From the NCBI GenBank assembly GCA_020073165.1, contig JAIQFP010000014.1, forward strand, positions 1 through 64,000: DNA of 64,000 nucleotides, given 5' to 3'. The notes beneath the pieces are model-generated. The model had not been told where the DNA came from. It saw nothing but the letters and a program-made list of their open reading frames with translations, and did no database searches. Positions 1-64,000 of the stretch are shown here, one piece after another; the stretch's first letter is position 1, and each line of letters opens with the position of its first letter. This DNA is from Terriglobia bacterium. Lineage in GTDB: Bacteria; Acidobacteriota; Terriglobia; Terriglobales; Acidobacteriaceae. A program made the translations under genes and the position numbers.

Positions 1-89
1 TCCTCTTCACGGCAAATCCCCCTTCCTCAGGTAGTAGATTTTGCCGGAAACTAACCCTCATTGTGTGTCAGAAATCGGGGAGCCGCTCA
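1..89 (-). mobile_element. Left end of a second IS3-family (IS407-like) copy, running off the window
   Basis: Read on the minus strand, these 89 bases are identical to the first 89 bases of the complete element at 52056-53292: terminal inverted repeat starting TGAGCGGCTCCCC, untranslated leader and the GTG start of the first transposase frame. The element therefore enters from the left with its transposase genes outside the window. The next five bases (AAAGG, 90-94) would be its target duplication on this side, which cannot be verified because the other end is absent. The perfect match suggests recent transposition of both copies. Confidence 0.93.
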
Positions 90-583
90 AAAGGAAGGGG
101 AAGAAGGTATCTCGAAGAGCAGGCACACGGAAGCGCAGATGATCGGGGCGCTGCCATCCCTGTCAACCCCCAGAAACCCTCCCGCCTCCCCTAACTCCCT
201 CATCCGATTGCCAATAAAAACTTCCCATCCATGTCCCATTTACCCTGCCCGATCTGCTATGCTGAAAGTAGATGGTAAGAAATTATGAATAGCTCAACAG
301 TAATCGCCGCAATCGCTTCGTTGCCGCCATCGTCGCCAGCCCCCTGCGTCTCGATCACCCCTCTGCCTCCCACCCCGGCCCTGCTAAGTCCTTCCGGCTC
401 CCGATTTTGCGGCTAACTCCAATGGATACCGGATTTTGCGAGATCTAGGGCCCGCAACCCGTTTGTTTTCCGGATTTTTACTTTAATTTTTTTTCTCAAG
501 ATCTAGGCACACGCCCACCTGCCGAAATCCCAGAGAAGAGGTCTGAAGTTTGACGCCCGAGGTCCGACGCCCGAAGTCCGACG
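90..583. other. Intergenic region without a supported gene
   Basis: No convincing reading frame on either strand. The stretch is C/T-rich, with a T-rich run at about 475-500 that could act as the tail of a terminator. Short repeats are present: AGATCTAGG occurs near 442 and 499, a GATTTTGCG motif occurs twice, and GACGCCCGARGTCC is repeated in tandem at 552-565 and 566-579 immediately beyond the stop codon of the response regulator gene. Confidence 0.6.
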
Positions 584-2050
584 TCAGTCGTTGCCTTCGT
601 CCTTGGCGGGCTCGGGCTCTTCATCCTCGGCGCGGATGAGGCCGAATTTCTTGAGCTTGTAGCGTAGCGCGTCGCGGGAGATATCGAGCAGTTTGGCGGC
701 GTGGGTCTGGTTGCCGTTGGCCTGGCGCATGGCGATCTCCACCATGGACCGTTCCACTTCTTCGAGCGATGTCCCGCCTTCTGGGATGTACAGCCGGGGC
801 AGCATGCGGCCGTTGGCCAGTTGCTGTCCGCCATCGCTCGGAGCGGTTCTCTCGAAGGCGGTCAGGCCGCCCGACTCCGCCACCGAGAACGGCAGATACA
901 CCGGCCGGATCAGCGGCTCTTCCTCCAGGATCATGGCCCGCTCGATCGAGTTCTTGAGCTCGCGCACATTGCCCGGCCAGTTGTGTCCCAGCAACAGGCG
1001 GCGCGTCTCCTCGGTAATCCCGCGCACCGACTTCTTAAACTTGCGGTTGTAGCGCTCGATGAAGAAATCCACCAGCGGCAAGATGTCTTCCTTCCGGTCC
1101 CGCAGCGGCGGAATAAAGATCGAAATAATGGCGAGCCGATAATAAAGGTCCTGCCGGAACTGGGTTTCGCGCACCGCCTTCTCCAGGTCGCGATTGGACG
1201 CCGCAATCACCCGCACATCCACCTGCATATCGCGCACCCCGCCCACCCGGCGAATCACCTGGTCCTCCAGCACCCGCAGCAGCTTGGCCTGCAACAGCGG
1301 AGAGAGCTCGCCAATCTCATCCAGAAACAGCGTTCCACCATCCGCCACCTCGAACAGACCCTTCTTCATCTGCTTGGCGTCGGTGAACGCACCCCGCTCG
1401 TGGCCGAAGAGTTCGGCCTCCATCAGCGTCTCCGGAATCGCCGAGCAGTTGATGGCCACGAAGGCCTTCTCCTGCCGCGAACTCTCGTAGTGGATGGCCT
1501 TGGCGATCAGGTCTTTGCCCGTGCCGCTCTCGCCCTGGATCAGGATGGTGGTGGCCTCGCTGGACGCCACCTTGCGCACGAAGTTCATCAGCTCGGTCAT
1601 CTTGGCCGAGGTGCTGACCACCTCGTGATAGCCGGCACGCCGCCGCACCTGCCCGCGCAGCGACTGAACTTCCGTGCGCAGCCGGGTGGTCTCAAGCGCA
1701 TTCTTGATGGCGACGTTGAGCTCGTCGAAGTCCAGCGGCTTGCCGACGAAGTCATAGGCGCCCAGCTTGAGCGCGGCTTTCACGTCGTCCAGTTGCGGGT
1801 CGGCGGTAATCATGATCACGGCGCGGGCGTCGCCGTTCTTCTTCAGTTGATCCAGCACCTCGAGGCCGCTGATGTCGGGCAGGCGCACGTCGAGCAGCAC
1901 CAGGTCGGGCGACTCGTTCTGCGCCAGCTTGAGCGCGGGCTCGCCGGCCTCCGCCTCCACCACGGCGTAGCCCCACTCCTCACACTTCTGCCGCAGCGAC
2001 CAGCGCACCAGGCGCTCGTCGTCAACCACCAGGATTTTCTCGGAGGGCAT
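584..2050 (-). CDS. Sigma-54-dependent response regulator, NtrC family
   Basis: The 488-aa protein has the three NtrC domains in order. An N-terminal receiver carries the acidic pair D10/D11, phospho-acceptor D54 in LVLLDVRLPD and K104. The central AAA+ domain has Walker A GESGTGKD (173-180) and Walker B LFLDEIGEL (241-249). A Fis-type helix-turn-helix is at the C-terminus (NQTHAAKLLDISRDALRYKL). It should activate sigma-54 promoters when phosphorylated. The sigma-54 contact loop reads GAFTDA (220-225) instead of GAFTGA, a variant seen in some family members. The partner is the kinase gene immediately upstream on the same strand. Position beside a cytochrome cluster suggests, but does not prove, that it controls that cluster. 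Confidence 0.95.
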   Translation of the reverse strand: MPSEKILVVDDERLVRWSLRQKCEEWGYAVVEAEAGEPALKLAQNESPDLVLLDVRLPDISGLEVLDQLKKNGDARAVIMITADPQLDDVKAALKLGAYDFVGKPLDFDELNVAIKNALETTRLRTEVQSLRGQVRRRAGYHEVVSTSAKMTELMNFVRKVASSEATTILIQGESGTGKDLIAKAIHYESSRQEKAFVAINCSAIPETLMEAELFGHERGAFTDAKQMKKGLFEVADGGTLFLDEIGELSPLLQAKLLRVLEDQVIRRVGGVRDMQVDVRVIAASNRDLEKAVRETQFRQDLYYRLAIISIFIPPLRDRKEDILPLVDFFIERYNRKFKKSVRGITEETRRLLLGHNWPGNVRELKNSIERAMILEEEPLIRPVYLPFSVAESGGLTAFERTAPSDGGQQLANGRMLPRLYIPEGGTSLEEVERSMVEIAMRQANGNQTHAAKLLDISRDALRYKLKKFGLIRAEDEEPEPAKDEGND

Positions 2051-2154
2051 CGCTGTGTAACTAGCTTACTACGGAATGAGGGGGGGGCAGGAAACGAGGG
2101 CGCAAGCCAGGGGGAAGGTCACCAGCAGGCTGTTGCCCGTAGCGAGCCGTAGGC

Positions 2155-3267
2155 TTAACTGACTGCGGCCATCTCAGCGGCGGGGCGCTGCATCGGCAAC
2201 AGCACCACGAACTTGCTGCCCTTGCCCACCACGCTGGTCACTTCAATCCGCCCGTGGTGTTCTTCCACGATGCGCCGGGCCAGCGACAAGCCCAGACCGG
2301 TGCCGTTGCCCTTGGTGGTGTAGAACGGCCGGAAGATGTTGGGCAGATGTTCGGGCGGGATGCCGCGCCCAGTATCGCTGACGATGATGGCCGCGGACTC
2401 GCCATGGGGCTCGACCTCGACCGTGATTTTGCCCGGTCCCTCGATCGCCTGGATGGAGTTGAGCAGCAGGTTGAGCAAGACTTGATGAACCTGGCCGCTG
2501 TCATGCTCCACTTCGGGCAGGGCCTCAGCCTTCCGGAATTCGATCTGGATGGGCTTCGACAACGCCTGCTGACGCGCCAGCATCACGGCGTGCTCCACCG
2601 TGGTGTTCAGATTGCTGCGGCGAATCTCAGGGGGATGCGGCCGCGCCGTTTGCAGCAGGTCGGTAAGGATGTGGTTGATCTGCGCGATCTCGTGGCGCAC
2701 TTCTTTGACCACGGCACGGGCCGGACTGGTGGCGGGCAGATCGCGTCCGATGATTTCGATCACGCCGGCAATTCCGGCCAGAGGGTTGCGAATCTCGTGG
2801 GCCAGGCCGGTCGCCAGCTCGCCGAGGGTTGCCAGGTGCTCGGCACGCGACATTTGGGTGCGATGCAGGCGTTGGATTTCTTCCCGGCTCTCGCGCAACT
2901 GCGCGACCATGCGGTTGAAGTTGCGTCCCAGGTCGCCAATCTCGTCGTTGCGCCGGGCAAAGCGCACCGACGCGTTCAAGTCCCCTTCGCCTACGCGGGC
3001 GATCTTCTCCTGCAACTCCACCATGGGACGCTGGATCAGGAAGGCGAGTACCACGAGGAGAGCCGCACAGATGGCGACCGCGCCGCCGCCGGCAACCAGC
3101 AGCACCATGTGGCGTTCGGGATCGCGCCACGATACCGTCGCCAGCATGAACAGCAGCAAGCCGTTCAGCAACACGAATGCGATCGGCAACACCGCCTTGA
3201 TCTGCCAATGAATGCGCACCGCACCCACGCCGGATGTCTCCTCTGTGGCTGGCACTGTTGTTTGCAT
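2155..3267 (-). CDS. Membrane histidine kinase (HAMP, HisKA, HATPase), partner of the NtrC-type regulator
   Basis: The 370-aa kinase has two membrane segments (about 22-45 and 54-78) separated by only about eight residues, so there is no periplasmic sensor domain. A HAMP linker follows (about 79-131), then the phospho-acceptor H157 in GLAHEIRNPL, the N-box around N270, DTGRGI (298-303) and GTGLGL (322-327). The start at 3267 was chosen because AAGGGA lies just upstream; the frame is open further upstream but that stretch looks non-coding. It is followed about 100 bp later by the response regulator, making a two-component pair. The signal must come from the membrane, the cytoplasm or a partner protein. 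Confidence 0.93.
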   Translation of the reverse strand: MQTTVPATEETSGVGAVRIHWQIKAVLPIAFVLLNGLLLFMLATVSWRDPERHMVLLVAGGGAVAICAALLVVLAFLIQRPMVELQEKIARVGEGDLNASVRFARRNDEIGDLGRNFNRMVAQLRESREEIQRLHRTQMSRAEHLATLGELATGLAHEIRNPLAGIAGVIEIIGRDLPATSPARAVVKEVRHEIAQINHILTDLLQTARPHPPEIRRSNLNTTVEHAVMLARQQALSKPIQIEFRKAEALPEVEHDSGQVHQVLLNLLLNSIQAIEGPGKITVEVEPHGESAAIIVSDTGRGIPPEHLPNIFRPFYTTKGNGTGLGLSLARRIVEEHHGRIEVTSVVGKGSKFVVLLPMQRPAAEMAAVS

Positions 3268-3436
3268 TATGTTCCCTTTGCTCGCCGGGCAACAAGGTGG
3301 CAGACCGGTGCCGTCTTCCGGTCCACCGTTTTCCGTACTGATGTGGTAAAGGTGGCAGGATGCAGGCCGTGACGAAGCGGTCGCCGGGACCGCCTCCGGC
3401 TCTGGCGGCGTCGTAGAACTGGGTTCTCGTTTCGTA

Positions 3437-4837
3437 TCAAGCATAAGCATGTAATCCAGGTAACAAGTAAGTCACCCCGAAGAAGGTGAACATCACTACC
3501 ACGAATCCCAGAATGGCGAAGTAAGCTGCGCGGCGGCCGCGCCAGCCGCGGGTGATGCGCATGTGTAGATACCCGGCGTAGACCAGCCAGGTAATGGCCG
3601 CCCAGGTCTCCTTCGGGTCCCAGCTCCAGTAGGAGCCCCACGTACGGTTGGCCCAGTAGGCGCCGGCGGCGATCATCAGGGTGAGTAAGGGAAAAGCAAT
3701 GGCGATGGTCTTGTAGGTGATGCGGTCCAGATCTTCCGCGCTGGGCAACATGCGCTCCAGGTCCTGGCGACGCCAGAGCAAGAGCAGATACAGCAGCGAT
3801 ACGAAGATGCTGCCCACGAGCCCCGAAAGGATGAACGGGCTGGCGGCCAGGCTTGTCGGGAACAACCCGTCGGCATCGAGCGACGCATAGCTTCCATCGC
3901 GGGCGCGAAGCAGGAAGAACACCAGCGCCAGAATCTGCATCAGGATGCTGACGAAGACCACACGGTTGGCGACATCAATGAGTCCTTCAGCGTGCTTCCA
4001 GCGCGACACCAGGTACAGGACCAACGGGGCCGCCACCGCCGCCAGCACCATCAGCATCAGCCAGCCCAAGTCAGGAATCACTACGAACAGTCGCGCGCCC
4101 TTGGCCAGGAAGACCTCGGCCTTCCGCTCTGGATCCCACGCCACCACGCTCAGTCCTCCCCATTTTTCGAAGCGAGTTAGAACGCCCAGATAAGTGGCGA
4201 TGCCGAACGCGCTGGTCGCGGCCAGGAAGGTCTCCGTCTTCATCTTGTCCTGGATCAGAAACATCATGGCCAGCGCGAAGCTCAGGGCGCAGGCGGCATA
4301 GGCCAGCATAGCCAGGGTCACATGGACGTGCAGCCAGGTTGATTGCAGCGCCGGAACCAGGGGATGAACTTCGGTGCGCAGCAACTGCATCAGGATGACC
4401 CCGACAATCGCCACCGGCATGGTCACCGTGCCGATGACTTTCACACCATACTTTTTCTCGGCGATCAGCGTCAGCACTGCCAGCGTCCACACGAAGCTCA
4501 GCAGCATTTCGTAGATGCTGGCGAACGGCGGATGCCCGGCTTCATACCAGCGATGCGCCACCGCCCCGGTGTTGGCCAGCATCCCCGCCCAGGTGGCCAG
4601 CGAGGCAAAGCGCACATAGGATTCCGTGCCAGTTACTCCAAATCCGAGGTAAAGCGCACCTGCGCCGGCATAGAAAATCAGCGCGGCATAGAGCAGGTTG
4701 GATTCGTTGAGCAGGTTGCCCGTCTTGACCACGTTCAGAAACGCCATGAACAGCAGGAAGGCCACGCTCAGCCCAACCAGGACCACTAGCGTGGTGCCGG
4801 TCGCCGCGGGTTGCTGTTCCACTCTCGCACGCGCCAT
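3437..4837 (-). CDS. ccsA: Cytochrome c maturation protein CcsA/ResC type (System II)
   Basis: The 466-aa protein is rich in membrane segments and carries the haem-handling WWD-type signature WGSYWSWDPKETW at about residues 400-412, the mark of the CcsA/CcmC/CcmF superfamily. Conserved histidines occur in WLHVHVT and near the last segments. In System II, CcsA and Ccs1/ResB together export haem and attach it to CXXCH motifs of apocytochromes outside the cytoplasmic membrane. The ResB-type partner lies directly upstream, 21 bp away. Location back-to-back with genes for 32 haem sites strongly suggests a dedicated or major maturation system for them. Subfamily names (ccsA, ccsB, resC) vary between genomes. 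Confidence 0.93.
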   Translation of the reverse strand: MARARVEQQPAATGTTLVVLVGLSVAFLLFMAFLNVVKTGNLLNESNLLYAALIFYAGAGALYLGFGVTGTESYVRFASLATWAGMLANTGAVAHRWYEAGHPPFASIYEMLLSFVWTLAVLTLIAEKKYGVKVIGTVTMPVAIVGVILMQLLRTEVHPLVPALQSTWLHVHVTLAMLAYAACALSFALAMMFLIQDKMKTETFLAATSAFGIATYLGVLTRFEKWGGLSVVAWDPERKAEVFLAKGARLFVVIPDLGWLMLMVLAAVAAPLVLYLVSRWKHAEGLIDVANRVVFVSILMQILALVFFLLRARDGSYASLDADGLFPTSLAASPFILSGLVGSIFVSLLYLLLLWRRQDLERMLPSAEDLDRITYKTIAIAFPLLTLMIAAGAYWANRTWGSYWSWDPKETWAAITWLVYAGYLHMRITRGWRGRRAAYFAILGFVVVMFTFFGVTYLLPGLHAYA

Positions 4838-4858
4838 GACTTATCCTCCGTGCCGGAA

Positions 4859-6313
4859 CTACACTCCGACCAGTGAAGGCTCTTCTTCCTGCACCCGGGC
4901 AGATGCCTGGATGCGCAGCTTCAACTCCGCCTCGATCTCCCCCACCAGCTTCTGAAAGCGTTCTTCAAAGGCTTCTTTGTTCTTATTGGCCGCGCCGCCC
5001 ACCCACAGAGTGAGGTGTCCGCGGGCGTCCACCACCGGTACCGCCCAGAAGCGCATGTGCACCACATAGAACACCACTGCCAGCCCAAACCCCATCAGGA
5101 TGACTCCCGCCCAGACCGCCCATTGCCCCGGCTCATGGGAAACTTCCAGGCCGGTGAAATAGCCCATTCGCAGATCTTTGGCTTCGAATCTGTAAGGGGA
5201 GTCTGCGTTCTGCTCGAAGCCCGGGATCGGCGGCAGCCACACGTTGGTGGCTTTGCCCGTCGTCTTCGACGTGACGATCAGGTGGGCCGCTGGGTTCTCG
5301 ACCTCGGTCGAGCGCGAGTACACCTGACCATCGCGCACGACGTAATCGGGAATGAATTCGGCCAAGCGGACCGAGGTATCGCTGTCGAGTTGGACGGGAT
5401 CGTTCTCGCTCAAAGCGATTTCCCCGGGATCCCCCTGCCCATTCGCAGGGCTGACGGTAAGAACCAGTTTGTCCACCTTGCCGGTGCTGCCATAGCTGGC
5501 CTGGTAGAAGCGAACCCCGCGGTACACCAGCGGATCGTTCACCACAATTTCCTTGCGCAGGACTTCCTGTCCGCCGTCCAGCACGGCCAGCTTCGACCAC
5601 CACTTCTTGGGCGAGCCATCCGCGTAGTTCTCCTGACCGGCGCCGTCGCAGCGAATGGCAAAGGGCAGCGTACGGCCGCTGCCATCATGCATCTGAACCT
5701 GGCCGGACTGCTGCCCGCGGGTCAGCGCCACGAATCCGCGCCAGCCATAAAGCGCATCCACGATGCCGCCCAGGAAGATGAGCAACAGACTGGCATGCAC
5801 TATGTACACCGCCATGACGGAGATACGGCTGCGCTCGGCGAAAAGCGAAACGCGATCGTTCTTCGTCACTCGCTCCGGCTTCAACCCCAGGTGCCGAAAG
5901 GCGCGCTCGGCCGTCGCCAAACCCGCTCTCTCGTCTGCGATGGCAATCTGCGTTTGAGTGGCCAGCATTTTTCGGAAGCTCTCATCTGGGCTCTTGTATG
6001 GACGGGCGTAAAAGCGCCAAGCATTGGGAAAGCGCTGGATAGACGCCGCCACGATGCTCAGGCTGACCAGCGCCAGCAGCAGCACGAACCACCAGGCATG
6101 GAACGTATCGGTGAGTCCGATCGCGTCGAGCAGGCGCAGCATTTCGGGAGAATAGGCGCGCTGCATTTCATCGGCATCGGTCACCGGCCGCTGCAGGATC
6201 AAAGTCCCCGCCGCCGAGACGATCACCACGATGATCAGCAGGATCACACCGGTCTTGATGGAACTGAGTGTCTGCCAGATGGAGCGGCCAGCGGTGCGCA
6301 GCGTTCCAGCCAT
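4859..6313 (-). CDS. resB: Cytochrome c maturation protein ResB/Ccs1 type (System II)
   Basis: The 484-aa protein shows the ResB plan: two N-terminal membrane segments (SSIKTGVILLIIVVIVSAAG and the segment around WWFVLLLALVSLSIVAA), a third at SVMAVYIVHASLLLIFLGG, a large periplasmic domain, and a last membrane segment (WAVWAGVILMGFGLAVVFY) before a charged cytoplasmic tail. The start at 6313 is preceded by GGAGGA at good spacing; the frame is open 21 codons further. It is the partner of the CcsA-type gene downstream and should hold apocytochromes reduced and positioned for haem ligation. It heads the minus-strand set, divergent from the cytochrome cluster. Confidence 0.92.
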   Translation of the reverse strand: MAGTLRTAGRSIWQTLSSIKTGVILLIIVVIVSAAGTLILQRPVTDADEMQRAYSPEMLRLLDAIGLTDTFHAWWFVLLLALVSLSIVAASIQRFPNAWRFYARPYKSPDESFRKMLATQTQIAIADERAGLATAERAFRHLGLKPERVTKNDRVSLFAERSRISVMAVYIVHASLLLIFLGGIVDALYGWRGFVALTRGQQSGQVQMHDGSGRTLPFAIRCDGAGQENYADGSPKKWWSKLAVLDGGQEVLRKEIVVNDPLVYRGVRFYQASYGSTGKVDKLVLTVSPANGQGDPGEIALSENDPVQLDSDTSVRLAEFIPDYVVRDGQVYSRSTEVENPAAHLIVTSKTTGKATNVWLPPIPGFEQNADSPYRFEAKDLRMGYFTGLEVSHEPGQWAVWAGVILMGFGLAVVFYVVHMRFWAVPVVDARGHLTLWVGGAANKNKEAFEERFQKLVGEIEAELKLRIQASARVQEEEPSLVGV

Positions 6314-6430
6314 ATCTCTCGCTTCCTCCCGGGGTAGGAAATGCACTTTCCGCGCCACATGCGACCAATCGTGCAAAGTCGTTGCATGTCATGCGCTTGA
6401 GAGTTGCTGCGCAGAAAGTGGACGACCGCG

Positions 6431-6445
6431 GATATGGGCCATATC
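6431..6445. promoter_or_regulatory. Palindrome, candidate operator
   Basis: GATATGGGCCATATC is a palindrome of 7+1+7 bases lying between the divergent resB-like and cytochrome genes, 118 bp upstream of the former. It is a plausible binding site for a dimeric regulator; which one is unknown. Confidence 0.4.
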
Positions 6446-6721
6446 ACACAGTCAGACAAGAGGTAAGCGGGAATTTGACGCACGCGGCGGCGGGTGTAGA
6501 TCACATAAGCCGGTGATATGAGTCCTAGGGCCGAACGATCCCGGGGTTGTCAAATGTTCCTTAACGGGAATGCCAGCCCAAATTTCCATCTTGGGAACCA
6601 GGCGAGGGCCTCAAACGGCCGCCCTCCCCCCTTGGGTCATTTCACCAATCCCACTGAGGGAGAAGGCCCATTTCGAGGTTAAGCCGCCCCTGTTGAAAAA
6701 TGCCACACATCCTTATCTTGC

Positions 6722-6752
6722 ATGTAAGAGTTTTTGCATCAGCAACTTACAT
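6722..6752 (+). promoter_or_regulatory. Stem-loop in the leader of the cytochrome cluster
   Basis: ATGTAAG (6722-6728) pairs with CTTACAT (6746-6752), and the inner TTGC pairs with GCAA across the loop ATCA, leaving a five-base bulge. It lies 60-90 bp before the first cytochrome start, so it could be an operator or a leader RNA hairpin. Confidence 0.35.
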
Positions 6753-6812
6753 CGGCTGCGGAGAAACTCAGCAATCCTGGCTGCCGCGGCGAGCCTCGTG
6801 CACAGAAGTCTC

Positions 6813-8282
6813 ATGGAGGGTGAGGTGAGAGTGGCCGGAGCAAAGCCGAGCGTGAATTTCCCGGGGGGCATTCAGCTGCTGGTAGCTGTCTTGCTAGTCG
6901 GCGCCCCGCACGCCTTCGCGGCGAAACACCCCGTCCCGCTCGACCCCAAGACCGATTCCGCGACTTGCCTGCAGTGCCACGAAGATAAGTCAAAAGGGAA
7001 AGCGGTCCACTCCGCCATCGCGATGGGTTGCACCAGCTGTCACGAAGTCCGGGCCAACAAAGATGCGACCTACGTGAAGCTGATCACGGCCACGCCTTAC
7101 AAGCTCTGCCTCACCTGCCACAGTGACAAGGATGCGACTCAGATCCAGGGCCATGTGCACCAGCCGGCCGTCCGCGACTGCCTGACGTGCCACGATCCCC
7201 ACACCTCTGACAACAAGAATCAATTGCTCAAGGCAACTTCCGGCGGTGAGAAAGAGAACCTCTGTCTCAGCTGCCACAAGACCGGGCTGAACGTACCCGA
7301 CAACGGTAGCCGCCATGCCGCCCTCGACATGGGCTGTGAGACCTGCCACACGACGCACAAGGTCGGCGAGATTGGCAAGAGAGAATTCGAGTTCCATCTG
7401 GCGAAAGCCACCCCGGCGCTCTGCCTGGACTGCCACGATGCCAAGGACGCTAACCTGCAGAAGGCGCACCAGAACCAGCCCTTCGGTTCGGCGGATTGCG
7501 TAACCTGCCACGATCCGCACCAGTCGCGCAGCCCAAAGCTGATGCAGGCTTTCCTGCACAATCCCTTCGAAAACAAGATGTGCGACACCTGCCACCAGCC
7601 GGCGAAAGACGGCAAAGTGGTGCTGACGCAAGCGGACGCTAAGTCGCTATGCGTCACCTGCCACGAAGACAAGGCCAAGCTGATCGACTCCGCCAAGGTA
7701 CAGCATCCCGGCGCGGCGGGCGATTGCACCGATTGTCATAGCCCGCACGCGAGCAAGAGCCCGGGCTTACCTAAGACGGATCCGGTGAGCATCTGCCTCG
7801 ACTGTCACACTGACATCGCCGAGTTGGCCAAGAAGAGCGTCCATCACCAGCCCGCGTTCGGCCAGGGATGCGCCACCTGCCACGAGCCTCACGGCGGCGA
7901 GCGTCCCAAACTGCTGCGCGCGCAAGGCAATGCCCTCTGCCTGGAGTGCCACGGTCCCGAGTCGCGGCCGCAAGAGCTGCAAGCCGAACACCTGCTCACG
8001 ATTTTCGACGGCAAGGTGAAGCTCCCGGAGGACTACTACAAGAAGAACAAGGTGGTCATCCTCCCGCTGAAATACGGGCTCGGCCACCCGGTGGACTATC
8101 ACCCGGTGTCGGACGTGATGGATCCGACCGATATCACCAAGGTCAAGACCCCGATGAGCTGCCTGACCTGCCACCAGCCACACTCATCGGCGAAGCCAGG
8201 GTTGCTGGCGAAGGATCAGGAAAACAACATGGCGTTCTGCGACACCTGCCACAAGAACAGGGTCACGATGGGAGCGCATTAG
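6813..8282 (+). CDS. Multihaem c-type cytochrome with 16 CXXCH motifs
   Basis: The 489-aa protein has an N-terminal export signal (hydrophobic stretch about 20-36 ending APHAFA) and 16 CXXCH sites from C52 to the C-terminus, many as doubled-CXXCH pairs of the type CVTCHDPHQS. Spare histidines for the second axial ligands are abundant. Haem density is about one per 27 residues, so the protein is essentially a haem wire. No catalytic domain is visible. The start could be ATG 6813 or one of the GTG codons at 6825 or 6831. The stop is followed immediately by the NHL gene, indicating an operon. A role as periplasmic or outer-membrane electron carrier is inferred. Confidence 0.93.
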   Translation: MEGEVRVAGAKPSVNFPGGIQLLVAVLLVGAPHAFAAKHPVPLDPKTDSATCLQCHEDKSKGKAVHSAIAMGCTSCHEVRANKDATYVKLITATPYKLCLTCHSDKDATQIQGHVHQPAVRDCLTCHDPHTSDNKNQLLKATSGGEKENLCLSCHKTGLNVPDNGSRHAALDMGCETCHTTHKVGEIGKREFEFHLAKATPALCLDCHDAKDANLQKAHQNQPFGSADCVTCHDPHQSRSPKLMQAFLHNPFENKMCDTCHQPAKDGKVVLTQADAKSLCVTCHEDKAKLIDSAKVQHPGAAGDCTDCHSPHASKSPGLPKTDPVSICLDCHTDIAELAKKSVHHQPAFGQGCATCHEPHGGERPKLLRAQGNALCLECHGPESRPQELQAEHLLTIFDGKVKLPEDYYKKNKVVILPLKYGLGHPVDYHPVSDVMDPTDITKVKTPMSCLTCHQPHSSAKPGLLAKDQENNMAFCDTCHKNRVTMGAH

Positions 8283-8306
8283 ATGTTCACGAAGGAGAGC
8301 AGCGCA

Positions 8307-9593
8307 ATGTTCAAGGTCCGCCAACATTCGATTCTCAGCCGCAGAGCCATCGTGGCATTGGCGATTGTGCTGGTTCTGGCGTTGATCGCGCCGGTCTCGC
8401 TCTACGGTGGCAAGAAAAAGAAGAATGCGGCCGTCGCTGCGAAGCCGCAGGAGCCGCGCTTCCCGGCAAATCTGGACACCTCCAAGCTGGTCTGGCCCGC
8501 GCCGCCAAATATTGCGCGCATCCGGTACCTGAGCTACTTCGCGGGCATGAAGATCGACTATGCCGGAGCGGAGAAAAAAAAGAAGAAGCAGGGCTGGATG
8601 GATCGCCTGGCTGGCGCGCAGCAAAAAGACGACGACCAGGTCATCAAGGAATTCCCCTTCCAGCTCCTGGGGCCATATGGCATTGCTTTCGATTCCAAGG
8701 GCCTGGTGTATGTCGCCGATCAGCGCGTAGGCGCGATCTTCATCTTCAACACCGAGACCCGGGACGTTCAGCTCATTCGCAACAAGTTTGAAGCCACCTT
8801 TGGCCTGATCAATGGCGTGGCGATTGACGCGGGCGACCGCCTGTTTGTTTCGGATGGGAAATTGCACCGTGTCCTGATCTTCGACCCCACCCATAAGGTC
8901 GAGGGGCAGATCACCGAGGGCTTGGTCGATCCGGTAGGGCTGGCGATCGACAGCGAGAACCGCTTCCTCTATGTCGTGGACACCCAGCAGGACCAAGTCA
9001 TTGTCTACGACGCCGACAGCCTCAAGCTGCTGCGCCGCATCGGAACCGGAGGCAAGAACCACTGGCTCACCGCCCCCGGCGACTTCGCCGCACCGTCGAA
9101 CGTTGCCCTCGACAAGGACGGCAACGTCTACGTGACCGATACCTTGAACAACCGGGTAGAGATCTTCGACGCGGACGGCAACTTCATCAGCTGGTTCGGC
9201 AAGCATGGCGATGGTCCGGGATACTTTGCCCGTCCCAAAGGGATTGCGCTGGACTGCGACGGCCATATCTGGGTCGCGGACGAGATGCAGGACCGCGTCC
9301 AGGTCTTTGATCGCCAGGGTGAACTGCTCGCCTTCTTCGGCGGACATGGGAACTATCCCGGCACGTTCGCGGCCCTGACAGGCGTGGCGATTGACAAGCA
9401 GAACCGGGTTTTTACGACCGAGCAATATCCCGGTCGAATGCAGATGTTCCGCTATATCACCGACGCTGAGGCAGCAGCCGAAAAAGCGCGGCGTGAGGCT
9501 GAACGTGAGCAAAAGTCAGGAAATTCGCAGAAGCCGGTGGATGCGCCGAAGGATGATGCGCAAGTCAAGGCATCAGGTTCCGCGGCGCAGTAG
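8307..9593 (+). CDS. Exported six-bladed NHL beta-propeller protein
   Basis: The 428-aa protein has an N-terminal signal or anchor (about 12-35), a lysine-rich stretch (GGKKKKN and later EKKKKKQ) and six NHL-type blades with the pattern GIAFDSKGLVYVAD...VFD, ending in a charged, low-complexity tail. Such propellers act as binding scaffolds; no catalytic site is apparent. A good ribosome binding site (AAGGAG) precedes ATG 8307; an in-frame ATG at 8283 directly after the previous stop is possible. A second propeller with the same layout is encoded at 13529-14632. Clustering with cytochromes suggests a role in assembling or organising them at the cell surface. Confidence 0.9.
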   Translation: MFKVRQHSILSRRAIVALAIVLVLALIAPVSLYGGKKKKNAAVAAKPQEPRFPANLDTSKLVWPAPPNIARIRYLSYFAGMKIDYAGAEKKKKKQGWMDRLAGAQQKDDDQVIKEFPFQLLGPYGIAFDSKGLVYVADQRVGAIFIFNTETRDVQLIRNKFEATFGLINGVAIDAGDRLFVSDGKLHRVLIFDPTHKVEGQITEGLVDPVGLAIDSENRFLYVVDTQQDQVIVYDADSLKLLRRIGTGGKNHWLTAPGDFAAPSNVALDKDGNVYVTDTLNNRVEIFDADGNFISWFGKHGDGPGYFARPKGIALDCDGHIWVADEMQDRVQVFDRQGELLAFFGGHGNYPGTFAALTGVAIDKQNRVFTTEQYPGRMQMFRYITDAEAAAEKARREAEREQKSGNSQKPVDAPKDDAQVKASGSAAQ

Positions 9594-9692
9594 GCGAGAA
9601 GGTTTTGGCGGTTTTTGGACTGCCGAAACGGGGATGGGCCAAGCCGGCGCCTGTCTCCGGCTGTAGTAGCAGTAAGCAGTAGTAGCAGTGAC

Positions 9693-9704
9693 GTGTTGCA
9701 ACAC
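9693..9704 (+). promoter_or_regulatory. Perfect 12-bp palindrome upstream of the tetrahaem cytochrome
   Basis: GTGTTGCAACAC is a perfect palindrome ending nine bases before the AGGAGG ribosome binding site of the tetrahaem gene. It sits in a 132-bp gap between genes of the cluster, where an internal promoter or operator would be expected. Two AGTAGCAGT direct repeats precede it. Confidence 0.35.
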
Positions 9705-9725
9705 ATCATTCAGGAGGTCTTATCA

Positions 9726-10604
9726 ATGAAGAAAGTATTCTTAGTACTGCTGATGGTTCTAGCCGTAGCAGGGTTCGCTCTGGCGCAGATCAAGAATCCG
9801 ACATCTGACGTCCTTGGAGCGCACCTCAACTATGGCCGTGGCTGCGCAGCCTGCCACGCTCCGCACAGCGGCGCGTACGGCAACGGTGCAGCCGGACATG
9901 CCGATAGCGGTTCCGGAAACATCGCCCTGTGGGGCCAGGATGTCGGTGCTCTTTTCGGGCAAACGATCATCACCGGCCAGAGCGAGCACGGAAGCTACTC
10001 GGAAACTCTGCCCGCAACCTGGGACAACTCCCGGCCGGACGTTGCCAACTTGCTGACTTGCCTGAGCTGCCACGACGGCAACTATGCCCAGGGCGCCATG
10101 ATGAAAAACACGGTGTATGAGACCTTACCGAGCACCTACGGGAACAAGAACTCCATCCCGACCCTGCTCGGCAACGACAACACCAGCACCAACAACTACC
10201 TGAACGACCACCCAGTGGGTATTAACGCCTACGTTGAGTGCGGTGGAACCTACGATTGGGATTGCTCGGAAACCAACGGCACCATCTCAATGAACGGACC
10301 GGGTTCTTCTGCCTTCGTTACGAACTATGGCTTTTTTGTCAGCCTGAAAGCCTACAACAGCAACGCCACGGTCATGTGCACGAGTTGCCACAACCAGCAC
10401 CTGATGAACGTGGTCAAGGTCACGACGGGGTCGAAGAGCGGCCTGCCCTCGGGCAACTACGCGACCATGTTCTTCATTCGCGCTCCGTACAACCCGGCCA
10501 GCGGCACCGCCGGATCGAACCAGACGGCGCAGTTCTGCCGCCAGTGTCACGGTGGCGAGGCCAACGAGATGAACGGTGGCCTGACCATACCGACAACCTT
10601 CTAA
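9726..10604 (+). CDS. Exported tetrahaem c-type cytochrome (candidate filament or surface subunit)
   Basis: The 292-aa protein has a classic signal peptide ending FALAQ (residue 21) and four CXXCH sites (C40, C112, C218, C271). The first is in the motif CAACHAPHSG, which recurs in the 12-haem protein of the cluster (CTYCHAPHSG) together with a following ALW or PLW. Two further cysteines, C172 and C180, may form a disulphide. The long loops are rich in Asn, Gly, Ser and Thr, as in secreted proteins. It has the best ribosome binding site of the cluster (AGGAGG), its own upstream gap and a terminator-like hairpin behind it, all pointing to high output. Similarity to OmcE-type nanowire cytochromes is a hypothesis from haem number and context only. 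Confidence 0.9.
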   Translation: MKKVFLVLLMVLAVAGFALAQIKNPTSDVLGAHLNYGRGCAACHAPHSGAYGNGAAGHADSGSGNIALWGQDVGALFGQTIITGQSEHGSYSETLPATWDNSRPDVANLLTCLSCHDGNYAQGAMMKNTVYETLPSTYGNKNSIPTLLGNDNTSTNNYLNDHPVGINAYVECGGTYDWDCSETNGTISMNGPGSSAFVTNYGFFVSLKAYNSNATVMCTSCHNQHLMNVVKVTTGSKSGLPSGNYATMFFIRAPYNPASGTAGSNQTAQFCRQCHGGEANEMNGGLTIPTTF

Positions 10605-10613
10605 CTGTAACCC

Positions 10614-10639
10614 GGGGAGAGAGCAATCTCTCCCCACTT
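10614..10639 (+). terminator. Terminator or attenuator hairpin after the tetrahaem cytochrome
   Basis: GGGGAGAGA (10614-10622) and TCTCTCCCC (10627-10635) form a perfect 9-bp stem closed by a GCAA tetraloop and followed by ACTTTT. It lies 10 bases beyond the stop of the tetrahaem gene and 27 bases before the foldase gene. The short T run suggests partial termination, giving more tetrahaem message than downstream message. Confidence 0.75.
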
Positions 10640-10665
10640 TTCAAACTGTGGGGCGAGGACAAATC

Positions 10666-11685
10666 ATGAAATCCAAGTTTTTCACCTGCGTGCTGGTCCT
10701 GGCAACACTCTCGCCAGTGTCGGCCCAGCTCGTGGCTTCCCACGCCTCTACCCAGACACCCAAGACCCCTGCGGCAGCCCCTCAGCCGACAGGCAAGGCG
10801 GTTGCCCGCGTAAACGGCGCGGTCTTGACCGACTATGACCTGCTGCGCGAGGAGTACACAATTTTTCCTTACGCGCGCCAGCACAACGGCAGCATTCCCA
10901 AAGAGATGGAAGCCGGGATTCGTGACGGCGCGATGCAGATGATCATCTTTGAAGAGCTGGTTTACCAGGAAGCGTTGCGGCGGAAGATGACGATACCCGC
11001 GCTGAAGCTACAGAAAGCGGAGAAGGACTTCCGCGGGCAGTTTCACAGTCCGGGCGAGTACGAGCGATTCTTGCAGACTGAGTTTCAGGGCTCCGGGCAG
11101 GCACTGCGCGACAAGATCCGGCGTTCCTTGCTGATCGACGCAATGCTCAAGGCCGAGGTGGACAGCAAGGCGGTTATTTCGGTGCCCGAGCTGCGGGCCG
11201 CTTACAACGCCAACCCGGCGCGCTTCGAGTACCCGGAATCTTTTGCCATTCAGACGATTTCGCTGCTGCCCCCGCAGAATGCGACGCCGCAGCAATTGGA
11301 AGAAGCGCGCAAACGGGCGGAGGCTGCGCTGCCCCAGGCCAAGGCGACGAAGAGTTACGAAGAATTCGGGGTACTCGCCGAGAAGATTTCTGAGGACGAC
11401 TATCGCGTGATGATGGGTGACCACAAGGCCGTGCCGCGCGCGAAGCTTGCGCCGCAAATGGTCCAGGCGCTGCTGGCCCTGCAGCCGGGGCAGGTCGCCG
11501 ACATCATCCACGTGGAACAGATTTATACCATCGTCCGGCTGAACCAGCACATTCCAGCCGGCAAAGCGAAGTTCGAAGAGGTGAAACAGCAGTTGAAGAA
11601 GGAACTGGAGCAGAAGAAAACCAACCAGCTCCGCTCCGGTCTGGGTAAGAAACTGCGGCAGAACGCCAAGATTGAGGTCTTGTAG
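10666..11685 (+). CDS. Exported peptidyl-prolyl isomerase / SurA-type chaperone (PpiC family)
   Basis: The 339-aa protein has a signal peptide (KSKFFTCVLVLATLSPVSAQ), a SurA-like N-terminal helical domain starting at VARVNGAVLTDYDLLREE, and a parvulin-like part around YEEFGVLAEKISED...LAPQMVQALLALQPGQVADIIH, with a helical C-terminus. It should act outside the cytoplasmic membrane on unfolded exported proteins. Lying between the tetrahaem cytochrome and the beta-barrel gene, it is probably a dedicated foldase for one of these. The start at 10666 gives the signal peptide directly; an in-frame start six codons upstream is less likely. Confidence 0.88.
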   Translation: MKSKFFTCVLVLATLSPVSAQLVASHASTQTPKTPAAAPQPTGKAVARVNGAVLTDYDLLREEYTIFPYARQHNGSIPKEMEAGIRDGAMQMIIFEELVYQEALRRKMTIPALKLQKAEKDFRGQFHSPGEYERFLQTEFQGSGQALRDKIRRSLLIDAMLKAEVDSKAVISVPELRAAYNANPARFEYPESFAIQTISLLPPQNATPQQLEEARKRAEAALPQAKATKSYEEFGVLAEKISEDDYRVMMGDHKAVPRAKLAPQMVQALLALQPGQVADIIHVEQIYTIVRLNQHIPAGKAKFEEVKQQLKKELEQKKTNQLRSGLGKKLRQNAKIEVL

Positions 11686-11708
11686 ACACGGCGAAAGGCT
11701 GGCATGCA

Positions 11709-13547
11709 GTGCGTAGGCGTTTCCAAATCGGGTGGGTAACGGTAGCCGGACTTGTGCTCTTCGTGCTGCCGGCTGCGGGGCAGGTCCAGGTCGGGGATAA
11801 CCTCAGCATGAACCTGACCGGCAATGTCTCCGCAGGATACTCGGCAACCTATGGCAACTTGATGGACTCCTCCCACAACCTGAGTTTTGGAGGCAACGGC
11901 ACGCTCTCGGGTTCTTACTACGATCCGAATTTTCTGTCCTTCAATTTCACTCCCTATTACGATCAATCGCGGGCCAACTCCAACTATCAATCCATCTCCG
12001 CCGCCACCGGCTTCGACTTTTCCAGCGGAATCTTCAGCGGCAGCCACTTTCCCGGATCGATCACCTTCGCCAAGGCGTACAACAGCCAGGGAAGCTTCGC
12101 CGTTCCGGGGGCGGCCGATTTCACCACCCACGGGGACAGCACCACCTTCGGTGTCAACTGGAGCGAACTGGTTCCCGATTTGCCGAGCCTGTCGTTCGGT
12201 TATCAGCAGGGCAGCAACGAATACTCCGTTTATGGAACCAATGACACCGGCAGCTCCCATCACCATGCCTTCAATGTTCGGTCCGGTTACCTCCTCGAAG
12301 GGTTTAACCTCAGCGCGTATTACTCCAAGGGAGCATCGCAGTCTCTGATCCCACAGGTTGTGGGGAACACGGCACAGCCGGAGAGCACAGACTCTGACAG
12401 CAGTGCGTACGGATTCGCGGTGTCACACAGCCTTCCTCTCCGGGGCCAGTTCTCCGCGGGCTTCAACCGCTCCGACATCAACAGTCACTATCTGGGGTAC
12501 AACTATAACGGCACCATTGATACAGTCGACGCCAGCGTGAGTGCGCAACCGACCAACAAACTGCATCTGGCGGTGAGTGCGAACTATACCGACAACCTTA
12601 ACGGAGTGTTGTACCAATCCATCGTTCCTACTGCCGGTGCGGTAGTGCCCTCCAATCAGGAGTCGTCGAGCGCGACTGACTTGCTGGGCTCTGCGAGCTA
12701 CAACATCTTGCCGAACCTGCAAACGCAAGTGTATGCCGACCGCCGCACCCAACAATTCCTTGGACAGGACTATGGAGCGACCGGCTACGGAGCAGGAGTC
12801 AGCTACGGGCGCGATCTTCTCGGCGGCTCGATCAGCACTTCTGTATTCCTCATCGACAACACCCTGGACCACAGCGACCAAAACTCGCTCGGTCTGAACA
12901 CTTCCGTGAGCTACAACCGGAGGCTCGGCAACTGGTCCTTTGGAGGATCTTTCAACTACGCCCAGAACGTACAAACCCTGCTGGTCACGTACACGACTTC
13001 GTACTACAACTACTCGATGAATGTAAGACGCCGGTTCACGCGCCAGTTGGTATGGACCGCAAGCGCGGGATTCTCGCAGACCGGACTCACCACCCAGAGG
13101 GATACCGGTAACAAGAGTCAAAGCTTCTCCACCGGGCTTGGGTATGGGCGTTGGATCAGTGCAAATGGTTCGTACTCGCGAGCCGATGGGCACGGTCTTG
13201 TGTATGGAGGTGGGATCACGCCAATCCCGCTGCCGCCCGTAGTGCCGGACAACCTGCTGATCCTCTACGGCGGTAGGAGTTATTCCTTTTCGGCGTCGAG
13301 CACGCCGATTCGCCGCTTTACCGTGTCCGCAGGCTTCTCCAAGGCGAACAGCAATACGTTCAATGCCGGCCTGGGGTCCTGGAACTCCGTTGAACAGTTT
13401 AATACCCTGATCCAATACCAATTCCGTAAGATGTACTTCACAAGCGGGTATGCCCGGCTTGTGCAGGGGTTCAGCGCATCGGGCACTCCGCCAGCCAAAG
13501 TGTCGTCGTTTTTTGTAGGAGTGTCCAGATGGTTCAATTTCTTCTAA
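11709..13547 (+). CDS. Outer-membrane beta-barrel protein of the cytochrome cluster
   Basis: The 612-aa protein starts with GTG and has a signal peptide (MRRRFQIGW...LPAAGQ). The rest alternates polar and hydrophobic/aromatic residues in short strands separated by Asn, Gly and Ser-rich turns, as in a large monomeric outer-membrane barrel, and it ends in Phe (VSRWFNFF), the usual signal for the BAM machinery. There are no CXXCH motifs. Set among multihaem cytochromes, it is a good candidate for the porin sheath of a porin-cytochrome conduit, analogous in role to MtrB or to the barrel components of Geobacter clusters; sequence family was not established. Its 3' end overlaps the next gene by 19 bp. 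Confidence 0.82.
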   Translation: MRRRFQIGWVTVAGLVLFVLPAAGQVQVGDNLSMNLTGNVSAGYSATYGNLMDSSHNLSFGGNGTLSGSYYDPNFLSFNFTPYYDQSRANSNYQSISAATGFDFSSGIFSGSHFPGSITFAKAYNSQGSFAVPGAADFTTHGDSTTFGVNWSELVPDLPSLSFGYQQGSNEYSVYGTNDTGSSHHHAFNVRSGYLLEGFNLSAYYSKGASQSLIPQVVGNTAQPESTDSDSSAYGFAVSHSLPLRGQFSAGFNRSDINSHYLGYNYNGTIDTVDASVSAQPTNKLHLAVSANYTDNLNGVLYQSIVPTAGAVVPSNQESSSATDLLGSASYNILPNLQTQVYADRRTQQFLGQDYGATGYGAGVSYGRDLLGGSISTSVFLIDNTLDHSDQNSLGLNTSVSYNRRLGNWSFGGSFNYAQNVQTLLVTYTTSYYNYSMNVRRRFTRQLVWTASAGFSQTGLTTQRDTGNKSQSFSTGLGYGRWISANGSYSRADGHGLVYGGGITPIPLPPVVPDNLLILYGGRSYSFSASSTPIRRFTVSAGFSKANSNTFNAGLGSWNSVEQFNTLIQYQFRKMYFTSGYARLVQGFSASGTPPAKVSSFFVGVSRWFNFF

Positions 13548-14632
13548 ATGGGGTGCAAGGAAGAAGCGTGCGGCGGCTGGTGGCGGGCTGCGCACTGCTT
13601 TTGCTGCTGACGCCGTCCTGGGCAGCCCGATCTTCCCAACAGAAAGCCGCTGAGCCAGCGCCTCCAGACCTGATGCTGCAGGGTGGCCGCAAGCTCGCCT
13701 GGGAGCGCAGCTTCAATTGGGAACGCGAGGTGAAGCCGAAACGCGGCTTCTGGAATCGGCTTCTGGATGTGGTTGCCGGAGAGCCCGAATTCCACGTACT
13801 GATCCGCCCCTACAGCATTGTGACCGATTCGCGCGGACGAGTCATAGTCACCGATCCGGGCGCGCCCGGGGTCCATCTTTTCGATTTTGCCCAGCAGAAG
13901 TACAAGTTCATCTCACGGGCGGAAAAAGAGAACGACCCCATGCTCGCTCCGCAATGCGTCGCCGTGGATGCGCAGGACAACATCTATGTCACCGATTCGG
14001 ACTCGGGCAAGATCTTCGTGTTCGACGCCAACGGAAAGTATCAGCGCGCGATCGGCAGCCTGAAAGGCGGCGAGGGCTATTTCAAGCGTCCCACCGGAAT
14101 CGCGGTGGACTCCTCCACGCAGCGAATTTATGTCACTGACACCTTGCGCAACCAGATTTTCATGCTCGATCTGCAAGGCAGCGTCCTGCAGAAGATTGGC
14201 AAGACCGGCACCGGCAATGGCGAATTCAATTATCCGACCGAGCTCCGCCTGGATGGCCAGGACCTGATCGTGGTGGACGCGATGAATTTCCGGGTGCAAG
14301 TACTGGACCGGTCGGGAACGTTCAAGTACGCCATCGGGAAGATCGGCGACAGCACGGGAGACATGTTCCGCCCGAAAGGAGTCGCGGTCGACTCCGAGGG
14401 AGACCTCTACGTGGTGGACGGATTGTGGGGCCTGGTGCAGGTGTTTAACCGGCAGGGCCAGTTGCTCTACTACTTCGGAGGCCACGGTACGGGCGCGGGG
14501 CAGTTCCAGTTGCCCGCGGGTCTCTTCATCGATCGCAATGACCGCATCTTTGTGGTCGATTCCTATAACCATCGTATTCAGGTGTTTCACTACTTTGGGC
14601 TACCGAAACAGGCCAGAGGGGGTATGCAGTGA
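13529..14632 (+). CDS. Second exported six-bladed NHL beta-propeller protein
   Basis: The 367-aa protein has a signal peptide (RRLVAGCALLLLLTPSWAA) and six NHL blades (for example RPTGIAVDSSTQRIYVTD and RPKGVAVDSEGDLYVVD). It resembles the propeller at 8307-9593 in layout, including the Trp-containing segment before the first blade (KRGFWNRLLDVVAG compared with KQGWMDRLAG), so the two look like paralogues. The start codon lies inside the barrel gene and has GGAG in front; the stop overlaps the GTG of the next gene. This tight coupling indicates co-translation of barrel, propeller and cytochrome. The Cys in VAGC precedes the hydrophobic core, so it is not a lipobox. Confidence 0.9.
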   Translation: MVQFLLNGVQGRSVRRLVAGCALLLLLTPSWAARSSQQKAAEPAPPDLMLQGGRKLAWERSFNWEREVKPKRGFWNRLLDVVAGEPEFHVLIRPYSIVTDSRGRVIVTDPGAPGVHLFDFAQQKYKFISRAEKENDPMLAPQCVAVDAQDNIYVTDSDSGKIFVFDANGKYQRAIGSLKGGEGYFKRPTGIAVDSSTQRIYVTDTLRNQIFMLDLQGSVLQKIGKTGTGNGEFNYPTELRLDGQDLIVVDAMNFRVQVLDRSGTFKYAIGKIGDSTGDMFRPKGVAVDSEGDLYVVDGLWGLVQVFNRQGQLLYYFGGHGTGAGQFQLPAGLFIDRNDRIFVVDSYNHRIQVFHYFGLPKQARGGMQ

Positions 14633-16590
14633 AATCCAGAATTCTATTATCGTGCGTGATCCTCCTTCTGGCCGGGAGTTCACTGTGGGCGCAACTTGGG
14701 GGAGATGTGATCGGCGTTCACGATCTGGGACCGGGAAGCAAGTCTCCCACGACCGGAGCTCGGACCGATTTCTGTACCTACTGCCACGCGCCTCACTCGG
14801 GAATTACCGCCAGCACCGCTCCGCTCTGGAACCAAACGCTGACTACGCAGACTTACACGACCTACACCAGCACCAGTTATCACCAGACTGGCAATGCCCA
14901 GCCGATGCTGGGGAGCGACAGCAACCTGTGTCTGAGTTGCCATGACGGGACGGTTGCACCAGGAACGACGGCCGTCTTCGGCCAGGTAGCCATGATAGGT
15001 TCCATGAGCGGTAGCGATGTCTTCGGGACCAGCCTGCAATCGTCCCACCCCTTCAGCCTGGTTCTGCCCATCAAGGACGCCGCCGACCTGGTGGAGACAC
15101 TAGCTTCCAAGGGCACCACCGCCGACCCAACCGGCGCCATCAGACTCATCAACGGAAATGTCGAGTGCACTTCCTGCCACAACCCGCATGTGCAGGCAAA
15201 GGATGCGATCGCGCAGGACTTTCTGGTAAAGGACAGTTCAAAGGGCGCGATGTGCCTGGCTTGCCATGACCCCAATCGCGTCCTGGAAGGGCAGACCAAC
15301 CCCCTCAACGGTTGGTACACAAGTATTCATGCCATTGCGACCGATGCCATAGACAACCTGCCCTACCCAACTTTGGATCAGAACGCATGCGTTTCCTGCC
15401 ACACCAATCACAATGCCCCCGGCGCGGAGTGGTTGCTGCGGGGCGCGGGAGACCAGGACTGCCTGGACTGCCATTCCGGATCCAGCAATGCTGGGAATAT
15501 CACGGAGGCGAACTTCCCCGGCCGTAGTACGGCCAGGCTTCCCGCGGTTGTGGCTCCTGCCAGTGTGACGGCGAAGCTCAACGTAGCCGCCGAGTACGCC
15601 AAGATTGGCCACCCGCTATTCTCGGGGGCTAACCCGGTTGCGATGAGAGCGAAATCCAGGATTCGGACTCAGAGTGCGGACCCCAACAATCCTTCGCTAT
15701 CGGGCTGTATCGACTGCCATGATCCTCACTCTGTGCAAAGTGTCACGAGCTTCAGCCCGGCGCCGGGTGTTCGCCCTTCGCAGAAAGCGCTTGTGGGGGT
15801 CAGCGAGAAGGATGGAGTGACCCTGCTTCGCCCGGCGCAGAATCAATTCGAAACCTGTTTGCGCTGCCACGGCGTCAACTCGAGCAAGATGTCGAGCAGT
15901 GCGAAGTACGGGTACGAACCGGTGCGGTTAGCATCGACCAGCGACCCGCTGAACGTGATCCCGCAATTCGGCGTGACTGCAGCCTCAAGTCATCCGGTTT
16001 TTCATCCCCGCAGCAGCCCGCTGCCGCAACCCAGCCTTCTGCCCAACATGTGGAACCTGAATGGCACCACCGAAGGGCGTGCGATGGGTGTCCAGATCTT
16101 TTGTACCGATTGCCACAACAGCGATGACAACCGGGAATTCGGAGGCACCGGGCCCAGCGGGCCGCACGGTTCGAAGTGGAGCCACATCTTGGAGCGCCGC
16201 TACGAGTTCAGCCAGACGCCCGCTCCGGGACAACTTATAACAAACCTGAACCCGAGTCCTGATCTCAGCGTCAACGGCCCGTATGCACTGTGCGGCAAGT
16301 GCCACAACCTGTCAAACATCATGCAGAACGCCAGCTTCAAACAGCATTCATCCCACATCAATGCGGGCTTGAGTTGCTCGACTTGCCACACGGCACATGG
16401 CATGGGAGCCACGAGCACAAATATTTCCGGGCAGCGACTGGTGAACTTCGACGTCAGTGTGGTCGGGCCCAACGCGACGTATCCCATTTCCTATAACCGC
16501 GACAGCAACACGTGTACTCTCACTTGCCACAACACGGCGCATAATCCTGATGGCACGGTAGTTGCAGCTGGTGTCGGCAGGAAGAAGTAA
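14629..16590 (+). CDS. Multihaem c-type cytochrome, 11 CXXCH plus one CX3CH motif
   Basis: The 653-aa protein begins with GTG overlapping the previous stop and has a signal peptide (KSRILLSCVILLLAGSSLWAQ). Eleven CXXCH motifs start at C49 (CTYCHAPHSG, shared in form with the tetrahaem protein). The last haem site is non-standard: C629-T-L-T-C633-H634, a CX3CH spacing. Haem density is lower than in the 16-haem protein, leaving room for larger folded domains, as in cell-surface cytochromes. It is probably the outer-face partner of the barrel protein; whether it is surface-exposed cannot be read from the sequence. No lipobox is visible. Confidence 0.93.
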   Translation: MKSRILLSCVILLLAGSSLWAQLGGDVIGVHDLGPGSKSPTTGARTDFCTYCHAPHSGITASTAPLWNQTLTTQTYTTYTSTSYHQTGNAQPMLGSDSNLCLSCHDGTVAPGTTAVFGQVAMIGSMSGSDVFGTSLQSSHPFSLVLPIKDAADLVETLASKGTTADPTGAIRLINGNVECTSCHNPHVQAKDAIAQDFLVKDSSKGAMCLACHDPNRVLEGQTNPLNGWYTSIHAIATDAIDNLPYPTLDQNACVSCHTNHNAPGAEWLLRGAGDQDCLDCHSGSSNAGNITEANFPGRSTARLPAVVAPASVTAKLNVAAEYAKIGHPLFSGANPVAMRAKSRIRTQSADPNNPSLSGCIDCHDPHSVQSVTSFSPAPGVRPSQKALVGVSEKDGVTLLRPAQNQFETCLRCHGVNSSKMSSSAKYGYEPVRLASTSDPLNVIPQFGVTAASSHPVFHPRSSPLPQPSLLPNMWNLNGTTEGRAMGVQIFCTDCHNSDDNREFGGTGPSGPHGSKWSHILERRYEFSQTPAPGQLITNLNPSPDLSVNGPYALCGKCHNLSNIMQNASFKQHSSHINAGLSCSTCHTAHGMGATSTNISGQRLVNFDVSVVGPNATYPISYNRDSNTCTLTCHNTAHNPDGTVVAAGVGRKK

Positions 16591-16646
16591 AGACCACACA
16601 GGGAAGGTTCTTGTGGAGTCCACAATCCCCTGCTCCGAGGATTCCG

Positions 16647-17912
16647 ATGAGAATGACAGAGCTGGCGAAGTGGATCGTGTTGACAGCTCTAGGCATCATG
16701 ACCATCGCGGTCTATCACCCAAGATATAAGCATTCCAGGATGGAGGTGCGGGGTTTCGAGACATTCGCATTAGCGCAGTCGCTTGCGGAACATCGCGGGT
16801 TCTCCGATCCGTTTCAGACTTTACCTACCGGCCCGTCGGCGCATTTCCCGCCGTTGTACCCGGCATACCTGGCGCTTGTCCTGATGGCCTTCGGAAGCGG
16901 TGCCGTTGGGTCGAATATCATCATCTGGACCGTGTTGCTACTGCTGGTGCTGCAACTGATGATGCTGCCCATCCTGGCAAAAGACCTCGGCCTGGGCTTC
17001 TGGACGGGGGTTCTGGCAGCATTGGCCTGGATCGCAGCCGGGATACCGCCGAATTTCTTCTGGGAATCCAACCTGGCTGCCGTGCTGGTGATCGGCATTG
17101 CATTCTGCATGCATGGCGCCATTTCCCGGCCGTTATCAACCAGCCAAATTCTGATCTCATCCACGCTTTGGGGAGCGCTTTTACTCCTGCAACCTGTCGC
17201 GATCGGAGTCCTTCCATTCTGGTTGCTGCTGTTACACTTTCGCTCCCAAGCGTCCCGCCTTCAAAAAATCGCGCTGGGGCTTCTGCCAATGATCTTCGTG
17301 GCGCCCTGGATTGCCCGGAACTTCGTGAGGTTTCATCAGCCGGTCTTCATCCGCGACAATCTGGGACTTGAGTTGGCAGTCTCGAACAATCCTTGTGCTT
17401 ACCCCTTGTTTGAAGACAACGATCGAAGCGGATGCTTCGCCCTGACACACCCCAACGAGAACTATGATGAGGCGCTGAAGGTTCAACAGTTGGGGGAAGT
17501 GGCGTACAACCGCGTCAGGTTGAGGGAAGCGGTCAACTGGATCACCGCGAATCCCGGGGCGTTCGCCACTTTGTCCGCGCAACGGTTTGGCGCGTTTTGG
17601 TTTCCACCCCGTTCTGAGAACAAGTCGAACGGAATCATCTGGCGGCCGTTTGTGGTGCACCTGTTCACCTTGCTCAGTATTCCTGCTCTGTTCTTTATGT
17701 GGAGGAATGCTCGTCCCGGCGCTTATGTCGTGCTGTTGTGGCTTGCGTTTTTCCCGCCGATCTACTACTTCATTCAATTCATGGACCGCTACCGCTATCC
17801 GATCTTCTGGGCAACTTTTCTCTCGGGCAGCTATTTCATCGCCGAAGTGGTTCGTGGACTACTGGCAGGCTCAAGGCAGGCTCAAGGCGAAGTCGCGAAC
17901 CGGATTCGCTGA
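16647..17912 (+). CDS. Polytopic membrane protein, GT-C glycosyltransferase-like (GT39/ArnT type)
   Basis: The 421-aa protein has about ten membrane segments. The first extracytoplasmic loop (MEVRGFETFALAQSLAEHRGF...FPPLYPAYLA) resembles GT39/ArnT/PMT-like lipid-linked sugar transferases, with an acidic residue in the RGFET segment where those enzymes keep a catalytic Asp or Glu. ATG 16647 has GAGG upstream; open frame continues to a TTG at 16611. It begins 56 bp after the 12-haem cytochrome on the same strand and is probably co-transcribed, so glycosylation of a surface component of the cluster is possible. The family assignment is moderate and the substrate unknown. Confidence 0.7.
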   Translation: MRMTELAKWIVLTALGIMTIAVYHPRYKHSRMEVRGFETFALAQSLAEHRGFSDPFQTLPTGPSAHFPPLYPAYLALVLMAFGSGAVGSNIIIWTVLLLLVLQLMMLPILAKDLGLGFWTGVLAALAWIAAGIPPNFFWESNLAAVLVIGIAFCMHGAISRPLSTSQILISSTLWGALLLLQPVAIGVLPFWLLLLHFRSQASRLQKIALGLLPMIFVAPWIARNFVRFHQPVFIRDNLGLELAVSNNPCAYPLFEDNDRSGCFALTHPNENYDEALKVQQLGEVAYNRVRLREAVNWITANPGAFATLSAQRFGAFWFPPRSENKSNGIIWRPFVVHLFTLLSIPALFFMWRNARPGAYVVLLWLAFFPPIYYFIQFMDRYRYPIFWATFLSGSYFIAEVVRGLLAGSRQAQGEVANRIR

Positions 17913-17971
17913 CGCCCGGCGAAGCCTAAGACCTGTTTCCCAGCCTCGCGCCGGCACCTCACATCTCATCG

Positions 17972-20338
17972 CTAGTCTGAGGGCAACTGGCCCGCATGGA
18001 CAGTGGCTGCCTGATCTCTTGCCCGTTGGCCATCCGCGAGTCGTCCCTGGCGGACGTACCAGTCAGCAAGTCGCAGCCAGTCGTCGGCCCTGTCGGGGCT
18101 CAGCCGCACGGTCTCTTCCTCGAACAAGACCGCACGATCAAGATTCCCCAGTGCGTTCCAGGCCATCGCGCGCCCATGGGCTAGATTGGCCATGAAGGAG
18201 TTGTCGATCGCGGCGGACCGCGAGGGCAGGCTCCTCTGCGCCCGATCGAAGGTCCGCAATGCTTCCTGCGGACGTTGCGCGTCCAGATAAGCGTAACCAA
18301 GTCGTAGCAGCGCGACACCAGGGCGAGGCAAGTACTCCGCCGCCTGCTCCCGCGCCTGGATCTCCGCCTCGAGCCTATGCTCGGCGTGATACAGGTCTGC
18401 CAGGGCCGACCAGGTTGCGGCATTCGCCTCAAGTGCGGCCGCTGCCAGGTACTGCCGTTCGGCGTCACGAAGATTGCCTGCCTCCTGCAGCAGCCTTGCG
18501 CGCAGGAAGTGAACGAAAGCGGTGTCGGAGAATATCGCCAGGGCGTTGGTCGTGGCTGCGAAAGCCTCGGACTCTCTTCCCAGTGCGTCTAAGACTGCCG
18601 CTGCGTTAGCCCACTGATTGAAGGCCTTGCTGCTACTGCCCTCCGGAACGGATGCCGGCAACGGCGCAGTCGTACAATCGATCTGCAATCGTTGAGCCAA
18701 CCTCTCGGTCTGAGGCGTGAGCCGCACAAACACCGCTGAGACTTCATCGAGATACACCACCCGCCAGGCATCGCTGGCGCAAAACTGGCGCAGCACAGGG
18801 AAGAACTGCAGGGCGTTATATCGCGCCAGCGGAACAATCATTGCATTGATGTCGTAGCGCTCCGCCGCGCTCTGCCATTCCGGAGATTGGGGTGGAGTCA
18901 GCATGAGTGCGCCGTTGCGTTGGAACAAATCCGGACCGAACGGAAGGGCGCGTCCATCGATATAGTCCTGATATTTCGGGCCCAGCCGCCAGCTAAGATA
19001 GCCGCCTTCGTTGTAGCTGTTGAATATCTGGCCGGGAATATTTTCTCGCTCGATAAATGATGTCGCGCCCTCGGGGAACCACCAGGACAGCCCGGTTCCG
19101 AATGAACCCAACTCGGTCGTTCCCAGATAGCTTCTGCCCGTTACCAGGTCGAACGACCGGACGCACGTCAGCATCGCCACGGCAACCGTCGCACCAATTG
19201 CCAGCATCGAGCGAAGGCGTGTGTCGGCCAACCGTGGCGGAACCGAACTCAACGCCGATGAGAGAACCGCTCCCGCTACAATGACCACGACAATGGCAAA
19301 CAAGGCCTGGAAGCGAATGTGCCGGATGCTCAGCAGAGCAGCACCGCTCACCAGTATCGCCGCTCCCAGCTGGCGGCGCAGCAGTGCAACCGGCACCGTC
19401 ACTACAGCAATCGCTAGCATCGTGTAAAACGCGCCGGCGGGGTTGCGGAGCGACAACCCACTGGTTGCCAACGTCCAACTTAAGCGCGCGGGAGCCCACT
19501 CAATGATCCACTGTGAGTGTTCTGCCATCACGGCGTTCTGGCGCAGCAGGGACCGGTAAACTCCCCACCCCCAAGGGTTCACCAATGTAGAGCCGAAGGT
19601 TGTCAACAACCACGGCCAGGCGCGGCGAAGCCGCTCGGCGGCCGCGTGGCGACGTTCGCGCCAGGGCATCTCCAAGGCTTCAAGCAACACGTATCCGCCC
19701 AGGAGCGCGAAGCCTGCGGCGAAACCCAGGTGCAGGTTGACCCAGGCAATCATGGAGACGGGCAGAAGCCACAGCCGGGCGTGACCGGTCTGATGCTGTT
19801 CCCAGAGCAGGGAAAGAAATGCCGCGAAGATCAGCACCGTGAACATATCGGCTCGCGGCGTGGTGTGCTGGGCGATTCGTGGAATGACGAGGATGGCCAG
19901 GCCAGCAGTAATCGCCGACCCACGTCGCAGCAGCAGGGCGACCGTTCCGGTGCACACGACTGCTCCCAGCCAGGACAGCAGTGCCCACCCTCCGAGAAGG
20001 TACGCTGCGTAGAACACAAGCCCTGATCCGACCGGATAGATCCAAGGTTGCCCTTGAGCGGTATAGGAGAAAACGTCCGTCGAGGGAATCTGGTGATGCT
20101 GTGCCACCCATCGCCCGGTCGCCAGTTGCCACCCCAGGTCGAAATCGGTCACCGTGCGCAGGCCGGCCAAGAACGCGTAGAGCAAGGCGGCCAGGCAAAG
20201 AGCCAGGAACAGGCGTTGCTGAAGGCGGGAACGTACCGCAATGTTGGGCGCAGCTCTGCCGTCGGCGTATTGCTTTCGTTCCTCGGAAGTTCCAGGCATA
20301 GGCAGGGCGCCCCGGACGATGCCCTTGTTGAAGGGCAT
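17972..20338 (-). CDS. Polytopic membrane protein with C-terminal TPR region, GT-C-like
   Basis: The 788-aa protein has a signal-anchor near residue 50, a first loop with TDFDLGWQLATGRWV (the DFD is where GT-C enzymes place catalytic acids), about ten membrane segments, then a soluble region and, from about residue 560, tetratricopeptide-like helical repeats (ALGRESEAFAATTNALAIF, GNLRDAERQYLAAAALE, RPQEALRTFDRAQ, GNLDRAVLFEEETVRL). TPRs bind partner proteins. It converges with the preceding GT-C-like gene with 59 bp between stops. ATG 20338 follows GGGGACTGGA. Function is not established; a role in surface glycan or glycoprotein synthesis is a guess from architecture. Confidence 0.75.
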   Translation of the reverse strand: MPFNKGIVRGALPMPGTSEERKQYADGRAAPNIAVRSRLQQRLFLALCLAALLYAFLAGLRTVTDFDLGWQLATGRWVAQHHQIPSTDVFSYTAQGQPWIYPVGSGLVFYAAYLLGGWALLSWLGAVVCTGTVALLLRRGSAITAGLAILVIPRIAQHTTPRADMFTVLIFAAFLSLLWEQHQTGHARLWLLPVSMIAWVNLHLGFAAGFALLGGYVLLEALEMPWRERRHAAAERLRRAWPWLLTTFGSTLVNPWGWGVYRSLLRQNAVMAEHSQWIIEWAPARLSWTLATSGLSLRNPAGAFYTMLAIAVVTVPVALLRRQLGAAILVSGAALLSIRHIRFQALFAIVVVIVAGAVLSSALSSVPPRLADTRLRSMLAIGATVAVAMLTCVRSFDLVTGRSYLGTTELGSFGTGLSWWFPEGATSFIERENIPGQIFNSYNEGGYLSWRLGPKYQDYIDGRALPFGPDLFQRNGALMLTPPQSPEWQSAAERYDINAMIVPLARYNALQFFPVLRQFCASDAWRVVYLDEVSAVFVRLTPQTERLAQRLQIDCTTAPLPASVPEGSSSKAFNQWANAAAVLDALGRESEAFAATTNALAIFSDTAFVHFLRARLLQEAGNLRDAERQYLAAAALEANAATWSALADLYHAEHRLEAEIQAREQAAEYLPRPGVALLRLGYAYLDAQRPQEALRTFDRAQRSLPSRSAAIDNSFMANLAHGRAMAWNALGNLDRAVLFEEETVRLSPDRADDWLRLADWYVRQGRLADGQRARDQAATVHAGQLPSD

Positions 20339-20526
20339 TCCAGTCCCCAAGTTAATCCCACCGGGAGTGATTACTAGCTTTATTGTCAGCGGCTTAGGCG
20401 ATGGTCTGGGGTGCCCGGCGGCGCAACCTCAGAGAGCACGACGGATTTTACCCCAGCGCCGCGTCATTTGTGCGATTCAAAGCGAGACACCGGCACCTCA
20501 ACACACTGGCCAGCCTCCAACCCTGC

Positions 20527-20988
20527 CTACTGTCGAGTCTCTGGGCCCAAGGCGGTCTCCACGCGCTTTCGTGGCGGCTCGCTGGTCTCATCGACCACAT
20601 TCGGGTGTACGCGATCCCATTCCGAGCGCAGCACCATTTCGCGGATGGAAAAACGCGTTTCGTGTCTCTCGTCGTCGATGCGAATGAGCAGTTCGTTGTT
20701 CTGGAGTCGGAACGCGGTAGTCTCAGCCAGCGGCACTATGGCGTTCGATGTCTTACCCACGATCACATACACGATTTTGTCGGCAACCAGGACGTACTCC
20801 GGGCAGAGCTCTCCGGTGTCCTGTTGGTGCGACGTACCGCTCAGCGCCGCCATGAACCCACGCGGTGCCAGCAGGCACGGCGCCATGCGCATCCTGACGA
20901 TGGTGCCGTGCTGATGAACCTTGTTCTGCGCCACCAGCAAATTCGAAAGACCGCAAACGACCAGCGACAGGAACAGCGCGCGTTTCAT
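20527..20988 (-). CDS. Small exported hypothetical protein
   Basis: The 153-aa product has a clear signal peptide (MKRALFLSLVVCGLSNLLVAQ), then a small soluble domain with TIVRMRMAPCLLAPRGFMAALSG, ELCPEYVLVADKIVYVIVGK and RLQNNELLIRIDDERHETRFSIREMVL. I do not recognise the family; the two internal Cys could pair. It starts 10 bp after the stop of the VWA gene on the same strand, with GGAGG in front, so the two form an operon and may share a surface function. Confidence 0.7.
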   Translation of the reverse strand: MKRALFLSLVVCGLSNLLVAQNKVHQHGTIVRMRMAPCLLAPRGFMAALSGTSHQQDTGELCPEYVLVADKIVYVIVGKTSNAIVPLAETTAFRLQNNELLIRIDDERHETRFSIREMVLRSEWDRVHPNVVDETSEPPRKRVETALGPETRQ

Positions 20989-20998
20989 GGGCCTCCAA

Positions 20999-21925
20999 TC
21001 AGCGGACCGCGCCCGCATAGTGATACCCGTGCCGGCAACGAAATTGCAAGTTCAGGTTACGAGTGGGCAATATGCGGACCCAGTGGAACCCCGCCATGCG
21101 GCTCGGGAGTCTGTAGGTCACGATGTAACCGGCGTGAAGATCTTCAAGCATGCCGCTCAGCACCTTGGCCGCACCGTCACGAATTGCAAAGTAACGGCCG
21201 CCCGTCTGGGCAGCCATGGCTTGCAGGGTCATAGTTCCATGCGAGGGAGATTGAGCATTTCCTAGGTCTACGGCATAGATCTGCGCCTCACTTGCCAGCA
21301 CCGCTGCGACCGCATCGCTGGTCGAATTCCTGCTGATGGTGTCCTCGCCATCGGAGAATAGGACGATCACGGGCCGGGTCGCGGAGTCATGATGCTCTGC
21401 CAGGAAATTCGCGGCGAATAGGACGGTATCGAACAGCGGCGTTTGCCCGGCCGCCGTGGCGGCAGCAAGCTGCTCCTCAGCCTGCGCACTCCGGCAGTTG
21501 CCGGCGCAGAGGATTCTCGGCTCCACGCCGCCAAACGACAGCACGGAAACATGGTCAGCTGCAATCCACGACGTCTGCGAAACCAGGTGCAGTACGTCCC
21601 CGATCTCCTGTCTAAAGCAAGGGAGGACCGATTCGCTGCTGTCCACGAGCAGAAGGACCTCGAGTCGCGTCGCGTCGGATCGGGTAAAGCTGCGGAAGTC
21701 GCGGATGATCAGCCCGTCATCGACCACCGCGAAGTCGTCTTTCTTCAGTTGAGCGACGTTTAGGTTGTGCTCGGTCGCGAAGAATGTCAGGCGGACCTCA
21801 GACACAGTGCTGTGATAGGTGGCCGGCGCAGGCTCCGCGGATTCACCTGGAGATAGCTTGCTGGATAACACCAAGAATGCCAGAAGCGTGGACCAGGGAA
21901 GCCGATGGAAGCCCATCGTCATCAT
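20999..21925 (-). CDS. Exported VWFA-domain protein of the acidobacterial type
   Basis: The 308-aa protein has an N-terminal export signal, a short beta segment with VDDGLIIRDFRSFTRSD, and a von Willebrand A domain with the metal-site motif DSSES (Asp-x-Ser-x-Ser) and FSDGEDTISRNS. The combination of a short lead domain and this VWA variant is typical of the VWFA-related family that is greatly expanded in Acidobacteria (TIGR03436 type), which supports the taxonomic reading of the window. These proteins probably mediate adhesion or protein interaction in the envelope. ATG 21925 is one of several possible starts; a GTG at 21949 is in frame. Confidence 0.85.
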   Translation of the reverse strand: MMTMGFHRLPWSTLLAFLVLSSKLSPGESAEPAPATYHSTVSEVRLTFFATEHNLNVAQLKKDDFAVVDDGLIIRDFRSFTRSDATRLEVLLLVDSSESVLPCFRQEIGDVLHLVSQTSWIAADHVSVLSFGGVEPRILCAGNCRSAQAEEQLAAATAAGQTPLFDTVLFAANFLAEHHDSATRPVIVLFSDGEDTISRNSTSDAVAAVLASEAQIYAVDLGNAQSPSHGTMTLQAMAAQTGGRYFAIRDGAAKVLSGMLEDLHAGYIVTYRLPSRMAGFHWVRILPTRNLNLQFRCRHGYHYAGAVR

Positions 21926-22063
21926 GAGGGACTCATCGGCCTGTCGCACTTAGGGGATTAGCCACAAGTGGCTGCCGGCGTTACTAACGTCACTGAGGAG
22001 TGAATGAGGCTTCGCCGAGCGGCCTGAACGGCTCTTGGGTGCGGAATGTGGGGCAGTGTGTTC

Positions 22064-22726
22064 CTAGTTGGACAGCGCCTTCGCCGGAGTTCCAGGCTTT
22101 ACCCCCGAATGCTTCTTTGCCTCTGCGATCAGCTGCAGCACCTTGTCCTTGCTTTCGTAGTTTGGGTTGGCTTGCAGCAGCTTCTCCCACGACGCCACAG
22201 CGCCATTGACATCCATCTTCCCTTGCCACTTCACTACTCCGAGATTGAACAGCGTGTTTGCCTTGTTAGGCTCGTACGAGAGTGTCTTGTTGAACTCGGC
22301 GATCGCCGTGTCGGCGTCCCCTATGTACCAGTACGCGGTTGCCATGTCGGTGCGGATATCGGTGTTGGCCGGTTGTGCTTTCAGAGAACGCTGGTAGTAG
22401 TCGATGGCGGCCGGGTACTGCTGCGCGTCGTAATAGATGTTCCCGACATTCGCCAACAGGTCGGCATTGTTCGGATCAGACTTCAGCTTCTCCAGCAGTG
22501 GTGCCGCCTGGGTGTCGGCCATTTTCTTCATCTGCTCCGGCGTGGGTTGCGCGCCGATGCCAGCGGGCGCAGAGGCGCTTGCGTTTTCCACGAGCGGCCC
22601 GGCCGCGGGAGATTGCGACCCGCGGAAAAGCCAGCCCCCGGCCACTCCGATCAGCAGGCAGATCACTGCCAGGGTGTAGGCCTGCATGCTGGTCCATTCT
22701 GGGGAGGTGTTCCTGGTGTCCGACAT
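22064..22726 (-). CDS. Membrane-anchored TPR protein (copy 2 of a tandem pair)
   Basis: The 220-aa protein has a short cytoplasmic N-terminus, one membrane anchor (TLAVICLLIGVAGGWLFRGS), a low-complexity linker, and tetratricopeptide repeats from about residue 80 (NADLLANVGNIYYDAQQYPAAIDYYQRSL, TDMATAYWYIGDADTAIAEFNKTL, TLFNLGVVKWQGK). It is a paralogue of the next gene upstream, with the same anchor motif GxLFRGSxSP and the same LLEKLKxDPxNADLL segment. Similar anchored TPR proteins include CcmH/NrfG-like factors of cytochrome c assembly, but no CcmH domain is present, so that role is not supported. It is the second gene of a two-gene operon. Confidence 0.88.
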   Translation of the reverse strand: MSDTRNTSPEWTSMQAYTLAVICLLIGVAGGWLFRGSQSPAAGPLVENASASAPAGIGAQPTPEQMKKMADTQAAPLLEKLKSDPNNADLLANVGNIYYDAQQYPAAIDYYQRSLKAQPANTDIRTDMATAYWYIGDADTAIAEFNKTLSYEPNKANTLFNLGVVKWQGKMDVNGAVASWEKLLQANPNYESKDKVLQLIAEAKKHSGVKPGTPAKALSN

Positions 22727-22760
22727 TTCCTGATGCTCCTTAAATTCTGGTTACGTCCAG

Positions 22761-23429
22761 CTAGTTCGGTTTTGCGCTCCCGACTTCGGCAATCAACTTC
22801 TCCACCTGGTTTTTCTTGCTCTCTTCGAGGTGGGGATTCGACTTCAGCAATTGCCGCCAGGCAGCCACGGCGCCGCTGCCATCCTTTTTCCCCTGCCACT
22901 TGATCACGCCCAGGTTGAACAGGGAATCGGCATTCTTCGGATCATCCTTCAACGACTGCTGCAGTTGGCCGATCGCTCCGTCCACGTCTCCCGTGTAATA
23001 GAGGCAGGATGCGAGTTCGCCGCGGGTGGCCACGTTCTTGGGATCGATCTTCAGCGCTTTATCGAAGTAGCTGGCAGCTTCCTGAAACTGGTGTGTGGAT
23101 CGATAAATGTTCGCGACACGAATCAGCAGGTCCGCGTTGCCCGGATCAGTCTTGAGTTTCTCCAGCAGCGGTCCAGCCTGCTTGTCGGACATGTGTTTCA
23201 TCTGCTCCAAGGTGGGGATTGCCTGCGGGCCTTGGGGGGCTGTTTCCGAATCGGATGTCTGCCGCACGCTGTTTGGCTCGACCGCGCTTGCCAGCTTCGG
23301 GCTCTCCGACCCGCGAAAGAGATAGCCAATCACCAGTCCGACGAGCAGGCACCCGGCGGCCATCGCGTACACGTGCCTAGCCTGCCAGTGGTCTCTCGGT
23401 GTCCCTGATTGGGTTGAGGTGTCTGCCAT
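22761..23429 (-). CDS. Membrane-anchored TPR protein (copy 1 of a tandem pair)
   Basis: The 222-aa protein has one anchor (MAAGCLLVGLVIGYLFRGSESP) followed by a linker and four TPR-like helical pairs (NADLLIRVANIYRSTHQFQEAASYFDKAL, RGELASCLYYTGDVDGAIGQLQQSL, DSLFNLGVIKWQGKKDGSGAVAAW). It is clearly related to the product of 22064-22726 over the whole length; the two arose by tandem duplication and have since diverged. The TPR face probably lies in the periplasm. Function is unknown. Confidence 0.88.
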   Translation of the reverse strand: MADTSTQSGTPRDHWQARHVYAMAAGCLLVGLVIGYLFRGSESPKLASAVEPNSVRQTSDSETAPQGPQAIPTLEQMKHMSDKQAGPLLEKLKTDPGNADLLIRVANIYRSTHQFQEAASYFDKALKIDPKNVATRGELASCLYYTGDVDGAIGQLQQSLKDDPKNADSLFNLGVIKWQGKKDGSGAVAAWRQLLKSNPHLEESKKNQVEKLIAEVGSAKPN

Positions 23430-23837
23430 TTGCTTTCGGCTCCGCGACCAATTTCCCCACAGCTTTGAGCCCGGGAGATGCTCCCAGACTCCTGTCTTGC
23501 TAAACGCATTCAGGTAGCCAAATCGCGAAGCATCAAGCCATGTTTCTCGCCATGTCTTTTCAATGACTTAGCTGCAAATCTAATACCTCAGACCCACGGT
23601 GTGCGGGACGGCTATCCGGGTTTTGCCCCAGCCTCCGCGTGATTTGGCGCGCCCCTATAGAGAAACGAGACGCTCCTCCGCAGACCTTCTCCGATCATTA
23701 CCCTCGCTAGTTCTACCTCCCGAAACTGAACTCCTCCCAAACTGACATCGTGCCTCCCTCGGTGTGGCGCAACCCTGTTCGGGGCCGCAATGTTCTCGTC
23801 TCCGGCTCCGATGTAGCTATTAGCAACGGTGCTTGGA
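23430..23837. other. Divergent intergenic region between TPR pair and hybrid kinase
   Basis: About 400 bp without a supported gene. A short hairpin GGGAG-ATG-CTCCC lies near 23474-23486. The region should carry both divergent promoters; I see no clear -35/-10 pair. Confidence 0.5.
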
Positions 23838-25442
23838 ATGGCTGGGACAGAGAACTCCGGGTCGGCGAACTCACCCCTGCAGTTGCTGCAGGAAGCCGAA
23901 GACTCGCTGCGCAAGCTCTCGCGGGCGGTTGAGCAGTCGGCGGACTTGGTAATCATTACCAACCGTGCGGGCGCCATCGAGTACGTCAATCCCGCCTTCG
24001 AGCTGCTCACCGGTTACGCGCGACGGGAGGTCCTTGGCCGCAATCCCAGCATCCTCAAGTCCGGGCAACAGCCTTTCGAGTTTTATCGCGAACTGTGGAA
24101 GACGATTCTCTCGGGCAACGTCTTTCGTGGAGTCTTTGCCAATCGGAAGAAGGACGGCGAAGTCTTTTTCCTGGAAACCACCATTACGCCGGTGCGGGAT
24201 GCCGAAGGTCGCATCACCCATTTCATCAGCAATGGTCGCGACATCACGGAGCGCCGTCACTTGGAAGCACAGCTTCTGCAGGCCCAGAAAATGGATGCGA
24301 TCGGCAAGCTGGCGGGCGGGGTGGCACATGACTTCAACAATCTCCTGATGGTGATCAGTGCTTACGCCGAACTGATGTTCGATTCCCTCGCCGCGGAAGA
24401 CCCGCTGCGCCATAACCTGCAGGAGATTCTGACCGCTTCCCGTCGCGCCGCCGACCTTACCCGCCAGCTGCTGGCCTTCAGCCGCAAACAAATGCAATCC
24501 CTGCAGCTTCTCGACTTGAACGCTGTCATCGAGGAGATTGGCAAGATGCTACCGCGCCTCATCGGCGAGGACATTCAACTCGAGGTGGTAGAAGGTCCAG
24601 ATCTGGGCAGTGTGCGCGCCGATCCGGTGCAGATCGAGCAGGTAGTCATGAACCTGGCGGCCAATGCCCGCGACGCTATGCCGGGTGGCGGCAAGCTTAC
24701 CATCGAAACCGCACGGATGCACCTGGACGAAGCCTACGCGCAGCACCATTCCATTGTGCCGCCCGGCGACTACGTGCTGTTGTCGGTGACCGACTCGGGA
24801 CAGGGCATCGCCCCAGAACATTTGGCCCACATCTTCGAACCCTTCTACACCACCAAGGAAGCAGGCGAAGGCACCGGACTTGGCCTGGCCACGGTGTATG
24901 GCATCGTCAAACAGAGCGGGGGTTTCATCTGGGTCTATAGCGAGCCCGGGTTGGGGACCACCTTCAAGATCTACCTGCCCTGCATCCGGCAGAGGACTGC
25001 TATCACTCCCACCTGCAAGAGCGTGGAAAGCTGCCCGCGGGGCAGCGAGACCATCCTGCTGGTCGAGGATGAAGCCGCCGTGCGGCAGTCAACGTACGAG
25101 TTCCTCACGCGCAGCGGTTACACGGTCCTGGAAGCCAAGAACGGCGAGGACGGGCTGCACATCGCCCGGGAGTATCTGGGCCCGATTCACCTGATGGTGA
25201 CTGACGTAGTCATGCCGTATCTGGGTGGCGCGCAGCTGGCGGAGCAACTTGCCGCTGAGCGCCCCCACATGAAGGTGATGTTTGTGTCCGGCTATGCCGA
25301 AAGCACGATCTTGCGCCACGGCGTGTTGGATGTGCGCACGCGTTTCCTGCAGAAGCCTTTCGGGCTGAAGATGCTGGCGAGCAAAATTCGGGAGCTCCTG
25401 GAAACCCAGGCTTCTGCGGCCACTTCCAGCTCTTCTGGCTAG
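23838..25442 (+). CDS. PAS-containing hybrid histidine kinase with C-terminal receiver
   Basis: The 534-aa soluble protein has a PAS domain (about 25-130, SADLVIITNRAGAIEYVNPAFELLTGY), a PAC segment (FISNGRDITERRHLEAQL), HisKA with AGGVAHDFNNLL, an ATPase domain (NLAANARDAMPGGG, DSGQGIAPEHL, GTGLGLATVYGIV) and a receiver (ETILLVEDEAAVRQ...HLMVTDVVMP...FLQKPF). The H-D-F-N-N box marks the family common in soil bacteria and often linked to sensory or oxygen/redox control. No membrane segment is present, so it senses a cytoplasmic signal. It is an orphan with no adjacent output regulator. ATG 23838 was preferred over GTG 23829. Confidence 0.93.
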   Translation: MAGTENSGSANSPLQLLQEAEDSLRKLSRAVEQSADLVIITNRAGAIEYVNPAFELLTGYARREVLGRNPSILKSGQQPFEFYRELWKTILSGNVFRGVFANRKKDGEVFFLETTITPVRDAEGRITHFISNGRDITERRHLEAQLLQAQKMDAIGKLAGGVAHDFNNLLMVISAYAELMFDSLAAEDPLRHNLQEILTASRRAADLTRQLLAFSRKQMQSLQLLDLNAVIEEIGKMLPRLIGEDIQLEVVEGPDLGSVRADPVQIEQVVMNLAANARDAMPGGGKLTIETARMHLDEAYAQHHSIVPPGDYVLLSVTDSGQGIAPEHLAHIFEPFYTTKEAGEGTGLGLATVYGIVKQSGGFIWVYSEPGLGTTFKIYLPCIRQRTAITPTCKSVESCPRGSETILLVEDEAAVRQSTYEFLTRSGYTVLEAKNGEDGLHIAREYLGPIHLMVTDVVMPYLGGAQLAEQLAAERPHMKVMFVSGYAESTILRHGVLDVRTRFLQKPFGLKMLASKIRELLETQASAATSSSSG

Positions 25443-25472
25443 TCCCGCGGCACCCCTCCAACGCCGTGCGAG

Positions 25473-26636
25473 TCAGGAAGGAATCCGCATCAGTCTGCCG
25501 TTCTTCAGGGTGAAGGAATCCCCACGCCACGCCACTTTGTGCCCGGCAAAGCTGGCCATCCAGACCATCAACGCCACAACGTCGCGCAGCGGAACAAGCC
25601 ACAGGTATGGCATCACGTGGCGGTCCTCCAGCACAACGCGCCCGACCACCAGGGCCATCGCGAGGCGCATGATAAGTGTCGCACCCAGCAACCCCCAGGC
25701 CCAGGCCGCACCATGCGCCGCAATCAGGGACAATAACGCCCACGGCAACCCGAATGTCCAAAGCATCCCAACGTATCCCCAGCGGCGAGCATCTCGCACC
25801 GTGCGTGCCCAGCGCAACTGGTGATCGACAAACTCGCGCGCGGTGTAGGGCGGTAGGAAGGTCCCTACTACCACTCCTGACAAACGGCCCTCCAGCCCCA
25901 GCGCGACGATGCAGTTGCCGATTTCATAGTCGTCAGCCAGATAGTCCAGGAAAGCTTCGAACCCGCCAATCGCCTTCAGATCGCTGCGACGGAAGGCGAG
26001 CGTGGACCCCAATCCGAACCGGACGCCTTCAAGCAGGCGGGCCGCCAGCACTCCCCCGCAAAAATCCGTGCTGATGCCCAGCGCTTCCAGCCGTGAGCCC
26101 ACGGTTGCACTGGCCACGCCCCGATACAGGCAAGTGATGATGCCTACCTCAGGATCGGCCAGCGGAGGCACCACCCGCCGCAGATAGTCCCGCTCTACCC
26201 GGATGTCGCTGTCGCTCAGAACCAGATATTCGTAGCGCGCCTCAGGCAACATTTGGGCCAGATTGCTGACCTTGGTGTTGGGTCCCAGGTTCTTGCGGCA
26301 AACCACCAGGCGGATCGCCCGCTGCGGAAACTCCGCTTGCAGCCGCTCCACCAGTTCGATGGCTGGGTCCTGGGGATCGCTTACGCCAAAGACTATTTCG
26401 TATTCCGGATAGTCCTGCAGGCAATGACTCCGGAAGCTCTCGTACATCTCGGGGTCGGTTCCCTTGAGAGGCTTGAGGATGGAAACCGGAGCAATGGATT
26501 GTGCGGAGCCGGGAGCCGCTTTTCTCTCCCGGAGAAACGAACCTGCACTATACAAACAGAGGCCGTAGTAGATGATGCTGGCAAGGGTGCCAATCACCGC
26601 GATGATCTCGATCATTTGGTCAATGTAGTGCAGCAC
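25473..26636 (-). CDS. hpnI: GT21-type glycosyltransferase, HpnI-like (hopanoid biosynthesis associated)
   Basis: The 387-aa membrane protein has an N-terminal membrane segment, a GT2/GT21 catalytic domain (PVSILKPLKGTDPEMYESFRSHCLQDYPEYEIVFGV), the D-x-D LSDSDIRVE (about 142-144), DDYEIGN and the QLRWARTVR box, then two or three membrane segments. This is the ceramide-glucosyltransferase-like layout of HpnI, which in hopanoid producers attaches N-acetylglucosamine to bacteriohopanetetrol. No other hopanoid gene (shc, hpnH, hpnG, hpnK) is in the window, so the substrate is inferred from family only. An ATG at 26615 is an alternative start to the GTG at 26636. Confidence 0.8.
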   Translation of the reverse strand: MLHYIDQMIEIIAVIGTLASIIYYGLCLYSAGSFLRERKAAPGSAQSIAPVSILKPLKGTDPEMYESFRSHCLQDYPEYEIVFGVSDPQDPAIELVERLQAEFPQRAIRLVVCRKNLGPNTKVSNLAQMLPEARYEYLVLSDSDIRVERDYLRRVVPPLADPEVGIITCLYRGVASATVGSRLEALGISTDFCGGVLAARLLEGVRFGLGSTLAFRRSDLKAIGGFEAFLDYLADDYEIGNCIVALGLEGRLSGVVVGTFLPPYTAREFVDHQLRWARTVRDARRWGYVGMLWTFGLPWALLSLIAAHGAAWAWGLLGATLIMRLAMALVVGRVVLEDRHVMPYLWLVPLRDVVALMVWMASFAGHKVAWRGDSFTLKNGRLMRIPS

Positions 26637-26684
26637 AACAGAGCATAACTGAGAACTGGGAATTGGATACGGAGAACTGCTCTT

Positions 26685-27944
26685 CTACTCGTAGCGCAAG
26701 GACTCGATCGGATCCAGGTTGGCAGCCTTCCATGCCGGGTAAATGCCGAAGAGCAGGCCCTCGGCTGCTGCTGCCATGAAGCCAAACCCAGCCCAGAACA
26801 CTGACATGGTGGCAGGGAGAGAGTCCCACACCAGGCGGATCACGTAGGTGATGATCGCGCCCAGAAGCACGCCGAGAAGACCTCCGATCGCGGTAAGCGT
26901 GATGGCCTCCAGGGTGAACTGGAGCAGCACGTCCCGCTTGCGCGCGCCGATGGCCTTGCGTACGCCGATCTCACGCGTGCGCTCGGTCACCGATACCAGC
27001 ATGATATTCATCACACCCACGCCGCCCACAATCAACGCCACACTCGACACCGCGAACATGAAAATGAAAACGGCCCCCGTGATCTGGTTCCACACGTCGG
27101 AGAGCGAGTCCTGGGTGAAAACCGAAAAGTTATCCGGCTTGTCAAAAGGCACGCGCCGGCGCCGGCGCAACAGCTCGCGCATCTCATCGACGGCCTTGGG
27201 CATGTCGTCGTGGGAAGTGGCTTTCACGCTAATAAAGTGCTGCTTGAGTTCGGGGTGCAGTTTCCGGAGCGTGGCCAGAGGGAAATATACCTTGTTGTCG
27301 TCAGGATTCTTCCCGCCACCGAACGCGCTCTTTACCTTCTCAATCACGCCGATGACTTCGAACAACTGCCCCTCGATGTTGATTTCTTTGCCGATTGCGT
27401 CTGCATTGCCAAAGAGTTCGTCCCTGGTATCGGCGCCGAGAATGATGACCGGGGCTCGCCGCTCGTCGTCGATCTCGCTGAACCAGCGGCCGGACGTCAT
27501 GTTGAGGTCAAAGACATCTTTCACCGACGCTGTGTCGCCTTCGAGAATCGTCTGCTTGGCTTTGCGGTCGCCATATTTGACGACGTATGTCCCGGTGCCG
27601 AACTGCGGCTCGAAATAGCGAACGCCAGCCGTGACTGCTTTTACGTGCGGCAGGTCCTTCATGGCTTCGGCATCTTCGAAAGTCAATTCTTTGCGGACCC
27701 GCAACTCCTCGGTTGGCCGCCCGAAGGTAATCGGCATGTGAAACGCAAAAATGATGTTGGAGCCCATGCTGCTGATCATGGTGCTGACGTTGTCATTGAG
27801 GCCGCGCACGATAGACGAGATCCCGATGACCACCGCCACGCCGATGACAATCCCCAAGACAGTCAGGCCAGAGCGTAGCTTGTTGCTGCGGATGGTGGCC
27901 AGCGCCATCTGGACGATTTCGCCGTATTCGCTCTTGTTCATCAT
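26685..27944 (-). CDS. MacB/FtsX-type ABC transporter permease
   Basis: The 419-aa protein has the MacB permease layout: a cytoplasmic N-terminal helix and membrane segment ([25 protein letters not shown]), a large periplasmic MacB_PCD-like domain (about 45-280) and a C-terminal FtsX domain with three segments including [29 protein letters not shown]. It lies 31 bp after a second permease of the same type. These proteins are mechanotransmission permeases for lipoproteins, peptides, macrolides or envelope signals. There is no ATPase gene in the window, so the partner must be elsewhere. ATG 27944 is the likely start. Confidence 0.9.
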
Positions 27945-27975
27945 GACAATCGCCGGATTAAACCGTGAAGTCCTC

Positions 27976-29208
27976 TCACATCTCAAACCGCAACGCGGCA
28001 ATGGGATCGAGCGTGGCTGCCCGCCGCGCCGGATACACGCCAAAGAAAATGCCGACGCTGGCGGAGACAAGCAGGCCCGCAGCGACTGCCCATAGCTTGA
28101 TGACGGACGGCATTCCGACCAGCAGGGTCACACCCTTGGCCACTGTGATCCCGAGCAGCACCCCGATCAGGCCGCCCACCAGCGCCAGAGTTACTGCTTC
28201 AATCAGGAACTGCAGCAGCACGTCCGAACGGCGCGCCCCCATGGCCTTGCGAATGCCCACTTCGCGGGTGCGTTCGGTAACCGAGACCAGCATGATGTTC
28301 ATGATCACGATCCCGCCAACCACCATGGAAATGGCGGCGATGCCGATCATGGCGACGAAGAAGGTCCCGGTCAGGTTCGACCAGATGCTTAGGAGGCTGC
28401 TATTGGTTTCAATGTCGAACGTATCCGCACCCCCGGCAGGGTCGTGCCGCCGGGTGCGCAGGATGACACGCACCTCATCAATCGCGGAATCCAGTACCGG
28501 CCCGGTACCCGTGGCTTTGGCGGAGATGCGCATGGCGGTGTTGTGTGTTCCGAACTGCTTGAACCATGAGGAGAGCGGAATAAGAACGTAGTTGTCCAGG
28601 CTCTGTCCGAAGGTCTTACCTTTCTTCTTCCCCACGCCGATGATGCGGTATTCCCAGCCATCCACGCGGATTTCCTTGCCGAGGGGATCGACTCCCGGCA
28701 TCAGGGTCTCCACGATGTCGGTGCCGACCACGGCTACGGGCGCATTGTTGTCGAGGTCTGCCTGTTCCAGCATGCGGCCCATCTCCAGGTCGACATCTTG
28801 GGTGATGGCCACCGAGGGCGTCATGCCTTGCACGATGCTATCGCTGAGGGATTCCTCACCGTACTTCACATGGCCACTCATGTTGCGCGCGTACGCTCCC
28901 ACCCACCTACAGAGCTTGCACCCTTCCCGTACTGCGTCGTAGTCCTCGATGGTGAGGTCTTTGCGCTTCTCGCCCTCCAGGTAGCGGTCGACATTGGTGA
29001 CCGCAGGCGAGACCTTGAAGACGATGAACACGTCGGCGCCGAGATTGAAGATTTTCTCGGCCACGTAAGAATTGATCCCGTTGACAAACGTCACCACGGC
29101 AATGACCGCGGCGACGCCGATCACTACCCCCAGCAGGGTCAGGATGGAGCGAAGTTTGTTCGCCCACAGCGACTGCAATGCGATGCGAATGGCTTCGTTG
29201 AAATTCAT
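27976..29208 (-). CDS. MacB/FtsX-type ABC transporter permease (upstream paralogue)
   Basis: The 410-aa protein has the same plan as its downstream neighbour: [27 protein letters not shown], periplasmic domain, and [29 protein letters not shown] in the FtsX part. The two are clearly paralogous and probably form a heterodimeric permease. Both end with a [17 protein letters not shown]-like tail ([17 protein letters not shown] in the other). No ATP-binding subunit and no membrane-fusion protein are adjacent, so the substrate is unknown. Confidence 0.9.
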
Positions 29209-29350
29209 GGATCAGGTCGCGGGTGTCAGGTCGCAGGTCTCAGGAATCGAAACCGTCGCGTCCATGGGGTCCTGCTGAACCTCTTGAGTTTAACAGAGCG
29301 CGGGCCGCGGCCTTGTTAAGGGCAGTACGAGCCCGAGGCCTGAGACCCGA

Positions 29351-29441
29351 CCCCTGACCCCTGACCCCTGACCCCTGACCCCTGACCCCTGACCCCTGAC
29401 CCCTGACCCCTGACCCCTGACCCCTGACCCCTGACCCCTGA
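29351..29441. repeat. Thirteen tandem copies of a heptanucleotide (CCCCTGA)
   Basis: Exactly 13 head-to-tail copies of CCCCTGA fill 29351-29441, just before the RNase P RNA gene. The complementary strand is a run of TCAGGGG units, whose regular G4 blocks could form G-quadruplexes. Copy number should vary by slippage. The block lies between the permease start (29208) and rnpB (about 29478), so it is in the promoter area of rnpB. Confidence 0.95.
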
Positions 29442-29477
29442 TGCCTTAGATCAGAAGGTCATCGAATATAATAAAGG

Positions 29478-29878
29478 AGTTGGCAGCCGGACCGGACGGT
29501 CGCTCGCCTCGTCTTCGGATGAGGTGGGAGGAAAGTCCGAACTCCGCAGAGCAGTGTGCCGGATAACGTCCGGGAGGGTGGGTTCAAAGCCACTCGACGG
29601 AAAGTGCCACAGAAAACATACCGCCCCGCAAGGGGTAAGGGTGAAAAGGTGCGGTAAGAGCGCACCGCCGCCGCAGCAATGCGGCGGGCAGGGCAAACCC
29701 CACACGGAGCAAGACCAAATAGGGAGGGACCCGGGTTCGCCTGGGACACGTGCCGACTCGGCGCGTCACCACCTCCGGGTAGGTCGCTTGAGCCCCGCAG
29801 CAATGCGTGGCCTAGAGGAATGACCGTCCTGCCGGGAGACCGGCAGACAGAATTCGGCTTACAGGTCCGGCTGCCATA
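29478..29878 (+). ncRNA. rnpB: RNase P RNA (bacterial class A)
   Basis: The conserved elements of RNase P RNA appear in order: the 5' GCCGGACCGGACGGTCGC segment, GGAGGAAAGTCCG near 29526, the region around ACAGAAAACATACCGCC, a long P-helix set with GGTAAGGGTGAAAAGG, the AGAGGAATGACCGTC segment, and the 3' ACAGAATTCGGCTTACAGG. The ends close a perfect 13-bp P1 helix: TGGCAGCCGGACC (29481-29493) with GGTCCGGCTGCCA (29863-29875). The RNA is the catalytic subunit that trims the 5' end of tRNA precursors. Exact ends are uncertain by a few bases. Confidence 0.96.
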
Positions 29879-30343
29879 CGTGTTGATTTTCAATCACTTC
29901 CAAAGCCAAAAGAGCCCGTTGTGACGCCGGTGTGACACGCTAGCCACCGCGCCGGCATTCTTCCTCTGCTACCACGGGTGGGCAAATTCGTCGATGTCCG
30001 GTAATTCCCGATGGTTTCGTAAAAGGTAGCGAAAACCTTTGCAAAGCTGACCAGAGGATTGTCCCAGCTAACGCGCATTCCAATTTCCGAATTGCCCACA
30101 GTCCCGGAACAGCGTCGCGACAAGCGCGTTTGTCAGAACTAATCCGACCGACGAACCGATAACTTCCTATTTACGTGTGATTCGCCAAATAGGGCACCAT
30201 TTCAGCGCGACGCTGTCTCTCAGAATCTTCTCAGCGAAATTTCAGGACCGCCAAAGGACATTTGCGCCGTAGCGCCGCTAGTCTTCCATCAACTCACGGG
30301 AAACCTAGGCCAAAGGCCAGGTCCCAAAAAGGGGATGGTAGAT
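29879..30343. other. Intergenic region between rnpB and the methyltransferase gene
   Basis: About 460 bp without a supported gene. It contains a TGTGAC direct repeat (29920-29936, listed separately). AT-richer stretches near 30160-30200 and 30230-30240 are candidate promoter areas for the methyltransferase gene. Confidence 0.5.
29920..29936. promoter_or_regulatory. TGTGAC-N5-TGTGAC direct repeat, copy 1
   Basis: The 17-mer TGTGACGCCGGTGTGAC holds two TGTGAC half-sites 11 bp apart, the spacing used by tandem-binding winged-helix regulators. The identical 17-mer occurs at 32509-32525 in front of a gene encoding such a winged-helix domain. Confidence 0.35.
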
Positions 30344-31123
30344 ATGGGAAAGCGTTTAGCGGTTTTTGTGTACGGACTGGTCAGTTACATAGTGTTCTTT
30401 CTGACGTTCGTGTATGCAGTCGGTTTCATTGGCAATTTGTACCTACCGAAGTCAATGGATTCCGCAGCTCGAATGTCGTTCTTGCCGGCTCTAATCATTG
30501 ATGCTCTGCTGCTGCTGATGTTCGTGGTGCAGCACAGTGTCATGGCACGGCCTGCATTCAAAGAGGTGCTCACTCGATTCATTCCCGCGGCTGCCGAACG
30601 CAGCACCTACGTGCTGTGTTCCAGCCTGTTACTGATCGCATTGTTCGCGTTCTGGCAGCCTATTGGCGGTGTCGTTTGGAACGTCACCAATCCCGTGGTT
30701 CGGAACGCCATCAACGTGGTGTTCGGTTTCGGTTTCGCTTTAGTGTTCGTTGCCACGCTCTTGATCAACCACTTTGACCTGTTCGGCCTGCGGCAGGTGG
30801 CGTTGTATCTTGCGCGCAAGCCGTACACTTACCTCGAATTCCGCACGCCACTGTTCTACCGCTATGTACGTCATCCGTTGTACGTGGGTTGGTTGATCGC
30901 GTTCTGGGCTACGCCTACGATGACCGGCGCGCACCTTCTGTTTGCGGTGCTTACGTCCGCCTACATCCTGGCAGCAATTCGTTGGGAAGAGCACGACCTT
31001 GTCAGCGTTCACGGTTCGAAATACCAGGATTATCAGAAGCGCGTACCGAAGCTGATCCCATCGTTGGCTCCATACCGCGCCCCGGACGGGCGGATCGTGC
31101 GGGTCCCCGGTTCGGCCGCGTAA
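30344..31123 (+). CDS. mddA: Membrane methyltransferase, MddA-like (methanethiol S-methyltransferase)
   Basis: The 259-aa protein has six or so membrane segments and the NnrU/isoprenylcysteine methyltransferase-like motif FYRYVRHPLYVGWLIAFWATPTMT with EEHDLVSVHGSKYQDYQKRVPKLIP near the C-terminus. This pattern and length match MddA, which uses S-adenosylmethionine to convert methanethiol to dimethyl sulphide in many aerobic soil bacteria. Other members of the superfamily methylate other small thiols or lipids, so the substrate is inferred. AAAAGGGG precedes ATG 30344 at good spacing. The gene stands alone and ends 13 bp before a strong terminator. Confidence 0.78.
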   Translation: MGKRLAVFVYGLVSYIVFFLTFVYAVGFIGNLYLPKSMDSAARMSFLPALIIDALLLLMFVVQHSVMARPAFKEVLTRFIPAAAERSTYVLCSSLLLIALFAFWQPIGGVVWNVTNPVVRNAINVVFGFGFALVFVATLLINHFDLFGLRQVALYLARKPYTYLEFRTPLFYRYVRHPLYVGWLIAFWATPTMTGAHLLFAVLTSAYILAAIRWEEHDLVSVHGSKYQDYQKRVPKLIPSLAPYRAPDGRIVRVPGSAA

Positions 31124-31136
31124 TCTCGACAAAATG

Positions 31137-31169
31137 AAAAGGGCGGTTCGAGAGTCGAGCCGCCCTTTT
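31137..31169. terminator. Strong intrinsic terminator between convergent genes
   Basis: AAAAGGGCGGTTCGA (31137-31151) pairs with TCGAGCCGCCCTTTT (31155-31169) over 15 bp with one G-T pair and a GAG loop. A-tract and T-tract flank both sides, so it can end transcription from the methyltransferase gene and from the convergent winged-helix/hydrolase gene. Confidence 0.93.
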
Positions 31170-31192
31170 ATGTTTCCAACGTGCGACCTCCC

Positions 31193-32422
31193 TCAAGTAG
31201 GGGAGATTTCCGTCATCTCTGCCGCGGCTTCCTCGTGCCAGCCGATGAACGCGGAGATCTCCCGGACTAACTGCTCCCATGCGGCATCTCCCGGGGCGAC
31301 CATATGGCTGCGACTAGGCAATTCGACAAAGCGCGAGCCGCGGACTCGTGCCGCGATCAGCTTTCCCTCTTGCACCGGAACAGCGCCATCTTCGCGCGAA
31401 TGCAGCACCAACGTCGGGCAGCTGATCTTTGGCAGCATGTCTAGGACCCGTATGTTGGGAAACTCCGCCATCATGCGCGCGGCGTTCTCTGGCGAGGACG
31501 AGACTCGCTGCAACTCGTTGAGCCAAGCTGCCTCCACGAAATCCGCGTCTGGCCGGAACAGCGTCGTCCACAACTGCCGGAAGGCTGGATTGTCGCGTCC
31601 CCAGCCGGAACGGATCAGAGTCAGCATCGCTTCCAGGTGCTCCTGCGCCCCGGGACCCGGCGCCGGCCAGCCGTTCGCAAATGTTCCGTTGATGATCAGC
31701 CTCGTTACCCGGTCCGGATGGCGCGCTGCGTACGCGATTCCCACTGCGGCCCCCTGGCAACCGCCTAGGATGGAGAATTCCTCCAGGCCGGCGGCATCCA
31801 CTAGTTCTTCAAAATCCTGGACCGTCCGTTCGAATGAAAAATCGCTGACGTTCCAATCCGAGAGACCGCTGCCGCGCTGGTCGTACCGCACCAGGGTGTT
31901 GTGCCGCATAATCTCCAACAGCCACTGCCGCTGCAACGGGGTCTTCCACTCGAAATCCAAGTGATTGAGCCAGTGGATCGTCCGCACCAGCACCGGCCCT
32001 TGCCCTCCGACGTTGTACGCGATCCGCACGCCGTCGCTCGTGGTGAAGAATTCGATCTGTTGATCGGGAGCACCGGGTGGTTGCACGGCTGATTCCATTG
32101 GGATCAACCGCCCGTGCGATTTCGGGGCAGTTACCTCGGCAATAAATCGATAACCGTGTCGTGGCACGGTTTCGATGCACTTCGCCGGATGGAGCAGTTT
32201 CCGAAGCTGCGAAATGCAATAGTCCAGATTGTTATCTTCGACGACGGAGTCTGGCCATACGGACTCCATGAACGCGTCTTTGCGCACGAGCTTGCCGGCA
32301 TTCTCCACCAGCACGCGAAGAGTGTCGAACAGTTTGCCCCGCAGGCGGATCTCCTCGTTATCACGAAGCAGCCTTCGCTCGTCCACATCGAGGAGGTAAT
32401 TACCAAAGAGGTATTTGGCCAT
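31193..32422 (-). CDS. Winged-helix DNA-binding domain fused to an alpha/beta hydrolase
   Basis: The 409-aa protein has an OmpR/CadC-type winged helix at residues 1-97 (LFGNYLLDVDERRLLRDNEE, CISQLRKLL, IETVPRHGYRFIAEV) and an alpha/beta hydrolase from about 122. The nucleophile elbow is GGCQG (220-224), with Cys222 where serine is usual; the acid is probably D345 and the base H373. There is no receiver or membrane segment. Fusions of this kind could sense a small molecule through the hydrolase fold, or the hydrolase may act on it. The start at MAKYLF (32422) puts the winged helix at the N-terminus; no clear Shine-Dalgarno is seen. A TGTGAC direct repeat lies about 90 bp upstream. Confidence 0.88.
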   Translation of the reverse strand: MAKYLFGNYLLDVDERRLLRDNEEIRLRGKLFDTLRVLVENAGKLVRKDAFMESVWPDSVVEDNNLDYCISQLRKLLHPAKCIETVPRHGYRFIAEVTAPKSHGRLIPMESAVQPPGAPDQQIEFFTTSDGVRIAYNVGGQGPVLVRTIHWLNHLDFEWKTPLQRQWLLEIMRHNTLVRYDQRGSGLSDWNVSDFSFERTVQDFEELVDAAGLEEFSILGGCQGAAVGIAYAARHPDRVTRLIINGTFANGWPAPGPGAQEHLEAMLTLIRSGWGRDNPAFRQLWTTLFRPDADFVEAAWLNELQRVSSSPENAARMMAEFPNIRVLDMLPKISCPTLVLHSREDGAVPVQEGKLIAARVRGSRFVELPSRSHMVAPGDAAWEQLVREISAFIGWHEEAAAEMTEISPT

Positions 32423-32508
32423 TGTCAAACCGCGGCCGGCGTCGGTGGACGCACAGGAAGGCCGCAGGTCCCCCACATGGCTCGCTATTCTACCAGCGCC
32501 ACGACACC

Positions 32509-32525
32509 TGTGACGCCGGTGTGAC
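32509..32525. promoter_or_regulatory. TGTGAC-N5-TGTGAC direct repeat, copy 2
   Basis: Identical to the 17-mer at 29920-29936. It lies 87 bp upstream of the start of the winged-helix/hydrolase gene and could be the autoregulatory operator of that protein. Confidence 0.4.
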
Positions 32526-32556
32526 GCAAAACCTGCCAACACTGACAAAGTTGACA

Positions 32557-32928
32557 TCATTGACAGTGGATTGCCCGGAACTCGCTGCCCACTTCAACCA
32601 AGACGTATTTATATGAGGTTTGCGCCCGGTCCGGATACGTGATCCATAGCGTGTTGCAAAAGCCGTCCATTGCGACCAAGCGATATCCACTGGACGCGGC
32701 CTCCTCCAATTGCCGTGGCAATGTGGATTTGCGCCACGGCGAGCCCAGCTTCAAGGCGACTTTTTCGGGAGCCATTTGCGCATCTCTCTCGAGAATCGCG
32801 CGCCCGGCGATGACTGACTGGAAAGGTCTCGCCGGACGATATCCGTCGGCAATCACGTTGTCCGGTTTATCAGTGATCCGGTAGGAGAAGCGTGGCTCCG
32901 GTTTTACGCCGGCCGGCCGCGTCATCAT
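32557..32928 (-). CDS. Possible small hypothetical protein
   Basis: The frame encodes about 123 aa from ATG 32928 and is open further upstream to 33030. The product has protein-like composition (RFSYRITDKPDNVIADGY, RAILERDAQMAPEKVALKLG, GYRLVAMDGFCNTLWITYPD), unlike the Arg/Ala-rich shadow frames of this GC-rich DNA. No signal peptide and no recognised domain are visible; the start is uncertain and it may be a fragment. It is transcribed toward the winged-helix gene, with 134 bp between them. Confidence 0.42.
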   Translation of the reverse strand: MMTRPAGVKPEPRFSYRITDKPDNVIADGYRPARPFQSVIAGRAILERDAQMAPEKVALKLGSPWRKSTLPRQLEEAASSGYRLVAMDGFCNTLWITYPDRAQTSYKYVLVEVGSEFRAIHCQ

Positions 32929-33234
32929 CCTGCCGACAGCATTCGTCCCCGGTGTTCTGCGTGTTTGGCAGGTCTCCTCACTGGATGTGCCTTTTCGACT
33001 AGGGGCGCGAACGCCGAGGAAGATAGGCAACAGCTTCCCCCTCGCGTCCTCATCGGGATTTCTTGTGGGCGGACGGCCCAGCCATCCTATGCCGCTGCGA
33101 CGTCACCCGACGAATTTCAGCTTACAGGTCCGAATGCCGCCTCTTCTGTTCAACAACCACGCGCCTCGGTTCCCAGAAGGGGAAGCTGCCGTTCCGGCAT
33201 TCAACCTCTATCTCTGCGGGTATAAGCTAAATGC

Positions 33235-34869
33235 ATGGCAGACTCATCCCTCGCCGAGGAATGGTTGCAGACACCGGCAGAGCTGCCGGCCGCGGCCTTG
33301 TCCCAAGACGCGAAAACCGCCGAGCGCATCGCCGCCATCGCGGCGTTGCTGGACGGCCCCTCGGGTCAACCGCTGCGCGAGGAGATGGGTCAGTGGGTGG
33401 TCCAGTTCCTGCCAGTGGAGCGCCTGGTGCCAAAGCTCTACGCGAAGTGGCGTCCGGTGGTGCGCGACGCCATGCTGTTCATGCTGTCCCATCTATCTAC
33501 CGCGCGCTTGGCACCCAAGCTGGTGGAGCAGATGGACCTTCCATCCGGTACGTCACCTGAAGCGCGGCTGTTGCGGCTCATAGCTAAGGTGCCGGGGCTG
33601 CAGAAACTCGGGCAAGTGCTGGCGCGAAACCGTCATTTGCGCGGCTCTCTGCGCAAGGCGCTCTCGGAGTTGGAAAATGGAATCTCCGATGTGAGCGCAG
33701 GGGAGATCCGCGCCATCATCCTCGAGGAACTGGGGTCGCGGCTGGAACGCTGCGCAGTTGAGCTCGAGCCCGTTCTTCTGTGCGAAGCCAGCGTCAGCGC
33801 GGTCGTGCGGTTCACCTGGTTCAACCCAGATCTGGGAGGCCGCGAGCGGGGTGTGTTCAAGGTCATGAAGCCCTACATTCCCGCCTGTTTCGCCGAGGAC
33901 ATGGAATTGCTGGCACGACTGGCAACCCACCTCGGATCCAGGCACCGGTCCGGTTCTTCCCAGCACGTGCTTTCCGACACCTTTAACGACGTCCGGCGGC
34001 TGCTGCAGCACGAGGTGGAATTTTCCCGCGAACAGGCGACGCTGCTGGAGGCATCGCGCTTTTACAGTTCGGTTCCCGGCGTGTGCGTGCCGCGGCTGAT
34101 TCAGCCGCTGTGCACGCCCACCATTACCGCAATGACCGAACAGCATGGAAAGAAGATCACGAATGCGGTGGCGCGGATGCCGGCGTGGCGCCGGGTTCAG
34201 GTTTCACAGCAGCTCATCGAAACCCTGGTTGCTGCCCCTTTGTTTGCGCCTACAGGGGACGTGATGTTCCACGCCGATCCTCATGCCGGCAACCTGCTGT
34301 ACGACAAACGCAGCGGAGAACTCGTCGTTCTCGACTGGGCGCTCACCCAGCACCTCAGCCACGACCAGCGCCGCCATCTTGCCCTGTTGTTCCTGATGAT
34401 GGCCTTGCGGGATCCGGTGGGCGTCTCCAACGCGATTCACGGCCTTAGTCAAAAAGGAAGAAGGCGCAAACGGTCGCAGGAGCGTGTGATCCGCGAGCAC
34501 GTGACCCGCTTCATCGACCAACTGCCGCTCGCTCGTCTCCCGGGCGCTGTAGATGCCATGAATCTGTTGGAAGACATCGCATGGAAGGGTATACGGCTGC
34601 AAACGCCGCTGCTTCTGTTCCGCAAGGTGCTGTTCACCCTGGATGGCATCCTGCATGACATCGCGGCCCCAGACCTTACCATTGAGTCCGTCATTGCCCG
34701 CCATATTCTGCAGGGATGGCTGACTGATCTCAGAACCTTCGGTTCGCCGCTCTCTCGTAAGGACTGGGTCCTAGTGCAGTGCAGCGCGCTGCTCTATGGC
34801 GGCCGCTTATGGGTGCAGTTGGCGCAGAAGGCGTTGGATCGGTACTCTCCCGGCGCGGCTCGCGCTTGA
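33235..34869 (+). CDS. ABC1/UbiB/AarF-type atypical kinase
   Basis: The 544-aa protein has the ABC1 kinase fold: a long helical N-terminus with LQKLGQVLARNRHLRGSLRKAL (corresponding to the KxGQ helix), an ATP-lobe segment GVFKVMKPYIPACFAEDMELL with the conserved Lys, and the catalytic loop VMFHADPHAGNLLYD followed by ELVVLDWALTQHLS. Family members such as UbiB and ADCK3 are atypical ATPase/kinases that support ubiquinone or other isoprenoid-lipid biosynthesis. No ubi or men genes are nearby. The usual C-terminal membrane pair is not evident, so its exact subfamily is open. Confidence 0.85.
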   Translation: MADSSLAEEWLQTPAELPAAALSQDAKTAERIAAIAALLDGPSGQPLREEMGQWVVQFLPVERLVPKLYAKWRPVVRDAMLFMLSHLSTARLAPKLVEQMDLPSGTSPEARLLRLIAKVPGLQKLGQVLARNRHLRGSLRKALSELENGISDVSAGEIRAIILEELGSRLERCAVELEPVLLCEASVSAVVRFTWFNPDLGGRERGVFKVMKPYIPACFAEDMELLARLATHLGSRHRSGSSQHVLSDTFNDVRRLLQHEVEFSREQATLLEASRFYSSVPGVCVPRLIQPLCTPTITAMTEQHGKKITNAVARMPAWRRVQVSQQLIETLVAAPLFAPTGDVMFHADPHAGNLLYDKRSGELVVLDWALTQHLSHDQRRHLALLFLMMALRDPVGVSNAIHGLSQKGRRRKRSQERVIREHVTRFIDQLPLARLPGAVDAMNLLEDIAWKGIRLQTPLLLFRKVLFTLDGILHDIAAPDLTIESVIARHILQGWLTDLRTFGSPLSRKDWVLVQCSALLYGGRLWVQLAQKALDRYSPGAARA

Positions 34870-34927
34870 GAACAGTACTTCGGGCATTAGGAGAGAGAGC
34901 GGCTACTGCCGTCAGAGCACTCCATCG

Positions 34928-36835
34928 TCACCGCACCGTGATCAGTTGGCTCAATTTGACCCCAAGAAATGGCCCAGTCACCTCGAGCACCAGTTTGTCA
35001 GGGTGCTCGGACGCGAACTCGAAATCGTAGGTTTCACCCACGGTAATGGACTGTTGTGCCGGCCGCAAGGTCGCCTGTGCATCCGGCAAGGTCCAGCCGT
35101 CTTTTGCGAGGGCGCGCCACGAGACCGGCTTCGAATCGGCCAATAGCGAAATCTTGGTGTCGGAATCGTTGGTACCGATATTGATAAATCGGAAGCGATA
35201 GCGCGTGCCGGCCTTCAGCACCAGCGGACCGGGTTGCGGACTGCCGTTCAGAACCATGGGATGCACCGACTCGTCCGGGCCGGCGCGGCCGATGAGGAAC
35301 ACCTTATCCACATCGGGATCGAATTTTTGTCCGGGTTCCACGACGATAATCGGGCCATACAGCCCGCTGGTGAGTTGCCCGACATCATGCCAGTGGGTGT
35401 GGTAGATGAAGGTACCGGCCCGGGGAGGAGTCATGCGGGCGAGAAACGTACCGCCTGGCGGAATCGGAGGCGTGATCTGCGGCGCCTCGCCGCCCCATCC
35501 GGGGACACCGTCGTAGTAGCTCTCCAGTTCGATGCCATGCCAATGCACGGCAGTGACTTCGTGGAGTTGATTTACAACTTGGATTTCCGCGGTCTCGCCA
35601 CGAGTCAGCACCAGAGGGGCGCCGGGGATCGGTGGAGGATCGGAAGTCTCCTTCGCGTCGCCCTCCTGGATGAGGTAGCCCATTCCGAGCGGAGAGAAGC
35701 GGCTGGCCGGCCGCTCGCGCACCAGAAGCCGCAGATGACGCGTGGGCGCGGTGGAACTGGTCAGGGGCAGGCGCTCCCCAGCGGGCGAGACGTTAATGCC
35801 GAGAACCAGCCCACCCATGCCGGCGGAATCAGCGTCGTGCGCGGCATGTTCCGAAGCCTGCTCCGGTGGATGCGAAGTCAAGCTTTCCTGTGACAACATG
35901 TGGGCAATCATGTGGCAGTGCAGGATCCAGTTCCCTGCACGGTCGGGCTTCCACGTCAGGGATGTTGTTCCTCCCGGAATCAGGTACTGGGTCACGGCGT
36001 GGGGAGTTTCGTCTGGCGCATACAGGCGGTCATGTTCGCCGTCCCCAAGGCTATTCACCTGGAAGAAAAACCCGTGCAGGTGCATGGCGTGATCGCTCAT
36101 GCTGGGGTTGAGGATACGCCAGTGTGCGGTGTCACCGACCTTCAGGGACAGGCGCTCCGTGTAAGGCCAGGACTTGCCGTTGATGGCAGGGGTTTCGCGA
36201 AAGGGAGGGGTAATGATTCCTCCCATCCACAAGGTGATGATAAAGACCCGGTCGTCGGGCACGCTTCCGGGCGGGTCTACGATGAAACCACCGACCAGTT
36301 GGCTCTCGATTCCGAACGGGCCTTCACCCATGGGAAGGTCATCGGTGATGGTGAGCGACCCGACTTCCCTTAGGGACTCCTTCATGCTTCGGGCGCTGTA
36401 GTAGTAAGTCCCGACTGTAGTGGCCGAGAAGCGTACCTCCGCAGTCTGTCCCGCAGCGATACGCAGCGGTTCCGAGCTCGCGGCCTCATGCGAATGAAGA
36501 CCGCGCAGATACATGGTCACGGGCAGTGAGTTGTGAATGCTGGCGTGAACCTCGGTGCCCTGGGGAACGCGAATGAGAGGGCCGGGAATCTGCGGGGCCT
36601 TGCCTGGTTCGGCAAATACGTAAACGGGAAAACTGGGCCCTCCGTCCTGCTCGGGATACCAGGTTGCCTGCAACAACTCCAGCTGAATGGTAAATAAGCC
36701 ACGCTCCAGTTGGCCGCCAACGACCCGGTTATCGTTGGCTTGTGCGATGGGAACGGTATTGGCGCTGCCTTCATTCGCAACAGCGCCCAATGCGATGAAG
36801 GGAACCAACACGGCGGTCAGCAGTCGGTGGATCAC
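34928..36835 (-). CDS. Exported multicopper oxidase with permuted cupredoxin order
   Basis: The 635-aa protein has a signal peptide and four cupredoxin-like domains. Domain A (about 45-165) resembles a laccase first domain but its copper motifs are degraded (GLHSHE, YYYSARSM). Domain B carries HLHG (252-255) and HCHMIAHM (306-313), normally found in the last domain and supplying type 1 copper. Domain C carries HWHG (431-434) and HTHWHD (479-484), normally first. Domain D resembles the usual middle domain. All four His pairs of the trinuclear site are present, so the enzyme should oxidise a substrate (phenol, metal ion) with O2, but in a rearranged order. It stands alone, converging with the UbiB-type gene. 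Confidence 0.88.
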   Translation of the reverse strand: MIHRLLTAVLVPFIALGAVANEGSANTVPIAQANDNRVVGGQLERGLFTIQLELLQATWYPEQDGGPSFPVYVFAEPGKAPQIPGPLIRVPQGTEVHASIHNSLPVTMYLRGLHSHEAASSEPLRIAAGQTAEVRFSATTVGTYYYSARSMKESLREVGSLTITDDLPMGEGPFGIESQLVGGFIVDPPGSVPDDRVFIITLWMGGIITPPFRETPAINGKSWPYTERLSLKVGDTAHWRILNPSMSDHAMHLHGFFFQVNSLGDGEHDRLYAPDETPHAVTQYLIPGGTTSLTWKPDRAGNWILHCHMIAHMLSQESLTSHPPEQASEHAAHDADSAGMGGLVLGINVSPAGERLPLTSSTAPTRHLRLLVRERPASRFSPLGMGYLIQEGDAKETSDPPPIPGAPLVLTRGETAEIQVVNQLHEVTAVHWHGIELESYYDGVPGWGGEAPQITPPIPPGGTFLARMTPPRAGTFIYHTHWHDVGQLTSGLYGPIIVVEPGQKFDPDVDKVFLIGRAGPDESVHPMVLNGSPQPGPLVLKAGTRYRFRFINIGTNDSDTKISLLADSKPVSWRALAKDGWTLPDAQATLRPAQQSITVGETYDFEFASEHPDKLVLEVTGPFLGVKLSQLITVR

Positions 36836-37007
36836 GGGTGCGCCCCCATAAGGTGGAATCTGGTGGGGAGGCTAACGCGGTCGCGCCCATCTGTCAAACG
36901 TGGCGCCAGGAATTTCTTTTGGCCGTATGATCGCTGGACATCCGCCCAAAAAGAGGGGCCATCGAGGTCGCTCGATGGCCTTATTGATTCTGCTCCTCTG
37001 AGCAATC

Positions 37008-40000
37008 TCAGAAGATGAACTTCAGCCCAAATTGTACCTGGCGGGCGTCAAACGCTGACTTGAACGCCAGCGGTTGTGACGGGTCAGAGGTTTTGAAGCC
37101 GCTGATGTGATAGGGGCCGTTCAACAAAGTGCCGCCATTTGGAAGAGCAAAGCTCGGGTCTGCCGGCAACTGGTCGTTGACCGCGCTGAAGTTGGTGTGG
37201 TTCAGAATGTTGGTTCCCTCGACCAGCATATCCAGCTTCATCCCACGTTCCCGGTCAACGTAGAACGACTTGGTCACCCGCATATCCAGGCCATAGAAGT
37301 TTGGTCCGATCCCGGTATTGCGGCCCGCGTTCCACGGACGCGCGTACAGAGATTCACCCAGCGTCCCGTTCTGCAGTCCCGGAACCCGGATGGTGAATGG
37401 AATTCCAGTTCTCACCGACAGCACCGGCGAGATAGTCACATCGGCCAGCACTCGCGACAGGGCGTTGCCCCCATGCGTGAATGGAGTGGTGTACACCGCG
37501 CTCGCCACAAAATTGTGCGTGATGTTGAATGCCGAGACCCCGCGCTCCAGGTCGATCCTGGTCGGGCGGAAGGGCATGAAGTTGTTGTTGAAGTCGGTGT
37601 TGTCGTCGATCGACCGGCTATAGGTGTAATTGGCCTGGAACTGCAGTCCGTCGCTGAAGCGCCGGTTCAGCGAGATGGTCACGCCGTGATAGATCGAACT
37701 GCCGATCGAGGAATAGGTTTCAATCTGCGTGTATTTCGGGTTGATTTGAGTATAGATCGGACCGACAAAGGGATCGATGGCACCCGTCTCCATGACGTTG
37801 GTATCAATGGGGAGCTGTTGATGGAGGCCATGGTACATCTGGTAGGCAACCTCCAGCGACATGTTGTGCACCAACTCCCGCTGCACACTCAAGCTCGCCT
37901 GCACCGAGTGAACGTTCTGGAACCCCCGGTTCGTGTTGACGATCACCTGGTTGTTCTGGCCAGGCACTTGAAAACCCAGTGCGCCCAGATCATCGGCGGT
38001 GAGCTGGCCGAAGGGCAGCTTGCCGGTCGCAACCCCGTAGCCCCACAGTTCGACAGGAATCGGTAAGTGCGTATTGGGATCGATCTCCGAAATTGAACTG
38101 GCGAACTGATTGATGTACTTCCCGCTCCCACCCAGCAAGTTCAGAATGTAATCGTTGTAGAACGGTACAGGTGCGACGAACACGCCGCCCCCGCCTCGTA
38201 TGACTGTCTTCTGATCGCCGCCGGGATTCCAGGCGAATCCCACTCGCGGCGAGAAGAACACATGGTGCGGAATCGGCGAGGCCTCCGCGCTATAGTCCAT
38301 CCGGCCTCCGAAGTCCACAGTGAAGGTCGGGGTAACCTTCCACGAGTCCTGGGCATACACCCCCAGGTTATGGCCCCAGCCCTGCCACTGCGGATTCCCG
38401 AATCCCTGCCGGAACGCCACGGGAATACCCATATCGAAGGACTGCAGCGCGCTCAAGGTGACGTCGGAACCGGGCAGCCCGACCGGAGACGCCGCCAGAT
38501 AGGCGAAAGCTTCCGGCGACAGCAGCGAACTCAATGGAAGGACGAGCGGGATGGCTCCATCGTAGAAATTGAACTCGCCCCGCATCCACAACTGGTCGTT
38601 AATCAGGTAACTGACCGGCCGGTAGGACCCACCAAACTTCATGGTGTGGCGTGCCTTCGTCCAGGTGACGCTGTCTTCAAACTGGAAGCGCCGCTGCCGG
38701 GCATTGTATGGCTCGTAGTGTTCACCCTGGAAATTCCCCAGGCTGCCGAGTGTGAGATACGCGGTGTCGGGAGAAACCAAGGGAACCTTGGCCGTGTCAC
38801 TAGGTACCACCTGCACCCGCAACTGGTTCAGCAAGTGAGGGCTGAAGACGTGGCTCCAGCTGCCTAGCAAGGTGTAGTCCCTCCAATACTGCAATGTCGC
38901 ATCGTCCCAGGAATTGAGCGGATCCAGGATGTACATGCGGCTGGAGTCGTCGTTCATCAGCGCGAATCGTACGTTGATAGTGTCGTTGGAAGACGGCTGA
39001 TAATCGACGCGGGTGACCCAATTATGGAACTTCTTCCAGTCGTTGAAAGTTCCCGTGTTGGGGTTCAGTAACCTTGCCGTATCCGGAAAACTAGCCGGAG
39101 TCAATACGAATTGAAGGAGCCCGGCGATGGGCAGCAGGTTTGGGTCCCCTGACGCGGCCAATTTATTCACGTACGCGATTTGAGCGGGATAGGAGCTGAA
39201 GGGCTGCGCCGCCGCACTCGTGGCATAGGAACGGAATTGCGGCGTGTCCGTCTTCATGAACTCATATGAGGTGAAAAAGAACAGTTTGTTCTTGATGATC
39301 GGTCCCCCAAAGGTCACACCGGGCACGAAGTTCTGCTCGGTCGCCTTGTTCCCGGTCTTGGGTGCAAAGTAGTTAGCCGCGTCGGTGCTCTGGTTGCGGA
39401 AAAACGCGTACACACTGCCGTGATATTCGTTGGTGCCGCCCCGCGTTACGATGTTTACGGCGGTTCCGCTGGTAAATCCAAACTCCGCCGCAAACGAGCT
39501 GCGGTTTACCTGGAACTCCTGGATGGAGTCGACGGGCGTGTGGGGCGTTCGCAGTTGTCCCGACCCGTAGTCGTTTTCACCTCCGTCGATGGTGACCAGG
39601 TTGTTGCGGCCGTTGCTGCCACCGATGGAGAACCCTGAGCTCTGGAAACCGGAAAACCCGGGGTTCTGGGCGCGCGGCGCTTCCGACTTGGAGACACCGG
39701 GCAAGGTGAAGACTGATCCCGTGAAATCACGGGCCAGGTTGGGTAGGTCGATGACCTGCCTTTCACCGATGGTGTTGGCTTGTTGGGTCTGTTCGGTTTG
39801 GACCAGCGCCGCTTCACCGGAGACTTCCACGGTGGCGGCCATCGACCCTATCTGCAGGTGAATGTCGTAGTTCGCAATCTGACCTACGGAAAGGGAGACG
39901 TTTCCTGCGGCTTTGGCAAAACCTTGTGCCTCAACTTGGATCTGGTACGTTCCCGGCGTGAGTAACGGGATCCGGTATTCACCGTCACCGCCTGTCACTA

Positions 40001-40187
40001 CTGTCTTGCTGAAACCCGTATTTGGGTTCTTGATCGTTACCTTGGCGCCCGCAACCAGCAAGTTCTGCGGGTCAAGAACCGTGCCTTTCAGGGTCGCTGT
40101 CGAGTAGTCAACTTGGCCATATCCAAGTGGAGGAGGGATGAGCGCGATTGACAACAGAACGAGGAGAACAAACTGTCTGGTTGACAT
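37008..40187 (-). CDS. TonB-dependent receptor, Oar-like, with carboxypeptidase regulatory-like N-domain
   Basis: The 1059-aa outer-membrane protein has a signal peptide (STRQFVLLVLLSIALIPPPLGYGQ), a carboxypeptidase regulatory-like Ig domain (ATLKGTVLDPQNLLVAGAKVTIKN...YRIPLLTPGTYQIQVEAQGF), a plug domain (GERQVIDLPNLARDFTGSVFTLPGV) and a long barrel ending in Phe (VQFGLKFIF). This Oar-like type is greatly expanded in Acidobacteria and is thought to import or bind plant or microbial polymers and their fragments. ATG 40187 has GGAGG in front. No TonB, ExbB or degradative enzyme is adjacent, so the ligand cannot be inferred. Confidence 0.93.
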   Translation of the reverse strand: MSTRQFVLLVLLSIALIPPPLGYGQVDYSTATLKGTVLDPQNLLVAGAKVTIKNPNTGFSKTVVTGGDGEYRIPLLTPGTYQIQVEAQGFAKAAGNVSLSVGQIANYDIHLQIGSMAATVEVSGEAALVQTEQTQQANTIGERQVIDLPNLARDFTGSVFTLPGVSKSEAPRAQNPGFSGFQSSGFSIGGSNGRNNLVTIDGGENDYGSGQLRTPHTPVDSIQEFQVNRSSFAAEFGFTSGTAVNIVTRGGTNEYHGSVYAFFRNQSTDAANYFAPKTGNKATEQNFVPGVTFGGPIIKNKLFFFTSYEFMKTDTPQFRSYATSAAAQPFSSYPAQIAYVNKLAASGDPNLLPIAGLLQFVLTPASFPDTARLLNPNTGTFNDWKKFHNWVTRVDYQPSSNDTINVRFALMNDDSSRMYILDPLNSWDDATLQYWRDYTLLGSWSHVFSPHLLNQLRVQVVPSDTAKVPLVSPDTAYLTLGSLGNFQGEHYEPYNARQRRFQFEDSVTWTKARHTMKFGGSYRPVSYLINDQLWMRGEFNFYDGAIPLVLPLSSLLSPEAFAYLAASPVGLPGSDVTLSALQSFDMGIPVAFRQGFGNPQWQGWGHNLGVYAQDSWKVTPTFTVDFGGRMDYSAEASPIPHHVFFSPRVGFAWNPGGDQKTVIRGGGGVFVAPVPFYNDYILNLLGGSGKYINQFASSISEIDPNTHLPIPVELWGYGVATGKLPFGQLTADDLGALGFQVPGQNNQVIVNTNRGFQNVHSVQASLSVQRELVHNMSLEVAYQMYHGLHQQLPIDTNVMETGAIDPFVGPIYTQINPKYTQIETYSSIGSSIYHGVTISLNRRFSDGLQFQANYTYSRSIDDNTDFNNNFMPFRPTRIDLERGVSAFNITHNFVASAVYTTPFTHGGNALSRVLADVTISPVLSVRTGIPFTIRVPGLQNGTLGESLYARPWNAGRNTGIGPNFYGLDMRVTKSFYVDRERGMKLDMLVEGTNILNHTNFSAVNDQLPADPSFALPNGGTLLNGPYHISGFKTSDPSQPLAFKSAFDARQVQFGLKFIF

Positions 40188-40926
40188 CGAGACCTCCATG
40201 CTTCAGTGGCATGCCGTAACTCTGAGGGCCGTTCATCCATTTCAGATAGCGAGCCAGCACCAATGTTCGTGGGGAAACTGCATCAATCCACTGGGGCATC
40301 ACTCACTGTCGCGCCGAATTCGACGAGTCCTTGACTGCTCCAGGTAGGAAGTGTTGAAACGACTAGTACCGCACGACGATACTCGGCGTTCGACGGCAAG
40401 TTACTGCAGAATAACGGGCATGTCTGTGACTGACCTCACCCAGTCGAGTGAGATTGCATGGCGCGGACCGGGGTTTGGCGGTGTCTTGACATCGGGACAC
40501 TCCTATTTGCCAACTACGGTTCACAATCCGCTGGAGAATACATGCTCCACGGATCGCTCTGAGTGCACTCAATGGATCAGCACTCGCGAGTTGTTCCCAG
40601 GGGAAGCGTTTTTCGCGGGATCCTCGCAAAGCCGCCAAAAATCATGCCCCGCGCGTTGACGTGTCGATGTCCGCCTCCATCGATATCTCCTGAACGTGGC
40701 GCGGATTAGGGAGGCGGTGAGCGAGTCCGTGAGCAATTCGGTCTCTAACAGCGTAGGTATCCAAATGAATGCGCAAGCAGGATTCCCGTTCGGGTCCCGA
40801 GTTTTCCCTAAATGGGAAGGTGGCCTTAGCCAGCGGGGTCCCACAGCGTAGAGCTAGTGATCGCTCAAGCTTTGCAGGAGGTGGGGGGGCGGGTCTACGG
40901 CAAGTCCGGTGGACGTGGAATCGCCA
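40188..40926. other. Long intergenic region without a supported gene
   Basis: About 740 bp between the receptor gene and the lipase gene. No frame on either strand has convincing coding character. A TTGACA at 40490-40495 could be a -35 element, without a good -10. The region may contain the long regulatory leader of the receptor gene, as is common upstream of such transporters. Confidence 0.5.
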
Positions 40927-41766
40927 TCACCGAATTGAGGACCGCCGGGGTGAATGCGACACGCCGTTGTTCCGGCCATTGCTGTGGCTCGCCGCTGAAC
41001 CGTTGCGGGTTTGTGCCATGGCCAGGCGCTCGGCGATGAGCGCGTAAACAGAAGAATTAAATGCCAGCCCGAGGTGAGTGCCCGACACCTCAAAATCCAC
41101 CTCCGGGTTCCGGGTCATGCAATACCGCCAGTCCACGATTCCGTCATCCCGCGTGTAGATGGCGGTCTCCAGCACCGAGCCCGAAATATCCTGCCGTAGG
41201 GATTCGAGGAAATTGCAAGTGCAGCGTCCGGTGTAACAGCCGGGAAGCACGCCGCCGCCGTGTTCTTCCAGAATCCGCTTGCGAACCATTTCGACAACGC
41301 GGAGAACGCCGCTATGCATCACCGTACCGCGGAAGGGTGCACCCAGCGTGATGACCGACGCAATAATATCCGGTCTCTGATGGGCGATGGCACGGGCAAT
41401 AATACCTCCCAGGCTGTGCCCAATCACATGGATTTTGCCTCGCGTTTCCTTGCGCGCTTTGGCAATGGTTTCATTCAGACGGCGCTGGATCAGCAGGTTT
41501 GGACACTCCGCATTCAGCCCGATCCCGGAGAAGTAGGGCCGGTATCCGATGCGCTGCAGCCAGGCATGCAGTTCCATCAGGTAGATGTCCGTGCCCAGAA
41601 AACCGGGAATGACCACCACTCCGGAGCTGTCGCCGTGCGGCACGCCGAGACCGTAATAGGTGGGCGTCGCGTGCAAGAGAAGAAGCTCCGCGGCGACGAG
41701 CGCCTCGCTCCAAGGTGAGACGTCAGCTTCTTTGTGACCTTGATAATCCCTTTGACGTGCAGCCAT
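40927..41766 (-). CDS. Alpha/beta hydrolase, lipase/esterase-like
   Basis: The 279-aa protein contains VVVIPGFLGTDIYLMELHAWL (oxyanion region), the nucleophile elbow VIGHSLGG (S118), an acid in YTRDDGIVDWRY and a histidine in GTHLGLAFN. These are the features of bacterial triacylglycerol lipases of the EstA/LipA type. There is no signal peptide, so it is probably cytoplasmic. Three Cys lie close together (GCYTGRCTCNF), which is unusual and might bind a metal. It sits next to storage-granule genes and could act on acylglycerols or polyester; this is inference. Confidence 0.82.
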   Translation of the reverse strand: MAARQRDYQGHKEADVSPWSEALVAAELLLLHATPTYYGLGVPHGDSSGVVVIPGFLGTDIYLMELHAWLQRIGYRPYFSGIGLNAECPNLLIQRRLNETIAKARKETRGKIHVIGHSLGGIIARAIAHQRPDIIASVITLGAPFRGTVMHSGVLRVVEMVRKRILEEHGGGVLPGCYTGRCTCNFLESLRQDISGSVLETAIYTRDDGIVDWRYCMTRNPEVDFEVSGTHLGLAFNSSVYALIAERLAMAQTRNGSAASHSNGRNNGVSHSPRRSSIR

Positions 41767-42251
41767 CGATGAGCCCGTTTTGCTCTCCTCTATTCGAGTT
41801 GCAAAGCGCCGTCCGGGGGCTACCCGGACTTACGCGAAACAAACCCTCACGGGTTGGAGGCGGGCTGATGACTGCCCTGGCTGGGGGCGACCTTCCTGCG
41901 TCCTCACCCGCTGCATAGTACACCCATTCGCCTGGAATTTCTACCGGTCCGATGACCCCTGGCGGTTACCAGCGTCTAAGCTGGAAGGCGCGCCGGTACG
42001 CTCTTCCCGGGCCAAACCCTTCCCCACCAATGGCTTGTTGTGGGGGGGGCGCCGTGACCCGAGATTCAGACGAACAGCGTCGTCAGATGGCCGCCAATCG
42101 TTGGCCTGAAGACTCACCATGAAGATACCGCTGACGTGCCCTTGTAGTCGACAAGGGCACGTCAGCGCAGTGCTTCAGAAGGCGCCGCTTCGGGGCATGC
42201 TGAACTGCCCAGAGCCACAGACACAACCCGACGGCATCAGTCTATATCGTC
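41767..42251. other. Intergenic region between phasin and lipase genes
   Basis: About 485 bp without a supported gene. It holds a perfect 17-bp inverted repeat (42129-42167, listed separately) and a G run at 42041-42049. Both flanking genes are on the minus strand, so the region carries the 3' end of the phasin transcript and the lipase promoter. Confidence 0.5.
42129..42167. repeat. Perfect 17-bp inverted repeat with 5-nt loop
   Basis: CGCTGACGTGCCCTTGT (42129-42145) is the exact reverse complement of 42151-42167, around the loop AGTCG. It lies 85 bp beyond the phasin stop. There is no T tract on either side, so it is not a standard intrinsic terminator; it may stabilise the 3' end of the phasin message or be a protein-binding or mobile palindrome. 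Confidence 0.85.
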
Positions 42252-43178
42252 TTACGCCACCGCGTGGGCCGGATGCGCCTCTCCCTTGGCCGCGCGAACC
42301 GGCCGCTTTCCACGGCGCACCGTCTTGGTTTCATGCTTGACCGCGGCCTTGGGTTTCAGCATGACGTCCATCAACGCCTTCTGAGCATCGACAAAGCTCT
42401 TGACCCCTTCCCGCGTCATGTCCGACAAGGGTACGAACGGGAATGGCTTCAGCATCTCCATCGTCTTGCCGGCGGCTTTCAGATTCATGTGAACCTGTCG
42501 GCCTGCCAGGTCGGACAGTTTTTTCTGCGCATCGATGTAGGTGTCGGTTGCCTGGCGCGCCAACTCCAGCAACTCAGTCTTCTTGATTTTCTTGGCTCCA
42601 TTGGTGTGCTTGCCGCTCGTCACTTTGGTCGTTTCCTCAGCAACCACATCGAGGAACTTCTTCTGTGCGTGGACAAAGTTCTCCATTGCTTCACGAGCAA
42701 GCTCCACCAGGTGCTCGCCTTTGAAGGGTTTGCCGGTCTTGGCTGCCTCCAGCCAGGCATGCGTCTGCTTGCTCGCGATCTTCAGATATTCGTGCTGCAT
42801 CTCAATAAAGGTGCCGATGCCACGACGGAGCAGGTCGGTCATCGCCACGGCAGCTGTGGAGTCGCCCACGCGCTCCTTCACTCCGGTCATGACGATTTCG
42901 TTCTGCTTCTGTGCCAGGTTGAGAAGAACATTTTGGGCTTCAATGAAATTGGACATGCCCTCGCCCGCCAATTCGGTCAGAACGCTGGTTGGAGAATGCA
43001 GGGGATTGGAAAACTGCTCGCGCAGCAGGTTCATGACGCTGGCATTCTGCCGCATCGCCAGATCTACGAGAATTCGCTGCGTCGCGAAGAAAGTATCCAT
43101 GCCCTGCCGCATCCATCCTGACAGCATGGAACCCAAAGACGCCTCCCGTGGATGAACGGGCTTCACATCTGCTCGCAT
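42252..43178 (-). CDS. Phasin-like granule protein with six internal repeats
   Basis: The 308-aa protein is built from six copies of an approximately 45-residue amphipathic helical unit with the core (A/G)hxxFhxAQxxhhxhhxxQ: GMDTFFATQRILVDLAMRQ, GMSNFIEAQNVLLNLAQKQ, GIGTFIEMQHEYLKIASKQ, AMENFVHAQKKFLDVVAEE, ATDTYIDAQKKLSDLAGRQ and GVKSFVDAQKALMDVML. The C-terminus is Lys/Ala-rich, as in histone-like PhaF-type tails. Phasins coat polyhydroxyalkanoate granules. The divergent neighbour encodes a PhaR-type regulator, which supports the call. AGGAGG precedes ATG 43178. No PHA synthase gene is in the window. Confidence 0.8.
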   Translation of the reverse strand: MRADVKPVHPREASLGSMLSGWMRQGMDTFFATQRILVDLAMRQNASVMNLLREQFSNPLHSPTSVLTELAGEGMSNFIEAQNVLLNLAQKQNEIVMTGVKERVGDSTAAVAMTDLLRRGIGTFIEMQHEYLKIASKQTHAWLEAAKTGKPFKGEHLVELAREAMENFVHAQKKFLDVVAEETTKVTSGKHTNGAKKIKKTELLELARQATDTYIDAQKKLSDLAGRQVHMNLKAAGKTMEMLKPFPFVPLSDMTREGVKSFVDAQKALMDVMLKPKAAVKHETKTVRRGKRPVRAAKGEAHPAHAVA

Positions 43179-43190
43179 AGTGCCTCCTAA

Positions 43191-43207
43191 ATGCTGCATT
43201 GCAGCAT
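43191..43207. promoter_or_regulatory. Candidate PhaR operator in the phasin leader
   Basis: ATGCTGCATTGCAGCAT is an 8+1+8 palindrome containing CTGC-ATT-GCAG, which fits the CTGC-N3-GCAG site described for PhaR regulators of alphaproteobacteria. It lies just upstream of the phasin ribosome binding site and 85 bp upstream of the PhaR-type gene start, a position suited to repression of both. Confidence 0.7.
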
Positions 43208-43291
43208 CGAGTTAAGTATACAAATGCATTGTGGTTATGTCAATATATATCTGTAAAAATTGTGCGACGCAGTATCAGACTTTTTCGCCCG

Positions 43292-43924
43292 ATGAAACCG
43301 GCCCCAGTAACGGTCAGAAAATACGGCAACCGCAGGCTTTACGACACCTCCGCCAGCCGCTATGTGAATCTGGACGACATCGCCGCACTGATCCGCCAAG
43401 GCAAGGAGGTTCAGGTGGTCGATGCTAAATCGGGCAAAGACCTGACCCGCGTCGCACTCGCCCAGATCATCACCGAGGATGCCAAGGCCAGGCCCACCGG
43501 ACTGCCGCTAGATCTGCTCCGTCAGCTCATCGTCGTGTCCGATCAGGTAGGCCGAGAATTCATCATGTGGTATCTCAAATCGGCCTTCGACGCCTACCAA
43601 GCAGTGCAGGGCACGATCAGGAATCGGTTTACCGAGGTGCAGTCCGCCATGCTGTCCCCGGTTGAACTGGTGAGACGTTTCCTGGGCGGGAGGCCATTAT
43701 CGCCGCAGTCGCCCCAACCCGGCTCCGAGCTCAATGTCCTGCGCCAGCGCCTGGCGGAACTGGAGGCCGGCGTCGCAAGAACGGCGCCAGCGAAGCGCCG
43801 ACGGCGACGAAAACCTAAGCGGCCTCACTTTTCGCGAAAAGCTCCCGGATCGCGCGTTTCTGGATCTTCCCGGTCGAGTTCTTGGGCAGCGCCGCCTGGA
43901 ACACCACGCGGTGCGGCATTTTGA
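43292..43924 (+). CDS. phaR: PhaR-type polyhydroxyalkanoate regulator
   Basis: The 210-aa protein begins with the PHB/PHA accumulation regulator DNA-binding domain (VRKYGNRRLYDTSASRYVNLDDIAALIRQGKEVQVVDAKSGKDLT), followed by a helical segment (IVVSDQVGREFIMWYLKSAFDAYQ) as in PhaR repressors, which bind both DNA and nascent polymer. The C-terminus is Arg/Lys-rich. The last 37 codons lie antisense to the 3' end of the convergent ligase gene (110-bp overlap); the reading there looks like antisense of the ligase, so the protein may once have ended near 43815. The phasin gene is divergent. Confidence 0.88.
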   Translation: MKPAPVTVRKYGNRRLYDTSASRYVNLDDIAALIRQGKEVQVVDAKSGKDLTRVALAQIITEDAKARPTGLPLDLLRQLIVVSDQVGREFIMWYLKSAFDAYQAVQGTIRNRFTEVQSAMLSPVELVRRFLGGRPLSPQSPQPGSELNVLRQRLAELEAGVARTAPAKRRRRRKPKRPHFSRKAPGSRVSGSSRSSSWAAPPGTPRGAAF

Positions 43925-45380
43925 ACTTCGTCAGGTGCTGGGCTACATGGCACCGGATGTCTTCGTCGCTGAGCTGTGTTCCTGGCCTGAGCTGAATCAC
44001 CGCGCAGATTTCTTCGCCAAACACCTCGTCGGGAATTCCGACCACCGCCGCTTCCGCCACTGCTGGATGCAGATAAATTGTTTCCTCGATCTCGCGCGGC
44101 GAGATGTTCTCCCCACCCTTCACAATCAGGTCTTTCTTGCGGTCCGTGATGTGGAGATATCCGTCGTCGTCCAGATAGCCGATATCGCCGGTGTGAAACC
44201 ATCCCCCTCGGAAAGCCTCGTGCGTGGCAGAGGCGTCTTGCCAATATCCTGGCGTGATATTTGCACCCATCAGGCAAATCTCTCCAGCGCGGCACGGCGG
44301 CAACGGGCGGTTCCATTCATCCACGATGTGGACCTCGATCCCGGGTAGAGGACGGCCGGCAGATCCCGGACGGTAAGCTTCGTGGTCGTCATAGCCGCTG
44401 GCAATCGCTACAGACTCAGACAGGCCGTATCCCTGCTCGACCCGGCAGGGGAACACCTTTTGGAATTCCGAACGCAGCTTTTCCGGCAAGGCGGCGCCAC
44501 CAATGGTGACGCGGTACAAGCTCGAAAGATTGAATTTCGTCCGCTCCGGGTGCTGCAACAAGTACACCAGCATAGTCGGAACTACGGGCAAGTAGCCGAC
44601 CTGGTGGCGCTCGACAATCTCAAAAATTCTTACCGGGTCAAACTGTGGCACCAGCACCGAGGCACAGCCCCAGGCGTTCGCCAGCTTCAGCATCATCAGC
44701 CCAAACGAGTGAGTCAGCGGCAAGACGTGTAGCATAGGATGGCGCGGCATATCGGGGTTGCGTTGCGATGCGCTGTTGACGGCAGCGGCCACGTTCCCAT
44801 GCGTGATCATGACGCCCTTCGGTTTGGCCGTCGTTCCCGACGTATAGAGCAGCATCGCCAGGTCTTCGGGAGAACGGTTAACGGGCGCTTCGACCGTGGC
44901 ACATTCGGCCATCTGCGGAGCGATGTTCTGCATGCCTTCGAGGTCCGTCTCGCCAAAAACCAGGCAGTGCTTCAGGGTGTCGACACCACGCGCAGCCTCG
45001 CGCACCCGTGCAGCCAGCGCAGGCTCAGTCAGCACCACGGATGCCCCCGAGTTCTGCAAGATGTGGCCGACTTCGGCCGCCGTCCACTGCGGCATCACCG
45101 GACTCATCACCGCCCCGATGGTCAAAATCGCCTGAAAGCAGGCCGTCAGGTCGGGCGAATTCGCCATGAGAACCACCACCCGGTCGCCGGGAACGACCCT
45201 GCGCTCCCGGAGGACGTGAGCCAGCCGCCCTGCGTGCTGCAATTCTTCCGCATTGGTGTAACTACGGCCCTCGTAGTGAAGGCGCGTGTAGGTGCCGAAT
45301 CTCTCCAGATTTTCCAGCTCCAGACGCGCAGCATTTGCAGAAATGCTCAAGTGGGAGGGAATAGTTGCGGCTGCCTGCAT
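43815..45380 (-). CDS. Acyl-CoA ligase (AMP-forming)
   Basis: The 521-aa protein has the ANL-superfamily motifs: the P-loop LLYTSGTTAKPKGVMITH, GYGLSES, the adenine/ribose region GWFHTGDIGYLDDDGYLHITDRKKDLIVKGGENISP and the C-terminal catalytic Lys in NSTGKIQKRAIR. It activates a carboxylic acid, probably a fatty acid, to its CoA thioester. GGAGGAACTAC precedes ATG 45380; the frame is open 41 codons further. A second ligase is encoded at 49118-50731. The gene is followed, same strand order reversed, by the convergent regulator and preceded by a hydrolase, with 156 bp between. Confidence 0.92.
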   Translation of the reverse strand: MQAAATIPSHLSISANAARLELENLERFGTYTRLHYEGRSYTNAEELQHAGRLAHVLRERRVVPGDRVVVLMANSPDLTACFQAILTIGAVMSPVMPQWTAAEVGHILQNSGASVVLTEPALAARVREAARGVDTLKHCLVFGETDLEGMQNIAPQMAECATVEAPVNRSPEDLAMLLYTSGTTAKPKGVMITHGNVAAAVNSASQRNPDMPRHPMLHVLPLTHSFGLMMLKLANAWGCASVLVPQFDPVRIFEIVERHQVGYLPVVPTMLVYLLQHPERTKFNLSSLYRVTIGGAALPEKLRSEFQKVFPCRVEQGYGLSESVAIASGYDDHEAYRPGSAGRPLPGIEVHIVDEWNRPLPPCRAGEICLMGANITPGYWQDASATHEAFRGGWFHTGDIGYLDDDGYLHITDRKKDLIVKGGENISPREIEETIYLHPAVAEAAVVGIPDEVFGEEICAVIQLRPGTQLSDEDIRCHVAQHLTKFKMPHRVVFQAALPKNSTGKIQKRAIRELFAKSEAA

Positions 45381-45536
45381 GTAGTTCCTCCGTTCCAGGC
45401 CGCGAAGGGCTCCGCCGCGGGCCAGGAAAGCCTGCCCACGGCGCGCATTTCCATTATGCGTCCAGCTCATGCTGCGGACTGCCGGAGGCACGGGAGAATC
45501 CATGCCCGTCGGCCCATTTTGGGAAAATGGCAGGAG

Positions 45537-46358
45537 CTACTTGCGCACACTGATACCTTGCATTTGCGGGGTATCCACCTGGGCGAGAAATTCTGTCACC
45601 GCCTGACGGGAGGCTTCCGGCTGGTCGGTTCCAAAGATGTGACCGGCGCACGGAATCATCACCAGCTTCGCGCCGGGAATGCGGGACGCGATCAGCTTGC
45701 CGTTTTTGGGCGGCACCAACCGGTCGGACTCGCCGTGGATCACCAGCGTGGGTGCTGCGATCTGCGGCAGGCGGCGATACGAGTGCCAGCACAGGATTGC
45801 GCGCAATTGTGCCCGGAAGGCCGCCGGAGCAGGAATCCAGTTTCTGAGGATCGCCATGTCTTCGTCACTGCGCTCACGTGGGGTGGAGGGATCGTAGAGG
45901 ATCGGGACGAACACTTCCTTGGCTTCTTCCGGTGTCATTCTGGCACGTGCCCAGAGCGCATGCATGACCCCGATTTTCGGCGGGCTGGCATGCAGTCCGC
46001 CCGGGTGCGTGCAGGCCAGAATCAGGGAACGCACTCGTTTGGGATATTGCAGCGCGAATTCCTGCGCAATCATGCCGCCCATGGAGACGCCGAAGATGTG
46101 GGCGCGGTCCACGCGGGCGGCATCCAGCACCGCAGCCGCATCCGATGCCATCACCGCGATCGAATTGCGGCCTGGAGCGTCGCTTCGACCCGAGCCCCGG
46201 TTATCCAGAGCGATAGTGCGGTAATGCGCCGCCAAGTGAGGCCGCGGCCGGTACCACATGTCGGAGGGATAGCCCAGCCCCATGATGAGCAGCATGGGTG
46301 TGCCCTGCCCTTGCTCGTCCCAGTAGATCTTTGCGCCACGGTTCTCGACAAAGGGCAT
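45537..46358 (-). CDS. Alpha/beta hydrolase (3-oxoadipate enol-lactonase-like)
   Basis: The 273-aa protein shows IYWDEQGQGTPMLLIMGLGYPSDMW, DNRGSGRSD, the nucleophile elbow FGVSMGGMIAQEFAL, the acid in IHGESDRLVPP and the base in PCAGHIFGTDQP. It belongs to the PcaD/haloperoxidase-like branch, whose members hydrolyse lactones, thioesters or esters. The fatty-acid context suggests an acyl substrate, which is inference. ATG 46358 follows GGAG at good spacing; an upstream ATG (46388) is possible. It is divergent from the acyl-CoA dehydrogenase gene. Confidence 0.85.
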   Translation of the reverse strand: MPFVENRGAKIYWDEQGQGTPMLLIMGLGYPSDMWYRPRPHLAAHYRTIALDNRGSGRSDAPGRNSIAVMASDAAAVLDAARVDRAHIFGVSMGGMIAQEFALQYPKRVRSLILACTHPGGLHASPPKIGVMHALWARARMTPEEAKEVFVPILYDPSTPRERSDEDMAILRNWIPAPAAFRAQLRAILCWHSYRRLPQIAAPTLVIHGESDRLVPPKNGKLIASRIPGAKLVMIPCAGHIFGTDQPEASRQAVTEFLAQVDTPQMQGISVRK

Positions 46359-46511
46359 GTACGTCTCCACCGAACCCAGCCATAGCATTTATCCGGGGGT
46401 CAACGCAGTGATAAGCAATGAAATCGACTGTGAAACACTGCAAGATTAAAACTATTTACTTGATGAATTATGGGGCCGGCTCTACCCTGCGAGCGTTGAG
46501 GTGTGCCCATT

Positions 46512-47747
46512 ATGGACTTCGCTTTTTCGGAGAAAACGCAGAACTATATCCAACGTCTTGAGGCGTTCATGCACAACTTCGTGCTGCCCGCGGAGGGCGT
46601 GTATGCCTCCCAGTTGCAGCACACGTCGGACTGGCGCAAGTGGAAGCAGCCTCCGGTTATGGAAGAACTGAAAGCGAAAGCGCGTGCCGCAGGTTTGTGG
46701 AATCTCTTTCTGGCAGGAAGCCAGCACGGCGCCGGACTGACCAATCTGGAGTACGCGCCGCTGGCCGAGATCACCGGGCGCTCGCCGATTGCTCCTGAGG
46801 TGTTCAACTGCAATGCCCCCGACACCGGCAACATGGAAGTGCTGGTCAAGTACGGGTCGGAGGCGCAGAAGGAACGCTGGCTCAAGCCGCTGCTGGCGGG
46901 GGAGATTCGTTCGGCGTTCTGCATGACCGAGCCTGAAGTGGCATCGTCGGACGCCACCAACATTCAGGCCACGGCGCTGCTCGAGGGCAACGAGGTGGTG
47001 CTCACAGGACGGAAATGGTGGAGTTCCGGCATTGGGCATCCTCATTGCAGAGTGGTGATCTTTATGGGAGTGACGTTGCCCTCGGCGGAGAAGCACCAGC
47101 GCCACTCGATGGTTCTGGTGCCGGTGGATACCCCGGGAGTAAGGATCGAACGCATGGTTTCGGCCTTTGGCATGTACGACGAGCCATTTGGACACGGGGA
47201 AGTCACCTTTAGTAATGTGCGCGTGCCGGCGGATCACATCATCGCCGGCCCGGGACGAGGGTTCGAAATCGCCCAGGGCCGTCTCGGGCCCGGCCGCATT
47301 CACCACTGCATGCGGACTTTGGGCGCGGGCGAACGCGCGCTCGAACTCTTGTGCCAGCGAGCCTTGAACCGGGTTGCCTTCGGGAAACCCCTGGCCGAAC
47401 TGGGGGGGAACCGTGACATCATTGCCAACGCGCGTATTGCCATCGAGCAGGCACGCTTGCTTACGCTGAAAGCTGCCTGGATGATGGATACGGTTGGCGC
47501 GAAGGGCGCGATGAGCGAGATTTCGCAAATCAAGGTAGTGGCTCCCAGTGTCGCCCAAACCATCCTCGATCAGGCGATCCAAATTTACGGAGGCGCCGGC
47601 GTGTCGCCGGATTTTCCGCTGGCCGAGATGTTTGGCTGTATTCGCTCGCTGCGCCTGGCAGATGGCCCTGATGAAGTCCACCGTGCGCTGATCGCGAAGC
47701 TCGAGATCAAGAAGCACAAACAGGTGGCAACCCTTGAGCACGCATAG
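46512..47747 (+). CDS. Acyl-CoA dehydrogenase family protein, ACAD10/11-like
   Basis: The 411-aa flavoprotein begins [20 protein letters not shown] and contains [17 protein letters not shown] and [19 protein letters not shown] (FAD site), [23 protein letters not shown] and the C-terminal [39 protein letters not shown]. The ADGPDEVH segment and the MDFAFSEKT start are typical of the ACAD10/11 type rather than the MCAD type. It is followed 10 bp later by an APH-type kinase, the partner found fused or adjacent to these enzymes. FAD-dependent conversion of acyl-CoA, possibly of 4-phospho-acyl-CoA, is inferred. Confidence 0.9.
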
Positions 47748-47757
47748 AAACCTGGCC

Positions 47758-48825
47758 ATGCCACTGGTTGATGAGCCCGCGCCCGTGCGCCCCGGTGAAG
47801 AGCTGGATGCGGCCAAGGTCGATGCGGCGATTAAACGTGTCGTCCCAGGCCTCGCTGGGTCGCCGGAGATTCGAGAGTATCTGCGAGGGGCGTCGAATCT
47901 GACCTACCAGGTCCGCTACCCGGAGCGGGAGTTTGTCTTGCGACGGCCACCTTTCGGGTACAAGGCAAAATCAGCGCATGACATGCGCCGTGAGGTGACC
48001 ATCATCTCGGCGCTTCAGCCCGTGTATCCCTACGTACCCAAGGTGATCGCATTCTTCGATGATCCGGCGATCCTGGGCTGCGAGTTCTACGTGATGGAGC
48101 GAATTCGCGGAATAATCGTGCGGCGCGATCTCCCCGAGGAACTGCGCCTCAGCCCTGAGGATACTCGCAGGCTGTGTCTGAAGATGATTGACAAGCTGAT
48201 CGAACTGCATCAACTCGATTACCGGGCGGCCGGGCTGGAGAAAATCGGCAAGGGCAAAGGTTATGTGCAGCGCCAAATCGTGGGATGGAGCGATCGTTAC
48301 AGGAAATCCCGTACCCCGGACGTGGGCGACTTCGAGATCGTTATGGCCTGGTTGCACGGAACGATGCCGGCGGAGGACGCGATAACGTGCGTCATTCACA
48401 ACGATTTCCGCTTCGACAATGTGGTTTTGAATGCGGAGAATCCGTTTGCAGTGATCGGCGTACTGGACTGGGAGATGGCGACCGTGGGCGATCCCCTGAT
48501 GGACCTGGGAAACACGCTGGCTTACTGGGTGCAAGCGGACGACGACGAGTACTTCCAGAAGACCCGCACGCAACCAACCCATCTGCCGGGAATGCTGACC
48601 CGCAAGGAAGTGGTCGACTACTACACCACCAGAACGGGCCTCACGGTGGGCAACTTTGATTTCTACCTGATTTACGGTCTCTTCCGCCTCGCCGTCATCA
48701 TTCAACAGATCTATTACCGCTATTTCCACGGGCAGACCAGGAATCCGGCTTTCGCTGACTTCGGCCGGCTTGTCAACTATCTCCAGCAGCGTTGCGAGCG
48801 ACTGATCCGGCAGTCGGTAGAGTGA
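47758..48825 (+). CDS. APH-type phosphotransferase paired with the ACAD10/11-like enzyme
   Basis: The 355-aa protein has the aminoglycoside phosphotransferase-like kinase fold: REYLRGASNLTYQVRYPEREFVLRRPP, the catalytic loop CVIHNDFRFDNVVLNAEN and the metal site VLDWEMATVGDPLMDLG. It corresponds to the N-terminal kinase domain of mammalian ACAD10/11 and to LvaA of levulinate degradation, which phosphorylate the 4-hydroxyl of 4-hydroxyacyl-CoA. It is therefore unlikely to be an antibiotic resistance enzyme. ATG 47758 gives the normal N-terminus; a TTG at 47734 within the dehydrogenase gene is in frame. The two genes are translationally coupled. Confidence 0.88.
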   Translation: MPLVDEPAPVRPGEELDAAKVDAAIKRVVPGLAGSPEIREYLRGASNLTYQVRYPEREFVLRRPPFGYKAKSAHDMRREVTIISALQPVYPYVPKVIAFFDDPAILGCEFYVMERIRGIIVRRDLPEELRLSPEDTRRLCLKMIDKLIELHQLDYRAAGLEKIGKGKGYVQRQIVGWSDRYRKSRTPDVGDFEIVMAWLHGTMPAEDAITCVIHNDFRFDNVVLNAENPFAVIGVLDWEMATVGDPLMDLGNTLAYWVQADDDEYFQKTRTQPTHLPGMLTRKEVVDYYTTRTGLTVGNFDFYLIYGLFRLAVIIQQIYYRYFHGQTRNPAFADFGRLVNYLQQRCERLIRQSVE

Positions 48826-49117
48826 ATGATAGACGCGGTCCGGCAAGAGCCATCAGTTTCGCGGCCGTTACGGCGAATCTTCGCCTCCGGGGTGCGGAAG
48901 GGGCGCGCATTTCGGGATGGTGGATACGTCACTGCAATCGGAAGGGAGATCGTGTTGTCATAGGTGCGAACCGGCGGCATCGCCAGACTGCGGAGTACTG
49001 CCTCGGCGCTGCTTTGCCACCCCGGCCAGGTTAGGGCGCCAACCATTGATCAATATGCTCACCTGGAACAGGTAGGACGGCCAGAGTAGATTACTAATCG
49101 TTGAGCGGGAGGCGATC

Positions 49118-50731
49118 ATGAATATTCCTCTTACTCCAATTCGGTTCCTTCGCTACGCCCGCGAGCAATTTCCCAATAGGACGGGAGTAGTCTGTGGCGC
49201 CGAGCGTTTCACCTATGCGCAATTCGCAGGGCGCGCAGCGCGCTTGGCGGGCGCCCTGATCGCCGCCGGTGCAACCCGCGGCGATCGCGTTGCCTTCCTG
49301 AGCACCAATTGCCATCGCCTGTTGGAGGCTTACTACGGAGTCCCGGAAGCCGGCTGCGTTTTGCTTCCTCTGAACATACGGCTCTCTGCTCACGAACTGG
49401 GATTCGTGCTCAACGATGCCCAGGCAAAACTCCTCTTCCTCGAGCAGCAGTTTCTCCCGCTGGTGGAGGCGTTTCGCCAGGCGGTTCCTTCGATTGAAAC
49501 GTTCTTCGTTTTGGACGGGCAACCGCGGGCGAGCTGGCTCGTGACACAGAACTACGAGGACCTTCTGGCCACGTCCGCGCCTTTCCAGTGTGACTTCATG
49601 GAAGTCGATGAGGATTCACTCACCGAACTCTTTTACACCAGCGGGACCAGCGACCGCCCCAAAGGGGTCATGCTGACCCATCGCAACGTATATCTGCATG
49701 CTCTGTCCATCATCGCCGCCCACCAAACCAACCCGACCACCATGGGCTTGTCCTCGTTTGATTCGGTGACGCTGCACACCATTCCCTTGTTCCACGCCAA
49801 TGGCTGGGGCGCTGCTCACACCATCACGCTGGTGGGAGGCACTCACGTCATGATTCACCATTTCAACCCGGTCGAGGTGTTCCGCCTCATCGAGCGGGAA
49901 CGAGTGCGCACCTGTTGCCTGGTTCCCACCATGGCCACTGCCTTGATCCATTCGCCCGAAAGACACAAGTTCGATTTGAGCAGTTTGCAGGCCATCAACA
50001 TTGGCGGAGCCGCTTCCTCGCCGACCCTGGTGCGGGAAGTCGAGGAGAAGCTGGGCTGCGCGTGCTTCTCCGGCTATGGGCTAACCGAGACTTCCCCGGC
50101 CCTGACCATTTCGCCGATGAAACCGGGCTTGTCGTGGCAGGGAGAAAAACGCTATGCCGGGGCCGCGATGACCGGCTTTGCGATCCCGGGGGTCGAACTT
50201 CGGGTGGTGGACGCGAACGGAAACGACGTGCTGCATGACGGTACTACCATCGGCGAGGTGGTAGCGCGAGGCGACGTGGTCATGGAGGGCTATTGGGGAC
50301 AACCCGAGGCCACCCACGCTGCCTTGCAAGGCGGCTGGTTTCACACTGGAGACGTAGCCACCATCGACCAGGACAATTACGTCCAGATCGTGGACCGCAA
50401 GAAAGACATCATCGTCAGCGGCGGCGAGAACATCTCCTCGCTGGAAGTGGAGAAAGCACTGGCGGCGCACCCCAGCGTGTACGAGGCCATTGTCATTCCT
50501 GTTCCTGACCAAAAGTGGGGGGAAGTGCCCAAGGCGCTCGTGGTTCTCAAACCGGGATCGCAAGCCACGGAAACCGAACTGCTGGAGTTCTGCCGTTCCC
50601 GGTTGTCCCACTACAAGTGTCCGCACTCCATTGAGTTTTTCGACAGCTTGCCCAAGACAGGTACCGGCAAGCTCTTGAAGCGAGACCTGCGGAAGAAATA
50701 CTGGACGGCGCAGAAGAGTCCCGTTTCGTAG
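49118..50731 (+). CDS. Long-chain acyl-CoA ligase (AMP-forming)
   Basis: The 537-aa protein contains LFYTSGTSDRPKGVMLTHRN, TIPLFHANGWG, GYGLTETSPALT, GWFHTGDVATIDQDNYVQIVDRKKDIIVSGGENISS and the terminal KTGTGKLLKRDLRKKYW with the catalytic Lys. The LFHANGWG motif is typical of medium/long-chain fatty acyl-CoA ligases. It opens a plus-strand run of hotdog protein, MaoC hydratase, FadB/J-like enzyme, SDR and acyl-CoA dehydrogenase, that is, a fatty-acid degradation operon. GGGAGGCGATC precedes the ATG. The 292 bp in front (48826-49117) shows no gene. Confidence 0.94.
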   Translation: MNIPLTPIRFLRYAREQFPNRTGVVCGAERFTYAQFAGRAARLAGALIAAGATRGDRVAFLSTNCHRLLEAYYGVPEAGCVLLPLNIRLSAHELGFVLNDAQAKLLFLEQQFLPLVEAFRQAVPSIETFFVLDGQPRASWLVTQNYEDLLATSAPFQCDFMEVDEDSLTELFYTSGTSDRPKGVMLTHRNVYLHALSIIAAHQTNPTTMGLSSFDSVTLHTIPLFHANGWGAAHTITLVGGTHVMIHHFNPVEVFRLIERERVRTCCLVPTMATALIHSPERHKFDLSSLQAINIGGAASSPTLVREVEEKLGCACFSGYGLTETSPALTISPMKPGLSWQGEKRYAGAAMTGFAIPGVELRVVDANGNDVLHDGTTIGEVVARGDVVMEGYWGQPEATHAALQGGWFHTGDVATIDQDNYVQIVDRKKDIIVSGGENISSLEVEKALAAHPSVYEAIVIPVPDQKWGEVPKALVVLKPGSQATETELLEFCRSRLSHYKCPHSIEFFDSLPKTGTGKLLKRDLRKKYWTAQKSPVS

Positions 50732-50803
50732 CCCTACAGGACCTGCCGATGAAAGCGATGAAGCGGCACATGCGATGGCTGTTGAACCTGTATCCTCACG
50801 TAT

Positions 50804-51223
50804 TTGGGTGCGGGCATCCGCGTCAAGCGGCTCCAGCCCGACTGGAAGGCGATTGATGTGGAAATGAAGCTGCGGTTCTGGAACTCCAACTACGTCGGCA
50901 CTCACTTCGGAGGGTCGCTGTATTCCATGACCGACCCGTTTTACATGCTGATGCTGATCGAGAATCTGGGCCGGGACTACATCGTGTGGGACAAAGCGGC
51001 CAGCATTCGCTTCAGGAGGCCGGGGAAGGGGAAGGTCTCCGCCAGCTTTCGATTGTCCGAAGAACAGATCGAGGCCATACGCCGGAGGTTGAATACGCAG
51101 GAGAAAGTCGAGCCCACTTTTGTGGTCGAAGTGAAGGACGAGACCGGTGCCGTAGTCGCCGAGGTAGAGAAGGTCCTATATGTCCGGAAGAAAGAGTCTG
51201 GGAAGGCCCCAACTGACCGGTAG
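50804..51223 (+). CDS. DUF4442/hotdog-fold thioesterase-like protein, 5' part frameshifted
   Basis: The frame gives about 139 aa with DVEMKLRFWNSNYVGTHFGGSLYSMTDPFYMLMLIENLGRDYIVWDKAASIRF, the DUF4442 signature of a hotdog-fold thioesterase relative. Members usually start with a helix of the form LLNLYPPFLGAGIRV. Here that helix is encoded in another frame from ATG 50749 (MKAMKRHMRWLLNLYPHV), and joins only if one T of the TTT at 50803-50805 is removed. The gene thus carries a +1 frameshift, real or a sequencing error; a TTG at 50804 could start a shortened product. It lies between the ligase and the MaoC hydratase. Confidence 0.8.
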   Translation: MGAGIRVKRLQPDWKAIDVEMKLRFWNSNYVGTHFGGSLYSMTDPFYMLMLIENLGRDYIVWDKAASIRFRRPGKGKVSASFRLSEEQIEAIRRRLNTQEKVEPTFVVEVKDETGAVVAEVEKVLYVRKKESGKAPTDR

Positions 51224-51234
51224 GGGAGACCGCT

Positions 51235-51696
51235 ATGCCAACAGCGGTATCGACAACGCTCGAAGACCTCAGGAACTCGGTTGGTCGTGAGATTGCTTGC
51301 ACCGACTGGCTCCTGCTCACGCAGGAGCAGATTGACGCGTTTGCCGAAGCAACGGGCGATCGCCAGTGGATCCATGTGGACTGCGAGCGTGCGCAGCGCG
51401 AGTCACCGTACGGAACCACCGTGGCGCACGGGTTCCTGACGCTCTCTCTGTTGAGCCGGTTCCTGGCCGAAGCCATTCAAGTCCGGGGAGCGGGTATGGC
51501 GGTCAATTACGGTTTGAATCGAGTGCGTTTCCCTGCGCCCGTTCCCGCGGGCTCGAAGATTCGCGCCCGCTTCACGCTGGTTTCGCTGAAGGAGTTTGCC
51601 GGCGGAGTTGAAGCCGTCTTCTCCGTATCCATCGAGGGACAGCATACGGAAAAACCAGTTTGCGTTGCGGAGTGGGTCATTCGTTATTACGCATAG
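51235..51696 (+). CDS. MaoC-type (R)-enoyl-CoA hydratase
   Basis: The 153-aa protein contains the hydratase-2 motif FAEATGDRQWIHVDCERA, with the catalytic Asp/His pair, and SPYGTTVAHGFLTLSLLSRFL. It hydrates trans-2-enoyl-CoA to (R)-3-hydroxyacyl-CoA, the stereoisomer used by PHA synthases (as PhaJ does), and so can link beta-oxidation to storage polymer. Regulators and granule proteins for PHA lie 8 kb away. It starts 11 bp after the hotdog gene and is followed by the split FadB/J-like gene 29 bp later. It could also serve in another acyl pathway. Confidence 0.9.
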   Translation: MPTAVSTTLEDLRNSVGREIACTDWLLLTQEQIDAFAEATGDRQWIHVDCERAQRESPYGTTVAHGFLTLSLLSRFLAEAIQVRGAGMAVNYGLNRVRFPAPVPAGSKIRARFTLVSLKEFAGGVEAVFSVSIEGQHTEKPVCVAEWVIRYYA

Positions 51697-51725
51697 CAAA
51701 CCAGCAGCGTTGGAAGGGTGCCGGT

Positions 51726-52058
51726 ATGAACGAACTAGTGCAACTCACCAAAGATGAAGGCATTGCCATTATCACCATTAACAATCCCCCGGTGAACGCA
51801 CTGAGCCCGGGCGTGCCGGAGGGAATTCTCGAAGCCATCGAGCACATCGACCGGGATGACAGCGTCAAGGCTGCCGTACTGATCGGCGCGGGCTCGACCT
51901 TCATCGCCGGCGCCGACATCAAGGAATTCATAAAGATTACTTCCGGCAAGGCGCGGGGCACGCCGTTGCTGCCCCTGCTTCTGCGCATCGAAGACTGCCG
52001 CAAGCCGGTCGTCATGGCCATCCACGGCGCGGCCTTCGGCGGTGGCCTGGAAGTGTGA
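51726..52058 (+). pseudogene. 5' fragment of a FadB/FadJ-like gene cut by an IS element
   Basis: The fragment encodes 110 residues of an enoyl-CoA hydratase domain (MNELVQLTKDEGIAIITINN, FIAGADIKEF, HGAAFGGGLEV) and is ended by the TGA that opens the IS at 52056. It stops just after the first catalytic Glu region (GGGLE). Joined to 53298-55091 after removal of the element and one AAGTG copy, it gives an uninterrupted 707-aa protein, the normal length for a bifunctional enoyl-CoA hydratase/3-hydroxyacyl-CoA dehydrogenase. As it stands it should be non-functional. Confidence 0.95.
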
Positions 52059-52134
52059 GCGGCTCCCCGATTTCTGACACACAATGAGGGTTAGTTTCCG
52101 GCAAAATCTACTACCTGAGGAAGGGGGATTTGCC

Positions 52135-52401
52135 GTGAAGAGGAAGCGTTTTTCTGTGGAACAGATCGTGGCGGTGTTGAAGCAGGCCGAGGTAGGGGTG
52201 CCGGTGGCAGAACTGATCCGGCAAGTGGGGATCTCGGAGCAGACTCTGTATCGGTGGAAGAAGCAGTACAAGGGGCTGGAAACCGACCAGGTCCGCCAGT
52301 TCAAACAACTGCAGGAAGAGAATGGGCGACTCAAGCGGTTGGTGGCGGAGCTGACGTTGGACAAGGTGATGTTGCAGGACGTGCTGGCAAAAAAACTGTG
52401 A
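52135..52401 (+). CDS. IS transposase OrfA (helix-turn-helix)
   Basis: The 88-aa protein starts at GTG 52135 (GAGGAAGGGGG upstream): KRKRFSVEQIVAVLKQAEVGVPVAELIRQVGISEQTLYRWKKQYKG is the IS3-type helix-turn-helix, followed by a leucine-zipper-like heptad helix (FKQLQEENGRLKRLVAELTLDKVML). It binds the terminal repeats and dimerises. The frame ends at TGA 52399-52401, immediately after a run of seven A residues that can shift ribosomes into the OrfB frame. Confidence 0.95.
   Translation: MKRKRFSVEQIVAVLKQAEVGVPVAELIRQVGISEQTLYRWKKQYKGLETDQVRQFKQLQEENGRLKRLVAELTLDKVMLQDVLAKKL
52389..52395 (+). promoter_or_regulatory. Slippery heptamer for -1 programmed frameshifting
   Basis: A-AAA-AAA in the OrfA frame, four bases before the OrfA stop. 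A -1 shift here joins OrfA to OrfB into the transposase OrfAB (52135-53264), the usual expression strategy of IS3-family elements. Confidence 0.85.
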
Positions 52402-53264
52402 CGCCCTCGCGGCGCCGCCCGGTGGTGGGCTATTTGCACGAGACCTATCGGGTGAGCGAGCGGCGTGCGTGCCGTGTGGCGCGGATGGCGATCTCGACTT
52501 TCCGGTATAAGAGCATGCAGGAGCCGAGGACGGCATTGCGGCTGCGGATTCGGGAGATCGCTCAAACTCGGGTTCGTTACGGCTACCGGAAAATCCGGGT
52601 GCTGCTGAACCGCGAGGGCTGGAAAGTGGGGAAAAAGCTGGTGTATCGTCTCTACCGGGAAGAAGGCTTGACGCTGCGATACAAGCCGCGCCGGAGGCGT
52701 CGCACAGCGCTCCATCGCCGCGAGCGTTTCCGGCCCACCGCACCGAACCAGTTGTGGAGTCTGGATTTTGTGGCCGACCAGTTGGCCGATGGACGGCGGT
52801 TCCGAGCTTTGGCGATCCTGGATGTGTTTACGCGAGAGAGCTTGGCCATCGAAGTCGGGCAGAGGCTGAAGGGCGAAGATGTGGTCGGTGCTTTGAATCA
52901 GCTCCGAGGGAAGCGCGGAGTTCCAAAGGTGTTGTTCTGCGATAACGGTTCCGAGTTTACCAGTCACACAATGGACCTGTGGGCGTATCACAACCGGGTA
53001 CAGATCGACTTCTCCCGGCCAGGGAAGCCGACCGACAACGCGCACGTGGAATCGTTCAACGGCACCTTGCGTGCCGAGTGCTTGGATGTGCACTGGTTCG
53101 CGACGCTCACCGAGGCCAAGCAAGTCATCGAGTCTTGGAGGCGGGAATACAATGAGAGTCGTCCTCACAGGTCTTTGGGAGAACGAACGCCGAGTGAGTT
53201 CGCTTGTCAGATCGCTCTAAATGGCGATCTGACAAGCTCACAAGCTGCCGAAAACTCACCTTGA
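52398..53264 (+). CDS. IS transposase OrfB (DDE integrase core)
   Basis: The 288-residue frame can begin at GTG 52398, overlapping the OrfA stop, but is expected mainly as the C-terminal part of the frameshift fusion. It has HTH_21-like VRYGYRKIRVLLNREGWKVGKKLVYRLYREEGL and the integrase core with the catalytic triad in LWSLDFVADQ (D), VLFCDNGSEFTS (D) and NAHVESFNGTLRAECLD (E). The core is intact, so the element should be active. Confidence 0.95.
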   Translation: MTPSRRRPVVGYLHETYRVSERRACRVARMAISTFRYKSMQEPRTALRLRIREIAQTRVRYGYRKIRVLLNREGWKVGKKLVYRLYREEGLTLRYKPRRRRRTALHRRERFRPTAPNQLWSLDFVADQLADGRRFRALAILDVFTRESLAIEVGQRLKGEDVVGALNQLRGKRGVPKVLFCDNGSEFTSHTMDLWAYHNRVQIDFSRPGKPTDNAHVESFNGTLRAECLDVHWFATLTEAKQVIESWRREYNESRPHRSLGERTPSEFACQIALNGDLTSSQAAENSP

Positions 53265-53294
53265 AAGTGTTACAGAAAAAGGGGACCGGTCAAA

Positions 53295-55091
53295 GTGGCC
53301 ATGGCCGGGCACTACCGGGTCGCAGTTTCCGGGGCGCAGGTCGGCCAACCTGAGGTGAAGCTGGGCATCATTCCCGGTGCGGGTGGAACCCAGCGTCTGC
53401 CCCGGCTGGCGGGCGTGGCCAAGGCAGTCGAGATGTGCGCCACTGGGAATCCCATCAAGGGCAAGGAAGCCCTGCAATTCGGCATTGTCGATCGCCTGAT
53501 TGAAGGCGATCTGCTGGTGGGCGCCGTTGCCTTTGCCCGCGAGATTGCGAACCAACCTGCGCCCAAGACGCGCGAACGCCTGGACAAGCTGGGCACCCCG
53601 GTGCAGAATGCGCCCATCTTCGCAGCCGCGCGCGAGGCTGCCCAAATCAAACAACGCGGCCTGATGGCGCCGCTGGCCGCCATTGACGCGGTCGAAGCCG
53701 CCACCCGGCTCCCGTTCCACGAGGGTTGCGAGGTGGAACGCAAGCTGTTCACCGCGTGCCTGTTTTCGGATCAGTCCAAGGCCCTCATCCACATCTTTTT
53801 CGGTGAACGCGAAGTGGCGAAGATTCCGGATGTGCCGAAGGAGACACCCACTTTGCCGGTGAAGACGGCCGCCGTGGTGGGTGCGGGAACCATGGGCGGT
53901 GGCATCGCCATGGTATTGGCCAACGCCGGCATTCCCGTCCTGCTCAAGGACGCTGACCAGGCGGCGCTCGACCGCGGTCTGGCCACCATCCAGAAAAACT
54001 ACGCCACCTCGGTCAAACGTGGCCGCCTCACCCAGCAGTTTGTTGACGAGCGGTTGAAGCTGATCATGCCGACACTCGGTTATGACGGTTTCGCCACCGT
54101 TGACATGGTGGTCGAGGCAGTTTTCGAGGGCATGGCGCTCAAGCAGCAAGTGTTCAAAGAACTCGATCGCTTCTGCAAGCTGGGTGCGATTCTTGCCAGC
54201 AACACCTCAACTCTCAACATTGACGAGATCGCCTCGGCCACGTCGCGGCCGGAGGCGGTCATTGGCACGCACTTCTTCAGTCCGGCAAACATCATGCGGC
54301 TGCTGGAAATCGTGCGCGGCCAGGCGACCAGCAAGGAAGTGATCGCCACCTGCATGCAGCTATCGAAAAAATTGGGGAAAGTGGGAGTGTTGGTCGGAAA
54401 CTGCCGGGGCTTTGTCGCCAACCGCATGTTCCACCCCTATATACGCGAAGCCATGTTCCTGGTGGAAGAGGGGGCCAGCGTCGAGGCGGTGGATAAAGCC
54501 CTCTATGACTTCGGGATGGCTATGGGTCCGCTGGCCACCGGCGATTTGGCCGGCATTGACGTGGGCTGGCGCATCCGCCGGGAATACCAGCACCTCGAAA
54601 AGCCCGGCATACGCCAACCGCTCGCTGCCGATCGATTGTACGAGATGGGCCGCTACGGCCAGAAGACCGGAGCGGGCTGGTACAGGTACGACGAGAACCG
54701 GCGTGCGATTTCTGATGCCGGGATCGCCGAACTGATCAGCCGCTGGGCGACCGAGGCCGGCATTCCCCAGCGCTACATCTCCCCCGAGGAGATCGTCGAA
54801 CGTTGTGCTTACGCATTGGTGAATGCGGGAGCACGCATTCTGGAAGAAGGCTACGCGCTTCGTGCTGTCGACATCGACATCATCTACATCAATGGGTTTG
54901 GTTTCCCGGCGTATCGTGGCGGGCCCATGTGGCACGCCGACACGGTGGGTCTGAAGAAAGTTCACGACCGTATCTGCGAATTTAACCGGCAGCACGGTGA
55001 ACTCTGGGAGCCGGCGCCGCTGCTAACAAAGCTGGCTAAAGAGGGCAAGACATTTGCCGACTTCAGTCTGGAACACATGGCGGTTGCGTAA
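53295..55091 (+). pseudogene. 3' fragment of the FadB/FadJ-like gene, retaining an intact 3-hydroxyacyl-CoA dehydrogenase part
   Basis: The fragment (598 codons from a GTG at 53295 in the target duplication) holds the rest of the hydratase domain (GHYRVAVSGAQVGQPEVKLGIIPGAGGTQRLPRL, with the second catalytic Glu), then a complete NAD-binding 3-hydroxyacyl-CoA dehydrogenase: VVGAGTMGGGIAMVLANAG, NTSTLNIDEI, GTHFFSPANIMRLLEIVRG, GNCRGFVANRM and the C-terminal dimerisation repeats. If translated, this part could still oxidise 3-hydroxyacyl-CoA, but hydration activity should be lost because the hydratase domain is split between its two catalytic glutamates. No good ribosome binding site is visible near the new start. 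Confidence 0.93.
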
Positions 55092-55106
55092 GTAAGGAGT
55101 ACTGGT

Positions 55107-55892
55107 ATGCAGCTGAGAGACAAAGTGATCGTGGTCACTGGTGGCGCCAACGGCATCGGCCGGGCACTTTGCCGTCGTTTCGCAGGCCAGGGTGCAAAGG
55201 CAGTGATCGTTGCCGACATCCAGGCGGCCGCCGCCTCCCAGGTCGCGAGCGAGATTGGTGGTGTTGCGATCCAAGCCGACGTCACCCGCGAGCCCGACGT
55301 GATCCGTCTGGTAGAGAAGACTCTGCACGACTTCGGAGCTATCGACCTGTTCTGCTCCAATGCCGGCGTTGGCGCCCAGGGAGGCGTGGAAGCCTCCGAC
55401 CAGGATTGGTCGAAGAGTTGGAATGTTAACGTCATGGCGCACGTCTACGCGGCCCGCGCGGTACTGCCCGCCATGCTGGCCCGCGGTGAAGGATACCTGC
55501 TGCAGACCATCTCGGCTGCGGGCCTGCTCACCCAACTCGGCTCAGCACCCTATGCGGTGACCAAGCACGCCGCACTGGGGCTGGCGGAATGGATCGCGAT
55601 TACTCACGGCGACCAGGGCATCAAGGTTTCGGCCTTGTGCCCGCAAGGGGTGCGCACTGACATGCTGCGCCGCGCCGAGTTTGGCGGTGGAGCCTTCCTG
55701 TTGGACACAGCGCTTGAACCCGAGCAGGTTGCTGACGAGGTAGTGAAGGGGATTGCAGATGAGCGGTTCCTGATCCTGCCCCATCCCGAGGTTGCCGAAT
55801 ATTTCCGGCGCAAGGCCACAGATTATGACCGGTGGTTGCGTGGCATGCGCAAACTGCAGGCAAGCACGCAGATGCTGAAGGCGCCTGCCTAG
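55107..55892 (+). CDS. Short-chain dehydrogenase/reductase
   Basis: The 261-aa protein has the classical SDR motifs: [16 protein letters not shown] (NAD(P) site), NAGVG, the catalytic Ser in [15 protein letters not shown] (Tyr-x3-Lys) and PQGVRTDML. The acidic VADI after the second strand suggests preference for NAD over NADP. It starts 15 bp after the FadB/J-like gene and is followed by an acyl-CoA dehydrogenase, so it probably acts on a hydroxyacyl or oxoacyl intermediate of the same pathway. The exact substrate is not readable. Confidence 0.92.
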
Positions 55893-55960
55893 AAAGGGCG
55901 CCCGAAGCTGTCATTCATTATTCAATTGAACTGCACAGATCATTTTGAGGGAGACAGAAT

Positions 55961-57760
55961 ATGGCCACAGTTACCGCGGTACCCACTGCCAAGATTTCCG
56001 GCGGCAGCTTCCTGATCGAAGCATGCCCGCCGGAAAACGTATTTACCCCGGAGGACTTTACCGAGCAGCACAAGCTCATCGCCCATACCGCCGAGGAATT
56101 CGCCGTCAACGAAATCGTTCCCAATATCGAAAAAATGGAGCACAAGGAATTCTCCGTCACCCGGGAACTGGTGAAGAAGGCAGGCGACCTGGGCCTGAGC
56201 GCAGTAGACACCCCCGAAGCTTATGGTGGCCTGCAGATGGACAAGGTCACTTCGGCGATCATCGCTGATCGCCTGTCAACCTACGGCGGCTTCAGCGCCA
56301 CCTGGGGCGCCCACACCTGCATCGGCACGCTGCCCATCGTGTACTTCGGCACCGAAGAACAGAAAAAAAAGTATCTGCCCAGGCTGGCAACCGGCGAGAT
56401 AGTGGGCGCCTATGCTTTGTCGGAATCGTCTTCGGCATCCGATTCCCTCAACTGCCGCACACGCGCCGAGCTTTCCTCTGATGGCAAGTACTACATCCTG
56501 AACGGCGAAAAAATGTGGATCACCAATGCCAACTTCGCCGACTTGTTCACGGTCTTCGCCAAGGTGAACGGCGAGAAATTCACCGCCTTTCTGATCGAGC
56601 GCAACTTCCCCGGCTTTTCCGTGGGCGCAGAAGAGCACAAGATGGGCATCCGCGGGTCGTCCACCTGCCCGCTCATCCTGAGTGACTGCAAGGTGCCGGT
56701 GGAGAACGTCCTCGGCGAGATCGGCAAGGGACATCACATTGCCTTCAACGTCCTGAACGTTGGACGCTTCAAGCTGGGGGCGGGATGCGTGGGCTCGGCA
56801 CGCTACTGTATCGAGAGTGCCATCGCCTACGCCAAGCAGCGTAAGGCATTCGGCAAGGTGATTGCCGATTTCGGATTGATTCGCGAAAAGCTGGCCAACA
56901 TCGCGGTCGGCATCTTCACCGGCGAAGCCATGGCCTATCGCACAGTAGGCATGATGGATGCCGCCATTGCAGGCCTCGGCCAGTCTCACTCTACCGATAT
57001 GGCCGCCGTCCGCAAGATCATCGACGAGTACGCCATCGAATGCTCCATCCTCAAGGTATGGGGCTCCGAACTGATCGATTACGTCGTTGATGAAATGGTG
57101 CAAATCTACGGTGGATACGGTTTCGTCGAGGAGTACCCGGCGGAGCGCGCCTACCGAGACTCCCGCATCAACCGGATATTCGAGGGCACTAACGAGATCA
57201 ACCGCCTGGTCATCACCGGATTCTTGCTGAAACGGGCTATGTCCGGACAGTTGCCGCTAATGCCCGCGATCAAGAAGCTTATGGACGAGGTGCTTTCCGG
57301 CGCTGCCGCTGAAGGCGAGGGCGACGGTTCCTTCACGGAAGAGCGGAAACTCGTTGCCAGTGCAAAGAAAATGGGTCTGTTCGCCGCTGGCGTCGCCACT
57401 CAGAAGTACATGCAGGCGCTCCAGGACCAGCAGGAGATCCTGGGTGCAATCGCCGACATGGTGATTGAGACCTATGCCATGGAATCAGCCATGCTGCGTG
57501 CGCAGAAACTGGCAGCGCAGAATGGCGAGGCGGGCGCTACGCTTGCGGTGGCGATGACTCGGGTGTGCTTGACGAGCGCCATCGAGAAGATTGAAAGCGC
57601 TGCCAAGAAGGTCATCGCAGCGGTCAGCGAGGGCGATATGCTGCGCTCGCAAATGGCCATCCTGCGTCGGCTTGGCAAGCACGAGCCTTTTAATGCGGTT
57701 GCCTTGCGCCAGCAGATCGCCCAGAGGGTAATTGAAGCCGGCAAGTACGTCGTAGCCTAG
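55961..57760 (+). CDS. Acyl-CoA dehydrogenase with C-terminal extension (VLCAD/ACAD9-like layout)
   Basis: The 599-aa flavoprotein has YALSESSSASDSLNCRTRA and KMWITNANFADLFTVFAKV (FAD/substrate site), SSTCPLILSDCKVP, KQRKAFGKVIADFGLIREKLA and the catalytic region QIYGGYGFVEEYPAERAYRDSRINRIFEGTNEINRL. A further 170 residues of helical extension follow, as in very-long-chain dehydrogenases. It oxidises acyl-CoA to trans-2-enoyl-CoA and passes electrons to an electron-transfer flavoprotein; no etf genes are in the window. It is the last gene of the fatty-acid run and is followed by a hairpin region. Confidence 0.94.
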   Translation: MATVTAVPTAKISGGSFLIEACPPENVFTPEDFTEQHKLIAHTAEEFAVNEIVPNIEKMEHKEFSVTRELVKKAGDLGLSAVDTPEAYGGLQMDKVTSAIIADRLSTYGGFSATWGAHTCIGTLPIVYFGTEEQKKKYLPRLATGEIVGAYALSESSSASDSLNCRTRAELSSDGKYYILNGEKMWITNANFADLFTVFAKVNGEKFTAFLIERNFPGFSVGAEEHKMGIRGSSTCPLILSDCKVPVENVLGEIGKGHHIAFNVLNVGRFKLGAGCVGSARYCIESAIAYAKQRKAFGKVIADFGLIREKLANIAVGIFTGEAMAYRTVGMMDAAIAGLGQSHSTDMAAVRKIIDEYAIECSILKVWGSELIDYVVDEMVQIYGGYGFVEEYPAERAYRDSRINRIFEGTNEINRLVITGFLLKRAMSGQLPLMPAIKKLMDEVLSGAAAEGEGDGSFTEERKLVASAKKMGLFAAGVATQKYMQALQDQQEILGAIADMVIETYAMESAMLRAQKLAAQNGEAGATLAVAMTRVCLTSAIEKIESAAKKVIAAVSEGDMLRSQMAILRRLGKHEPFNAVALRQQIAQRVIEAGKYVVA

Positions 57761-57783
57761 CAGTCGCAAAGCTAGAGATGGGC

Positions 57784-57839
57784 AAGCCTTAGGCCGGCTC
57801 GTAGCCCCTTTTGCGGGGTGCGGGTGCTGCCTAAGGCTT
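57784..57839 (+). terminator. Two-level hairpin after the acyl-CoA dehydrogenase gene
   Basis: AAGCCTTAGGC (57784-57794) pairs perfectly with GCCTAAGGCTT (57829-57839), enclosing a smaller hairpin (CCCC-TTTTG-CGGGG type around 57805-57817). It lies 24 bp after the stop and 240 bp before the next gene. It lacks a T tract, so termination strength is uncertain; it may be a transcript-stabilising structure. Confidence 0.55.
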
Positions 57840-58081
57840 CTGTCCCTGCACTTCTTTGGGCGCGCCCCTGTCGACGGCTGTCCCCCATCACTGACATGGC
57901 GGTTACGCATCACCGCGTCCCGTTATTCCATCCGGCTAAGCTTAACTTTGACTGAGTTATTGCCCGTGTGGGGCTGGTCCCCATCCGGTCAGAACTGGCC
58001 GCTGCCATGCCCAACAAAGACCGGGCATCCGCCCACGAGAAGCTGGGGCGCAATCGCCCCCAACCTTACGGGAGGGCCGAC

Positions 58082-59659
58082 ATGCCGAATGCTCAGGATG
58101 GTCGCCGCCTTTCCTGGGGAGATACCGTTTTCCTGTATCTCGAACGCGAGGATTCGCCGCTCAACGTCGCCGGCGTCAGCGCTTTTGAAGGAGTCATTTC
58201 GCTCAGAGCTTGCCGCCAGTTCATCGAATCCAAGCTGCCGCTCATTCCCCGCTACCGCCAGCGGGTGGTTGCCCCTCCCTGGAATATTGGTCTTCCCACC
58301 TGGGAAAACGATCCTGACTTCGATGTGCGCAACCACATTCGCCAGGTGACGCTCAAGCGCGGGACCGATGCCGAATTCAAGGCCGTCGCTGGAAAGATTC
58401 TAGGCAAGGTGATGGACCGGCAGCGGCCGCTCTGGGACCTCACCCTTGTGCGTGGTTTGAAAGGCAATCGCACCGGCTTTATCCTCCGCGTGCACCACTG
58501 CTTGGCCGATGGAATCGCCGGGGTTGGCTTGATGAATGTAATGATGGATGCGAGCCCCGTTGCCCCACCCCTACCCAAGAAAGTGCGGCGATTTCACGCG
58601 CCACCCCCAAGGGATACGGCTACGATGCTGCTGGACGGATGGATCACTTCGTTCTTCGACGCGATCCAGCATGTTCTCTCGGCGCAGACGGACGTGTTAA
58701 ACCTTGTGGAGAAGGTGGTGGCGAGCGGCGGCGAGTGGCCCGTGGGCGAGTTTGCCCGGCTGCTGCCCGAACTCACTGCTCCTACTGAGCGGTTGCAATT
58801 CAACGTAACCTGCCGCGGACCCCAAAAATTCGCCTGGGCCGAGATTCCGTTTGGGGAGATCAAAGCCATACACGACGCTTGCGGGTCAACGGTGAATGAT
58901 GTCGTTCTCGCGCTCGTGACCTCGACCATTCGGCGTTACGCCGAGTTTCACGGCGAGCCGGTCAGGGGACGGCTGCTCCGCATCATGGTTCCAGTGAACC
59001 TGCGGGGCAGCGGCAACCCCGGCGATCTGGGGAACCGCATCTCCCTGGTTCCCGTCACCATCCCGCTCGATATCCGCAATTCTCGAAAACTGCTCTCCGC
59101 GATTCATGAAAGAACGGAGTTTCTCAAGCGTGCGCATGTAGCCGAGTTAGTCGCTCTGACCGCCGGTCTGCTGGGGGCATTGCCCAATCCCTTGCAGGCA
59201 CTGGCAGGACCGGTCGCGAGCCAGCTCCCGATTACTCCGTTCAACTTAGTCTGCACCAACGTGCCCGGCCCGCAATTTCCGCTGTACCTGCTCGGCCACA
59301 AGATGCTGAGCTGGTATCCCTATGTGCCGATCGGCGGCGAAATGACTGTCAACTGCGCCATCCTGAGCTACAACGGCACTGCCTATTTCGGATTCACGGG
59401 GGATGCGCACGCCGTACCGGATCTCGGACGCCTGGAAGGCCTTTTGAAGGTGAGCTTGGCGGAACTGCAGAAAGCTGCCCGGATCGGCGTGCAGCGGAAG
59501 AAGCGCCCACGACCGAAGGCAGAGGTCGTACCGGTGCCCGCGCCGGGCAACGCTAGACCCATTTCCTCTGCTCCGGCACGTCCTGCGGCAGAAGCGGTCC
59601 CAGCGAAAAGACCTGCGCCCGTGGAAGACAGAGTCCAAGTGGGATTGGCCGCAGACTGA
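58082..59659 (+). CDS. Wax ester synthase / diacylglycerol acyltransferase (WS/DGAT family)
   Basis: The 525-aa protein has the family motifs: LSWGDTVFLYLEREDSPLNVAG at the N-terminus, RPLWDLTLV, the catalytic HHCLADG (138-144), STVNDVVLALV, MVPVNLRG, and NLVCTNVPGPQFPLYLLG. It transfers an acyl group from acyl-CoA to a fatty alcohol or diacylglycerol to make wax ester or triacylglycerol storage lipid at the membrane. The last 60 residues are Pro/Ala/Arg-rich and disordered. GGGAGGG precedes ATG 58082. With the PHA genes upstream, the region points to dual carbon storage. Confidence 0.93.
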   Translation: MPNAQDGRRLSWGDTVFLYLEREDSPLNVAGVSAFEGVISLRACRQFIESKLPLIPRYRQRVVAPPWNIGLPTWENDPDFDVRNHIRQVTLKRGTDAEFKAVAGKILGKVMDRQRPLWDLTLVRGLKGNRTGFILRVHHCLADGIAGVGLMNVMMDASPVAPPLPKKVRRFHAPPPRDTATMLLDGWITSFFDAIQHVLSAQTDVLNLVEKVVASGGEWPVGEFARLLPELTAPTERLQFNVTCRGPQKFAWAEIPFGEIKAIHDACGSTVNDVVLALVTSTIRRYAEFHGEPVRGRLLRIMVPVNLRGSGNPGDLGNRISLVPVTIPLDIRNSRKLLSAIHERTEFLKRAHVAELVALTAGLLGALPNPLQALAGPVASQLPITPFNLVCTNVPGPQFPLYLLGHKMLSWYPYVPIGGEMTVNCAILSYNGTAYFGFTGDAHAVPDLGRLEGLLKVSLAELQKAARIGVQRKKRPRPKAEVVPVPAPGNARPISSAPARPAAEAVPAKRPAPVEDRVQVGLAAD

Positions 59660-59720
59660 TTGCGGGCGACGAAGCGAGCGCAGAGCGGCCGCCGTACCCA
59701 CGTCTGGGTAATGAACTGAT

Positions 59721-59772
59721 TTGGGGTTCTCAGCCTAAGTCATGGGTGCGAAGTCCATGCCAAGAACCCCAA
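59721..59772. repeat. Ten-bp inverted repeat at the 3' ends of convergent genes
   Basis: TTGGGGTTCT (59721-59730) and AGAACCCCAA (59763-59772) are exact inverted copies, with an inner CATGG/CCATG pair. The element overlaps the 3' end of the small membrane protein gene and lies 60 bp past the WS/DGAT stop; it could act as a bidirectional terminator though it lacks a T tract. Confidence 0.5.
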
Positions 59773-59952
59773 TAAGGCCGCCACGAAGAGAACAACCATT
59801 ACGAGCGTTATCTTCTGACGGCGCACTGCCAGCTGCTGAATGTCAATGGCCTCCTTCTGGTTCTTGAGTGCGTCCTTGTAGTTCTCCACGTGCAGCTTCT
59901 GCAAATCTCTGATTTCTTGCAAGAGCTTAATCACTTGTTCGTCAGCCACCAC
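59740..59952 (-). CDS. Small single-pass membrane protein
   Basis: The 70-aa product has a predicted amphipathic coiled-coil helix (EQVIKLLQEIRDLQKLHVENYKDALKNQKEAIDIQQLAVRRQ) followed by one membrane segment (ITLVMVVLFVAALLGFLAW). It starts at GTG 59952 with GGAGGA five bases upstream. The layout suggests a tail-anchored protein with the helix in the cytoplasm. No family recognised. Confidence 0.75.
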   Translation of the reverse strand: MVADEQVIKLLQEIRDLQKLHVENYKDALKNQKEAIDIQQLAVRRQKITLVMVVLFVAALLGFLAWTSHP

Positions 59953-60093
59953 ACTCCTCCGTTTTCATGCTGTCAGCAAGTCCCGCATTGTCCAGATCGT
60001 GTTCAGATCAGCACCCACGTCCGCAAACCACGACTTGCGCGAGCCTCACGCGGTACAATAGCAACTCTTCAAATTTCGCAAGGAGCCCTGTTC

Positions 60094-60273
60094 ATGTCAG
60101 CACCCAGTCGCCGTCCCGAGATTCGCCGCCGCCGCACCCGCAAAGAAAAGATCGCCAAGCTACAGAAGCGGCACGCAGCCGCATCCGCCGAGTCCGAGCG
60201 CACGCGGCTGGCAGCCAAACTGCAGCGCCTGGGCCTCGTTTCTCCCGGCCATCCACTGCTGAAAAATGTCTGA
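60094..60273 (+). CDS. Small basic hypothetical protein
   Basis: The 59-aa product (MSAPSRRPEIRRRRTRKEKI...) is extremely rich in Arg and Lys, with a helical middle and the C-terminal end GLVSPGHPLLKNV. AAGGAG lies eight bases before ATG 60094. Its charge suggests binding to RNA or ribosomes. Similar short proteins with an EIRRRR-type start occur widely in Acidobacteria and Planctomycetes as uncharacterised families. Confidence 0.7.
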   Translation: MSAPSRRPEIRRRRTRKEKIAKLQKRHAAASAESERTRLAAKLQRLGLVSPGHPLLKNV

Positions 60274-60309
60274 ACAGGTTGCCAGACACAGCCACAGAAA
60301 ACGGTTTGA

Positions 60310-61503
60310 CTAGGAGTTCACCATCTTGCCGGCGGCTTCTTCCGGCTGACTATTTTCCCGCTTGGGCTGTTCCTGCCCTGCCACTTCCCCATACACGGCG
60401 AGAATCTGCCGCGCGGAGGCTTCCCAGGAAAACTTCTTTGCCTGCTCGTAGCCCCGCTGCTTGAGCTTTTCCCGCAGCGCCTGGTCGAGCAACACCCGGT
60501 TCAGCGCCCGCATAATCTCGAACACATTCTCCGGATTCACCAGCACTGCTGCCTGGTCCACTACTTCCGGCAGCGACGAGGTATTCGAGGTCACCACCGG
60601 TGTGCCGTGCGCCATCGCCTCCAAGGGCGGCAGTCCGAATCCTTCATAGAGTGAGGGGAAAACGAAGATTTTGGCTACGTCGTAGAAGATGCGCAGCACC
60701 TCGATGGGAACAAATCCCATGAAGCGCACGTCGTTCTGTACGCCTCCGCGGATCACGGTGCGCCGCAGGTCGGGGTGTTTGGAAAGCTCATCCCCGATGA
60801 TGATCAGCTTCAGGTCGGGAAATCTTCCTTCCTTTTGCAACTCCGCTTTCAGCGCCGAGAATGCCTCGATGATCCGCACCAGGTTTTTGTGCGGGCTGAT
60901 CCGTCCCGCATAGAGTAGAAAGGGATAGTTCACCAGGTAACGCGCCGCCAGAAACTGGCGATCACTTTCGCTGGCGTGACCCCGCAGAAAGCGTTCGTCA
61001 ATGGCGTTGTAGACCACCTCGATGCGTTTGCCGCCGATGCCGAACAGCTTCTCAATCTCGCTCTTGGTGAACTTGGAGACCGCGAAGATGCGCGCCGCTC
61101 CCCGCAGCACCCGCCGCGTCAGGAGAAAATGCAGCCAACGTCTCGACTGGGAACGGTCATGGGCGCGGTACATGTGCTCCAGCACATCGTGGACCGTCAT
61201 CACGTAAGGGCAGGGAAGCGTTCGAGGCAGCCAGAACAGGTGCGGAATATGCACCAGGTCGCAGCGTAACCGTCGCAGGATAGTGCGGCACTCGACGTAG
61301 CCTTTGACCGAAGTGTCGCGATCCAGCAGCGGAACCGTGTGAAAGTTGGGCGGCAGCGGTTCAATTTCCGCCACCTTGTCGGGCGATCCAATCAGGAAGT
61401 ACTTGTTCTCGCGATCCAGTCGGCCCAGCGCTCGCACGATATTACGCGTGTAGGTGCCCACGCCGAACTCGTTCATCCGCCGGATATCGATGGCCACTCT
61501 CAC
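60310..61503 (-). CDS. GT4-family glycosyltransferase
   Basis: The 397-aa protein has the GT-B fold: N-terminal [29 protein letters not shown] and [11 protein letters not shown], then the nucleotide-sugar domain with [20 protein letters not shown], and the E-x7-E motif [21 protein letters not shown]. It is a retaining transferase acting on surface polysaccharide, lipopolysaccharide or a similar glycan. The last 20 residues are disordered. No other glycan gene is adjacent. Confidence 0.92.
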
Positions 61504-61653
61504 GGGATGATTTAACCACAGGGGGAGGGAATTTACGACGAATTCAAGGCTTGTTCACCACGGAAACACAGAGGCACGGAGAAAATAAGCACTGAAATGG
61601 GCATACAACAGCGGCCCGCTGTTCATTGCCCGGAACTCTGGTCCCCTGATCTC

Positions 61654-62940
61654 CTAAGCCCGAATTTCGGCCTGCGCCCGAGCCCTGCGCTCCGGATACA
61701 GTGGAAATGCTTCCGCCATCTCCAGCACCTGCTTGCGGATTTTCTCCAGCACGGCCGCCTCGCTCCGATGATGCAGCGCCTCAGAGATCCAGCGCCCGAT
61801 TTGGCGCATCTCTTCCTCTTTCATGCCGCGCGTCGTCATGGCCGGGCTGCCGATGCGAATGCCACTGGGCTTCATGGGTGGGTTGGTATCGAACGGAATC
61901 GCATTCTTGTTGACCGTGATACCCGCTTCGCCGAGAGCCTTCTCAGCTTCGCTGCCCAGCATCCCCTTGGAAAACACATCTACCAGCATGAGGTGGGTGT
62001 CGGTCCCTCCGGAGATGATTCGATAACCCTCCGCCGCCAGCGTTTCCGCCAGCACCTTGGCGTTCGCGACCACCTGTCGTGCGTAGTCGCGGAAGTCCGG
62101 CTGCATGGCCTCATGGAAGCAAACCGCCTTGGCCGCGATGATATGCACCAGCGGCCCTCCCTGCATGCCAGGGAAAACCGTTTTGTCAATCGCCGCCGCA
62201 TATTCCTGCTTGCACAGAATCATCCCTGCCCTCGGGCCGCGCAGCGTCTTGTGGGTGGTAGAAGTCACAATCTGCGCATGCGGTACTGGCGACGGATGAA
62301 CTCCCCCCGCGACGAGCCCCGCAAAATGCGCCATGTCCACCAGGTACAGGGCGCCAACTTTGTCCGCAATCCGCCGCATGCGCGCAAAATCAATGATCCG
62401 CGGATAGGCGCTGCCTCCGCCGATGATTAGCTTCGGCTTCTCCTTCTCCGCCAACTTTTCCAGATCGTCGTAGTCGATGGTCTCGGTTTCCTTGGTCACG
62501 CCGTAGGGAACAATGCGGTAGGTCTTGCCGGAAAAATTCAGATGATGACCATGGGTGAGGTGTCCCCCATGTGCCAGGTTTAGGCCCAGAATCGTGTCCC
62601 CCGGCTGCAACACGGCCGCGTACGCCTCCATGTTGGCCTGTGATCCGGCATGCGGCTGCACGTTGGCGTGCTCCGCGCCAAAAAGCTGCTTGGCCCGCTC
62701 CCGCGCCAGGTTCTCCACCACGTCGGTAAACTCACATCCTCCGTAGTAGCGCTTAGCGGGATAGCCCTCGGCGTACTTGTTGGTGAACACCGAGCCCATA
62801 GCTTCGAGCACGGCTTCGCTCACAAAGTTCTCCGAAGCGATCAGCTCCAACCCTTCGTGCTGACGGCGAACTTCGTTGTCAATGGCAGTGGCGATTTGGG
62901 GATCAACGTCGTATAACGGGCGGGACATGGGATGATTCAT
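61654..62940 (-). CDS. glyA: Serine hydroxymethyltransferase
   Basis: The 428-aa protein matches SHMT throughout: [62 protein letters not shown], the PLP-binding [17 protein letters not shown] (K231) and VFPGMQGGP. It interconverts serine and glycine while loading tetrahydrofolate with a one-carbon unit in the cytoplasm. Two starts are possible, ATG 62940 and ATG 62928; the latter gives the family's usual [10 protein letters not shown] start. A pair of GGGCTTTAGCCC palindromes lies upstream. Confidence 0.97.
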
Positions 62941-62990
62941 GGTTCTCAGCTTTCAGCTCTCCGCCAACGACCAGTGGGAGCTTTGGGTGG

Positions 62991-63044
62991 CGCAGGGCTT
63001 TAGCCCTGCGGTACTGCCTTACCCATAATAAGGGCTTTAGCCCC
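62991..63044. repeat. Pair of GGGCTTTAGCCC palindromes (REP-like)
   Basis: CGCAGGGC-TTTA-GCCCTGCG (62991-63010) is a perfect 8-bp stem, and a second GGGC-TTTA-GCCC (63032-63043) follows 20 bp later. The same core in a short intergenic gap between two minus-strand genes is typical of repetitive extragenic palindromes in acidobacterial genomes. Confidence 0.75.
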
Positions 63045-63065
63045 TGAGGTCACGCAGCGCGCGCA

Positions 63066-63551
63066 TCACCGCCTATCCCCGTGGCCGGTTCGCTCGTAGA
63101 CCTGTGGTTGGTGAAGCTCCATGTGTTTCTCGGGTGACTTCAAAGCCGTGAACCCAAACTGGGCATACAAACCGTGCGCATCGTTCGTGACCAGACTCCA
63201 CCGTCGCAATCCCTGCAGGCGCGGATGCTGCATGATGCAGTCCATCAGCCATTTCCCCAGTCCCCGCCCGCGATGGGATTCCAGCACGAACACGTCGCCA
63301 ATGTAAGCGTAAGTGGCGTAGTCGGATATCACCTGCGCAAACCCGAACTGCCTGCCCTCGGAATAGACGCCAAAGCACAGCGAGTTCTCAATCGAACGAG
63401 CCACCAACTCCCGCGGAATCCCCTTGGCCCAGTAGGATTCAGTCAGAAAACCGTGGACGACATCCAAGTCCAGCCGCGCACGGTCGGTGCTGATAACGAA
63501 CTCATCGCGGCGGTATTCCTGGATTGCGTCAGATCGCTTCGCTTGGGACAT
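63066..63551 (-). CDS. GNAT-family N-acetyltransferase
   Basis: The 161-aa protein has the GNAT core: CFGVYSEGRQFGFAQVISDYATYAYIGDVFVLESHRGRGLGKWLMDCIM, with the acetyl-CoA loop RGRGLG, and the late strand LVTNDAHGLYAQFGFTAL. The DYATYAYIGDVFV segment is characteristic of a subfamily of small cytoplasmic acetyltransferases with unknown substrates (amino acids or small amines). It is transcribed toward the SHMT gap with no clear partner. Confidence 0.9.
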   Translation of the reverse strand: MSQAKRSDAIQEYRRDEFVISTDRARLDLDVVHGFLTESYWAKGIPRELVARSIENSLCFGVYSEGRQFGFAQVISDYATYAYIGDVFVLESHRGRGLGKWLMDCIMQHPRLQGLRRWSLVTNDAHGLYAQFGFTALKSPEKHMELHQPQVYERTGHGDRR

Positions 63552-63640
63552 GGAAGGCGCCGAGAAGACAGGGGACCCGATGATTCTAAGACAAGCACCT
63601 GGCGCTTGGTAGCTGGTTGCCGGGAATCAGTGAGCAGCGG

Positions 63641-64000
63641 CTAGCAGCTTTCAAAGGCCGTCCGCAAGAATGAGGCCAGTTGCCATCCGTCCATGTATTT
63701 GTAGGGCGCCTCACCCAGACTATAGTGTCCGCAGGGCAGCGCAACTACCTTGTGGTCGAGGCGGTGACGCTCGAATTCCTCCACCACCTGCCGCGAGAAC
63801 TTTGGCAGGAACGTCAGGTCATACTTGGCGTAGACGAGCAGCGATTTTCTCGGCCAGCGGGCGAATTGCCGGAAGTACGACATCGGGCTGACCGCACTCC
63901 AAAGTTCCCGCAGGCGGTCAATGTCGATCTGCGGCTCCAACCCCTCGCGAATGTGACGGGTCGATTGCCCGTGCCACACCACATCGGCCACATAGGTAGA
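63641..64000 (-). CDS. C-terminal part of an alpha/beta hydrolase-like protein, cut by the window edge
   Basis: About 119 residues up to the window edge, with no stop before it, so the start lies outside. It has SLLVYAKYDLTFLPKFSRQVVEEFERHR (strand-loop with the acidic residue of the triad) and VVALPCGHYSLGEAPYKYMDGW (catalytic histidine). This matches the C-terminal half of a dienelactone/peptidase-like hydrolase. The nucleophile lies off the window. Confidence 0.75.
   Translation of the reverse strand, partial: STYVADVVWHGQSTRHIREGLEPQIDIDRLRELWSAVSPMSYFRQFARWPRKSLLVYAKYDLTFLPKFSRQVVEEFERHRLDHKVVALPCGHYSLGEAPYKYMDGWQLASFLRTAFESC

Follow-up and report, generated by a model that had tools for sequence, protein, structure and literature searches.

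A tetrahaem cytochrome of the Acidobacteriaceae, homologous to OmcE, as a probable nanowire subunit

We find that a secreted tetrahaem c-type cytochrome of the Acidobacteriaceae, here called TET, is a homologue of OmcE, and that it probably serves as the repeating subunit of an extracellular cytochrome filament of the OmcE type. Its gene lies in the window, by which we mean the whole stretch of 64,000 nucleotides that was analysed (Terriglobia bacterium, assembly GCA_020073165.1, contig JAIQFP010000014.1, positions 1 to 64,000), in a cluster with two further multihaem cytochromes, a foldase and a predicted outer-membrane barrel (Table 1). A first-pass annotation had read the gene as encoding a highly made, filament-type subunit and had pointed to the equal number of haems in TET and OmcE, which alone would have been weak evidence. 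Two independent lines of evidence drawn from sequence, the homology to OmcE and a conserved gene layout, now support that reading.

Table 1. Features of the cytochrome cluster and its flank in the window.
Feature	Position	Strand	Remarks
Sigma-54-dependent response regulator, NtrC type	584..2050	-	Syntenic in relatives
HAMP sensor histidine kinase	2155..3450	-	Syntenic in relatives
CcsA-type cytochrome c assembly protein	3437..4837	-	Syntenic in relatives
ResB, cytochrome c maturation	4859..6376	-	Syntenic in relatives; likely true start ~6313
MHCa, 16-haem doubled-CXXCH cytochrome	6570..8282	+	True start probably nearer 6831 (Shine-Dalgarno, homology)
NHL1, exported NHL beta-propeller	8283..9593	+
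12-bp palindrome GTGTTGCAACAC, TET leader	9693..9704		Sits in a 10+10 imperfect dyad, 9689-9708
Shine-Dalgarno sequence AGGAGG of TET	9712..9717	+
TET, secreted tetrahaem c-type cytochrome, OmcE-superfamily homologue	9726..10604	+	292 aa
Terminator-like hairpin, loop GCAA	10614..10641	+	Stem 10614-10622/10627-10635; short T run 10638-10641
PPI, SurA/PrsA-like PPIC-type foldase, UetB-like	10666..11685	+
BARREL, predicted outer-membrane beta-barrel	11709..13547	+	612 aa
NHL2, exported NHL beta-propeller	13529..14632	+
MHCb, 11-haem cytochrome	14629..16590	+	Residues 1-220 OmcE-like tetrahaem module, rest 7 haems

The tetrahaem protein and its relation to OmcE

As had been annotated, the TET open reading frame encodes an exported tetrahaem protein of the length given in Table 1, with four CXXCH motifs and a Sec signal peptide, the signal being judged from the sequence. 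The mature protein is predicted to start at Q21 (window 9786-9788), a glutamine directly after the predicted cleavage site that is invariant in 44 of 44 TET proteins and possibly provides a pyroglutamate N-terminus or has a role at an interface. All eight cysteines of the CXXCH motifs are invariant in the same 44 proteins, as are exactly eight histidines, four of them within the motifs and four at positions 33, 47, 162 and 225, and four bis-histidine haems therefore fit the protein. Over 40 members with identities down to 42%, 63 alignment columns are invariant. A further pair of cysteines, C172/C180 (window 10239-10265), is not part of any haem motif; 41 of the 44 TETs have it and OmcE does not, and it possibly forms a clade-specific disulphide.

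A single-sequence search of the PDB with TET gave no match and, as multihaem proteins diverge, profiles were needed. The profile of the TET family matched PDB entry 9yuq weakly, and 9yuq in turn matches OmcE (PDB 7tfs) at 7e-33; the entry has 16 chains, from which we infer a filament. Profile-profile comparison of TET with OmcE-like proteins gave a match at 99.3% (E 1.7e-20, 220 columns), and comparison with OmcE and 9yuq alone gave a score of 85.5 (138 columns); controls consisting of other multihaem pieces and motif-preserving shuffles scored no higher than 49.5. A profile was also built from 96 sequences comprising TETs, the N-terminal module of MHCb and OmcE-like sequences from Nitrospirota, Rhodoferax and other Acidobacteriota, with no PDB sequence included. 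In an hmmsearch of the whole PDB with this profile, 9yuq (3e-23) and OmcE (7tfs, 4.3e-21) had E-values smaller than that of the next match (1.7e-4) by about 16 orders of magnitude, whereas the hexahaem OmcS, which differs from TET in this respect, matched over a local stretch only (E 0.03). The same eight histidines are invariant in all 96 sequences, and they are common to OmcE, 9yuq and the OmcE-like proteins found in Nitrospirota, Rhodoferax and Acidobacteriota.

OmcE of Geobacter sulfurreducens, a tetrahaem filament, and 9yuq resemble TET in having four CXXCH motifs and a Sec signal, and in the order of their histidines (H..CxxCHxPH..CxSCHDG..HP..CxSCHxxH..CxxCH). OmcE and TET share about 25% identity and are 232 and 292 residues long, respectively, and TET differs in its extra conserved cysteine pair, a longer segment before the fourth haem and its placement on a long branch. 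In the tree, TET forms a separate deep clade (branch 2.71) away from the OmcE-like proteins and the MHCb module, and for this reason it is called a homologue and not an orthologue of OmcE, or OmcE itself. Taken as such a homologue, TET probably works like OmcE. Two AlphaFold2 models of the haem-free monomer reached pLDDT values of 54.7 and 71.4, and a Foldseek search of the PDB with the second of these, of moderate confidence, returned noise with no relevant match.

The surrounding cluster, its distribution and its known counterparts

The foldase that the first-pass annotation placed right behind TET is indeed there, and is of the PPIC type. The protein that follows it is called a barrel because of its C-terminal phenylalanine, kept in nearly all relatives, and its position in the cluster; it had no match in Pfam, including to any Pfam porin model. 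For the 11-haem MHCb, the first 220 residues (window 14629-15288) carry the same eight histidines and match TET at 99.5%, and in a Nitrospirota locus (L048) two adjoining proteins correspond to its tetrahaem and heptahaem parts. With its subunit-like module, MHCb is a plausible candidate for the base of a filament. The idea that no gene in the cluster is better conserved than TET was considered and rejected, as MHCa and NHL2 are more conserved.

Outside the cluster, a sigma-54-like site, TGGCGCGGAAAGTGCA (window 6342-6357, minus strand), lies just before the likely start of ResB; sites of this quality are equally frequent in shuffles, and the region also encodes a sigma-54 regulator. Two tandem TPR proteins (window 22064-23429, minus strand) weakly resemble the CcmH/CycH TPR domain and perhaps belong to cytochrome c biogenesis as well. 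The window also carries a bacterial class A RNase P RNA (29484-29877, plus strand; Rfam RF00010, 291 bits).

A scan of genome contigs yielded 48 loci, nearly all from Terriglobia/Acidobacteriaceae, and the order TET-PPI-BARREL-NHL2-MHCb is kept in all acidobacterial cluster copies on long-enough contigs. MHCa-NHL1 lies upstream of TET in the relatives of the window and downstream in another group (e.g. L012, L014, L019 and L023), where TET starts the block and where many genomes have a second, stand-alone TET. A second TET was found near the cluster at 15 loci, usually inverted beside MHCb and lacking the conserved terminator-like hairpin, and the kinase/sigma-54 regulator pair adjoins the second TET at loci L027 and L033. 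The part of the cluster from the tetrahaem gene to MHCb is present in Occallatibacter savannae AB23. Across the phylum, the TET profile matched 11 of 396 genomes; within the Acidobacteriaceae, a broader profile matched 89 of 300 genomes, and 66 of 207 good genomes, some of these matches being weak and possibly to an OmcE-like protein or MHCb-type module and not to TET. Among the matches listed, most genomes have both a TET and an MHCb module, at a distance of about 5 kb.

In gene content the cluster resembles Uet, an electron-uptake cluster of electrode- and iron-oxidising bacteria (Ca. Tenderia electrophaga, Gallionella), which encodes the tetrahaem UetA, the PPIase UetB, the barrel UetC, the NHL proteins UetHI, the undecahaem UetJ and the periplasmic trihaem proteins UetDEG (PMC10734462). 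By gene content, the window cluster shares with Uet the tetrahaem protein, the PPIase, the barrel, two NHL proteins and the 11-haem protein, and differs from it in the extra 16-haem MHCa and in its soil Acidobacteriaceae hosts; no trihaem gene, as UetDEG would be, lies between 6570 and 16590. Beside the OmcS genes of Geobacter, the eight-gene block GSU2500-GSU2493 has been linked to nanowire maturation and secretion, and duplicated subunits have been reported for OmcS and its homologues (PMC12977616). The OmcS locus and the TET cluster are alike in layout, with the gene for the subunit, or putative subunit, beside a conserved helper block and with duplication, as TETs too are duplicated in relatives, and a sigma-54 regulator and a kinase lie near each (GSU2506/2507; window 584-3450).

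With MtrCAB and MtoAB, the window cluster shares the combination of a barrel and multihaem cytochromes, but MHCa has 16 haems and its similarity to the DmsE/MtrA family falls below the cut-off, and the cluster has neither a DmsE-family decahaem protein above the cut-off nor a match to an MtrB-type porin. The genome has another multihaem locus (L066, 9551-18124; contig C19 of genome G000, 59551-68124), which encodes an MtrA-like decahaem protein with an 801-residue barrel. Also encoded there are a NapC-like protein with 6 haems, a protein with 9 haems and one with 11 haems that includes a b-type cytochrome domain. Because of this separate MtrAB-like pair, the genome probably encodes at least two routes for extracellular electrons.

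The leader and the hairpin of the tetrahaem gene

TET is preceded by the 132-bp gap (9594-9725) and the perfect 12-bp palindrome, GTGTTGCAACAC, that had been described for it. The 4.6-Mb genome contains a single exact copy of the palindrome, and sites with one mismatch are no commoner than those of a reversed control pattern. It recurs directly 5' of the Shine-Dalgarno sequence at seven loci from a subclade of relatives, with variant forms at two others (L028 and L054), and may act as an operator or form a hairpin in the mRNA leader. The AGGAGG element was found as annotated, but its rank as the strongest ribosome binding site of the cluster holds only in part, the site of MHCb being equally strong (computed anti-Shine-Dalgarno energies of -12.1 for MHCb and -11.0 for TET). 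A sigma-70 scan of the gap recognised no promoter, and an Rfam search of the leader and the hairpin matched no family at either. A sigma-54 promoter before TET is absent in the window and appears in two groups of relatives (8 of 42 against 2.6 expected), and it is not claimed here. Codon adaptation of TET is ordinary (CAI 0.584, above 65% of window genes, with ribosomal genes at 0.67), and codon bias was accordingly rejected as a sign of high expression. In many relatives TET opens the TET-PPI-BARREL-NHL2-MHCb block, with MHCa-NHL1 located elsewhere, and must thus have a promoter of its own.

The perfect 9-bp hairpin with its GCAA loop stands as first described, starting nine bases past the TET stop codon and folding with a dG of -18.4 kcal/mol (z -4.3), although the T run after it is short and weak (ACTTTTC). 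With a qualifying hairpin defined as a stem of 7 bp or more that includes five or more G-C pairs and lies no more than 80 nt from the TET stop, 45 of 47 cluster copies have one (median distance 15 nt), compared with 4% of shuffles of the same sequences; both exceptions are N-masked loci (L044 and L045), and the hairpin is present in every readable cluster copy. Both arms of the stem vary with pairing kept, the inner pairs changing from A-T to G-C and outer positions varying among A-T, C-G and T-A. Among 70 tetrahaem entries, which pool cluster and stand-alone copies with a few duplicates, 30 are followed by a hairpin with at least five T in the next 10 bases; for six other genes of the cluster, with 37-52 cases apiece, the count is 0-2 per gene. 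In a second set of loci, many of them probably from the same species as the first, the hairpin was found in 17 of 17. Stand-alone TETs have a qualifying hairpin in 5 of 17 cases and a G-rich arm plus T tail in 0 of 17. A strong hairpin also follows OmcE-like genes of other Acidobacteriota (L057, L058 and L059) and Nitrospirota (L048); the OmcE-like gene of Rhodoferax (L049) is without a strong hairpin 3' of the gene. Over the whole region, terminator-like sites are no more numerous than in shuffles.

In cluster copies the gap between TET and PPI is usually 56-101 nt, which leaves little room for a promoter, and the downstream genes therefore most likely depend on read-through. The conserved arrangement of putative subunit gene, hairpin and helper genes suggests that the TET subunit would be made in excess. 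We consider it rather unlikely that the hairpin is instead no dosage device, acting only as a stabiliser of the 3' end or as a full terminator, with the genes behind it driven from a promoter inside TET. The conserved structure does have a G-rich 5' arm, and the strong T runs of many relatives would terminate efficiently; however, the short gap argues against a separate promoter there, and a stabiliser would likewise raise TET over its neighbours and is thus only partly a rival to dosage control.

A proposed filament and its alternatives

In the model that we favour, TET would be exported, carry four bis-histidine haems and form the repeating unit of an extracellular OmcE-type filament, and we infer polymerisation and haem contacts across subunits. 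The foldase and the barrel would serve its maturation and its export or anchoring, the 16-haem MHCa would provide the periplasmic or outer-membrane link, and the 11-haem MHCb, with its TET-like N-terminal module, would form the base of the filament. Transcription would start just 5' of TET, the hairpin would stop or trim most transcripts to leave the subunit in excess, and read-through would supply the helper genes. The promoter in the gap, the stoichiometry, the direction of electron flow and the placing of MHCb at the base are all proposed parts of this model.

Homology to a nanowire cytochrome does not by itself make a protein a nanowire subunit, as has been cautioned (PMC12977616), and TET, whose clade is deeply set apart and has insertions of its own as well as the C172/C180 pair, could be a secreted or outer-surface tetrahaem protein of the same superfamily that remains a monomer or small oligomer without polymerising, acting at the barrel as a terminal reductase or oxidase or as a shuttle. 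We judge this rather improbable, given that all eight ligand histidines are kept in OmcE order, that the 63 invariant columns are more than haem ligation needs, that the genes are laid out for subunit excess, and that the partner MHCb carries an OmcE-like module. That the palindrome and hairpin are chance or REP-like repeats without regulatory meaning is very improbable: short palindromes are common and the region has no surplus of terminator-like sites, but the exact palindrome is single in the genome, the six neighbouring genes lack such a hairpin, and for the hairpin this reading is, by the sequence comparisons, already refuted by its frequency over shuffles and its covariation.

The wider proposal, that Acidobacteriaceae build from TET a distinct class of nanowire, nucleated and wired to an outer-membrane conduit by MHCb, extends the filament reading and is put forward more tentatively, as a possibility somewhat short of even chances. 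Few soil bacteria are as common as the Acidobacteriaceae, which are generally taken to be heterotrophs. If the filament reading is true, extracellular electron transfer through nanowires would be common in soil, with about one-third of the good genomes searched in the family carrying the module or a homologue. The conserved set of foldase, barrel and MHCb makes nanowire export and joining to the cell testable, and MHCb would, if the proposal is true, provide a cytochrome nanowire with a "socket" that is genetically defined.
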